Part shown: positions 1-64,000 of the stretch, in pieces
Layout: each line of letters opens with the position of its first letter
Position numbering within the stretch: position 1 is the stretch's first letter
Translations under genes and position numbers: made by a program
The notes under the pieces: model-generated
Databases searched by the model: none
The model's input: only the letters and a program-made list of their open reading frames with translations
Told to the model about the DNA's origin: nothing
NCBI GenBank assembly: GCA_963678705.1
Contig: OY783218.1
Location: 12,782,152 to 12,846,151 of the forward strand
Length of the DNA: 64,000 bases
Origin: Panorpa germanica
Taxonomy: Eukaryota; Arthropoda; Insecta; Mecoptera; Panorpidae
Direction: 5' to 3'

Positions 1-859
1 ATTTTTAATTGCTATTATTTTTGAGTACTATTTACCAGCAAATCTTTTGAATGTAATTGCAGCCAACTTGATAATATGAAATATTAACCAAAGTTGTAAT
101 TTAGTATGTTTTGTTTTCCATATTCCAGATAACATCATTGGTTTTTATTTACTCATTTCCTATTTTATGGAGAACTTTTGTTATCACATTCGTACAATTT
201 ATCGTAGCTCCTACATATGTATTTATGTATTTAACAAAACTTTTAGAAAATATATTTAATTTCATATTTTATACAAAAAAGGAATACTACTCTCATTCTC
301 CTCATATCTACATTAAAATATTTTATACCAAGGAAATAAAAGCAAGTAGAATAAAAGTGTTGATTATGTGTTGGTGCTAGTTTTTGCGTTTATTAAAATC
401 TAAAATAAGTTAAAGTTGGTAACACGCCGTTAGGAATTAATGGAAATTAAATAGAAAGTTTAGAAGGGTGTTAGAATACTCGTATAATGTGTGGAGAGTG
501 TCCTGAAAGTGTAATATTCATTACGATAGCTCCCACTAGAAAGTTATTACATCGAAAACATACAACATTTTTTAAATAAGTTTTTATTTAAGCAACTTAT
601 GGAACTTATGGAAAGTGTGACTTATTTGTTATTATTATTCACCATTTATTATTATTCTAATTTCAAATTTACCAGTTAACTAAATTAAAAGTTAGAAGAG
701 TAACGATGTATATTCTGTTTCATTTTTTTTAAATTTAATTCCCCCACCTCTGTGAATAAATTCATTGTTGTTTCAGTGAGCAAGCCCTTATGAATATTGA
801 CTCTTCGAGAATCAACACCTCCTACTGTGTTGCTAGTTTTTATGTTAAGAAGCCCATAT
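1..859. other. AT-rich gene-free stretch
   Basis: I see no gene here. An 88-codon open stretch after an AG at 126-127 is hydrophobic and AT-driven, and I recognise no family in it. It could at most be an exon or 3' UTR of a gene lying to the left of the window. Confidence 0.4.
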
Positions 860-918
860 ATCAATGCCGACACGTGACAATCACGTGTCGGCATTGATCG
901 TCACGTGTCGGCTCTGAT
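860..918. repeat. Perfect 18-bp inverted repeat plus a third copy, each with CACGTG
   Basis: The arms at 860-877 and 881-898 are perfect reverse complements separated by CAA, so the DNA can form a tight hairpin. A third copy at 901-918 differs from the second arm at two positions. All three contain the E-box CACGTG flanked by TCGG or CCGA. The stretch is GC-richer than its surroundings. It could be a bHLH binding cluster or the remnant of a small foldback element. Confidence 0.8.
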
Positions 919-3900
919 GTATGCCTATAGACCTTTATTGTGATTATAAATTCCATGTAATCAATTGAACGAACAACAGAAACATTTAACACCATTTTCA
1001 AATTCCACTTCTAGTTAATTTAAATTTATTTTAATTGTAATTAATAATTTAAATTATAAAATGAAAATAATCTCATCTTTCTGGTGCTCATCTTTCTCGG
1101 TGAATGCATAACTTGCGGAAAACACCCTCAAAATACTTCCCTTGTCTAAGGGATGAGAGTTGAAGTTAGGAATACTAATATGGGATACAACGATATGGGT
1201 TTTTGTCTGTGTGTACCTATGTACTAGTTTTATGCAATCAATTCTCCAATATTGCACCCCTATTTTCATTTATTATTTATACATTGCAACTAAAAATAAC
1301 ATTTGCGTATAGAAAATACAATATATGAAATGTAGTCCACTTTGAATTTGTAATTAGAACTAAAATCAATGACGCTTAAAATTACACTGTGTTACTAAAA
1401 TAACAAAAATATTGTGTGGTAAAATTCTGACTGTAATATGTGTGTTAAGGGAAAATACTATAACTGATGTTTAAATCACTCAGTTTATGTTTCCATCCAT
1501 TAGGATCGCGTAAATGAGCAGGCTGGCGATTTCTAACTCAATTGCCTATAAATTTATAAAAGTAAGTTTAGAAAACGACAAAACAAGCGAGACTATTTAT
1601 GTTATGTCACGCTAATGTAATTCGAATGTAATAAATGTTTGAGAAGCCTATCTCTATGTCTGTTGCTTAGGCCTACAAATCCAGATAACGATTGATATTC
1701 ACTGGAGAAATAAAATAATACGACTGCAAGAAAATTAAAATTTATATTAAAAATAAAAATGACATGTTTTTGTACCTTTTAATTAATTAATATGTCAAAT
1801 GTAAAGTTAATTAATTAGCTGTAAGAATAACAAGAATAAAACTAATTGTATAAGAGAGTTCCACCTTAAATTTGATATATTACATGTTTCGTGACTTTTT
1901 ACAAAAATTACACAAAAATATGATTAATTTACTTTTTAAATAACCATATTATTTTCCGGTTATTAAATCCGTTTAAGTATTTGATCATTTCCCACTTCTG
2001 ATGTTATTAGTTTTTTTTCTCTCTTGACAAAGGTCAATCAATTACTTTGCTATTGATCAGACTGTCAACGGAGTTAATAGAGTAAAGGTTAAAATATTAA
2101 TGTGCTTATAAACGGGTTTGTGAAACGTCATGTACCTTTTGTAGCCACAAAATAGCTTTATAAATGACCTTTATAACCAATCAACCCTTTATAGATTCCA
2201 AGCTTTTGTATTGAATATTATTTTATACACATCAATAAAATTTCAGATATTATAAAAATGTTTTTTGTCACATTTACATTTTTTTCGATAAAAGTTGTGA
2301 TGTGTTCAACCACAGACACATTTAATTTCTAACTTTCCGTAAAAAATAAAATTTTTATTAATTAATATTTTATTTTGATTTTCTACATTGAAAATGAACA
2401 TTTTGAAACAATTTTGTGTTACTGTTTTTAAATATTTCTAACGTAATCTTATCCTTTAGCTTCTGAAGACCTTAAAGCTTTGGAAGCATGTTACAAGACT
2501 TGTTGCTGTAGGCCTTTTATTGTCAGTGTCCCCACAGAAAGAAATCAGCGGTGCGCAAAAGTTTAATTGGAGTGCAAGTTACGAGAAATATGACTCCTTG
2601 CTATTAGAGTCACATGTTTGTTAGATGGAACACATTCCCTTGTTACTGCTGCTAATTAGTAGCTTCTTCTTTTTTGTTATTTTATGTTATAACGACACAG
2701 GCCTTCCAAGTAACAACTGCGAAAGACTCATCAAACAAAAAAAGAGGATGTAGAAAAATAAATAAAAAACCTGTTGGAGTATGAAATAGAATTAAAAAAT
2801 CTTATTGTTAAAGAAATTAATTTTCAAGTAATAGTTAGTGAAGTGTTTAGAGTTTTAATTAAAATATTTATTAAAGATTTTCAAAATCTTTTAAATTTAT
2901 TAAATGACAATGTAACAAAATTATGTTAAACCTCGTTAAATAATAAAACGTAACGCTAGGTAAAGAATAGTACATTCAAGTATCATTCTCACTCTCTGTT
3001 TTAATTTTGTATTTAATTTAAATTGTATAACATATGGAAATATGCGTAGACATTCCCTACCTGCACCATATTTAATTTACGTTTTCTTTGTTTTCTTAGA
3101 ACCTTACAAGGTCCAATGTTCCTAAATTAAAAATATTAAAAAACTATATTATATCATAACCTCCAAAATGTTTAAACGAAGTATGTCGAAGTAAAAACAA
3201 TTTCTACTGCAATTTTAATTATTCCATATTGAATTTTGACCAACTGTCAAACTGTCAAAATTTATATTACTAACGAAGCATGCGCACCAACTAAATTAAC
3301 TAAGCTCAAATTAAATCACAAATGTGACAAGGAATACCAGTTTTGAAAACCTGAAATCTATATTAAAATATTAAATAAAATATCAATACAGTGAGTGGGA
3401 ATGCGCCTTAAATATTACACAAATTTATGATTTGTGTTTAGTGACTTTTTGTCGCAGAAAGATAGAGACAACATTATATGAACAAACTGAACAAACAGAG
3501 ACAAGGATAACAATTTTGTTTAGGGACAGACTTGTCGCAAGTCGTGACAGTCGTGTCTTCTGGATGTGGCTGCCCTAAGTCTGTTCCAGGCTTTATTAAA
3601 GTCACAGATTCAGACTCAGATTGTTACACTTCAGATTTTGAACCAATTTTCTATAGAATATCTGATCTGACACTGAACTGAATCTGAATCTTATAGAGAT
3701 ATTTGAACGTCTAGTTGCGTTGGCCATGTAGTTAATACACTACAACATAAAATAACCACAGAGTCAGTTCTATTGTGAACAATACAATATCAACAGTATT
3801 ACAAAATGAATACGGTGTAGTCATCAACGTTATTAATAGCTTATAATAAAATTATTAAAATAACCATTTGTAAATCCATCAACTAAATAAAATAAATGAG

Positions 3901-4640
3901 GTAGTAAGTGTAGCTTACGTTGCTGTAGACACGAACGTAGCAGTCAACGTAGCTGTAGCAGTAGTAGTCGTAGCAGTAGTGGCAGGCGTAGAACGTTAGG
4001 TTATTATCAACGCATTCACTTTGTGAATACTTAAGTACTCATCTGCCACATCAAAATGGAGCCAGTTTTTCCTTCTTCCTTCTCTCTCTCTCTCTCGCAT
4101 TCTTAATATTATATTGTCTCCTTTACTCTCTTTGTACATTTCTCTTTACTAATATTGCGTACGACATATATATCTGTAGTGGTTGTTACCACGGTCACCC
4201 TCACCCTCATACTCATACAGATCTTCTCCTTCTCTCACTCCTAAATACCCTTATGCTGTTTGCGAAACAAGAAATGAGCAGTTTGTCGGTTGTCGGTTGT
4301 TGGGTCGCTGTGTGCGATGGTACTGTATACACAAATACGTAAACTTAACTTTCTGGTCAACGTAATATGCAGTATGACGTTTTGTAGCTCTGTTGGACAA
4401 TTTATACCATGTCCCATATGTACTTGGATGTTTTCTGTGATAACATAATTACAGCCGTTGCCCTGGGTTGATATCTCTTTACTAATTTTGCAATAACATT
4501 ATAATTGCGATTATATTACATATTGCGTATATACATTTAAAGCCACAACAATCAGGGCCGTATTTTGGATATGTAACCCGTAGGCTGAACCAATAGTGCG
4601 GGCCTACAGTGGAGTTTTTTTTTAAATATATATCTAAAAT
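919..4640. other. Gene-free AT-rich DNA
   Basis: No coding exon is supported. A GTAG-rich simple region lies at about 3900-3985 and a CT dinucleotide run at about 4081-4098. The stretch at about 2855-2960 resembles sequences at about 7530-7630 and 8095-8160 (shared TATGTTAAAC and AACGTTAGG-like words), so it is probably one copy of an old dispersed repeat. Confidence 0.45.
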
Positions 4641-4667
4641 ATAAAAAGCGCACAGTGCGCTTTTTAT
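4641..4667. repeat. 27-bp near-perfect palindrome
   Basis: Two 13-bp arms (ATAAAAAGCGCAC and its reverse complement) are separated by a single A. The centre is GC-rich and the ends are AT-rich. I see no adjacent gene that this could terminate. Confidence 0.75.
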
Positions 4668-5101
4668 TGTGTTATGAAAACGGTGCGAAAGTGAAATTTG
4701 TTCGATTTTTGTGCGGTAAAGTAATTTATGTGAAGCCAGCACCTGTACACTCTAGGAAATATGCATTATATGACCGAAATTCCTATGGAAAATATAAAAA
4801 CTATTGTGGCCATAGTAATTTTTATTTAAAGATATAGAAATGCTTGTCATAAAACCATTATACATATATAGGAATTTTTACTGTATAATTCTCATAATGT
4901 ATTATTACTTCCACATTATTAATAATAATAATAACCACCAGTTTTAATAACCCAACGCAAAAGCAATCCGTTCAACTTCAGCTTTTATATATTTACCCCC
5001 CGTTCCGCTTGGTTTTGTTGTCGATGCATATAGCACAAGCTGTACCTAGGATTCAATTGAATCCTGTAAGAGCTTGTTACTTTCTTGGAAACATAACGTC
5101 A

Positions 5102-5452
5102 GTTTCACACCAGAGAGACAGTTTTGTTGTCAAATAACAAAACAAAAACATGTATTCTTTTATTTTAAAAACAGTTCTGTTTTTCGAAAACAGACTGGTT
5201 TTGTTTTTAGTGTTTTTCTGTATGTCTCATAAAAATTATAAACATGATAAACTACAACTGACAAGCGCAAATGTTCACAAAAAACAAAACTACCAAGTGT
5301 TCAAACCAAGCAAACTAAAAAACAACAACAACCAACTGCAGATGGGAATGTGTTTTGTTTACTAAAACAGCAACAAAAGACAAAAATATTTTAAAACTGA
5401 CTTTTTGGTGTTTTTGTTCGTGTTTTATTGAACTGTCTCTCTGGTGTGGAAC
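5102..5452. mobile_element. MITE-like foldback element, about 350 bp
   Basis: The left end (GTTTCACACCAGAGAGACAG) and the right end read in reverse complement (GTTCCACACCAGAGAGACAG) match over 20 bases apart from one base. Similarity continues inward into A-rich sequence with AACAAAAACA in both arms. The interior is rich in AAAACA/TGTTTT words and has no transposase. I could not identify a clear target-site duplication, so the superfamily is open. Confidence 0.75.
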
Positions 5453-6803
5453 AGGCATTACTGTTAAAATAACAGAGCTACAGTTTATGTATTAGTAAAA
5501 ACGCTAACAAGATCTCAAAACACAGTTAAACAAAGAAGATTTGACACGTCTGTGGGTCTACCACTCCTATATATATATCAACTCGTATCTATTTAAGATG
5601 AGAATATAAATATTATTTACTCTTCCCCATCTTTAAAGGAAATAGACTATTTCCAAAGAACATTAGGCAGGAAAAGGTATGATTTTTAAATAAATGTATA
5701 CACACATACAAACACATATTTGATTGTCATATATACATATACATATATTGCGTTGTGTATATATTGACAAAACAAAGGACGAACACATCAATAAAGAAAA
5801 ATACATACAATGGTTATTCTTGAAACGACTATCAATATTTCACAAGGGATTTTCCAACGATTCCAGTTTATAAGAAGCATCAGTCAGTGTTGGAATATAA
5901 ATAGGGTTCACTTTTCATAGTTTGTTGTTACCAACATTTCTTTGTACAGTGTCAAATGTTAAATAAAGAAACGATGTATCTTAGTATTGGTTTCTAATAA
6001 ACCACGCTAATGAGACGATTATGTTTTTAATTGGAAAGATTTCTCAGATTATCTTATGGGTATTTTATTGAGGAAATAGACTACTGCGGTACAAAGGGAG
6101 GAGCTGAAACAAGTAATCGTTGTGTTTCTTTTTTCACATTTATATCAAATATATTTAGTTTGGAAGTTTATGAATTTGAAAATTATTTTAATTTATGTTT
6201 GGCTTATTTATGGTGTTGAGGCCACTATTATATATCTGCACCATGTGTGATTATACATATAAAGATATAATCAATTAAACCAGACAACAGGCACGCCCAG
6301 AAATATGCGGCTACGAGTCAGACGAGTCATTTTCAGATATCTATACAAGGTAGTTGTTATATTTTAAATACAAATAGTAAATGTATCTAATGCTTAACGT
6401 ATCTAGTCTCAATTACTCTGATGACATTTTCTATATTTCTAACGAAGTTTTTAAAATGAAGAACGAGGTTTAGTGGACAAATGATTTAGTGGAATATGAG
6501 TAATGTCATTTTAACTAAAATGTTTTTGTTTAAGACCGTCGGTGTGTCGTACGTCGTCGTCTGTTAAGCATAATTGTGCACGTTTTTGTGGTTTATTGTC
6601 TTTTTATTACGCTGTCGGTGGCAGCACTATCGGTCATTGTCTGGAACAACGCAAAAATAAAGCAATAAGACCATGGACTTATGGAGTATGAGTACATTTC
6701 ATCATATCATTTATTTTTATAAAACACTGTGAGACGGTCATTATACTACAGTTATTTTATTTTATCTATACCCGCTAAACACAGTTACGTATATGTTAGG
6801 TTT
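5453..6803. other. Gene-free AT-rich DNA before the assembly gap
   Basis: I see no gene, only short AT-driven open frames and TA-rich stretches (about 5730-5765). Confidence 0.4.
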
Positions 6804-7003
6804 NNNNNNNNNNNNNNNNNNNNNNNNNNNNNNNNNNNNNNNNNNNNNNNNNNNNNNNNNNNNNNNNNNNNNNNNNNNNNNNNNNNNNNNNNNNNNNNNN
6901 NNNNNNNNNNNNNNNNNNNNNNNNNNNNNNNNNNNNNNNNNNNNNNNNNNNNNNNNNNNNNNNNNNNNNNNNNNNNNNNNNNNNNNNNNNNNNNNNNNNN
7001 NNN
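6804..7003. other. Assembly gap of 200 N
   Basis: A run of exactly 200 N, which looks like a scaffolding placeholder, so the true distance is unknown. The right flank (7004-7160) is strongly pyrimidine-rich. Any open frame read through this gap is an artefact. Confidence 0.98.
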
Positions 7004-8737
7004 CTTCTTCCTTGTTTCCTCTCATCACCTCTTCCAACTTCTTTTTACTGACAATCATACACTCTTAATCTCCTCTTATATGCTCCAACGTCTCCTTTCC
7101 TCGCTAACACATTCTGCAGACCCTTCCCTCTATTTCTTCCCAATTCCTGTTACCTTTCTCTTCATTTTCCATTGTAAAAAAGTTTCCTTTATAGTTCAAA
7201 TTACGAGAGTTCGGCGGCGATTCATACTTAAAACAAGTTATGGGGTATAGACTGCCGAATAACTAAAAAGCACTGACTCACTTATTTTTCTATAATGTGT
7301 ATAGAAACAAATAAGATAAAATTCGTTATCGTACTATTGATTTATACCGCTCTTATAACCTCTTTTAAGTATAAGTTACCGCCGAACTATCGTGATTTGG
7401 ACTATACATAACATTTCTTAGATTCATATAATGTAACATTGCGTAGCAAAATCATTTGTTGATATAAATTAATATTGTTTGTCCTTAATGCAGTATGCAA
7501 GATTGTATAAAGTTTCATAATATAATTATGTATTAGTAAAAGATTTTCATTACATTTTGCATTTAATTAATAACTATGTAACAACATTATGTTAAACTTC
7601 GGTAAAAAATAAAACATAACGTTAGGTAAAAACATAACGTTAAATAATACATGATTTGTATTTAGCGGGTATACTCGTATTTTCTTTTCACTGAATTGTT
7701 TTGAAGATCGCCTTTAGATTTCGATTTCGTGAACCAAACACATAACATTACTCTAATTCCATCCAGTATCAAATTCAATACGTTTTCTATTTCTTTATAT
7801 TTTAAATATCTTTCATCTTGTTCTTTACTAACGGTTTTTTTTACTTCTATTACACACACACATGCAAAAATAACACAAAATGAAGAGAACTTGTCTCTAC
7901 TTCACAGGCTCCGTCTATGCTCTCAATGCTTTCCATAGTTTCTACAAATCAGGCGCTGGAAACCTTTTATGAATATTATCGATTTATGAGTGTATTTACG
8001 AATAGCGCCAAAGCATGTGCTAAATCTTTGACGAAACTAAGTAGCTTAATTTAAACTGACGTTAGATTATATTATATTTCATATTAGATTAATATATTAG
8101 TAAAAGATTTTTAATAACTATCTTAAAACAATGTTTTTGTGGAGCGAGGTATAAACATATCGTTAGCGTTAACATATGTTCCAAAACTCCGTGACAATCA
8201 GATATCTATAGTCTACAAGCCAGCTAGTGTTTGTCCTTCAAAAATCATTATTAAAATTTTATCACATAAATTAACGCCTGATACTTATGCAATGATACTT
8301 GCACGTAATTAACAAGTTGTGTAAAAAAAATTAATAATTTATATACAAATCTGTGTTTAAAATATAAACCAACCTACTGATATTTAGCAAATTGAATTGA
8401 AGTAAGTTTTTTCTATTTTTTAATATAACTTTAGCAATAGTAGAGTCAATACAGTCGGTTTACCTCTTTATTTAAAAGCAGATATGATGAAATAATATTG
8501 GACATAGGGAAAATCTTTGCAATTTATTTGCTCAGTAAAGTAATAAGTAATATTATAGTAAGTAATTGATATAAAAACTTCTAAATGACAATGTTGTACT
8601 TGTGAGAGTTTGCTATCACTCACAGAAACAAATTTAAATAATTAGCATTACAATATTCCAAGTACGCAGACGCTTCCTGTTAACACCGGCTTTTGATTGC
8701 GACACCGAAATTTATAACAGCAGTGGCTATAAATAGA
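7004..8737. other. Gene-free stretch after the gap
   Basis: Pyrimidine-rich to about 7160, then AT-rich. The segments around 7530-7640 and 8095-8190 resemble each other and about 2855-2960, suggesting a degenerate dispersed repeat. No exon is supported. Confidence 0.4.
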
Positions 8738-8822
8738 TCATTCTTGTTATCGGAATATAAAGTATAAAAAGCAGAACATTACTAGGGGCGATAAAAGGCT
8801 AAGTGCATGGAAAGCCCGAGCA
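8738..8822 (+). repeat. Dispersed repeat family A, copy 1
   Basis: Shares an approximately 85-bp block with 25,413-25,500 (direct) and 22,821-22,910 (inverted). It contains GGCGATAAAAGGCTA followed a few bases later by AAGCCCGAG. This copy is the most diverged of the three. No terminal inverted repeats or coding capacity are visible, so it may be a SINE or MITE fragment. Confidence 0.7.
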
Positions 8823-11800
8823 ATGATAGTTTAAAAAAATATTCCAAGCAGTGATGGCTTTAGAACTAAGCCAGTAATACCCATTTTATACAAAAGCAGT
8901 CCTCAGAGTAAAACTGTTTAACGTCTTCACCCAAATATTCAACAAACTGACATATTTGAAATGTAAATATTTATGGCGTCAATATTCAAACTGAGATAAC
9001 TGCTTATAGAGGTTTCATTCTGTTAAACAGTTGTGATACGGTTAGACTGAGTTCACCACCCCTGGGCTACGTGCTCACACGTCACTATCTACGCTACTCT
9101 GCACCATCTAGAGATGTTATTGAGATTCCAATGTCAGAGCCGTACATTGGTCGATGAGAATTGACTCTCCAGTGATAATGCATACTTTTCTTTAATAGTA
9201 TTTCAAGTATAATGTGGTGTGGTAGTGCGGTGGTATGGTAGTTCGTATTCTTATCATTTTATATTGGGACGCCATTTTGGATCTACTAGTCACTGTAAAA
9301 TATATATAAATGCACACTGCAACATTCAAATGAGATTTTTCTTTATTTTTTATTAGAATTCGAGATTGGTTTTATTTATCTAATACTTTTTTTTTCTTTT
9401 ATATTTTCGAGTAGCAGTTATCTTAGAAATTTGTTACTGAATGTAATAAACTCCAACCGAAGATAAGATTGTTTGCTAACATAAATTGGTTTGTTTCTTT
9501 GATACGAAAATATAAATTGGATTTATGTTTGTCATTTTAAATGTATATAATCTTTTGCAACCAAAATTTCGCTGCTCTTCTTTTATATATAATCACAAAA
9601 ATAAAATGTTGATTATTAGGTAGAATTGTTTACGTAACATGTCAATTTTCTTCAGTTAGTCCATTGTTTTAAAACTCATTAAAAATTCTACAATACTATC
9701 AGCAAATTATCAATTTATTATTAATTAAATACCCGCTAGTAATTATTATATTTCTATTGAATCGAAAAGTTCTCAACTTTATAAAAATGAAATAAAAATA
9801 TAAGAATGAATGCATTGAATATTTTTTTAGTAATTCAGTAAAATTCAAAATAAGTATAGAAAAAAAATCTCATTTAAACTTCTGCAGTAAAAAAAGTATT
9901 TTATTTGAACAATGCGGGAGAAAAGTTAATGCCGTTGCCGCTTTTAGGAGCTCTAATGAAAATTTATTTTGTGTTTATAACAATGATATTTTATATGAAC
10001 GTAATGTGGTGATTATAATATTAAAAATAAGTCATTCAAAAAAAAAAATATTTTGTTATTTTATGTTGAGGAAAATTCTCGGAGAAAATTCTCCGCTAGC
10101 AGCGGGTGACCCGATATGGAAAAAATGCTAAAATGTTCATTATTATTTTAGGGGATGTATTTATTTTTCATTTGAAGCATAGCAGTTGAATGTAACCTTT
10201 TAATTTTATGAACGGGTTTTCAATTAAAGGTATTTTTTTTTATATGCTAAGAAATATATAGAATTTTTATAAAAATATAAGTTTTGTAATTTATATATGC
10301 AAAAATAACATGTGCGATGTGCGAATTTTTTAGTACCGCGTTTAATGTATAAATATAATATACTTAAGTTAAGTAAAATATTACAATATTTTTACTGTTA
10401 TTTAATGTAATACTTACATTTTGTGTTTAGTAAGTAGCTCTTGCTGATACAGTTGATTTTATGTCTTCAAGAATAACCTAGTTTGGCAACGCTTGCTTAT
10501 TACAAAATATATTTATGAAAAATAAAAGTCAACAAGGCTAAGAACTCTTCAAAGCGTTCTGATATGACTATTTGCTTCATAGTATTGCCACGGTGGCGCT
10601 GAAATTCAATTTTATAAAAAGAATAAAAATATTTTATTTACAATTGATCTGTTTTGTACATATATGTTTTTTTTTTTTATAAATATTTGAAGCTGTATTT
10701 TCTTTCGCATTTCATTTTCCGATAATTCCAACACTTGCCACAGTTGCCACAAACCTTGTCGTGACACACCCGACCATACACTTCATAACATGTCTCGAAT
10801 ATATATTATTCAATCACAGACACTGACTGTACTTATGCTATACCATTCATTATTTATGGTGTATTTTAAATTTATGTTTTCATTTTTATTTATACGTCAA
10901 AAATTAATAATTTATAAATCAACGTTTCAACCACAAACACAAACCAATAGCTGACTTGAAAGCTCACATTAAAGCTTACCAAATGTGTAGTACTTTTAAA
11001 GCTTTGTAGAATTTTGAATACGCTGTTGTGCACTTGAAAGAAAAACGAAATGTCATGTGATGTTATTGAAAGCTTGTGCTGCTTTTAAGAACATGTTAGA
11101 AAAGTTGCATCTTTACGTAAATGTTACGTTCGTATTCATTGGTTTAAAATATGTTACAAAATTCAACTCAAGCTTCTGGTGCTTTTGATATTGATTGATT
11201 TTGAAAAGATTTATATAATTTTGAAACTCGCGAACTGAAAAAGCTGTAATCTCTATCTGAAAAACAAAACAAATATTTTTAGACTGATAAATAAAAAAAA
11301 TTTCGATTAAAATTGTTGTGCAGATACAAAAAGCAATACCATTAATCAAGCTCTACATACTGAGCTTTTTCGTAAAGCTTTGGAGAAGCTTATTTTGAAT
11401 ATAGATGTTTTTATAGTCATCTCGTATGATTCTTGATTAAAATACAGTTCCAGTGGTAAATATATTTTGTCAGGACAAAAAATGAAACAAATTTATTATT
11501 TATGGAAATTTTTTGATATCAAACGAGAACTAAAATTGTTTGATGAATTTTTGGTAAATGTTTTAACCACTAAGCTGAATATATACTTTATTTATATTTA
11601 TTTATATTTTAACTAAAAGCTGCTTCTGTAGCTGCAAAATGTCCAATTATTTATAAATATCACAAACCACGACAAATCAAGTTTCTAAAGCACAAAATAT
11701 TTTATGGAATGAAAGTTATAAAACAAAATGGACCTAAATTTTCTTCTAGTTTTTTCAAAATTCCAAGGTTTGTAGGAAGTTCAGGAAAATATCCAAGGCC

Positions 11801-12631
11801 GCCAAAATTAGCACACAAAACTTGAAATTGTTATTTTAATTGTTTAAAAAGAAACTCACAGTTAGAACGCCATCTTCTGATAAGTTGCAGGTCACTGATT
11901 TATCAAAGTACAGTTTCATATAATTTAAGGTTAACTGGATAACCCAATTGTGCTATCCTCCCCCCATCTATTTCAAAGCAAGTTCCAAGTATGGTCCTCC
12001 ATATATTCATCTACACACAGTTAAGTGCACATTGCCGTATCTCGAGTCAACGACCATTCAGAGTTCAGTGCATATCTGCATCGTTCAGTGAGTCGAAAAT
12101 AAACCCACAAACCCTGTATACAACTATCGTTCAAATAGTTATAAGTATTTTAAGTATTTTCCGGACAACTGGACCTGTACAAAACAGTATCAGCATCATC
12201 GGTCTTTTCTTTCTTAAAGAACTAATGACTTAGAGAACTTTGAAACTCTTAAGAGCAATTGTTTTCAAAACTATATTTGAAAGAAGAAGAAACTCTAAAT
12301 CCTGGTGACGATCTTTTGTACTTTTTTATTTATTATTTGAAACATTTTGTTAAAAAAACAAAAAAAATGTATTTTTCAATAAAGAGTATATAAACAGTGT
12401 ATGTTTTATATTTATGTTACCAGTGCTGGAATTATGTTTGTCTATCAATCAAACCTTAATTATTTTAGTTCGTGGAATCACCTTTAATTATAATTATATC
12501 TGTAATACAATATGTTTCAATATCAGTCTAAAAGCAGCGCCAATTAATGTACAAACAAAGACTTGGCCATGTCTATAGCAACACCTTTAGAAAACCACAA
12601 ATTCAAAAGACAAAATATTATAACAAAAAAG
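8823..12631. other. Gene-free AT-rich DNA
   Basis: No coding exon is supported. The stretch at 11,951-12,230 is less AT-rich, has two TTCAGTG initiator-like words (about 12,062 and 12,084), and is followed by AATAAA at about 12,379. A short non-coding transcript is possible but not shown. The stretch at 11,750-11,810 is a copy of dispersed repeat family C. Confidence 0.35.
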
Positions 12632-12855
12632 AAAAAGAGTATCCGTTTCGAAGACATTTCGGATCAAAAACTGAGGCGAAAGTTTCAGAAGCAAAAATGC
12701 ATTACCCCATCCCATAAACCTAAGCTTTAAAATACGAAATTTCTTTTCCTGAACGTACCCAAATATATTTTCTACCTGTGGCTTAGAACGTGCTTCGAAA
12801 AATCTTACTCAAATTGTAATCAGACTATTCGACATTACTACGATACGAAAAATGT
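12632..12855 (-). repeat. Dispersed repeat family B, inverted copy
   Basis: The reverse complement of this stretch matches 49,768-49,975 over about 200 bp. Shared landmarks in the order of the + strand copy are TCGTATCGTAGTA, a word AAGCACGTTCTAAGCCACAGG, and CATTTTTGCTTCTGAAA. No coding capacity is visible. Confidence 0.7.
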
Positions 12856-13610
12856 TTTTAGGGTGATGTTTTAAAAGTTATTTTTATATACAATGTAAGT
12901 TCTACTGCCAGCCTACGTTTGAAGAAGACTTTCAGCAGTACACCCTCTTCTTTATAGGGTAGTTGCTTATGTATAATCCGCCACTGCATGTATAAACATA
13001 TATATCCTGTATATCTCCAAAATCAAACTACATACGTAATATACAAGGTTGTATATATACTAAACACAGCACAGTGCAGTGCAGCACATACTATATACAA
13101 CAGCTATGTATTTTAGTACATAAAACAAATAGTAGTGAAAAAAGAACAAGAACTTGTATGTGTATTTTAGCAAACAGTATAAAACAGAAGCAGCCGTTTC
13201 TCCAAAATATAAATCAATTAACTCAAAGGGAGTTATAACAATCGGCCTTAGTATTTAACTGGCTTCTCTACAGTCCACAAGCCCGTTTTCATTGTTCTTG
13301 TTCTTCTATTCCCTGGGGCAGTACAACTCATGTCTTCATTAAAACAAATATCTTCAACGAGGAATCTTTGAGCCGGCACTCAGTATCAGTATTGCTTAGT
13401 GTTGTGCATTTGCTGCGAAATTATCGATGTATGGAAATTATCATTATTCTAAACAAGCTCACAGTGAAATGCGACTGGCAGAATAAATATACTAAGAGCT
13501 ATGAATAAACAAACGGTGCCGCTTTCTGCTTCATTCTTTTGCACTGCATTCCGTCCTGGAAATAAATATGAAACTGATACAAATAATGTTTAATGTTATA
13601 TCTTTAGGCT

Positions 13611-14150
13611 TTGCAATTTCTATTACATTTCATTTTATCTTCCTCTAGCACAATTAAAAAGAAAGCCTCCTTCTTCACACTTCCTTTACTTATTCTCTCC
13701 TTTCTTCCATCTCTTTCCTGCGTCACTCTCTTTTATCATTACCTTTATGCTCCTAATTTCTCCTTCTTTTTACTTCTGTCATCCATCTTCTTCCTCATTC
13801 TCACTCTGCTATCAACCCTCGTACTATAATGTCTTCCAACATTTCGTCCTCCCTGCTTCCCTTCCCTCATTCTATCATTCCTTTCTATCTTTTAGCACCC
13901 TCTTCTATCATTTCTCTTCTTTTTAGTTATGCCATCCATTTTATACCTTCATTCTTGCATCATTTCTTTTATACTCACTCCGCTATAAAGCCTCTCACTA
14001 CACCTACTCCTAATGTCCTCCAATATTTCGTCCTCCTTCGCACGCATCCTATATGTTACCTCTTCTTTTACTCCTCGATATTGGTTTCCTCTTTCTTTAA
14101 ATCTGGCGATCATTTGAGTTTCATTATTTTCCTCTCTTTCTAGGTACTCT
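13611..14150. repeat. Pyrimidine-rich tract with internal duplication
   Basis: About 540 bp with very strong strand asymmetry (mostly C and T on the + strand). Two similar segments follow each other about 190 bp apart. The words CCAACATTTCGTCCTCC and CCAATATTTCGTCCTCC mark equivalent points. Long open frames arise here from the composition and do not look like real protein. Confidence 0.65.
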
Positions 14151-16398
14151 CCAACATCCTCATCTGATTATATCGATTAATAATGTTCGATAATGTTGTA
14201 CATCCCTATTCAATATCAAAGCGTCAGTACCGTTAGTTCATTCACTAGACGCATTGTGGCGCTGTGTGTTAAGGGAAGACCGTGGAAACCCAGAGGAAAT
14301 GAGAAATGAAAAGCATAATGTTGTTACACTATGCTATGGTATAAAAATAAATGAAAATTACAAAGGTAATGTATTTAACAGTCCTTTGCGACTTTGTTTT
14401 TTAAACTTGCATAAGGTATGCGTACCTCTAGGTACCTACTTGGCCATTTTGTTTAAAAACACAACTTGTCTGTTGCAGACGTGTGCAATAAAAGAATTAC
14501 TTTGTCAACGTTAAAACAGCGAAAAACTACACAGAAATGTACATTCTCTTGTAAAATCTCCGAGGTAATGTAAATGAAAATATTTGTGGAAACTTCATAC
14601 ACTGGGTTGCTGGTCCATTGAACTCTATTTGCGTTGCTTAATAAAAAGTAAACAATATATTTATTCCATGAATTTCACAATGCATAATACTGTTTCAGTA
14701 ATATTATTAGTGAAGCAATTTCGTGAAAATGTTTACGAATATAACCCGAGTTCAAAATTGAACATGTTTTATGTTTCAGCAGAGTTGGAGTATTATGTGT
14801 ATACTTAAAACCGGAACCGTAAACTTGTACGAATTGGATTTCAAAACCTGCAAACAAAATTAAATACAAGACATTTTAGAGTATGAGTAATGATTCAAAA
14901 TTTTAGTTGAAATTCAAATTCAAATGAATCTACATGTGTACTCTATTAAAACACGAAATATTAAGAACGCACTGCATCGATAGACTCTATTTTATCCAGT
15001 GAGAATTTGTCATAAACTTATCATCGATTTATAAACTTTATTTACCTTGGATTTTATTTTCTTTGGAGAAAATTTATCACAAGTTTCTTGATAGTTTCAA
15101 TATAGCTCTGCAACAGATTCATTTCAATGTAGTACAAATTTGTCTTAGACACCATTCAATTTAAATCCAGTACAAATTTGTTAACTATCAGGATATATAT
15201 ACTCGTATATATATATACTTATATTGTATATATACTGTTTTGTCGTAAAAACGTTTATGAAAAATTTAATCAACCGGAAACTTTTATACTTCAGCAAAAG
15301 ATGGCGTTTTCAACGCTTTTCCTTTTCTCTTAGCTTCTAATTATCTCAAGGGACTAATATTTTATTTGCTTTTGTTAATTTGTACCATGTTTCATAACAA
15401 AAGTAGCTAGTGTGCGTTTTGTAAGCAAATATAATATTCCAGTGAATTTTATGATGTGTTCATTTTTCACTATTCTTCGCTCTGCTGTAACGCTTCAAAG
15501 GGTGGGATTAATTTGACGGAAAATGTACAAATATTCCTTACTTGTTTACTAATAAGACAAGCAGCAAATAGTACAGACAATTACGTGTAAATGTTGAAGA
15601 TGGTATAATGTTAAGATAAAATATCATTTCAGTAACAGTTTTGCTTCAAATTTGATACGCGGACATAAATGACGCAACAGCTTACCAGCTTACTTATTAA
15701 AAAGCAATACACGAAATTCAGATTCAATTAGGTCATTGAATGAACCAAGCATAACATCAACTAATATTAAGCAAAGAAAAGAAAAATAAATGTGTAAAAG
15801 TATAAACACAGTTTCAATTTCTATAAAAACAAAACCATTTTCCGTTAAATGCAGTTTCTTCTAAGTGAGCAAGTGCTACGTTCGTAAAACTATTACGCCG
15901 TTAAACGGGCCACCGATAATATAAACGGGACAATTCAGATTCCCCTTTTATTCCATTCCCATATGTACGGTATGAAGTTTGAGTTATTATTTTAATTTAG
16001 TTTTATTAAAACTATAACTAACTTTTGTGCATTTAATTGTCAGAACTGCTGTATTCTAGAAAATGTATTTATGAAATTTCTATTTATAATTTGAATCAGA
16101 AATATTCGCTAGTTTATCGCAATGAAAATAATCTTTTATGACGTCATATGCATAGGCAAATTTTAAAGAGCTATATATCAGTTCAATTTTTTATATATGT
16201 GTAAACAAAAACTCAAATACAAATATTTTAACCTATTAGCGCTATTTGACCTATGAATACTTTCAGTGCATCGCTGTGCCTTCAATCTAGACCTGACCCA
16301 TGGCATCATGCAAGGGAACAGAGGTGCCTACTCTCGGAATGCTGATGCAGTAACTTGGACCAGTGAATAGTTAAACGTGACTGAGGGAAACACTTAGC
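14151..16398. other. Gene-free AT-rich DNA
   Basis: I see no supported gene. Open frames at 14,254-14,514 and 14,584-14,808 lack family motifs and convincing splice context. A TA-rich run lies at about 15,190-15,235. Confidence 0.4.
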
Positions 16399-16498
16399 GC
16401 TTTACAAATAAACCTGCTATAAAATGTATACCCGTCCGGACAGGCTTATTCTCAGTTTATATCTGGTATAAATTTTATAACAGGTTTATTTGTAAAGC
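16399..16498. repeat. 100-bp foldback with 27-bp arms
   Basis: The arms at 16,399-16,425 and 16,472-16,498 are reverse complements with one mismatch (GCTTTACAAATAAACCTG in both). They are separated by 46 bp. It looks like a very short MITE or the deletion derivative of a DNA transposon. Confidence 0.75.
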
Positions 16499-18385
16499 AG
16501 TTAGAGTTTTTGCTTTTACTTTTAATTGAGAGAACCCTAACAAACCAAAACTAAGTGGATAGTTGCATTGTGCCCCAGGTCATCTAAAGAAAAAGTTCTG
16601 CATTGTATAATACTCCAAACAATATCAACTGTATTCTTTATGTGAGTACAGGATTTAAAAATAGAATTTATGATATAATTAATAAAATAATTGTGCAATA
16701 TAAAGAGAAGTATTATACCATCTTTTAATCAAAGCATGATTGTCTATTTTCATATGAATTTAAGTATTTGAAGTTATCAATATTTTTACAGTTTATCAGT
16801 TGACTGATATGTGTTCTGTATGGTACACGCAGATACGGCGATCAATACGGTGCCTTTGTTAGCCAGTGCGGGTCAAACAGATGTACATGTCATTATTTAG
16901 TCAATGCAAGTTTAAACCTGATTTCTTTTATAGCAAAAATATCAGATTAGAATAATCACTAGCAACGTAAATGTTATCAGTCGGGTTCTAGAAGCATTGG
17001 ATGTTTGGAGAGATTGCTTAGTTGTTATTATCGTCGAAGCGAATGTTATTGTGTAACGAAACTATATTGTCCATGCTTATAGCACGAACAAGGCGATTTG
17101 TATTTATAAGCGGAGAAAGCGCTATTGTCACTGGATATAAATGTACTAGGGGAAGCATAACACTTAGGCTGAATAGCGTAATGGCAGTCCTTTTTAGCGG
17201 TCACTGAATCTATGCGATTCCTGTTAAGGAATCCTCCTGAAAAGGAGAGTTTTTAGGCATCTTGATCTGTAGCTAATTTTCATAGTACCAATATAAAAAT
17301 AATAATAATATATTTGGTTTATTATAAAAAAAGAATGGTTAATTTTAGTTCAAATATAAAAAATAAAGAACATGTATGGTTAAAATAAAAAAAGGTTATT
17401 TTATTTTATGAATTACTTCATTTTAGAAGTAAACCACTAGTAAAGTAACACCATTTGTAACATTATGGAATGCAATAAAGTATTAAGGATTGAGTAATTT
17501 CGAATTAACAGTAATTCCCCAATAGTTGACGAAGGGTTTTAAAAAACGATAGAAAAATAACACTTAATAAATTAATAATGTGTATCGTATTTATCTAAAG
17601 TCTACTAAATAAGCTATGTAGAAAGTCAGTTACTTTTACCCTGTCCTTAAAATAAGAAAATATTTCGATTATAGCTTAAGTGACCGCCATTTCCCTATCT
17701 TCCCCTACTGTATCAATAATACAAACAGCTTATGATTTGTAATTAGTAAATTCTAATTATTGCTGACAACTGTTACTTCATAAACACTCTTGATAGACAA
17801 CGATCTAAAAATATTAATTCCCAGGATACAACTACTTAATTTATAAAAATTAAATCATTTCAAAAATAATTAATCGCGTTTTTACAGGTCTGAAGTTCGT
17901 TGGATGTTTAGGCGTGTGAAAACCTTTTTCTTTCCTGTGACATTTTCTTTCGTCACATATACATTATTTTTTTTTTTGTTTCTTTGATTTAACGTCTACT
18001 TGTTTCCGATGCTAAGTTCTATCACCAACGACCTCCTAATATGTTGACAGTATTTATGATATTGTGTCCTCAATTATGGGAAAGTAGAGTGAAATACACT
18101 GACCATGGGCAATGAAATCACGTTTCAAAATTTTCAACATTTGTAATTTAAGAAATATATATTTATTTATATTGAAAGTTGCAGTGGATTTAGAAAAAAA
18201 ATTTAATCTTTTAAAGTTTAATTTAATATGGAATAATCAAATACAGTTCGATTCTATCGATAACTATATGTCGATTGTTTTATATATCAAATCAGCAATA
18301 TACTCAAAGAGTTGTTATCTGATCTTGCTCCATTAATTAGATTTCCCCTTCCACGGAGTCCACAAGGTCACCGAGAATCAGATCG
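16499..18385. other. Gene-free stretch upstream of the GST cluster
   Basis: No coding exon is supported. A somewhat less AT-rich segment at 16,990-17,215 has a 61-codon open frame without recognisable features. 17,985-18,080 is a copy of dispersed repeat family D (GTTTCCGATGCTAAG). Confidence 0.4.
17985..18080 (+). repeat. Dispersed repeat family D, copy 1 (partial)
   Basis: Resembles 46,009-46,140 and 51,698-51,905. Shared words include TTAACGTC, CCGATGCTAAG and GTTGACAGT or GTTGGCAGT. Only the left part of the family is present. Confidence 0.55.
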
Positions 18386-18420
18386 TATAAAAACGATTTG
18401 TTTTGAATGCTCAGTCAGTC
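18386..18420 (+). promoter_or_regulatory. TATA box and initiator of GST gene 1
   Basis: TATAAAA at 18,386-18,392 is followed by overlapping initiators TCAGTCAGTC at 18,411-18,420. The candidate +1 adenines at 18,413 or 18,417 lie 27 or 31 bases from the first T of the TATA box, the usual arthropod spacing. The same stretch reads GCTCAGTCA, the reverse complement of the antioxidant-response core TGACNNNGC. A CncC/Maf site is possible but would overlap the start site. Confidence 0.6.
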
Positions 18421-18469
18421 TTTTGAAGAAGATACACATAGTTTTCGAGGTGTGAAGGACAAAATATCG
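18413..18469 (+). other. Probable 5' UTR exon of GST gene 1
   Basis: A transcript from the initiator at 18,413 would meet a donor at 18,470 (CG|GTACGT). An acceptor lies directly upstream of the gene 1 start codon (ATCGACAG|ATAAAATG, exon from 19,662). This gives a short non-coding first exon and an intron of about 1.2 kb. GST genes 2-4 instead appear to have uninterrupted leaders. Confidence 0.5.
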
Positions 18470-19252
18470 GTACGTAGTGTTAAACATGTATATAAATAAG
18501 TGTATATGTATTTAGTAGTTTATAAAAATAAACGATACAAAATTCTTTAACACTGTACTGAATCTGTGATGATATTTTCAACCTTGAGATGCTATTTTGA
18601 GAAACACTTTTTCTATAATTTTTTGCTACTAAATTAATGCATAATTATTATTTCTATTTTTTGATATTTATTGTATACATTTTGAACTTATTAAATATAT
18701 TTTTTTAATCTGAAAATATTACTAATCAACAAAGATGCAAGCTTTCGCGCGTGGTATATTTTTCAAGTATGGATGGATCATAACTTAACCTGTGTTCACA
18801 GTAGTGGAAGAAAATTAGTCTTAAAATGTGCGTTGTTAGGGAACGGGTTCTGATGCTGATAATTAACAAACCAAAAATTAACGCTCTAATTAGGAAATTA
18901 GTAAAATTAAAAAAATTATATATCTGTCTCGTTTGTTCTCATAGTACGCATACATAAGTGCTTCCCGCTTACTCATGAAAAACTACTTTTTATGTAGCAC
19001 AAACTTATTTAATTGCATGTAAATAATATGTAAATGCTACGTAACGTTACGTTTAGTGAATAAATGTTATACATACTTACAATCAATATATGATATAAAA
19101 TGTTGTATTGAATTCAAATACATAATAACAACAAAATATATTTGTGTATTTGAAATATTTAAAATATTTGATTGACCAGTTGTAGTGGACTGTACACACA
19201 ACTGTGTTTAAAAATTCATGAAGCATCAGTTAACATGTCATGTCGCCTGATG

Positions 19253-19260
19253 TGACGTCA
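19253..19260. promoter_or_regulatory. Palindromic TGACGTCA in the GST gene 1 leader intron
   Basis: A perfect CRE/ATF-type octamer inside the predicted 5' UTR intron. The same octamer occurs at 24,771-24,778 just upstream of GST gene 4. Function is inferred only from motif identity. Confidence 0.35.
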
Positions 19261-19666
19261 CGAGTGTTTTGTGCAAATCATCACTTGATAACTAGTTATG
19301 TAATCATAAACAATTTTAAAATACATTTTATGATAACACTTTATCACAAGCACAAACATTTATTTTTATCGAATCCATTTTACAAATGCGGAACAACAAA
19401 CTGATGTTTTGTATAATTCTCAATAATTAGGAACGATTAAATTTTAACAATTGATACATAGCTTAGCACGCACGCCGGAAAAAAATGTAAACACATGTGA
19501 TGTTAAATTCACATTTTTCCACGTGGTTTTTTCCGCTGTGCGAAGTTTCTTTTATTAGATTCTTTATTTACATAGAAATATAAAAAAAGAGAAGATTGCA
19601 GTAATTTGGGCGTAAAAACAACGTGGCACAATTAATTAATTGATTTCATTTTTATCGACAGATAAA

Positions 19667-20623
19667 ATGGCAAAGAAGAATCCTATTCTGTACCACGTGG
19701 AGTTGAGTCCTCCATGCCGTCTGGTTGTCCTAACTGCCAAAGCAATGAATCTTCCAATTGACATCAAATTAGTTGACTATATCAATGGAGAAAACAAAAC
19801 TCCTGAATTCCTGAAGGTAAGACCTCAAATAACCGAAGAAACTAATTTCAGAAAAAATATTTGGGACTAAATTTAATATTTTTGCAGATGAATCCTCAAC
19901 ATACTGTACCAACAATGGATGATAACGGGTTCTACATTTGGGACAGGTAAGAAATCAAACACAATACAATTACTAGCTTGCTACAAGCTAATTTCAAGAC
20001 TTGTTACGTTACTTTTAGCCATGCAATTGCTACTTACCTAATTAATCAGCACGGACCAAAAGATTTCGAGTGGTACCCAAGTTGCCCAAAGAAAAGGGCA
20101 CAAATCGATCAAAAGCTGCATTTTGAGTCAGCCAATCTATTTTTCCGTTTAAGGAGCTTACTGGTGAGTTTTTACATATCTATGCAAGCTTAACATTTCC
20201 ATAACATATTTAGATCCTTACATTATTTAATTATTCTGCAGGAACCCGTTCTGTACCACGGCGCACAAACATTCAGCGTTGCCGCTATTGGAAAAATTAT
20301 CGAAAGCTACGATTTCTTAGAAGTTTTCCTTGAGAAATCTCAATATCTTGTTGGTGATTCTTTGACTTTAGCGGATATTAGCTGTGGTACCACAATGACG
20401 GCGTTGGAAGTGGTAGTTCCCCTACCGAAAGAAATGTAACATTATATTTTTATAACTTGTTCGTAATTTGAATATTTCTTTAAATTTTAATTGTGTTAAT
20501 AATTTCAGCTACCCAAAGACCTACGCTTGGCTAGAAAGACTAAAGGCACGACCTGATTTCAAGGAAATTAACCAACCTGGAGTAAACATATTTAGAAATT
20601 TTGTTGTCAGCCAAATGAAATAA
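19667..20623 (+). CDS. Glutathione S-transferase, delta/epsilon type (gene 1)
   Basis: Exons 19,667-19,816, 19,888-19,946, 20,019-20,163, 20,242-20,435 and 20,509-20,623 give 220 residues, the usual length for insect cytosolic GSTs. The N-terminal thioredoxin-like domain has the catalytic serine in LSPPCR (Ser14). Its glutathione site includes NPQHTVPT (His55, cis-Pro58) and Asp69-Ser70. The C-terminal helical domain has DQKLHFES and the N-capping/hydrophobic-staple segment LTLADIS. The enzyme should conjugate glutathione to electrophiles in the cytosol. LHF(D/E)S after RAQIDQ favours the epsilon class over delta. Every splice site is GT-AG. A poly(A) signal AATAAA follows at 20,702. It is the most diverged member of the array and begins MAKKNP like gene 5, whereas genes 2-4 begin MSKQKP. 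Confidence 0.93.
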
Positions 20624-21180
20624 AATGTGAAAAGCTAATTTAAAATCTGAATCTAAAACCAAATTATTAAAATTTTGATCAATATTTTGTTCCTTTTTAT
20701 TAATAAAGTACATTAAAAAATAATATAACATAGATATAATTAATTTATGATCATAGCGATGCAGCCATTCCTTCAGCTTTCATCACCTTTAAGAATTCTT
20801 TCTATTTGCAATACCCATTTTTGCAAGATCTTCCTCCACTTTTCTTATCATCTCCAACGAGATCTTTCTCGCACTAAAACTGTAATATGACGTAAAACAC
20901 AAAACATAGATATTACCTTACATTCATGTAATACTTCACTTATACAAAACCTAGTTATGTTTAATCTATTTTAAAATACTTTAATCCATAAAAAGACATT
21001 CATTACAAAAATTCGAACCAATTACTGAATGACATTCATGTGTCAGTTTTTACTGAATCATTCAACTTAAATTCAATCTCAAAATGACTCATCAAGGTTG
21101 CTGAAAAGATCCATGGCATCCATCTCCCCACATCCCTTCCCAAGCAACAGATCCTTTAAGTTAGATCGCTGTGGTGTTAA
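20624..21180. other. Intergenic DNA between GST genes 1 and 2
   Basis: Contains the 3' end of gene 1. A block at about 21,000-21,125 recurs upstream of gene 3 (about 23,085-23,192) and partly upstream of gene 4 (about 24,685-24,735). In the gene 2 copy the block contains TGACTCA (21,084-21,090), an AP-1-like site, which is altered to TGACTCT in the gene 3 copy. Confidence 0.5.
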
Positions 21181-21206
21181 GATCAGTTCAATTTGAACGT
21201 TCCAAC
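21181..21206 (+). promoter_or_regulatory. Conserved initiator region of GST gene 2
   Basis: GATCAGTTCAATTTGAACGT is the gene 2 version of a sequence shared with genes 3 and 4. It holds a TCAGTT initiator, no nearby TATA box, and a following leader of about 75 nt ending AAACAAAATG. The placement of the start site is inferred from this conservation and the arthropod initiator consensus. Confidence 0.5.
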
Positions 21207-21261
21207 ATAGTGGTAGTTTAAACACAGTATTGTGATAATTTTAATTTGAAAATTAAACAAA

Positions 21262-22439
21262 ATGTCAAAGCAGAAACCGATTTTATATCATCTGCCTCTA
21301 AGCGGTCCATCCAGGGTGGCTGTGTTAACCGCCAGGGCTCTGAATCTTCCAATAGAGATCAAAGAAGTTGACTTTATGAATGGTGGACACCTAACACCTG
21401 AATTTATCAAGGTTCGTGTGTTAATTTAAAATGTCGATCGACTTGAGAATGTAGATGAATATTCATTATTAAATTACTAACTGCAGATGAACCCTCTTCA
21501 TGCTGTGCCAACGTTGGACGACAATGGATTCTACGTTGCGGATAGGTAATTTATACCTATAACTAATATTTTTATCTTATCTTATACCTCAAGAATATCT
21601 GTTTCAATTTCAATGTCAAAGATGCAAAAACTGCGGAACTTATGTGACCTACAAATAGTTTTTATTTGAAGCTGTGATCTTATGAATTATGCTTATAATT
21701 ACGAGTTGTTGATAATAGTCGAGACATGTTGAATTTTGGGTTAATTGTTAAAAATTAATTGATTAAGTAGTTTGTTTCTTGTTTTAGTCACGCTATTGCG
21801 ACGTACTTAATCAATCAGTACGGGCCAAAAGATTTCGAGTGGTACCCCAGTTGCCCGAAGAAAAGGGCCCAGATTGATCAGAAACTGCATTTTGATTCTT
21901 CTGTCCTTTATTTACATTTTAGAAACTTAATTGTAAGTATTTATACGAGTATATAAACACAAAAATAACATTTATGTTCAATTATGGTCAAACAGTTCAA
22001 TGGAAATTAAAAAATTAATCAAAATTAATAAGAATTTTAAATTTAGATGCCTCTTCTATGGGAGCCCCCAAAAGAAGGATCAGTTATGTCCCTTCCGACA
22101 GTTGGAAAACTGATAGAAAGCTACGAGATTCTGGAAGCTTTTCTGCAAAATTCTAACTACCTAGTAGGCGATTGTGTCACTCTGGCGGATATCTCTTGTG
22201 GGGTCATGGCTACCGCAATAGAATTGGTAGTGCCACTACTGAAAGAATGGTACTAAATTTATTACTTGTTATTAAATGCAATATAATATTTTATATATAT
22301 AATTATTGTTTTTGATAATTTCAGTTACCCTAAGACCTACGCCTGGTTAGATAAACTGAAGGCGCGTCCAGATTTCAAGGAAATTAACAAACCACAAATT
22401 GATATATACCGCCAGATGATTATAAGCACATTTAAATAA
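21262..22439 (+). CDS. Glutathione S-transferase, delta/epsilon type (gene 2)
   Basis: Exons 21,262-21,411, 21,487-21,545, 21,788-21,932, 22,047-22,249 and 22,325-22,439 encode 223 residues with the same splice phases as gene 1. Ser14 lies in LSGPSR, where other copies have LSPPSR or similar, so the residue after the catalytic serine is Gly rather than Pro. NPLHAVPT and the DSHAI segment form the glutathione site. The C-terminal domain has [12 protein letters not shown] and VTLADIS. The first donor is a weak GTTCGT, shared with gene 3 (GTTCGC). Intron 2 is about 240 bp and closely similar to that of gene 3, so these two are the most recent duplicates. A poly(A) signal lies at 22,532. Expected role is cytosolic detoxification. 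Confidence 0.93.
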
Positions 22440-22820
22440 AAATGAAATTGTTTTTTTTTTTAATGTAACCCATATCACATCCAAATAATGTTTAACGTTA
22501 TTAATTTTATAAAATAAGTAATAAAATGTATAATAAAGTTAAAAATTAAACCCAGTTCTTTACCACTAGTGTTACTTCCAACCTTTTCTGGTGACATTTT
22601 AAAGTGAGTTTACACTCGATCAATCGTATCATAAAATGTAAACTTACAAATTAGTCGTCATCTTGATGGCGACACAGCCATTCCAGAGACTTGTACTCCT
22701 TTAAGACAATTCTCTATTCATTCCTATTGGGTTTTTATTATTCCTTTACAGCTATTTTAAAATCTTTTAATCCTTAAATGGAATTCCTAAAATGTGCTAA
22801 TCCTTTTTCTTATATATTAT

Positions 22821-22910
22821 TTCTCGGGCTTCCTAGGCACGTAGCCTTTTATCGCCACCAAAAATGTTCTGCTTCTTCTTATACTTTATATCCCGACAAC
22901 AAGAATGATC
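22821..22910 (-). repeat. Dispersed repeat family A, inverted copy 2
   Basis: The reverse complement is nearly identical to 25,413-25,500 in the intron of GST gene 4. It lies between GST genes 2 and 3. The similarity is higher than to the 8,738 copy, so insertion is more recent or the two copies have exchanged sequence. Confidence 0.75.
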
Positions 22911-23212
22911 TATTCATGGCTACTGCTTTTATAAAATTCGGTTTCTTAATGAAAAGGCTGTTTTAACAGGAGTCATAATCCTTAAATATGTTACTAATGA
23001 ACAAAGAAATAGATCTATTTTTAAAAAAAGCAGTTCAGCATGTTAAGTATAAAAAAATGAGATAGTTTCAAGAAAAATACGAACCAATTACTAAATGACT
23101 GTCATTTATATTTTTTACTAAATCATTCAACTTAAATTCAATCTCATAATGACTCTTCAAGGTTGCTGAAATGATTCATGTCATCCTCCTAGCTTAACTT
23201 AGAGATACTATG

Positions 23213-23223
23213 CCCCCCCCCCC
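23213..23223. repeat. Poly(C) run of 11
   Basis: A homopolymer of C about 45 bp upstream of the GST gene 3 initiator. The length may be unreliable in the assembly. Confidence 0.8.
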
Positions 23224-23266
23224 ACACAACACACTCAAACTTTCATTTATACCAGGTCGGTGTGTT

Positions 23267-23300
23267 GTTCAGTTCAGTTTCAACGTTCGAGCACCGCGGT
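23267..23300 (+). promoter_or_regulatory. Conserved initiator region of GST gene 3
   Basis: GTTCAGTTCAGTTTCAACGT carries two overlapping TTCAGTT initiators. The downstream leader (CGCGGTAGTTTAAGC and on to AAACAAAATG) matches those of genes 2 and 4 closely. Confidence 0.5.
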
Positions 23301-23347
23301 AGTTTAAGCACAGTACAGTGATAATAATTATTTAAAAATTAAACAAA

Positions 23348-24468
23348 ATGTCAAAGCAGAAACCGATTTTACATCATCTGGCTCTAAGTCCTCCTTCCAG
23401 AGTGGTTGTGTTCACTGCCAGGGCTCTGAATCTTCCAATAGAGATTAAAGAAATTGACTTTATGAATGGTGGTCACCTGACACCGGAATTTATCAAGGTT
23501 CGCGTGTTATTTTAAAATGTCGATCAACTAAATAATGTAGTATGGATATTAAAAAATAACTTATTGCAGATGAATCCCCTTCATGCTGCCCCAACGTTGG
23601 ACGACAATGGATTCTACGTTGCTGATAGGTAAGTCATACCTATAACTAATATATTTATCTTATCTTATACCTCAAGAGTATCTGTTCCAATTTCAATGTC
23701 AACGATCCAAAAACTATGGAACTTATGTGACCTACAAATATTTTTTATTTGAAGCTGTGATAATTACGAGTAGTAGATAATAGTCGAGATATGTTGAATT
23801 TTGGGTTTGGTTGTTAAAAATTAATTGATTAAGCGGTTTGTTTCTTGTTTTAGTCACGCTATTGCGACGTACTTAATTAATCAGTACGGGCCAAAAGATT
23901 TTGAGTGGTACCCCAGTTGCCCGAAGAAAAGAGCCCAGATTGATCAGAAACTGCATTTTGATTCTTCTGTTCTTTATTACCATTTCAGAAACTTAATTGT
24001 AAGTATTTATATATATAAACACAAACGTAAGAATTATGTAGTAGATATGTTTAAGACTAATAATAATTTTAAATGTAGGTACCCATTCTATGGGAGCCCC
24101 CAAAAACAGGACCATTAATGCCACTTGCATCACTTGGAAAACTAATAGAAAGCTACGAGTTCCTGGAAGCTTTTCTGCAGAATTCTGACTATCTAGTTGG
24201 AGATTGTGTCACTCTGGCGGATATCTCTTGTGGAGTCATGGCTACCGCAATAGAATTGGTAGTGCCACTACTGAAAGAATGGTACAAAATTATTACATGG
24301 TATTAAATATAATATAATATTTTAGAAATTTAATTTATTGTTTGAAATTTCAGTTATCCGAAGACGTACGCCTGGTTAGATAGACTAAAGGCGCGTGCAG
24401 ACTTCAAGGAAATCAACCAACCACAAATTGATATTTACCGCCAAATGATTTATAGCACATTTAAATAA
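23348..24468 (+). CDS. Glutathione S-transferase, delta/epsilon type (gene 3)
   Basis: Exons 23,348-23,497, 23,570-23,628, 23,854-23,998, 24,079-24,281 and 24,354-24,468 encode 223 residues. Ser14 sits in LSPPSR. The glutathione-site loop reads NPLHAAPT: the residue before cis-Pro58 is Ala57 instead of the Val seen in genes 1, 2, 4 and 5, and that residue's backbone normally contacts the glutathione cysteinyl. Position 9 is His (ILHHL) where the others have Tyr. The C-terminal domain is intact with [11 protein letters not shown] and VTLADIS. Exon 3 and intron 2 are almost the same as in gene 2. A poly(A) signal AATAAA is at 24,492. The gene is intact but its substrate-site changes suggest a shifted activity. 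Confidence 0.92.
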
Positions 24469-24770
24469 AAATGAAATTGTTAATAGATTATAATAAAACA
24501 CTTTCTACATTCATATATTATTTGAAGTGATTTAATTTATTATAAACTAAATGTGGTATTAGTTAATAATTGCACAAAATGTAGCTTAGATATTAGAAAT
24601 AGAAAATGGTATTATTTGAATATATACAACGACATGAACGCATTATTAGATAATTGTTTTCGCCATTCAATTTAGTTAGATTAAATAAAAACTCATAATG
24701 GTTCTAGGTTATTGAAATGGTCAATGTCATCCTGCTAATCATGAGATAGTCCCTACTTGCGCAATATTTA

Positions 24771-24778
24771 TGACGTCA
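24771..24778. promoter_or_regulatory. Palindromic TGACGTCA upstream of GST gene 4
   Basis: A perfect CRE/ATF octamer about 46 bp upstream of the predicted gene 4 initiator. I see no equivalent immediately upstream of genes 2 or 3. Confidence 0.4.
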
Positions 24779-24816
24779 TCGTAGTATTTCGTTTTAGTAC
24801 ACCGGTGTATTGTTGA

Positions 24817-24850
24817 GTTCAGTTCAGCTTGAACGTTCGAACGTCGCGGT
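24817..24850 (+). promoter_or_regulatory. Conserved initiator region of GST gene 4
   Basis: GTTCAGTTCAGCTTGAACGT followed by TCGAACGTCGCGGTAG matches the gene 3 and gene 2 regions. The leader again ends AAACAAAATG. Confidence 0.5.
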
Positions 24851-24896
24851 AGTTAAAAACAGTACTGTGATAATTGTTATTTGTAAATTAAACAAA

Positions 24897-26023
24897 ATGT
24901 CAAAGCAGAAACCCATTTTATATCACATACCTATAAGCCCTCCTTCCAGGGTGGCTGTGATGACCGCCAGAGCTCTGAATCTTCCGATAGAAATCAAAGA
25001 AGTAGACTTTATGAATGGAGAACAACTTACTCCCGAATTTCTTAAGGTACGTGTATTATTTTTTTAATTCGATCAACTAAATAATAAAATAAGATTATGT
25101 ATTAGAGAATTACCTGTTCTAGATGAACCCTCTTCATACTGTGCCAACTCTGGATGATAACGGATTCTACGTTGCAGACAGGTAAGTCCAAATTTTATAG
25201 TCAACATTTTTAAAACTATTCAAATTCAATTTGCGAATTATTTTTAGTCACGCTGTTGCGACATATATGATCAACCAGTACGGGCCAAAAGATTTCGACT
25301 GGTACCCCAGTTGCCCGAAGAAAAGAGCCCAGATTGATCAGAAACTGCATTTTGATTCTTATCTTTATTGCCATTATAAAAACCTAATTGTAAGTATAGA
25401 AACGTTTTAAAAATCATTCTTGTTGTCTGGATATAAAGTATAAGAAGAAACAGAACAATATTAGAGGCGATAAAAGGCTACGTGCCTAGGAAGCCCGAGA
25501 AATTATATATAAAAAAAAACGTTTTGAAAACAAACGTAACATTTATATAGCAAACAAGACTGTATTTAATGGAAGTGAAATAAAAAATACCGACGTTTTT
25601 CGCATAAATTATTAATAACAACATTAAATTTAGATGCCTATTTTGTGGATGCCTCCTAAAGAAGGGCCATTCATGAACCTTACAACACTTGGAAAGCTAA
25701 TAGAAAGCTACCAGTTCCTGGAAGCTTTTCTGCAGGATTCTGACTACCTAGTAGGTGACAATGTCACTCTGGCGGACATCTCTTGTGGGGCTATGGTTTC
25801 TATAATAGAATTACTAGTGCCACTGCTGAAAGAATGGTAAAGATTATTACTTGTTATAAACCATAATATAACATTTATAATTTATATAATTTTTTTTTAT
25901 AATTTCAGTTATCCCAAGACGTGGGCCTGGTTGGATAAACTAAAGGCACGTCCAGACTTTAAAGAAATTAACCAACCTAATGTTGATATTTACCGCCAAA
26001 TGATTTATAGCAAATTAAAATAA
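24897..26023 (+). CDS. Glutathione S-transferase, delta/epsilon type (gene 4)
   Basis: Exons 24,897-25,046, 25,123-25,181, 25,248-25,389, 25,634-25,836 and 25,909-26,023 encode 222 residues. Ser14 is in ISPPSR, the glutathione loop is NPLHTVPT, and Asp-Ser precede HAVATYM. Exon 3 is one codon shorter than in its paralogues and diverges at its end (HFDSYLYCHY rather than [10 protein letters not shown]), which changes the first helices of the C-terminal domain near the substrate pocket. Intron 3 holds a dispersed repeat (family A). The start was chosen because MSKQKP matches genes 2 and 3 and the leader is conserved. A cytosolic conjugating enzyme is expected. Confidence 0.92.
25413..25500 (+). 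repeat. Dispersed repeat family A, copy 3, in GST gene 4 intron 3
   Basis: Direct copy of the block at 8,738-8,822 and inverted relative to 22,821-22,910. Landmarks are GGCGATAAAAGGCTACGTG and CTAGGAAGCCCGAGA. The paralogous introns lack it, so it inserted after the gene duplication. Confidence 0.75.
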
Positions 26024-26682
26024 GAAACATGAAACTGTTATGATTTAAAAAATATAAATCTTGAAAACTATATTTATGCTATAATTTCAATATTAAGAAA
26101 TGCCCAAGTATCATCTACTGGTCTACTAATCCATTTAAAACATTCCAATCTAGCAATCCTTTCGCATAGAAAGAAATTCTAAGACAAATTTAATGATTTA
26201 TACTGCTACATTTTTTTAATTGTGCTCTAACTTCCAAAACGGCTACAATTTCATAGAAACACATAAGAGTAAACAAAATAGTCCACTTCTTTATCATTAC
26301 AATGATCTAAACAAAATCACAATCGGTAATCAAATAACGGAGATATTTACATTTTTATCACTCTTTCGCATGTGTTTAACAATTTTATTTGTACACCTGT
26401 TGCTATCTCACTCGCACTCATGCGTTCAATGTTTAAACACTCATCACTTCTTAATACATTCGACGATTTATTAAAGAACTTTTTGTTTATTGTTGAATAT
26501 TTCCCCCTCCCCTCACTTCGTGAGATAACACTGCTATACAAGAACAGACTTGTTCGAGCTGACGATTTGACCCTGACGAACCGAGTTAGCATTAGCTCAG
26601 TTTGGCATCTGCCTTTGTCCAAAGCGTACACTCTCGCGTACAGTAATATTTAATATTTTAAAGAATTAGTTCACCTAATAAA

Positions 26683-27787
26683 ATGGCGAAAAAGAATCCT
26701 ATTTTATATCATATTTCGGGAAGCCCCCCATCCAGAGTTGCTGTAATGACCGCAAGGGCTCTGAACCTTCCAATAGATATTAAAGAAGTTGACTTTTTGT
26801 GGAGAACACATGACTCCGGAATTTCTGAAGGTACGTTTGTTTACTTTTTGTGACAATCAAATATAACTCTTAGAGCATAATTCACGCAACATTCGCCGGT
26901 CGTTAAACATACAGCCTCTCTCAGTGACATAATATAATCGAAAGAGCATGTCATGCTTACGCACAACTGATGTGAAACTTTCTGTTTCAATTCAATTTAT
27001 TATTGTAGATGAATCCTCAACACTGTGTGCCGACTCTGGATGATAACGGATTTTACATTTCGGACAGGTATAGCAACTAAAAACTTAACTAGATAATTGA
27101 ATTTGTAGACCGTAATACAATTTTGAATTATTTTTAGTCACGCTGTTGCAACGTATATGATCAACCAGTACGGGCCAAAAGATTTCGAGTGGTACCCCAG
27201 TTGCCCGAAGAAAAGAGCCCAGATTGACCAGAAATTGCATTTTGATTCTTCTGTCCTTTATTTTCGTATGAGAAGTTTAATTGTAAGTATTTATATACAT
27301 ACTCGTACATGAAAATAATTGTTATAGATTTATCTGCAAGGTGTCCCGAAAAGCTTGAGATTTGAGATTTTTGTAACTTATAGTTTTAATTTAGGAACCT
27401 ATTCTATGGAATCCTCCCACTGCAGAAGGAGCGACAACGATGAGTGTCCCAGGAATAGGAAAGGTGATTGAGAGCTACGATTTCCTGGAAGCTTTTCTAC
27501 AGAATTCTGACTACCTGGTAGGCGACTCTGTGACTCTCGCGGACATCTCTTGCGGGACCATAGTTACTACGATGGAATTAGTAGTGCCACTACCGAAAGA
27601 ATTGTATGTATCATTATTATTTATTAAGTGTATCATAAATTCGCAAAGTATAACTTATTTTTATATTTTTAGCTACCCCAAGACCTACGCATGGCTGGAA
27701 AGATTAAAAGCGCGTCCAGACTTCAAAGAAATCAACCAGCCTGGTGTCGATTTGTACCGACAGTTTATTATTCAGAAATTCAAGTAG
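26683..27787 (+). pseudogene. Glutathione S-transferase (gene 5) with a 2-nt frameshift in exon 1
   Basis: Exons 26,683-26,830, 27,009-27,067, 27,138-27,282, 27,395-27,603 and 27,673-27,787 align with the four intact paralogues. Exon 1 is 148 nt instead of 150. The reading frame is lost at about 26,800, right after VDFL, where the others have an Asn-Gly pair. Normal splicing would then give a stop in exon 2. Everything else is intact: Ser14 in [41 protein letters not shown], all GT-AG sites and the stop. A full-length product would be about 225 residues. The undamaged remainder suggests a recent lesion, a segregating allele or a sequencing error rather than an old pseudogene. A TCAGTT initiator candidate lies near 26,598. 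Confidence 0.85.
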
Positions 27788-28435
27788 TTAATTGAATTAA
27801 CATTGTTAATTAAAATGTATATTGCTTTTTATATATTCTCTATTTTTATTTTTAATTGAAGCAAAATGTAAACCAAGTCCGCCATCTATTAGATAATAGT
27901 AATAACAAAGGTGTAAAGATTTCTATCGCGCCTAAGTTCAGAACCACATTGAAAATTTAGAATAAAATACGCCTGGTCAGCATGCTACCACTCTCTCACT
28001 TTAAAGGCATAACATTTTTTACTTTTCAATCTTTCTATAATTTTTTTTATACTTATTTAGCTTAAGGAGATCCTTTGTAAAAATTAAATATTATTTTCTT
28101 TAGTATTTTCTATATGTTTTAAGATCATGTTAATTAAAATAAAAGAAGTAACTTTCGATTTGATATCTATATTTTCATGTTATTTGAAATTAAATATTTA
28201 CAATATAAAAATATATTTTAAAAACAAATATTTTGTTTATTTTTCTATGTAAGCTTGGTAATTATTATTTAAGCTAATTATAATACGTTTATTATATCTT
28301 AATAGTGTATCTGAAGTTTATATTTTATAAATAAAAAAAGTAAAATGAATTTCAAGTGTATTTATTTTCATATATTTGTAAGTCTTACTTTTTAAAATTC
28401 ATTGCAGAATCGTCAAGAATCGTAAACTTTCTTTT
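27788..28435. other. AT-rich spacer between the GST cluster and the satellite block
   Basis: Very AT-rich with no supported gene or repeat unit. It includes the 3' flank of GST gene 5. Confidence 0.45.
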
Positions 28436-28668
28436 AATATTTCAACGAAAGAAGACTATAATCTTGTTAAAAATGATGAAAAAGTTCAGTTTTAGATTTT
28501 AAAAAATCATAATTATTCTGTTAATTTTTCAACGAAAGAAGGTTATACTCTTCTTAAAAATGATGAAAAAGTTTAGTTTTAGATTTAAAAAAAATCATAA
28601 ATATTCTGTTAATTTTTCAACGAAAGAAGACTATAATCTTGTTAAAAATGATGAAAAGGTTCAGTTTT
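28436..28668 (+). repeat. 87-bp tandem repeat, left part (about 2.7 copies)
   Basis: The anchor CAACGAAAG occurs at 28,443, 28,530 and 28,618, a spacing of 87-88 bp. The array resumes with the same unit at 32,618, so the large element between them interrupts it. The unit contains GAAGACTATAATCTTNTTAAAAATGATGAAA, which resembles the hairpin region of the 304-bp unit nearby. Confidence 0.85.
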
Positions 28669-28671
28669 AGA

Positions 28672-29663
28672 CTTTACAATTTTTTTAAAACTCATGGACT
28701 TTTTGTTTTTAATTTTTTTTTTTCGATTTCTTGAAATATTTTGATGCAGTTATGTTCGTTAGGCTTTAAAATAAAGAACTGCTTCATTACTTTTTAAATA
28801 ACTAAGCGTGTCTGACTTGTACGCGACTTTTTTAAAATTCATGGACTTCTTTTTCTAATTTTTTTTTCTTGATTTCTTGAAATGTTTTGATGCAGTTACG
28901 TTCGTTAGGCTTTAAAATAAAGAACTGCTTCATTACTTTTTAAATAACTAAGCGTGTCTGGCTTTTATGCAACTTTTTTAAAACTCATGGACTTTTTGTT
29001 TTTAATTTTTTTTCTTGATTTCTTAAAATATTTTGATGCAGTTACGTTCGTTAGGCTTTAAAATAAAGAACTGTTTCATTACTTTTTAAATATCTACGCG
29101 TGTCTGGCTTTTATACAACTTTTTCAAAATTCATGGACATTTTTTTTCTAAAATTTTTTTTTGATTTCTTGAAATATTTTGATGCAGTTATGTTCGTTAG
29201 GCTTTAAAATAAAGAACTGTTTCATTACTTTTTAAATATCTACGCGTGTCTGGCTTTTATACACCTTTTTCAAAATTCATGGACATTTTTTTTCTAAATT
29301 TTTTTTTTGATTTCTTGAAATATTTTGATGCAGTTATGTTCGTTAGGCTTTAAAATAAAGAACTGCTTCATTACTTTATAAATATCTACGCGTGTCTGGC
29401 TTTTATGCAATTTTTTTAAAACTCATGGACTTTTTCTTTTTAATTTTTTTTTTTCGATTTCTTGAAATATTTTGATGCAGTTATGTTCGTTAGGCTTTAA
29501 AATAAAGAACTGCTTCATTACTTTTTAAATATCTACGCGTGTCTGGCTTTTATACAACTTTTTCAAAATTCATGGACATTTTTTTTCTAAAATTTTTTTT
29601 TGATTTCTTGAAATATTTTGATGCAGTTATGTTCCTTAGGCTTTAAAATAAAGAACTGTTCAA
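28672..29663 (+). repeat. 146-bp tandem array, left arm (7 units)
   Basis: CATGGAC anchors at 28,693, 28,840, 28,986, 29,132, 29,278, 29,424 and 29,571 show a period of 146-147 bp. Each unit contains GATGCAGTTATGTTCGTTAGG and CGTGTCTGGCTTTTAT-like words. Units differ by few substitutions, so the array is young or homogenised. Confidence 0.92.
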
Positions 29664-29699
29664 TTTAAATTAAAATATTTGTCCTTTACTGGCTTTAGA

Positions 29700-31640
29700 G
29701 TAAACAATAAAAAAGTAAAAATAAATATTTTAAAACGCTGTTTATTCGAAAACGGTAAGAGATAATTAAAAATGGTTTTCAATTTTGGAATCAGCGTAAA
29801 AAACTACGTTAGAAAAGATGTATCATGTGCCAAAATAGAAAAAGTGTTTTTTGTGAAAAGTAAGAAGAGTATAGTCTTCTTACTTTTCTTAAAAATTGAT
29901 GAAAGAAATTTGTTGATTTTTTAATGGTTTTTAATGTAGTTTTGAATGCTGATTTCAAATCTGGAATTTATTTTTATGTAAGTCTTTTGGTTTGCGAGAT
30001 ATAAGCATTTTAAATTAAAAAATAGTCAAAAACTTTACACACAGATTATTCGAAAACTATAACAGATAATTAAAAATGGTTTTCAATTTTGGAATCAGCG
30101 TAAAAAACTACGTTGGAAAAGATGTATCATGTGCCAAAATAGAAAAAGTGTTTTTTGTGAAAAGTAAGAAGAGTATAGTCTTCTTACTTTTCTTAAAAAT
30201 TGATGAAAGAAATTTGTTGATTTTTTAATGGTTTTTAATGTAGTTTTGAATGCTGATTTCAAATCTGGAATTCATTTTTATGTAAGTCTTTTGGTTTGCG
30301 AGATATAAGCATTTTAAATTAAAAAATAGTCAAAAACTTTACACACAGATTATTCGAAAACTATAACAGATAGTTAAAAATGGACTTCAATTTTGGAATC
30401 AGCGTAAAAAACTACGTTAGAAAAGATGTATCATGTGCCAAAATAGAAAAAGTGTTTTTTGTGAAAAGTAAGAAGAGTATAGTCTTCTTACTTTTCTTAA
30501 AAATTGATGAAAGAAATTTGTTGATTTTTTAATGGTTTTTAATGTAGTTTTGAATGCTGATTTCAAATCTGGAATTCATTTTTATGTAAGTCTTTTGGTA
30601 TGCGAGATATAAGCATTTTAAATTAAAAAATAGTCAAAAACTTTACACACAGATTATTCGAAAACTATAACAGATAATTAAAAATGGACTTCAATTTTGG
30701 AATCAGCGTAAAAAACTACGTTAGAAAAGATGTATCATGTGCCAAAATAGAAAAAGTGTTTTTTGTGAAAAGTAAGAAGAGTATAGTCTTCTTACTTTTC
30801 TTAAAAATTGATGAAAGAAATTTGTTGATTTTTTAATGGTTTTTAATGTAGTTTTGAATGCTGATTTCAAATCTGGAATTCATTTTTATGTAAGTCTTTT
30901 GGTTTGCGAGATATAAGCATTTTAAATTAAAAAATAGTCAAAAACTTTACACACAGATTATTCGAAAACTATAACAGATAGTTAAAAATGGACTTCAATT
31001 TTGGAATCAGCGTAAAAAACTACGTTAGAAAAGATGTATCATGTGCCAAAATAGAAAAAGTGTTTTTTGTGAAAAGTAAGAAGAGTATAGTCTTCTTACT
31101 TTTCTTAAAAATTGATGAAAGAAATTTGTTGATTTTTTAATGGTTTTTAATGTAGTTTTGAATGCTGATTTCAAATCTGGAATTCATTTTTATGTAAGTC
31201 TTTTGGTATGCGAGATATAAGCATTTTAAATTAAAAAATAGTCAAAAACTTTACACACAGATTATTCGAAAACTATAACAGATAATTAAAAATGGACTTC
31301 AATTTTGGAATCAGCGTAAAAAACTACGTTAGAAAAGATGTATCATGTGCCAAAATAGAAAAAGTGTTTTTTGTGAAAAGTAAGAAGAGTATAGTCTTCT
31401 TACTTTTCTTAAAAATTGATGAAAAAAATTTGTTGATTTTTTAATGGTTTTTAATGTAGTTTTGAATGCTGATTTCAAATCTGGAATTCATTTTTATGTA
31501 AGTCTTTTGGTTTGCGAGATATAAGCATTTTAAATTAAAAAATAGTCAAAAACTTTACACACAGATTATTCGAAAACTATAACAGATAATTAAAAATGGA
31601 CTTCAATTTTGGAATCAGCATAAAAAACTACGTCAGAAAA
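29700..31640 (+). repeat. 304-bp satellite array (about 6.4 units), each with a 14-bp hairpin
   Basis: GGAATCAGC anchors at 29,787, 30,091, 30,395, 30,699, 31,003, 31,307 and 31,611 are spaced exactly 304 bp. Units are nearly identical. Each carries GAAAAGTAAGAAGA, a 6-nt loop GTATAG, and the perfect complement TCTTCTTACTTTTC. The first and last units are partial. Confidence 0.95.
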
Positions 31641-31675
31641 CACAAATCATTTTTCAAAAATATAAATATTTTAGT

Positions 31676-32490
31676 TTTAGGAAAAAAGGTCCATGTATTT
31701 AAAAAAGGTCGCTTAAAAGCCAGATACGCGTAGATATTTAAAAAGTAATGCAGCAGTCCTTTATCTTAAAGCCTAAGGAACATAACTGCATCAAAATATT
31801 TTAAAGAATCAAGAAAAAAAAATTTAGAAAAAAAAGTCCATGAATTTTAAAAAAGTTGCATAAAAGCCAGACACGCTTAGTTATTTAAAAAGTAATGAAG
31901 CAGTTCTTTATTTTAAAGCCTAACGAACGTAACTGCATTAAAATATTTCAAGAAATCAAGAAAAAAAAATTAGAAAAAGAAGTCCATGAATTTTAAAAAA
32001 GTCGCGTAAAAGTCAGACACGCTTAGTTATTTAAAAAGTAATGAAGCAGTTATTTATTTTAAAGCCTAACGAACATAACTGCATCAAAATATTTCAAGAA
32101 ATCGAAAAAAAAAAATTAAAAACAAAAAGTCCATGAGTTTTAAAAAAATTGCATAAAAGCCAGACACGCGTAGATATTTAAAAAGTAATGAAGCAGTTCC
32201 TTATTTTAAAGCCTAACGAACGTAACTGCATCAAAATATTTCAAGAAATCAAGAAAAAAAATTTAGAAAAAGAAGTCCATGAATTTTAAAAAAGTCGCGT
32301 AAAAGTCAGACACGCTTAGTTATTTAAAAAGTAATGAAGCAGTTATTTATTTTAAAGCCTAACGAACATAACTGCATCAAAATATTTCATGGAATCAAAA
32401 AAATATTTTTAGAAAAAAAGTCCATAAACTTTAAAAAAGTTGCATAAAAGCCAGATGCGCGTAGATATTTTAAATTTAATGAAACAGTTT
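31676..32490 (-). repeat. 146-bp tandem array, right arm, inverted (6 units)
   Basis: GTCCATG or GTCCATA anchors at 31,689, 31,836, 31,982, 32,129, 32,275 and 32,420 (spacing 145-147 bp). The units are the reverse complement of those at 28,672-29,663. Confidence 0.92.
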
Positions 32491-32617
32491 ATCAATTTAA
32501 CCTGCAGCGTATATATCTCAATTAAAAAATTACCCCATTTAAATTAAATATATATTATTAGAAAAAATCAAGCACATAACTCACACTCATTGTGTTGCAA
32601 CGGGTCGAACAGCTAGT

Positions 32618-32760
32618 TCTGTTAATTTTTCAACGAAAGAAGGTTATACTCTTCTTAAAAATGATGAAAAAGTTTAGTTTTAGATTTAAAAAAATCAAAA
32701 ATATTCTGTTAATTTTTCAACGAAAGAAGACTATATAACCTTCTTAAAAATGATTAGAAT
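32618..32760 (+). repeat. 87-bp tandem repeat, right part
   Basis: CAACGAAAG anchors at 32,631 and 32,718. It begins immediately after the CAGCTAGT terminus and continues the unit found left of 28,668. Confidence 0.8.
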
Positions 32761-33122
32761 GAAATCTTCTTGGTTTGTAGTTCTGGATCGCACCTTTCAA
32801 AGCCGACTTCTTTATAAGCAATTAACATTTCTTGATTTTTTGCTGTAAGTGATTAGAGAAATTAGCGAGTTTACGCCTGAATTGATGCAACACCTTCTAC
32901 TCTACTTTCTTTATTTATTTTCTTCTCTATCTATCGGCGAATAGCCTAACTACCTTTAGTTACTAAATAACGTAACAGATGGCGATAAATAACTAATAAT
33001 GAAATTTAGCTAGCATATAAACCTTTACTTGTTTAATTATTATATTTAATTAATATTTAGAATGATATAATAAATGGTTATGTTTAAATGATTGGATTCC
33101 ATAATAAAACAATATTTATTCA

Positions 33123-33128
33123 TTTATT
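33123..33128 (-). terminator. Poly(A) signal of the ABC transporter gene
   Basis: AATAAA on the - strand, about 34 nt after the stop codon at 33,162-33,164. Confidence 0.6.
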
Positions 33129-33161
33129 AAGAATATATTCTTCAAAAAGTCATATAATAAA

Positions 33162-39471
<6,310 letters not shown>

Positions 39472-39474
39472 TAT

Positions 39475-41084
39475 CTGTAAATAACAACAGACAAAAGTTA
39501 AGGAATACATCTAGTAAAATGACGTCATACAGTGTTCGACCGGGAAAAAGGATTTTCTAATATTAAACAGTTTTATCTCTTATCAATTTCTAATTTATAA
39601 AACATTGTATTTATTTTTAAATAAAATAGGAAAATGTGAAACCTAATGGTTTGAAACTTAGATTATTTTTGGAAATGGTTTTTAATTTGCAAAACTTTGT
39701 ACTAAAGTAATACGACACTATTAAAACAATTACAGTAAAATATTTAAATTTGTGACAAGAATAATCTTGGTTTAAATTAAATGATGTAGAATTGATAATA
39801 TGTTTAATTATTAGGAGACCATTTATTAATTAAAGAATCGTTTTAAAAAGGCTCTTCTATGAATTGCACCTCTCTTTTAGACATCAGAGAGTAAAAGAGA
39901 TACATAAAAGTGCCAGAGTAAACCCAGTTAATATTTACAGACGGTTCGAACAAAACTTTTCACATTATTAATATATAAATTTTGAGATATTTTGATCAAT
40001 GTAAACAAAATCGATTACTTATTAATTGAGAGTTGTCACGTGACGTTGAATTAAGTTTAACAATTAAACAATTCAACTTTTAATAGCTATATCTTTGTTA
40101 ATTTTTGAATATTATCCCACACTTAAGTACATATATTACTCAATCAAAATATTAAATAAATGTAACCAATATTTTCTACATTTTCATAATCTCTTCTGCG
40201 TATTCGTAATCTTTTTGCCGCTATTTGTTTTACTAATGTAGAAAATAATTACAAGTCATGCTGCAGAGAATTGTGTTACACTATTGTGGTTTATTCAGTA
40301 CCCAGTTCCTTTTTACGCAAAAGAATATCAGTTTAACATTTGAAAGTACTGATAAACTTTGCAGAACTGAATTAGCAGCTTCCAGCAAATATTATTAACA
40401 ATAATCGATAAGATTTGTCAGAACAATACGTTAAAAAAATCTCTGGAATATTATCATTGTTTAAGAGTGGTCAGTTAGACTATAAAATTAATAAAACAAT
40501 ACTTACGTTATTTAAGAATATGTTTTACCCATATTTATAAAAAAATATAATTTGTATAAAATACTATACTAAAAATACTACACTAAAAACTAATAATCTA
40601 AATTTCTACAGTACAAAATGAATATGACTTATATAAAAACAAATGAACTACTGTCTTGCTCGCCTTCTTGACGACAATCCTGCGTACGAGTGATTGCAGT
40701 AAACAAATGAAATAAATACCTGATAAGATTGTTGACGGAGATACCACTAACTTGAAATTATCTTATATCTAAAATGTACAGGGTGAACCAATCGTTATAG
40801 CACGATTGTTGATAGAAGACTTAAAAGATTCCCAGTAAACATTTTGGAGTCACTTTGCCATCATATTGAAGATGCTTATGATTTTTTTGTCATGAAAGAG
40901 TTCAGTACATATGAAATTTCTATTTTATCGGCTACAAATGGCGATACCGCTCCACCTGTCGGAATACAAATGAAGATAAAGTTGATGCGAACTATAATTG
41001 AAGTGCAATAGTGATAGAAACGTCACAAAACGGGTCACTTCACCAAATTGTTTACTGGGTTGCGTCTGAAACAATAAAAGTTAC
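39475..41084. other. Gene-free stretch; probable 5' UTR intron of the ABC gene
   Basis: No coding exon is supported. If the 5' UTR exon at 43,423 is right, everything from 39,475 to 43,422 is intron. The segment at about 40,010-40,160 resembles 56,890-57,080 (shared AACTTTTAATNGCTATATCT), another dispersed repeat. Confidence 0.4.
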
Positions 41085-41255
41085 CTAAAACACAACGTTT
41101 TGTAAATAAATCTACCGTTTTATCCCTTAACATAATCATAAAACTTCTTAAGCGGACCCTTTTAAGGATTAAATGTTTCTAAACTTGCCAAAAACTAATA
41201 AATTGATACCTTATTAGATTAGATAACATGTTATATAAATGTAAGGTAACATTTA
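41085..41255 (+). repeat. Dispersed repeat family X, copy 1
   Basis: Resembles 53,770-53,905 and two tandem copies at 60,720-61,140. Common words are ACAACGTTTTG, CATAATCATAAAA, TTTTAAGGATTAAA and, at the end, AATGTAAGGT. No coding capacity was seen. Confidence 0.6.
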
Positions 41256-42689
41256 TGTCTTGTGTTTAGCGGATTAGCGGTAAAATATAATATACTGTGC
41301 ACTTGAAGATGGCTTAGAGTAAAAAGCCGAAAACTAGTGGTTTAAATAGTGATTTAATAACGAATTGGTCCTAACCGACGGTCCTTAACCGACGTTCAAA
41401 TATATAACCGACGTATCCATTAATTCAAAAAATATAATATATTCAAAAAATAAAAGAGATCTCTAAATTTAAAACAAAATTGAAACAGATTATAAATGAA
41501 AACCATGTAAATTATATTTTTAAAAATATTTAAATTTGATGTAGAAAATGACTTTAATTTTTATTTATTGCTTGACTTTATTATTTTGGGTTCATGGTAA
41601 GAATAATTTCATAAATTTTTGAATTATTTATTAAATCTGTATAGTTTAGATTAGCTTTTTAAATTTTTCACAGTTTTCTTGTTGTTACTAGTTATTAGGG
41701 AAGAATTTTTCGTGCAGGATGACATTATTTGTGGGTGTGGGTGTGGTTGTGACGTATACAATTCGACAGAGCTGAATGTTGAAAAAGAAGGAATTTTGAA
41801 GAGGTTGCCCTTGAGCAAAGAAGGTTTGAAATGAAAATATAGAGAACTTACTAATAAAGTTGCAATTAGGGCGAACCGTCTATTGGGTTTTTCACGGTTT
41901 GTCTCAATCTCAAGAGCGAATGGGTGGTGGGAGGGGGGGTTAAATATTAGACAGTGGCACTTAGAAATTGCCCATTTTGCCTGTAGGATAGCGCGCCGGT
42001 TGTTCCAACACAAATTTAAAATTATGCAGCTGTTTAAAAGCTAAATTGATTTAGCTAAATTTATACACAAATCCAGTGTTGTAATTTTTAAGTTTTATTT
42101 TATGTTTTAACTTTAAATTACCATATGCTATACTATTCCTACAACTAAAAAATAATAGTAAAATGAAAACGTAGATGTGAATGACTCTTTCCAGATTTTA
42201 AAGTAACAATTGCTGCTAATAGAAAATAAAATCATTTGCAACCGCTGGTAAATTGAATCTGCGCTCTACGTTGCCATGTCTTACCTTGTAGCAAGCTAGC
42301 AATCCTAAAAGTTGCATTATAAGTCAATTTTCTATTTACCATATATTGATTTTCTTCACCGTTTTTCAGAAAACCTGTTTAATAATGAAATTTGCGCAGC
42401 CAACATCAAAAAATTGCTGTTCATCTATTTGAAGAGCATTGCCAACATAATAGAGTATTTTGTATTCTTAACGACGTATTACACCTTCACGATGATGGAC
42501 GCAAAATTGTTCACTAAATTCATTGTACATTTAGTGTGAATACCATTATAAACACTTTTCTATCATAAAGTAATAAATTTGATTAAGATTTGGAAAACAG
42601 CATCTGACTTTTTGTAATATGTTAAAATGTATTTGTCCTCGTTTAAAGACAGTCTTGTGTCCAGTGTACCTTCGCTTTTCGCGTATACT
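41256..42689. other. Gene-free stretch
   Basis: I see no supported exon. A 120-codon open frame on the - strand (41,651-42,013) lies in a segment with a G-rich run at about 41,929-41,940. It contains a donor-like ATTA|GTAAGT but no family motif. Confidence 0.4.
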
Positions 42690-43285
42690 AGAAAGAGAAA
42701 AAGATATAAAGGTTCAATTTTACCTTAGAGCATATATATATAAAGAGTGAATAAGCCTATGTTTCCTATAGAGTAAAAATGTGTCCGAAATGAGTGCGAG
42801 AGAGAAAGGAATATGTTCGTATTTGTTCTCTATGCGCATGCGTCGAAAGTGACAGTTGTCTAAATATAATAAATATAAATGTTTTATTAAGATATAATAA
42901 ATATTAAATATGTAAAGAAATTATATTTCTTTAGTTGGTACAAGGCTCGTCTGTCGGTAAAACAATTACCGTTCAGTGAAGAAATATACTCATGAACGCC
43001 ATAGATGTCGCTAACGTATGGATAACGGCCGTATTTGGAGTGGACAGAACTCACGTTTTTAGTTATATTTATACATATCTACATCAATATAATGCCATAT
43101 TTAACAACTGTCACGTATTATATCTAGACAGCACTGACTTGACAACTGTCAATTTCAACGCATGCGCATAGAGAACAAATAGAAACATATTCCTTACTCT
43201 GTCGCACACATTTTGGACTTACTTTCAGGTCAGAATTCTCTCTCCATATATATGCAAGACTTTTACGCATGTTTCTCTTTCTAAC
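42690..43285. mobile_element. Long foldback element, about 600 bp
   Basis: The left arm (about 42,690-42,860) and right arm (about 43,141-43,285) are reverse complements with scattered differences. The most conserved core is TTTGTTCTCTATGCGCATGCGT on the left and its complement at about 43,160. The inner ends both carry a GACAGTTGTC-like word. It carries no transposase. It lies between the ABC gene and its predicted 5' exon, so in the predicted intron. Confidence 0.7.
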
Positions 43286-43422
43286 ACTGTGTTTTTCTGT
43301 ACGTTTACGATTCATGAGCCTTACGTTGATTACCATTGGTCAAAATCTTCCATAACACTGGCTATCTCTTGAAGATATATTTTAACCAATTATAAGACTG
43401 AACAAAGTCGTGTTAGACTTAC

Positions 43423-43560
43423 CACGCTGACGCTGCGTATCAGTCTGTACTTCCAACGTGTTCTAGATAACTCTAGGACCCGGCGCGACTCAAACGCGGC
43501 GCTGCCGTTCACTCTGTTGTGTCGCTACATCTCTAGTAGACATGCGCGATAAAAGATGGC
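43423..43560 (-). other. Candidate 5' UTR exon of the ABC transporter gene
   Basis: Read on the - strand, this GC-richer segment ends CAGCGTG|GTAAGTC, a strong donor. It is the only such donor I noticed upstream of the acceptor TTATTTACAG|ATAATG that precedes the ABC start codon (exon from 39,474). The 5' boundary is a guess. Joining the two would give an intron of about 3.9 kb. Confidence 0.4.
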
Positions 43561-43570
43561 GCCACTAGTC
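43430..43570. promoter_or_regulatory. CpG-rich putative divergent promoter
   Basis: One of the few CpG-rich stretches of the window (CCCGGCGCGACTC, AACGCGGCGCTGCCG, ATGCGCGATAAAAGATGGCGCC). It lies between the candidate ABC 5' exon on the - strand and the first coding exon of a + strand gene at 43,943. AAGATGGCGCC resembles the YY1/Pho motif AAGATGGCGGC. A start site for either gene is not proven. Confidence 0.4.
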
Positions 43571-43942
43571 ACATATTACTCCATTGATTTTACAAATTTA
43601 GTTTTTTAACTCTTGCACACACATGCAGTTATCCATCGATGTGTGTGTGTGGTATATGTGTAGTATTAATGTGAACCCAACCACACGGGTTCTTTCGGTG
43701 TGTTTTATATTTACTTAAGTAAAGCTCTAATGAACCAAACTACAATTTGGCTGTGTTGAAAAATAGTGCCTCTTAGTTTTAGTTGTTGACTACACTCAAT
43801 TATTTTGATAGTGTAGGTTTTTTAAATTATATTTATATATAAGTGTTTTTTAATGTGTTTTTAAAAATATATATATATTTTTTTTTATTTTATAAAAAAA
43901 AATTCGCCGTGATTTTTCATTTTTATTAAGATTATTTGTGAA

Positions 43943-46900
43943 ATGAGCGAAAAGGACAGAAATTCACCGAGCTTATTAGAGTCAGGATTACAAAAATTAA
44001 TAAGAGGACCTGATAATAATTATCCTTTAATTAGCGGCAATGGTAAGTTTTTAATTTTACATACATTTTTAGTTAGGTTATATAGATTAATATACAAAAT
44101 CTACTTATATACATATGGCTGTGTTGGTATTGTGTCATATGATGAAGTAATATGTAGAGTATACAGGAATATATCTCTATCTCTTTCTATCTTTAATGTT
44201 TTTATATTTAACTGTCTCTTTCTTTTATTCGTGTAAATGTGTTTGTCTATAATTGTTGCCCATGCGCTCTCGGCTTTACTATTTATACGCTGTGGGCTCT
44301 TAGATATGATACACATTTTCCGTTTATTTAGGACTAAAAATATATGTATTATTATACCTTTTAACTTTGCAAATACCAAATTTTCTCTATTATTATAATA
44401 TTTAATATGTGATGCATAATCTAATGGCTATTTTATTCAAATTTGCTTTATCGTCAAAGCTACTATCAACTACATAGGCCAGTGGAAAATTACTTGCATT
44501 CTCTGTCGTTGTTATTTTACTTAAATATATTCATATTTACGTCCAAATCTATTTTTAAATTGCAATCGATTAATTAATATGTCAATATATGTATTAGGCA
44601 GCGTTTTAGTGCATATTAACCAAAGCTTATGACTATGAATTACCACATGGAGCGAAAGAAGGTGTAAAGGATGATTTGACAAGATGAAACTTGCATTTAA
44701 GTTTAAAACATAAAATCAAAACCAATACTCTTAACCATAGATGCAATATAGAACAAATATTATAATTTAACTAAACACAAAATGTAGATATTACATTAAA
44801 TATAGTTTTAAGTAAAAAGGTGTGCTAATATTTTACCTAATGAGTCTGTTAAGTAGTCCAGTACAAAAGTGTCTTGTTTTATTATTTGGGCAGTACCATT
44901 CTCGTTTGAAATACGTGCTAAGAATTCTAAAGTTGCAATTTTCTGGTTAATTTTGTGTGGAATTACAATACCGCAACGGTTTTCTGGAATAGAGTGATGA
45001 AAGAAACAAAATTATTACAATAGTAAATGTAAAAAATACTCTCGGAAATTTTTGAATATTGTTTTTTTTAAATTTACATTTATGGTTCTAATTTTTCAGT
45101 ATTTCCTAATAAGCAAAGTGTCACGGTTTTTAAGCTATCAGTGTTTATTGACAGTGATTGTTTGAATGTAGTCCCAACCTAACATAAGCCCCAAAAAGGT
45201 CAACTATGTCCAGAATATTCAATGCTTCTAAGATCAATTTTGAGTAGATACAACTGCTTTGAGTGGGAGGTATTAAAAAATATAATTTCAGGATCTGAAA
45301 GATAATGTGAATTTCTTTTTAAGAAATTTAACCTCAACAAACTTTCTTCAAGTATTACACTACAATATAAAATATTAGTATTGAATATTTAAATATTTAT
45401 ATATACATTGAATCATAGTTTATACAACTGCCTTAGCATGACCAGTAAAACTAGAACTATTTGTTTTATTTTGATTTAATTTGATAAATATATAATTAAT
45501 AATACGATAAAGAAAATTGAATTAAAGCAAACATTTTCATGTATATACTCGTACTACATATTAAGTTTCATTAGCATATTCCTGCACGGTCTGTTATTAT
45601 GTTAGTATAGTTCAAAAGTACTATACGGGTACTCCCATAATCTAAATTCTTTTCTTATCGTTTTCGTTTTGTTTTATTCATGATTTTAATGTCTTCTGAT
45701 TACATTTGTATTGTTTGTAAATTAAAGGTTTGAAATTTCAATAACACGTATACGCGAGTTATGTTTTATGTTATTGAAATGCGGTAGGTAGCTAGAAATT
45801 AATTTCAGTGACTTATTTTGTAATTTTTTAAAGGCCTCAAAGATATGGGATCTATTTCGGTCTTTATTTAAAGTCTTCTGGTAGTTTTGGGTAATCTTAT
45901 GTACCCTAATTTAGAAAATATACGCCTTTAAGAAACCGAATTGGTCTAACCACAAAACTACGCTACGCTACTAGATACAAGATTTGTTTATCTTTTTATT
46001 TTCTTTATTTAACGTCATCCTATTTCATATACTGAGTTCTATCATGTATACTATGTTGGCAGTTTTTGTGATGTAGCCTCATATGTGTTCATTACACTGC
46101 TGCCCAATAAGTTGTACTTCCCAATAAAAAGTTCTTCAAAAATAGAGAAGCGCGCAAATTAAATCTAAGGACCACCGGGTATATTAATTACTTTACAAAT
46201 AGATTATTTTTAATTTTTGTTTTAATTTATAAAATATAATATAATATAACAAAACGTATATTATGAAATCTAATCTACAGGATTTGAAACCTTTAGCAAT
46301 GCAGTGATTATGAAATATAATTCAGAAACGTTATGAGGTTGTTTTTAACGGTGTTTCTGCATAATTAACTTAAGTTGATAACAACCAAACCTAAAAAATA
46401 TAATTCTGGTTCGGGATCCAACCCGAAGATACAGAAGTCAATGTCAAGCAACAATGCCACATAGTTTTTTTTAATTGGTTGCTACAAAAGCAATAAATTT
46501 GTGTGATTTATTAAAATAAAAATCAAAATTAAAACAGAAATTTATAGTGGGACTTTAGCATATTGTAAATTATTGAATGGGTTCACTAGAATATCATATA
46601 CGAGTAAATAAATATTGACGTTTAGGTTTTGTCTGGCCTATCATTTAATGTTAATGACAAATATAAATAAATAATAAGTTGCAGTGTACGAGTATTGAAC
46701 AGACAACTATTTATCTATGCGTTCCTATGCAGTCTAAAGAAATGATCCACTTCTATAATTTGTTTACTCTAGCATGTCTAGCATGTCCCCTAGACCTAAA
46801 GCAATTGTTTTGTCTCCCATCAAATTATTACAATTTAAATTGTTGTTGCATTTAAAATAGTTTCAGAAACTTCTTATTATAAACAATTAAAAACCGGTTT

Positions 46901-49900
46901 TGAATGAAATGATAAACACAATATATAGTTGTTCTTAGAAGTAATGAGCGAAACTGTTGAATGGAATGACAACTGTTAACTTTCAACTAGTAACTAGTAA
47001 TACTAACTCCATTTTCATTGCGTGACCTTCGTTTGACTTCTAATATTTGTGTCGTGATAGAATTTATATTCAAACTTCTATCAAAATACGAGCAATTATT
47101 AATAATATAGATAACAATTTATTAACTGGATGTACAATCACTTTTTCGAATACTTTTTGAAATGTATAGCTTGTTAACTCATTTTTAGGGGTCGTTCTTT
47201 TAATTTTTAATTGAAATATAGGTTAATATACATTGGTATTCCTTTTTTCTTAACATCAGAATTTGGTCATTCTACTACCACTATTCCAACAACACTATTC
47301 TACTCTTTCAAAACAAGCGAATTAATTCTTTTTTAAGGGAAATAAATTTTTCCCTTAAGCCTCATTCCCATTCACTGTTTTGATATTTAATTTACTGTTT
47401 TTATTTAATATTTTAATCCAGATTTAAGGTTCTCGTTTAAGCATTCCTTTTCACATTTATGTTTTAATTTAAGTTTAGTTAATTTAGTTGGTGCATATAA
47501 ATTTTGACAGTTCGACAGAATTGTATGTGAAATAATTAAAATTGATATTTTTAATAACAATTAGTAATAGAAATTGTTTTCTCTTCCATTTTTTTTTTTA
47601 AAAGTGACATTAAACTTCTTTTAAAAGTAAATCCTACTGCACTTTGAAAGATTGTCACATTTTGGAGATTATAGTTTTTCTTAATTTAATATTTTTAATT
47701 TAAAACATTGGACCTTGTAAGGTTAAAAAAAAACTAAGAAAACTTAAAAAATAAATTTAATTAAAAATGGTACTGTGAATGACCATTTTTGATGACCAAC
47801 TGTTCTTTAAAAACTAATACTTTATCAACACACGAAATTTAGAGATTTCCATTGTTTTGAAAATTATAAATTATTGTAACTCGTAAACTAATTGTCGAAA
47901 TGTCATGAAATTTTTTTAATAGTATCTATATCTCATCCTACGAACTTATTGAGTCATGAATATGATTGTCTGCATTGTATTGTTTAGCGATAGTAGTAAT
48001 ATCTTAGATTTTTCATTTTATTGAGATTATATATTATTACATTATTATATATTGCGATTTTATCATAGTACATTGGTATCTTCAAACAGTGCCAACCTAA
48101 ATTTTAATCAGTGTTGTAAAATTAGTTCTTGGACTTGAATCTGTATTACTCATTTGTCAGCTCGTATCTCTACATAGGTCAACAATCAATACAACGATCC
48201 GACGATAGATCCAATTCATCAGATTACACTTGGACATTTTTAATTGTTAATTACTGTGAGTCGAAAGACCGTTTCTATATATTACAGTAAGATCGCTCTC
48301 ACACTGTAGCTTACTATAAGGTTCTTGAATATGAGCGGTGTTTCAACAAGAGGTGTTATTTTAAATCAACAGAAGATGAGATATTTTCATGAAAAGTGGT
48401 GATATTTTTATTTTAATCTAAAGTACAAACTCTGAGGTTAGTAATACAACACAATATCTGCCAAATGTCACCGCAATGATGGTTAAAATTGTGCGAAATC
48501 TAAAATAACAGCTCTTGGTGAAATACCCTATACATCTGACATCGATTTTCCTCCATCGTCCATCGAGGACTTCAAGTTTTTCTGAATTAGTACACTTTAT
48601 TATGAGATGAAACGATGGTAAAGTACAGGGTGTCCAGAAAGGGTATCGGGTATTTGTTTTCGCGCCATATTCGAAACGGGGCGTCTAAAGGGTGCGGGGA
48701 GGGGTTCATGGCGTCCGCCATTCTGTGGAGTTTTAGTCACGATGGAACAGTACTCGGGGATGCATCGCGCATTTTGCGTACGAGCGTATTATCGTAATGG
48801 TGATTCAAAGTTAACAACGTTAACTGTAAGGTACAATAAAGACCTAGGAGGCTCAAATTTTAATATGAGATAGTCTAGACACTCCTTTATAAAATTTATA
48901 TAACGTTTTTATTAGGAGCTTTAAGGGGGCCACACTAGAGCCATGCATTCAATGGGTTGCAGAAGATAAGTTACATTCAACAATGACATAGCATGCTTAC
49001 AACGTTAACTAAAGACCTAGGAGGCGAAATTTTTTGGTCCCAGAGTTGCAGGAGTTTGCAGGTTTCAACTCAAGAACGTGGTTCCAGCAAGATGGGGCCA
49101 CTTGCCATACCTCAAATAACTCAATGGAAGTTGTTAACGAGTTATTCCCTAATAAAGTCATTTCGCGAAGGGGTAACATCAACTGGCCTCCCAGAAGCCC
49201 CGACCTTAGCCCGCTTGACTATTTTGCATGGGGATACCTTAAAAGTAAGGTTTATCAAAACAATCCGACGAATCTAACCCAGTTAAAGCAAAACATCAGG
49301 TCAGAAATGGCAGCAATATCGATAGCTATGTGTCAACGTGTTATCGCCAATCTTCGTTTCCGTTTAGAAGAGTGCCAGCAACGTAACGGTCATCATTTGG
49401 ATAACGTCATCTTTTCCAAATAATTCTCCAATTCATATGCTAATAATAAACAATAAACTTTTTTATTGCATACAAATAATTTTTGTTTCATTGAACTTAC
49501 AAATACCCGATACCCTTTCTGGACACCGTGTACAATAATGCTTTGCGTGAAACTAACATAGTCATGTTTCAGAGTAAGATTAATTATTTAAGATGACAAG
49601 TAATTAATAGTTTCTATAAAAAGTTTAGAAAAACGTCAGCATTATAACTGTGATAGAAAGCCATGACCTGCATCATCTTTGAAAGGTCCATTACAGGAGG
49701 GTATCTACTAAAACTGAAAACGATTCAAATTTTCGTAAACTATATTAGCTAATGCACAAGAATTTCCAGTTATCGTATCGTAGTACTGATTACAATTTGA
49801 GTAAGATTTTTCGAAGCACGTTCTAAGCCACAGGTAGAATTGAGTACGTCCAGGAAAAGAAATTTCGTATTTTAAAGCTTAAGGTTATTTAGTGGGATAA

Positions 49901-52414
49901 TGCATTTTTGCTTCTGAAATTGTCGCCTTCGTTTTTGATCCAAAATGCCTTCGAAAGGGATACTCTCGAGTATTAGAATATCACATTCGAATCGTATACG
50001 CTTCGGAACCAAATTGTCTGTATGGCGATGTTGACTTATGGGTTACAACTATGGGGTACATCAGCTAGCTCAAACTTTGAGATCTTATAAAGATTCCAAT
50101 CCAAATATTACGCAGGATTATAGATCACGATCTTGTCATACCTACAGAGGAACAAGAAATTAAAACTCGAACGGAGAAATATAAAGATCATGTGATGGAC
50201 CACCCAAATACATTAGTGATTAACCTAATGGAAGGCAGGAGTACCTTCAGCAGACTGAAATAATATATAACAAATAGAATTGTATTTCTAAACCAATTCT
50301 TAAATATCTATATGATAGATCACAATAAAAAAAAATTCTTTCCAAATTAAAGTAGATATGTAAAGTTATGTGGAAGAGTGGGAAAGGGGGGTGTTCTGGT
50401 AGTAATAACTAGGGCTTGAATTTATATGCATACTTTAGGAAAAATACGTATTCATCTCGTTTTACATATTTGTATTCAATTGTTTTATTTTAGGTGTTAA
50501 CGACTCCATTTTACTTTCATGTTTTCTTTTTTACTAGTATGTTTCACATTTTTGTTTTTCTACTTGCATATTTCCTAAAAATAAGTGCATACTGGTCGCA
50601 CATATATTCTCTAAACGAAATAAAATATTCTTCTGTAAATTATTTAAGGTAACTTTCAGTTTTCTTTCAAGATAACAGCAACACGGTGTAGGAAATGTGA
50701 CTTCTGTATTTTGATTAGTAGCGCCTGCGCCTGAAACACTCACAACTCCCTCACACTGTCTTATATCTCCGTGAACTGTTTTTTGTTTGCTCTGCGACAT
50801 TCTGCCATGAATGCTGATTGGTTAAATATTAACACATAATCATTAAGTAGCCGCTAATTAAATTAAATATATCGCGTCTCTGTATGAGTTAAGTAAACAA
50901 GTGAACTTTCTACATAAACACTGGAACACTGGCGATATTTCAGTAGAGTCAGACCTGAAATTTTGAAGGACATTTCGGACGTAGCCTTAGTGATAATTTA
51001 GATTATCGAAATATATATGTTTTATTTTTTTTATTTTTTAAAATGTTATATTTACGCATATATATAGAAACTAACTACAGTTGCACGAGTACCTGTTTCG
51101 ATTCTGATATTTTCTGAAACAGTGGTGGCGTGTTTTTATGTAGCTATAAGATTTCATAAGTAACAGCGATTTTTTAAAAATATTTTCTGATTCTCAGTCA
51201 ATTTTATATGGAGAAGGTTCAAAATAGCGTAAAACGAGTTATTTTGCTTAAATACGTCGTTTTAGCACTATTTCAATTTGATGTGATAAAAACTGTAGAA
51301 GTTATGAGAATTTCTTCAGGTTTTTTTTTGGATTTTTGCTCATAACTCGAATACGCTTCAATAACAATGTGAACTATAGGCCTAAATCTATGTAAGGAGG
51401 CCTTATACACACATATCTAGTACATTGTTTTTATGTAGCTATAAGATTTCACAAGTAATACTGCTCGTGAATTACCTCAAAAAAATACAACCTAATATTT
51501 CTACAAATTTTTCCAACTTTAGAGATATTTTATAATCTTAAAAATATAAGTCATACTATTCAGACACTAAACCCCCCCCCCCCCTTCCACACCACTCACT
51601 GTTTTTGAACAAAGAAGACAATTTTTTCACTGGCTTAAAAAAATATTTTTAAAAAAGTATAAAGCTATATTTTAATTTTTATATAATTTTAGTTAACGTC
51701 TCCTTATTTCCGATGCTAAGACCTATCACCTCACACTTTTGTTGGCAGTTTTTATGGTGTCGTGGCTTTATATATATAGGGCACACCACTACCTAATAAG
51801 TTTTATGATTTTAGTAATCACTTAATCAATAAAAACTTTGACAACAACCAAACCCTAAAAATGTAGCTATGGGATTGAATCCGAAGACACAGGCTGTCTG
51901 GTACGAAGCGTACGCTCCCGGCCCCTGCGCAGTGTTTTAACGTAAGACAATTCTTCTATGTAATACATTTCTATTATATTTTTTCATACGTACAGACATA
52001 TATATATATCTTAATATATATAAATTACGTGTCACTGTGTTGTCCGCGATGGACTCCTAAACTACTTAACCGATTTTAATCAAATTTGTACACCGTGTGC
52101 AGTTTGATCCAACTTGAAAGATAGGATAGCTTACATCTCAATTTATGATTGCAATATTATCTTATTGCAAATTATTTGTCTATTAATTATCTGTATATGA
52201 CATATGACATCTGGCGACGATGATGGCGACATCTGTTGAGTAGATTGAGTAAATATTCTGTTGACTAGATTGAGTAAATATTCAATAGATGGCGCTATGT
52301 AATGTTAGACACAGCAACGCGTGGCCGGGACAGCTAGTATATATATATATATACGTTATCAGTAATATTTTATCTGATGCTATTTAGACAATCTCCCATA
52401 AAACACCGACTAAT

Positions 52415-52462
<48 letters not shown>

Positions 52463-55400
52463 TCAGATTTATCGTTATCAATTGCATTATCAGTACCAAA
52501 CCTTAGATATACTCAATTTATCAAACACAAGTCAAGACAACAATTCAAGACATATTTTGGGTTGGTATTTGACACAGTTTTTAATCGTAGAAATCAAAAA
52601 CTTTTTCCATAAAATTATTAATTTGAAATTAAAAAGAAATGTCACTAATATGGAGGACTTACTTCTCTCATTTCTTATTGTAAGACTGCTTTTCTAACAC
52701 CAAGATTTATATCTCATAAACTATAAATTATATTAAGATTATTATATGTAGTCGCATCAGCAAAGAGTTTATAAGTTTTGCTGGTGTGTAATCATTGTTA
52801 AAAAGGTGGCAAAAGTCATCAAACACAAATTGAAAATAAATAATTGATTAAAGTTTATTTTTTCTAAAAGAAAACTTATTTCATCAAATGGCAGTTTTGC
52901 AGATGACAGTTTTTTATCGAGATATACCTTATAAACAAGCTATGAAAGGGCAATCGGTGAATTCTTTTATAATTTACGTTCCTCCATACGCAATATCTTA
53001 CTTGCTTAATATGTAACATTATATATATTTCATTTACGTTACAAAACGTAAATTTACGTCCAGTCGAAACTCTTTCATGTTACAGTAAGCGTTAAATATA
53101 TGTAACTGCGGTTAGCGGGAACTAAAAGAAAATAGATTTTAAAATTTAGAACTTCTAACAAGAATAGAGGATACTGCTAGTATTATTCTAAATTTACTTT
53201 GCTCTATATTTAAATTATCTAAAAATATCAAATATTTTACAATAAATATCCAATACGATTGTAAATATATATTTGTGGGACAAATATATATTTAGAAGAG
53301 AATATATTACCATTAAATTAATAAGACATTATCGTATTTTTGTTGTATTTGTATATGGTGTACTATGTTATGTTGTTTATTAATATGTTTTTTACGGTAT
53401 AAGTGATACTCGTATAGACGCAGGAACACAGCGTGCGTTTATATGGTTATTAATACACACAATGTACGACATACGTTTTTGTTAGAGGTGTATTTGTTGC
53501 TTACTTAATATATACATGTCTCTTTCAATACATATGCATTATAAAAAGTAAGGTGTTTCGAAAGAAGTAGTGAAATTAATTTATTTAAAAAGTCTACCTA
53601 TATTACCCTAATAGCATAATACACATGCAAAATTTCACCTGTCTATCTTTTACGAATAAAAAGTTATACAGCAAGAAGTGTCCATTTTTTTTCAGTTTTT
53701 CCAAAATTATGTGATTCCATGAAATTCAGGGAAAAATCCAAGAACGCCAAAAGTCTTATTTACCTATTTATGAATTACAAAATTTTAAGAAGTTCTTTTT
53801 AGGTTTAAAAACTAGTTAAGAATAGCTATAAAATAAGATCCTTTTAGATTAAATGTTTTTAGGTTTTGCTTAAGTACAATATCACATGAATGTAAGGTGT
53901 TTCGCAGACACCCACCCTTTAAAGCAATGGCAGACACCGAAATGATTGAAACCCACCATCAGATTTTAACGCCAAATTTGAATATTTAAAAGAAATGAAT
54001 AATTCTCGATAATCCTATCTAATTGGGACCAGAGGTGGTTTGGATTACATACTGACATAATACATAGTTATATTTATAACCGTTTAAATTTTCTTTATAA
54101 ATTTTGTGTACCATTGTGAGGGAATTGCAACGGTTTTATTATATTATTGTATAAGATAAATAATTTTTTTCATATTAGTGCATTAATGTATTTAAAAAAA
54201 TACGTGTAATAATTAGATTATTTTTATTTTATAGCTTTCAGTGCGGATCAAGAGCGGATTAAAGTTATTTAATTTCGTATCAATTTTTAATCTAATAATT
54301 TAGTTATAAGAAAAAGTATTTTTGCACTACATTGTATTGTCATTCAAAAAGAATTGATCTACAAAATTTGAGCTCGATTTCTTATCTGAAAATCGATTGT
54401 ACAGTTTTGAACACAGCCACAAGCACGAACGAATTAAATAAAATCGTATAAAAGTATAAACATTTTTTAGGTCTCACACATTTATATATTTCTCGTATAG
54501 ATTGTATATTTCTTTAAGAATCACCCAGTACATGTCGACAAACGTTCAAACTATGTTTTTCAACGCATAGCTTTGATAACTGATGTCTTCTATAATAACT
54601 CTACTACCAGCTGATGATAAAAAAAATATTCTGGCACTTGTATTATCACGGGTGTAGTCATTCTCAAGGCCATTACGTACTCTACACATTAAACAATATA
54701 CGACAAACAACTTAAAATAGGCTTACATTTAATTAATTGCTATTTATATATGTGTAGATGATTTATTGGACTCTAAATGTATTTTAAGTTGCCTATCCTC
54801 AGTTTAGGCAGGCGTTTGTTTATCAACTATATTTACTTGCATGGTGTTGGAATTTCTTCATTATTTTTATTTATTATTCATAATAATTGTAGTCATGAAA
54901 TTTAATTAGATTTTACATATACATATATATGCATATGAATTATTTGAACGTAAAATATTTTATGTATGTTAGCAGCATTTATCACGTCGTGCTCTTATAA
55001 TTATGAAAGCACATATGTGGTGCTACAACACCATAACAAACTACAGATACAGTAAGAGGCCGCTCTCTCTAGTATTTATCTCTGTGTATTTTGATGTTAA
55101 CAGTTATCACTAAAACATCCTTATCAGTTATTTTTAAAACATTGGCGCTCATACTTTTAATTTATTTGTATTTTACAATAAAATTCATTTTTTTTTTTGA
55201 TTGATTACAAAATAAAATGTCACATTTATTTGACTTAAAACTTCAATTTTATTTATAAATATTTTATATTTTAAATTTATATTTTGATATATAGTTGCCA
55301 AGATTAGATTCTATTCCAGGCATTGGCGTACAGAGTGGTAGCGATTGGGAGTTTTTGTTGCAGGTTTAAGCTTAAAATTTTGAGAGCAAATGAACAAACA

Positions 55401-56254
55401 AAATTAGTTTTATCAGTTGTCTATCATTTATGTGCTTTATTTTGAAAGTGAATGTTTTCCATATTGTATGTATATACTTTTCATATTTATGAATATAATG
55501 ATAAAGGTACAATAAGGTTAAATTTAACTAGGTGCTAGCTAATTAATGCTATTTAACTAACTATATAAACAATAATTGTGTGTTTTCTAGATTTTTTCTA
55601 GATTTTTATCATTTGGTGAGAACAAACGACCTGAACCCTTTAAAGTACCTGTTTCCTATAGTAATTTATTTAGTGTAAAATCTTTTGCATACAAATTAGG
55701 CGCAAGAATTAAACAACAATCTAATTCCACTATGTACAAGTATGTATACACATAATTAAATCTTTCGCCGCTATATTAATTTGGATTGGATTGGTATCAA
55801 AGTTAAATTGATTGACTTAGTACATAATCATTAAAGCTATTCAAGCAGCGATGTTAATCATAAGATACTACAAAACCTGCTAAAATAGTAAGAGGTTTCC
55901 AATGATACGTCTCGACTTCAAAAATAAATCTACACTAAATAAATATAAATTTTTTTTAAATTAATTAACACTTATCAACTTAATGATATTAAGCAAATTT
56001 AATAATAATGGAAAATTTAATATCAGTGAATAAAATTTATTAATAAACAAAAAAAAGTAAATATATATTTTTTTTTGACTAAAAATAAAATACGTAGTTC
56101 TATTTCTATACAAGTATTATTGAAAATTTATTTTTATTGAAGATATTGGCATCTGTTGAAAATGTTCGCAGATCTTCTGGAAGCAACGTGATAACGAAAA
56201 ACGTTGCCGAACACATCTTGTTTGATAACATAAATAGTATATTTAGGAGATATA

Positions 56255-56346
<92 letters not shown>

Positions 56347-56366
56347 ATCTATAGGATATATAGGAT

Positions 56367-56401
<35 letters not shown>

Positions 56402-58282
56402 AGATCTTAAAGCTTATAATTCCTCTCTTCCCGCCCCCCTGATTATGCATTGCAATAAAATAAAATATTACAATGGGTTTGTGTCCTATGTCTTAATTTC
56501 TATAAAAGTGTACTATATTTTGATAAAGTTAGTTACTAGAACCTCAAATGTCCAACTATTTTATAATAACTCCTTATATGTTAAGAGATATTAACAATTA
56601 AAAAAGTCATTTTGTCTCTTTAATTATTAAAAGGATTCAACGTTGTACACATTCCAAGTGCATGTGACATCACAATCGTTGTGTGAGGTTACCAACCTTA
56701 CAGCTCATAAATCTCTGCTATATGTATTTATATATCAAAATATCAAATTTTATTTACAGCTATTTCAAGGAACAATCAAATTTCAATATTATGTCTGCCG
56801 TAACAGGGTTAAATAAAATAAAAACTTATTATTCTTTGATTTAAGTTGATTATTCGACTACCAACAGCTACAGAAAATTACCACAGCACTGACCTACTCA
56901 ACAAATAACTGACGTTAAAATGCATTTCACGTCATTCAAATATGGCCGACCATTTCTAAAACTAAAACAACAATTCAAACTTTTAATTGCTATATCTCCG
57001 TCAATATTTAGATATTTAATAAAATAGACACGCCAATACACATTTATTAACATCAATTTCAATCAACAATTGAAAAATCGACCACTAAAAAATGAGGACA
57101 CAAGCCCATTGAAGTACTATGCTATATGAAATATATTACACGCATTACTTGCAACGAGTCGACCAGCTAGTACACATACAAAAACATTGCAGTACTTATT
57201 ATATTTACAGCAAAAAGTATTGTGTATTTCTGCTAGACTGAGTTCCAGGCGTAATTTTTGCAGATGTTTTTTATATATGATGCAACGTGATTGCAAAGAA
57301 AATAATAAACCATCAATTTAGATATTTATAGCTCGTTAATTTTATTTATAGATATATCTTTAATATTTTTTTTATGAAATGAAATCTTATATCATTTTAT
57401 AAATTTTTACCTTAGGTCAGAACCGGATTAAGCTTTTAGGAGACCTAAGACTTTGTCAATATTGTTTTTCTTAATCAGAATGTTTTAATGACATGAACAT
57501 TGTTACATTGTCGAATTCGCCATCGCTTAAATATGCTTACAGTGTGCGACAGGCCTAAGAGTATCAATATATGTATACACTACTATATAATATAATAATA
57601 AATACAATAATGCACAAGTATTCATTTTGAATAGTTAATAGAATTGCTAGCCTACTTATTTATATGGCTTTGTAGGTTCATTGTGCGGTTTTTATGAATG
57701 CAAATATATGTGTATGCATTTGTACAAATTGCTAACAATCATTACAACACTACAATGCAAAATACTTTCAAGATATTGCATCCTGTGCTCTTTTGAAGAG
57801 GTCCTCATAGTTTATTTCTTAAATATCAGGATGTTTTAAATTGTACTCCTACCATTTCATGTATCTAACTGCATATATAATCTCGTTCAGCTAATAATCA
57901 ATAGATGGCAGCATTAGTTAATAATATGGATTCCACTACTCGCTATGGCGCCAATATTTAAATAAGAAATAATTGATTACATTTATTACAGTTTTATAGA
58001 AATTAAGACATGGTTTATAACGTACTTCTACACTTCTAATTTCATAAATTTGTACCTTGGTATACGGTATATCATTTAACAATAAAAATAATTCGCTTAA
58101 AGCAATTAATTTTTATTTTATAGTCTTACAACATTAGTAATAGTGACGTCAAAGCATGGTAATCATCTAAAATGTAATTATCACGGTACATACTTCGATA
58201 AGAAGAAAAATGTTAATTGCATCGAGCATGTGCGAGATATGTTTGTAGCCAACAATGGATCTGTAAAAATACACCTTGACCG
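43943..58282 (+). CDS. Unrecognised spliced gene, four exons found, 3' end missing
   Basis: Exon 1, 43,943-44,042, starts [14 protein letters not shown], ends in phase 1 and has a strong donor (ATG|GTAAGT). Then come 55,295-55,363 (phase 0 both ends), 55,591-55,739 (phase 0 to 2) and 58,124-58,282 (phase 2 to 2). The last three are open only in the frame that their splice sites join. The encoded text looks like real protein (for example [57 protein letters not shown]). Exon 1 fits the second exon only if an inner acceptor at 55,308 is used, or if a further exon in the 11-kb intron was missed. I do not recognise the family. The GSD motif faintly recalls M28-type peptidases, but this is not enough for a call. 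No signal peptide is visible at the N-terminus. Confidence 0.6.
44837..44983 (-). CDS. Candidate internal exon of an unknown gene on the - strand
   Basis: Read on the - strand, an acceptor TCTATTCCAG is followed by 147 nt open in one frame only (phase 1 at both ends), then TTAG|GTAAAA. The translation reads naturally ([32 protein letters not shown]), perhaps an armadillo-like helical pair. It lies inside the first intron of the + strand gene. I found no convincing partner exon. A 20-nt candidate at about 42,270-42,290 is too short to judge. Confidence 0.4.
44984..46008. other. Gene-free intronic DNA
   Basis: AT-rich, with no exon or repeat that I can support. Confidence 0.4.
46009..46450 (+). 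repeat. Dispersed repeat family D, copy 2, interrupted
   Basis: 46,009-46,140 matches the left part and about 46,375-46,450 the right part of the copy at 51,698-51,905. The right part carries GATAACAACCAAACC, then a GGTTCGGGATCCAACCCGAAG segment that is a small palindrome. About 230 bp of unrelated AT-rich DNA separates the two parts. Confidence 0.55.
46451..48625. other. Gene-free intronic DNA
   Basis: No exon is supported. The stretch at about 48,335-48,540 reads like a fragment of a degenerate element (GTGTTTCAACAAGAGGTG), but I could not assign it. Confidence 0.35.
48626..49530 (+). mobile_element. Tc1/mariner-superfamily element, internally deleted, 905 bp
   Basis: Terminal inverted repeats of at least 32 bp begin CAGGGTGTCCAGAAAGGGTA on the left and CACGGTGTCCAGAAAGGGTA on the right (read inward), with one mismatch. 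The element is flanked by TA on both sides (48,624-48,625 and 49,531-49,532), the family's target-site duplication. It contains both ends of a transposase gene but not its middle. It sits in the first intron of the + strand gene. Confidence 0.93.
48742..49423 (+). pseudogene. Mariner-like transposase, N- and C-terminal parts only
   Basis: The N-terminal start is at 48,742 ([20 protein letters not shown]), typical of the first helix-turn-helix of the family, and runs into stops by about 48,870. The C-terminal catalytic part is open at 49,034-49,423. It has [10 protein letters not shown] with the second catalytic Asp and [20 protein letters not shown] with the third. I count 36 residues between these two Asp. 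The first catalytic Asp is deleted. A 37-47 bp segment (ACAACGTTAACT...GACCTAGGAGGC) occurs at 48,814-48,861 and again at 48,999-49,035, as if copied during an aborted gap repair. It cannot make an active enzyme. Confidence 0.88.
49768..49975 (+). repeat. Dispersed repeat family B, direct copy
   Basis: Matches the reverse complement of 12,632-12,855. It lies directly upstream of the LINE-like fragment at 49,995, so it may belong to the same insertion or to an adjacent one. Confidence 0.7.
49995..50270 (+). pseudogene. Remnant of a Jockey-like LINE reverse transcriptase, 3' end
   Basis: The translation has [19 protein letters not shown], then a stop, then RFQSKYY, and after a further stop a segment ending LMEGRSTF. 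The pattern TYG(I/L)QLWGTAS.SN.EILQRFQSK is characteristic of the C-terminal region of ORF2 in Jockey-clade non-LTR retrotransposons. At least two stops show that it is dead. The 5' part is missing, as in most truncated LINE copies. Confidence 0.75.
50271..51697. other. Gene-free intronic DNA
   Basis: No exon is supported. A run of 13 C lies at 51,572-51,584. The sentence-like repeat TTTTTATGTAGCTATAAGATTTCA occurs at about 51,131 and 51,429, a short direct duplication about 300 bp apart. Confidence 0.4.
51698..51905 (+). repeat. Dispersed repeat family D, copy 3 (most complete)
   Basis: Contains both parts of the family: TTAACGTCTCCTTATTTCCG, TGTTGGCAGTTTTTATGG, then GACAACAACCAAACCC and GATTGAATCCGAAGACACAGG. 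No terminal inverted repeat was seen, so a SINE-like origin is possible. Confidence 0.55.
52007..52338 (+). mobile_element. Non-autonomous Helentron-like element, copy 1
   Basis: About 332 bp, closely similar to 59,066-59,423. The left end reads ATATCTTAATATATATAAAT and is followed by GTGTCACTGTGTTGTCCGCG and GGACTCCTAAACTACTTAAC. The right end is ACGCGTGGCCGGGACAGCTAGT. Such ends are typical of insect Helentron-derived interspersed elements. A short internal repeat (GTTGA(C/G)TAGATTGAGTAAAT) is present. No Rep/helicase is encoded. Confidence 0.85.
52419..52459. repeat. (TA)n microsatellite
   Basis: About 20 TA dinucleotides. Open frames crossing it are compositional. Confidence 0.9.
52460..53600. 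other. Gene-free intronic DNA
   Basis: AT-rich, with no exon supported. Confidence 0.4.
53601..53756 (+). repeat. Dispersed repeat family C, copy 2
   Basis: Resembles 59,801-59,956 throughout and 11,750-11,810 at its 3' part. Landmarks are CATGCAAAATTTCA, ATCTTTTACGAAT, TTCAGTTTTTCCAAAATTA and TCAGGGAAAAATCC. A family X copy follows directly, so the two may form one longer element here. Confidence 0.65.
53770..53905 (+). repeat. Dispersed repeat family X, copy 2
   Basis: Similar to 41,085-41,255 and to the tandem pair at 60,720-61,140. It ends ATGTAAGGTGTTTCGC. Confidence 0.6.
53906..55290. other. Gene-free intronic DNA before exon 2 of the + strand gene
   Basis: No exon or repeat unit is supported. 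It is AT-rich throughout. Confidence 0.4.
55740..56249. other. Intronic DNA
   Basis: AT-rich intron between the exons at 55.6 and 58.1 kb, with no further exon visible. Confidence 0.4.
56250..56402. repeat. Long (TA)n microsatellite with TAGGA variants
   Basis: About 150 bp of nearly pure TA, interrupted at 56,343-56,370 by three AGGATNTATA-like variants. Its length is likely to be polymorphic and assembly-sensitive. Confidence 0.95.
56960..57171 (+). mobile_element. Decayed Helentron-type 3' end
   Basis: Ends GCAACGAGTCGACCAGCTAGT, which resembles the termini at 32,617, 52,338 and 59,423. The rest is AT-rich and too degraded for the left end to be placed. Confidence 0.45.
57172..58120. other. 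Intronic DNA
   Basis: No exon is supported up to the exon that starts at 58,124. Confidence 0.4.
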
Positions 58283-59065
58283 GTAATCAATTATGTAAAG
58301 AATTATTCATTAGAGGTAAATGAATTTGATTATTAATGTACACGGGTTCGTCACTGATATCATAAACGCCATACCAATTAAAATAGGCAGCAGTTTCATC
58401 ATTCTGATGATGTTAAAAATATGTTATATTTTATGCCCCATATAATAAAGAAATCTATAAAAACACACAATCATATATAGTTATTGTATAATGCACGCGT
58501 TTTAATTCCATTCGGAATATTTCTATTCAGGTACGATATGGTTTTATAAAAATTACTTAATCGGGAAATCCGTTGCTAAAAAGAAGTCACTTGTCACGTG
58601 CATCAAACGGTTTTCAATTTTAATTTTTGGGGTTGTAGGCTCCGCCATTTTTGCTTATAACTTTTTTATTATAAAATCTACAACAAAAAGTTACTTATAA
58701 AAGTTGTAGGTAATATGATTATCTACAAAAAAGCATATTACAATTTTTTTGTTATAGTTATGGTTTTCAAGATACCGAACGATCGCGCTCTGTACCTTAA
58801 AAAGAAAATTGCACGAATCGATAACGAATTTCGCCGAATAAATATATTATTAGTAATTAATGTAATAATTACTTGAATTGCTACGATTGTATTTATATAT
58901 GAAAGTGTCTGAGATATATTTGGCATTATCAGTAACACCACGTGGGGGTTCAGATGAAGTTATCAACAATAGACTCGAGTGGCTCATTCTTAGAAGACAA
59001 CGTGTTCGTTAATCGGGTGTACGAATCGTATGCTGCCACACAAACATTCAAAATAACAAAACATA
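58283..59065. other. DNA downstream of the last recognised exon
   Basis: Two overlapping open frames (58,738-58,941 on - and 58,942-59,065 on +) flank a CACGTG. Neither fits the phase left open at 58,282 nor shows family motifs. The + one is cut by the Helentron insertion at 59,066. Confidence 0.35.
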
Positions 59066-59423
59066 ATATCTTAATATATATAAATTACGTGTCACTGTGT
59101 TGTCCGCTATGGACTCCTAAACTACTTAACCGATTTTAATGAAATTTGTACACCGTGTGCAGTTTGACCCAACTTGAAAGATAGGATAGCTTACATCTCA
59201 ATTTATTTATCTTATTGCTAATTATTTGTCTATTAATTATCTGTATATGACATATGACATCGGGCGACGATGATGGCGACATCTGTTGACTAGATTGAGT
59301 AAATATTCTGTTGAGTAAATCGAAATCTGTTGACTAGATTGAGTAAATATTCAATAGATGGCGCTATGTAATGTAATATGACAAAAACGTTAGTCACAGC
59401 AACGCGTGGCCGGGACAGCTAGT
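59066..59423 (+). mobile_element. Non-autonomous Helentron-like element, copy 2
   Basis: About 358 bp. Same ends as copy 1. Relative to copy 1 it lacks about 14 bp near 59,210 and has an extra stretch near 59,310 where the internal TAGATTGAGTAAAT repeat is expanded. The high similarity indicates a recently active family. Confidence 0.85.
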
Positions 59424-59800
59424 TATTCTATAAATAATTATTATATTATTTTTTTACATAGTATACTATATTTATATTATGAAATTTTATAAGATATTTT
59501 ATTTTCAGATTAGAAAATGTATACATTGTATAAGTTTGGCAGGTAAAGCCGCGTGCAGATATGCAATCTTATTTTTATGGAGTGTTCTCACTGGTTCATG
59601 TTACAAACTGTGTCAGTTAGGCCTAGTCAAATACTGCCCCCAAATAAAATTTTGAAATTTTGAATTTTTTTTATTAATAATATACTTAATTATTCTAGAA
59701 TACGGAATATGAACTTTCTCCAAAGTTCCCTACCGGACCCCCAAATTTCTTCAACCCCCTATTTTTCAATTTTTGAATTTCTAATTTTTGAGAAATGTCA

Positions 59801-59956
59801 GCATTGAATACCTTAATACTCATGCAAAATTTCAACTTTTTATCTTTTACGAATTAAAAGTAATACAGCAAAAAAGGGCACACTTTTTTCAGTTTTTCCA
59901 AAATTACGGGTTTGCAGGAAATTCAGGGAAAAATCCGGGGACGCCAAAAGTCTTAG
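59801..59956 (+). repeat. Dispersed repeat family C, copy 3
   Basis: Matches 53,601-53,756 with the same order of words. No family X sequence follows it here, so C and X are separable. Confidence 0.65.
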
Positions 59957-60719
59957 AATTTTTTTCTCTACGAAATAGGACGAATTTTCGCGCTGCCATA
60001 CAAAATTCACTACCAAACATATAAAATCATAAACATACAGTTGGAATATATATATATATGATATGTATATGTGTGTGAGTATATGTATCTTATCAATCAA
60101 TAATAATTCTTATCAACAGTTGATTGAGTATAACAAATATTCAAAATTGTTTTTAATTATTATTTTGTTTCTGGTTTGAATCAAGCTGTCCATAAAGTTA
60201 GAGTCGGAGGAGTGGGGGAAATCTGGTATTATGGTATACGGAACGCTAATGTTGGGTGGCTAGGTCGCGTGGCAAGTGCCGTGCTCGGCCACGTTAAGCA
60301 GCCACGTGCTTTTTGAAAAGCATCGATGCTAATTCAAATCGAGAACGATCCAAAACTATACACACGAGCATAAAAGTAAAAAACAAACATTTCTTACAAA
60401 TACTTGTAGATAATTATCAAAAATTTTCTATCAAAAAACAGATTTTGATAGAAACCGATTTATCTATACTGCATTATATGTTAAAAAGAGAAACGTTCAG
60501 ACTCGATGGAATCCGAAGAAAGACGAATGCATGCAAGTCAATACATGTATATTTTGAATGACAGAGATAACAATATTATGTATACCGGTTAAAAAATATT
60601 TGTTGAAAAGAGATAGTATACTTTTTACTATTCTATTAAAAAGAATCGTATAAAGTGAGCACATAAAATCTTGTTTCTCTGTCAGGCGGTAAAATCTATG
60701 TTACGTAAACGATTTTATC
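59957..60719. other. Gene-free stretch
   Basis: No exon is supported. A GC-richer patch at 60,255-60,308 contains CCGTGCTCGGCCACG and GCCACGTGC. I could not fold it into a tRNA. Confidence 0.35.
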
Positions 60720-61140
60720 TAATATACAACGTTTTGTGAGCTATTTTACTACTTTTGCGTATTAACATACTTATAAAACTTCTTTATAATATTTTTTTAA
60801 GGATTATAAAATCGTTTTTAAAGATTAAACGCTTCTAGAATAACTATAATAAAATAAAACTACTTTAGATTAAGTATTACTATGTTTTGCATAAGTAAAA
60901 TATTACTTTAATGTAAGAAAATTTCCATATTACGTATATTATTTGTAAAGTTATTTGTTACGTAAAATGTAACGTTTTGTATACAACATTATCATAATCA
61001 CAAAATTTCTAAACAAGATCTTTTTAAAGATTATTTTATAGTTACATAAAATCTTTATATAGACCTTCTTAGATTAAATATTACTAGGTTTCGTTTAGGT
61101 GAAATATTACATGGAGGTAAGGTGTTTTGCCAAGTTTAGT
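60720..61140 (+). repeat. Dispersed repeat family X, two tandem copies
   Basis: Two diverged units of about 200 bp follow each other. Each begins near ACAACGTTTTG or AACGTTTTGTATAC and ends near TACTATGTTTTGC or TACTAGGTTTCG plus AATGTAAG or GAGGTAAGG. Confidence 0.55.
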
Positions 61141-62906
61141 GGATCTAATCCGGCACTGATTAAATCTAGTACTTGAAGCTGTTACTAAATACACACACAC
61201 CATCACAAAAATGATAAAAAAATTGCTAATCGTCTGTGCAAACTTTACCCTAATCTCAAGAGAGTTATCACATATGTTATCAGTATTTGTGACCCTCAGG
61301 TTGGGTATCACTGTTCCCATAATATATCTGTAAGTTTTGTATGTTCAATGTAGTATAATATTAGCTATATATATCATCGTATATATTTATATATAAATAT
61401 TATTTATACATATATATCAACGTTTTATATAGAACAAAATGTATATATATATTGGCAATAGGAACTAGTGGCGGTCCACGTGTTATTGTATTTACCCCCG
61501 TAGCAGGTTTCTATATATCTTCTATCTCTTTCTAGCAAACCGCCCCTAAGTATACATTTAATAATTTGTGTTTTCTTCGTGTATTAACTTGGCGGTAGAT
61601 CATTGTACAATTTGTTACAATTATTGTTTAGTATACCTGGAGGATTTGTCCCAAGAAGACGCATAACGTCCCGACGCTCCTATCCTATCTGGTGTAAAGT
61701 GTGATTACTGTGATATGTGAAATATTTCAATTAATTTATTTTTATAAAAAATATTGTGTAAAAATTTGTGTAGTGAAAAAAAGAATTCCAGTTCTAATGT
61801 ATAAAGAAAAAGAAAACAATTAAAAAAAACTTAAAAATTGGAATTTCAGAGCAATATCTATCTGGTTCATTTGTTTAAGTTTTGTTTTGTTATTATATAT
61901 AAATATTTTAATTTTTTAGTTATATTTATATTTTATTTTTTCATTAATAATTTTAAGAATTTTTAAAATTTTTATTTGCTGTTGATTTTGTTTTTGTTCT
62001 GTAGACCTGGGTTCGATTTCAAATTCACCACTATATTTTAACTAGGTTTCGTTTATTTATTTGCCAAATATATTCCCACATTTATTAATAATAAAGATCT
62101 GTGTTGTGTTGATTAGTGCATTCAGGTTCAATCCCCGGACCAGCACTGTATTTCATAGGTTTGTTTGTTATCAAAATTGATTATAATGTACTATGTATTC
62201 ATATAATCATAAATTTATTTAGTAGTGGTGTAATTCACATTAAGTGTTTTAATTAGAATATTATACAACCTAAACTTAAATGTTTTCGGCAAAAACTTGC
62301 AGATTTTTTAAAAAATATATTTAAATTAATTGAATTTCAATAACACTAATATAATATCGACATGCAAATAGTTTTAATAAATTTTTATTAACCCAGGTAG
62401 AAAATGTAACACAATGTAAGTGTGAAACTTGCACTGCAAGATAATTTCTGTATGGGAAGTACCTTGAAATTACCTTGTGATAAGCTAGAAAATTTTCTAC
62501 CTGGGATATTATTTTAATTTGAATTCATTTTGTGGTTTTTTTTTTAATGGACCATCTGATATTGTTTCTGTATGTGTTTTTTTGAGTTTACCAAGTTACG
62601 TTTAAATATTATTGCATTTGAAAGTGGGACTTCATCTCTTAGTTGAGTATTGCATTTAATTATTCTGTTTTATTTGGGCGCAAATTTCTATACTTTTTGC
62701 CCCAAATTTTCAAATTGATCGCTTATTGATACAATAACCCAAAATATGTTGATATTTTACCAAAAATAAAATCCTAATTACCAAAGAATATAATTTACGA
62801 AAGCATCATGCTAATTGTGTAAATATATGTCTTTCACAATGTTCTTTAATGCTTAAATATCACATAAAGCGAGCTACATAAATATGCAGAATAGGTTCTT
62901 GCACAG
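61141..62906. other. Gene-free AT-rich stretch
   Basis: No gene is supported. Two tRNA-like B-box words occur (GGGTTCGATTTC at about 61,992 and AGGTTCAATCCCC at about 62,126), but no tRNA cloverleaf could be built around them. Confidence 0.35.
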
Positions 62907-63107
62907 ACGAATTTGTTTTTTGAATTTATATCAAATACTAAAACCAATATATTGGACTTAGCTCGTTTTTGCAATGAACCTATTTTCAGTTCTTCTGTCA
63001 TAATGCAGAGTGTTTTAAAAGATACAATTACAGAACATGAACCTCGGCTTGCTGGGAATATTAAGACACTCTGTATTTTAAGAAACAGTTTGAAAATATT
63101 TCCGTAG
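62907..63107 (+). other. Possible coding exon or element fragment
   Basis: After an acceptor-like TTCTTGCACAG the frame is open for 66 codons to a TAG. The text looks protein-like (NILDLARFCNEPIFSSSV, HEPRLAGNIKTLCILRNS). Its phase (0) does not fit the phase 2 end of the exon at 58,282, so it is not the next exon unless another lies between. A transposon origin is equally possible. Confidence 0.25.
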
Positions 63108-64000
63108 TTAATTTTTCATAATATTTTTAATTGAAATACATACAACATTTCAACTACGAAAATATTTAAGCAACATACTTTTTTGTCTTCAACGGTTTTT
63201 TATTTAAAATGGCTAAATGTAAATTATTGCCAATATTTATCATTTTTTCAATTATTTTCGAATTTACGGATATATTTATATATATTTGATATCAATTGAA
63301 TAATAATGTTCATTATGTCAAAGTTTCTCAATCTGTTTATTATATTTTGTTTACTAATTAGTAATTATATATTTTACCAATACATATTTAATAAATAAAT
63401 ACAAGTATAAGAAATATATAACTGCATATTGGGAAGCTATGATGTTCTTCAAATTTGTTTTTTTTTATTCAAATGGTGATTGTATTATAGATAAGAAATT
63501 AATTTTTTTATATATTCAACAATATTTTAAAAAGCTTCAAATATTTAAATGTTAATTAATTAAACGCTTTAGCATTGTTATAATATATCTAGATACGTTT
63601 GGCATTTAGATACTTCTACTTTATGTGTAAACGTATCTACTATCTTGTATTTGTATATAAAAATGTATCTAGATATCAAAATGTTAAATCAATGTATATA
63701 TCTTAAGGTGAAACGATACTTGGCCATTTTTTAACTCGCGAATATAGATGGCGATACTATACAGCAGGTTAAATATTATAAAAAAAAAACATGTTTTCTA
63801 TGTTTAAACCGTTTTATGTAAGTAACTATAAACACGAATTAAAATCTAAAGCCATATAAAAATTGGAATTTAACTAGAAAATATATCAATATTCATTTTA
63901 AAACTTATTTTTGCGGTTCCAACTCATTAAAAGTCAGTGGAAGTAAGCTTAAAATGTAGATACGTTATTGATCTAACTAATTGCACTTTAGATTTTGATT
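63108..64000. other. Gene-free AT-rich end of the window
   Basis: I see no exon or repeat that can be supported. Confidence 0.4.

Follow-up and report, generated by a model that had tools for sequence, protein, structure and literature searches.

Tandem arrays arranged as a giant foldback raise the question of what kind of element they form, how it moved and whether the foldback plays any part in its movement. Such a block lies within the window, i.e. the whole stretch of 64 000 nucleotides of Panorpa germanica DNA that was analysed, and the two inverted arrays around a satellite core that were first noticed there are confirmed. The block is very probably a copy, lacking its 5′ part, of a non-autonomous Helitron family that was moved by rolling-circle transposition and has a satellite foldback as its 3′ half. 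What can be read from the sequence itself is the recurring layout, the sharp 3′ end, the TC in common with an autonomous Helitron, the uninterrupted counterpart of a target and the inversion of the core.

Layout of the block

The limits of 28436-32760 given in the initial annotation were corrected to 28677-32616, since both outer pieces (28436-28676 and 32618-32760) are 87-bp host array and lie outside the element. Within the corrected limits, the order is a 146-bp array in forward orientation, a 304-bp array, a 146-bp array in reverse orientation and a tail with the end CAGCTAG/T, where the slash marks the boundary of the element (Table 1). Tandem Repeats Finder reported 6.8 copies of 146-bp units at 28675-29662 (92% matches), 6.2 copies of 304-bp units at 29742-31640 (98% matches), 5.6 copies of 146-bp units in the right arm (87% matches) and 88-bp units at 28418-28676. 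The opposite orientation of the two 146-bp arrays is borne out by complementary stretches such as 557 nt at 89% and 352 nt at 96%, and single units pair across the arms at up to 99% (L2 with R4). The stretches 29656-29800 and 31601-31690, which include the left and the right spacer, are 98.6-99.3% and 100% conserved, respectively, in a comparison of four copies (L010, L014, L026 and L019). No stop-to-stop frame of at least 110 amino acids was found in 28-32.7 kb, and no frame of more than 110 amino acids was found in the upstream parts of L014 and L026. In PDB, a GST piece matched only the chain GH14654p at E = 1e-10.

Table 1. Features of the block and of the host array, in window coordinates.
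Feature	Position	Strand	Remarks
87/88-bp host satellite array, left piece	28418-28676	+	3 units, variants A B A; outside the element
Left arm	28677-29695	+	7 units of 146 bp, the last one degenerate
Left spacer, arm to core	29696-29741	+	About 80 bp if the arm is taken to end with the last good unit (29662)
Core	29742-31659	+	6.3 units of 304 bp, every unit a degenerate palindrome
Right spacer	31660-31688	+	About 30 bp
Right arm	31676-32489	-	5.6 units of the 146-bp repeat of the left arm, inverse orientation
Helitron 3′ terminal sequence (RTS)	32490-32616	+	End CTAG; T next at 32617
RTS hairpin position	32585-32605	+	11 nt from the end; stem formed in L014, not in the window copy
87-bp host array, right piece	32618-32758	+	About 1.6 units, variants B A

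The palindromy of the 304-bp unit is reflected in a self-complement score of 76 versus 24.6 (sd 3.2), which was reached by none of 200 dinucleotide shuffles; a single 87-bp unit shows no excess over shuffles (100 of 200). When 28677-32616 is folded as single-stranded DNA, an energy of -996.8 kcal/mol is obtained, versus -310 to -342 kcal/mol for four mononucleotide shuffles, and of the 1562 base pairs formed 715 are arm-arm and 686 are core-core. A common ancestry of the 87-, 146-, 304- and 306-bp units was considered and is at most weakly indicated; three of 200 shuffles equalled the highest score between different units, that of 304 against reversed 87.

The 87-bp array restarts directly to the right of the insert, and the order of its unit variants, assigned by eye, is A B A, insert, B A, which fits one array interrupted by the block, as initially proposed. 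At the left junction, an 87-bp unit is about 20 bp short, and no target-site duplication was detected at the window block (no common word of at least eight bases between 28640-28700 and 32440-32640). Many further sites in the genome carry arrays similar to this host array.

Recurrence and ends of the family

Forty loci were scored and 21 of the 39 besides the window were examined; most counts below refer to a set of 26 loci, consisting of 25 examined elsewhere and the window. The check named in the initial annotation, the same order and end elsewhere in the genome, gave a clear answer: the arm-core-arm layout is present at all 24 other core-bearing loci examined (L009-L028, L030, L031, L033 and L035), and hence, with the window, at 25 of 25, spread over eight contigs. 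Exact-pattern scans of viral_contigs for relatives outside the P. germanica genome gave no match.

The tail is a true end of the element: T directly follows CTAG in 20 of 20 tails, collected with a pattern requiring CTAG, at 13 distinct sites, against a share of T of 36.1% of bases. The tail of L028, which the pattern missed owing to a deletion, also ends CTAG/T, L024 carries an altered tail ending GTACTAG/T, and six of the 26 loci have no tail. The RTS of the window has 26 matches at a level of at least 94% among the 40 scored, and CAGCTAGT occurs five times in the window versus 0.9 expected, a count reached in none of 100 shuffles. In L014, the RTS forms an 8-bp hairpin stem that stops 11 nt short of the 3′ terminus; in the window copy, with a base change at that position, the hairpin is not formed. 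Neither sequence folds more stably than its shuffles, of which 51 of 300 (L014) and 151 of 300 (window copy) reach energies as low.

A 5′ end with TC was found within 1.6-4.1 kb beyond the left arm in five of the 26 loci, preceded by A in L010, L011, L026 and L034 and by T in L014. It was not found within this distance at the other 21 loci, including the window copy, and the window block comprises just the 3′ portion of a longer element, the 5′ part of which is absent. Four of the five copies with both ends have the boundary A/TC...CTAG/T, and such copies lie on contigs C21, C9 and C7. Two autonomous copies were examined for comparison. The autonomous Helitron at C1:2465356-2472358 is identical to L010, L011 and L014 in its first 24 bases, has a 1489-amino-acid stop-to-stop frame with Helitron_like_N (PF14214, E = 6e-60) and PIF1 (PF05970, E = 3e-61) and ends AAAAGCTAG/T, so that its 3′ end is like the family tail in form, not in sequence. 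The uninterrupted counterpart of the target of L011, a copy of 4132 bp, adjoins this copy; the joined flanks match it at 60 of 60 bases on the left and eight of nine on the right, where only nine bases are covered, and no target-site duplication is seen in this one copy. No empty site was found for the joined flanks of L010. On their 5′ side, L010, L014, L026 and L031 are joined to a second Helitron (X) that has a 3′ end of its own, and the original 5′ end of the family is therefore uncertain.

By these termini, the family is to be assigned to the canonical Helitron type, with 5′ TC and 3′ CTAG between A and T, and not to the Helentrons. The initial annotation was right about a mobile element with inverted arms of tandem arrays, a satellite core, a rolling-circle-type 3′ end and a recurring order and end, but the Helentron type of that end has to be given up, as the T-T target of Helentrons was not seen in those four of five copies.

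Ordinary dyad satellite arrays, spread by segmental duplication or array exchange and joined to Helitron pieces by chance, would fit the concentration of copies on contigs (ten of the 40 scored loci on C4 and nine on C15) and the presence of several copies with common flanks and within 87-bp arrays; excerpts of PMC13081366 also describe macro-dyad satellite organisation in Tribolium. Insertion sites are indeed in common between the window, L009 and L016, and between L015, L019, L027 and L033, so that locus duplication also contributes. As a full explanation, however, dispersed satellites are improbable in view of the identical 3′ end at distinct sites, always before T, the copies bounded by A/TC and CTAG/T on three contigs and the uninterrupted target counterpart of L011.

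Signs of recombination in the arms and core

The core is inverted in three of 17 orientable copies, and in L010 it is inverted together with both spacers relative to the 5′ and 3′ ends. Unit variants are common to both arms and differ between copies. In a comparison of 352 units from 21 copies, with L017 and L027 left out, 30.3 units had their closest counterpart in the other arm of their own copy, versus 5.9 expected when the right arms were dealt randomly (sd 3.2, largest 20.1 in 500). For most units (about 234 of 352) the nearest relative is in a different copy, and arm-to-arm exchange is a minority signal.

Comparison of the flanks at all 26 loci revealed palindromes with mirrored flanks centred on the element at two loci, L017 (2648 bp, 99.25%, 20 mismatches) and L027 (1723 bp, 98.8-98.9%, 15 differences). 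Only these two have mirrored flanks of more than 1 kb; L033 mirrors at only about 70-76%, the right flanks of L034 and L035 were too short to be compared, and outside the arms L016 and L022 gave no more than pieces of 73%. Relatives with one flank of the mirrored locus and an ordinary other side are L016 for L017 and L015/L019 for L027. Taken together, the inverted cores, the variants common to the arms and the mirrored flanks make the arms look active in recombination.

L027 and L033 carry the tail at both ends and thereby resemble elements with terminal inverted repeats (TIRs). A cut-and-paste foldback transposon of the Tetris or Rehavkus type, with TIRs and target-site duplications (TSDs) and placed by chance beside a Helitron end, would also have inverted termini of tandem arrays, as excerpts of PMC4079207 (Tetris) and PMC10218199 (Rehavkus-1_TC) describe. 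The likeness holds for the arms but does not extend to the TIR/TSD class: the window block has no TSD, in most copies with a tail the sharp boundary is formed by the tail, which comes after the right arm, the two termini differ in copies where both are present (TC... versus ...CTAG), and the flanks of L033 beside its tails are inverted and not direct copies. A foldback transposon with TSDs is therefore largely refuted and very improbable.

Large inverted repeats are a familiar source of read chimeras, but an assembly artefact that created the inverted arms and palindromes is scarcely credible given the same order at every core-bearing locus on eight contigs, unit variants that differ between copies and mirrored flanks with 15 and 20 mismatches, whereas almost complete identity would be expected of a read chimera.

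Possible mechanism

The Helitron reading, with the arm, palindromic core, inverted arm and RTS in the 3′ half, implies that the copies are, or were, mobilised by rolling-circle transposition, with A/TC at the 5′ end, CTAG/T at the 3′ end and no target duplication. The drivers would be helpers of the kind of the abundant Rep/helicase Helitrons of this genome. In single-stranded DNA, whether a transposition intermediate, a resected break or a stalled fork, the inverted arms may anneal, and the annealed arms could exchange unit variants and flip the core. At a chromosomal break, their annealing might prime an inverted duplication, in which one flank is mirrored about the core. Any function of the foldback is an inference. 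A further-reaching reading, in which the transposon makes use of the foldback, is rather doubtful; the arms would then snap together in the single-stranded rolling-circle intermediate, protect the strand or prime its copying, and so keep each other alike and flip the core, and the inserted element would seed palindromic duplications.

Comparison with known systems

The published systems are considered here from excerpts of the papers cited. Helraiser (PMC4778049) provides the mechanistic model for canonical Helitrons with 5′ TC and 3′ CTAG, and the insect Hel-2 (PMC4344730) combines TC/CTAG ends with internal tandem repeats. The present family resembles non-autonomous canonical Helitrons in its TC/CTAG ends, A/T target, lack of a TSD and the place of a candidate hairpin 11 nt before the 3′ terminus, as well as in having a Rep/PIF1 autonomous relative in the same genome, whereas it differs from them in its inverted satellite arrays of approximately 2.4-4.6 kb around a palindromic satellite, in arms that share variants, in a core that inverts and in two loci at the centres of palindromes. 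Helentrons have subTIRs and a TT target (PMC4067079). The Helentron-associated HINE, DINE-1 and Cg_HINE (PMC4067079, PMC7492417) are likewise rolling-circle elements that scatter short satellite arrays genome-wide, but they have a single central array, subTIRs and a TT or oligo-T target, in contrast to the two inverted arrays around a third and the A/T target found here. Tetris (220 bp; PMC4079207) and Rehavkus-1_TC (164 bp; PMC10218199) share the tandem-repeat inverted arms, the middle part and the varying unit number; however, Tetris has terminal inverted repeats with TSDs of 8-10 bp (PMC4079207) and Rehavkus has terminal inverted repeats with a TSD of 9 bp (PMC6446971), whereas here the ends are unlike and no TSD was seen. 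In yeast, inverted repeats, even distant and divergent ones, anneal in single-stranded DNA and give rise to fold-backs, inverted dimers and dicentric chromosomes (PMC10164571, PMC6103520), whereas here such priming is suggested by its presumed products at two insect loci, where a mobile element lies at the centre of the mirror.

Helitrons with direct satellite arrays and foldback transposons with tandem-array arms are thus known separately. The initial remark that no described element combines the two holds for the PMC matches listed, among the titles and abstract starts of which there was no Helitron with satellite foldback arms, and to that extent their combination in one element is undescribed. 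The family forms a natural series within one genome, with the core in either orientation, one or two arms, one or two tails and palindromic or plain flanks. Two questions thereby become testable: the way in which rolling-circle elements deal with long inverted repeats, and the origin of palindromes and of a dyad organisation in satellites. If the foldback were a working part, a rolling-circle element would both plant satellite arrays and build chromosome palindromes.

Structure of the block and its surroundings

The initial annotation described a foldback built from tandem arrays, and repeat and inverted-repeat analysis of the window recovered this layout in the order 87-bp array, 146-bp units (+), 304-bp units, 146-bp units (-), tail and 87-bp array. 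In unit-by-unit comparison of the window copy, the units of the left and right arms reach 99% identity. A degenerate palindrome spans most of the 304-bp unit, which gives the block two levels of dyad symmetry, and its single-strand fold is far better than those of four shuffled sequences. This copy is without the 5' end, and its left arm abuts the 87-bp array directly. By eye, the variants of this array alternate A B A, insert, B A, which looks like interruption rather than duplication. The 87-bp arrays are dispersed satellites in their own right, found on C15 (the contig of the window, which spans C15:12782152-12846151), C12, C13, C2, C10, C18 and others, with C15 and C12 holding most among the matches listed. 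Tails lie at the same point of 87-like sequence in the window and in the loci L009 and L016, and at another point in L015, L019, L027 and L033; either target choice or shared descent may account for this. Along the window, a tandem cluster whose last piece has GST C-terminal domains is followed by the satellite block and then by a piece with a sub-cutoff ABC transporter match.

Features of the window (positions without contig) and of other contigs
Feature	Position	Description
Run of N	6804-7003	200 N, presumably an assembly gap
Tandem cluster	19660-27790	Related sequences, mostly ~67-89% alike; last piece with GST C-terminal domains
Foldback block	28677-32616	Left arm, core, right arm, tail
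ABC transporter match	33.4-33.8 kb	Sub-cutoff
Open frame	49013-49423	Resembles a mariner-type transposase fragment; no Pfam match
Another repeat, two copies	52006-52371; 59066-59452	85% alike; ending GGGACAGCTAGT
Third CAGCTAGT end	57149-57171	2 of 23 bases differ from the tail end of the block
Element with 1489-aa frame	C1:2465356-2472358	Also starts with TCTTATATTATAATGTCCGAGGTG; Helitron_like_N and PIF1 domains
L034, found via the tail	G000:C7:9419900-9425000	TC preceded by A, CTAG followed by T; part of 5' module, one 146-bp array, tail; no core, no second arm

Recurrence in the genome

A search of the 464-Mb genome with two core units, in which 40 of 1124 candidates were scored, gave at least 40 separate core loci, the window included, as counted from the scored list. 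Twenty-one of the other 39 were fetched (L009-L028 and L031), and four further loci (L030, L033, L034 and L035) were reached via other parts of the element. The proposed arm-core-arm arrangement with inverted arms is not confined to the window, since it recurs in all 24 fetched core-bearing loci. The core measures 1.3-6.3 units in 23 copies and is a whole number of units plus 0.2-0.4 in all of them except L025 (1.9); the arrays thus seem to expand and contract by whole units between fixed edges. L034 may be either an ancestor-like form or a deletion product.

Termini and classification

The tail is ~130 bp long and stops sharply at CTAG; among 40 scored matches to it (233 candidates), 26 are at 94% or above and 14 at 80-82%. 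A pattern in which CTAG is obligatory detected 20 tails at 13 distinct sites, and in every one the next base is T, which makes up 36.1% of bases; T at all 13 sites has a chance probability of about two in a million, a figure that treats the sites as independent, some of which may be related. L028, which this pattern did not catch, also reads CTAG followed by T, and the tail of L024 is altered. On the 5' side, 637 bp (two ~306-bp units) are common to many copies, with up to 883 bp further, and this shared side is truncated at differing points. A TC 5' end is present in L010, L011, L014, L026 and L034, preceded by A in all except L014; the first three start with TCTTATATTATAATGTCCGAGGTG, and L026 and L034 with variants of it. 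L011 is complete at 4132 bp, and an uninterrupted counterpart of its joined flanks lies beside it, with 60/60 bases identical in the left flank and 8/9 in the right flank, beyond which it diverges. The older-looking copies L018, L020, L024 and L025 have another flank in common, GCCGCT..TCAGGCGCAATG or its complement, adjoining an arm; this flank may represent an older 5' module of this family.

Judged by its ends, the element falls under Helitron. Membership of the foldback class (Tetris/Rehavkus type) was considered and rejected because no target-site duplication was seen and the ends are unlike. Rolling-circle elements that carry satellite or tandem arrays have been described (PMC7492417, PMC4067079, PMC4344730), as have foldback transposons with arms made of tandem arrays (PMC4079207, PMC10218199). 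Among the PMC papers listed, judged by title and start of abstract, none concerns a Helitron with inverted satellite arms; this collection excludes most subscription journals and Repbase.

The Helitron load of the genome is very heavy. Copies of one 13-base 5' motif number 3905 + 3941 (7,846 in total), versus 126 + 124 for its reversed control. A search with Helitron_like_N (the Rep domain) scored 150 of 893 candidates; all matches listed exceed the cut-off and many have long open frames, which makes candidate helper proteins plentiful. Many Helitron frames are exactly 1119 aa, which suggests recent activity.

Fusion with a second Helitron

A second Helitron, X, ending GACGGGGGTAAAAGCTAG followed by T, is joined to the 5' side of the element in L026 and L031, where its 3' end is whole, and this end is shortened in L014 and L010; X is absent from the corresponding point of L030. 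The arrangement reads as an end-to-end fusion of two distinct Helitrons, the 3' end of the first being retained inside. L014 and L026 start at the TC of the X part; this part is 91.9% alike between them, whereas the adjacent 637-bp stretch of the element is 98.9% alike, X being the more diverged. The fusion is a candidate read-through composite that itself moved: in the simplest reading, transposition would start at the 5' end of X, pass X's own 3' end and stop at the tail of the foldback. Helitron read-through past the 3' end has been reported, the 5' end being required and the 3' end not strictly so (PMC4778049).

Rearrangements associated with the arms

Of the 17 core-bearing copies that have a single tail, three (L010, L013 and L024) have the core reversed. 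The inverted segment of L010 includes the two spacers (98.6% and 100%) as well as the core, the 5' part and the tail being unmoved; L013 and L024 were called from core unit orientation. Among 352 units of 21 copies, L017 and L027 left out, 30.3 have their nearest unit in the other arm of their own copy, versus 5.9 when right arms are dealt at random (sd 3.2; the maximum of 500 random deals is 20.1); when both loci are included, the values are 44.5 of 393 and 6.5. A further 87.7 of the 352 have their nearest unit within their own arm and the remaining ~234 in a different copy, which makes the apparent exchange of units between arms a minority signal.

Clear flank palindromes were found in two of 26 loci, one per side, the test being weak for L034 and L035, whose right flanks are limited to 274 and 358 bases. 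In L017 the 5'-side flank is present to the left and right of the element (2648 bp, 99.25%); in L027 it is the tail-side flank that is duplicated in this way (1723 bp at 98.8%, followed by pieces at 92-95%). The 5' side of L017 is common to L016 (891 bp, 93.9%), in which the tail side is ordinary, and the tail side of L027 is common to L015 (3.7 kb, 93%) and L019 (337 bp, 98.8%). L033 has two tails, and its flanks mirror at only ~70-76%.

The inverted arms would anneal in single-strand DNA. In yeast, inverted repeats in single-strand DNA are reported to produce rearrangements by fold-back even 30 kb apart, with suppression by heterology only beyond 25% (PMC10164571), and inverted dimers arise from repeats 1 kb apart via annealing between molecules (PMC6103520). 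Fold-back or annealing between molecules could each produce a flank mirrored around the core, as in L017 and L027. Exchange and inversion could accompany transposition or follow it, once the element sits in the chromosome.

In conclusion, this Helitron-type element combines foldback satellites with core inversion, sharing of units between arms and mirrored flanks, and its foldback could possibly give rise to double-stranded RNA.
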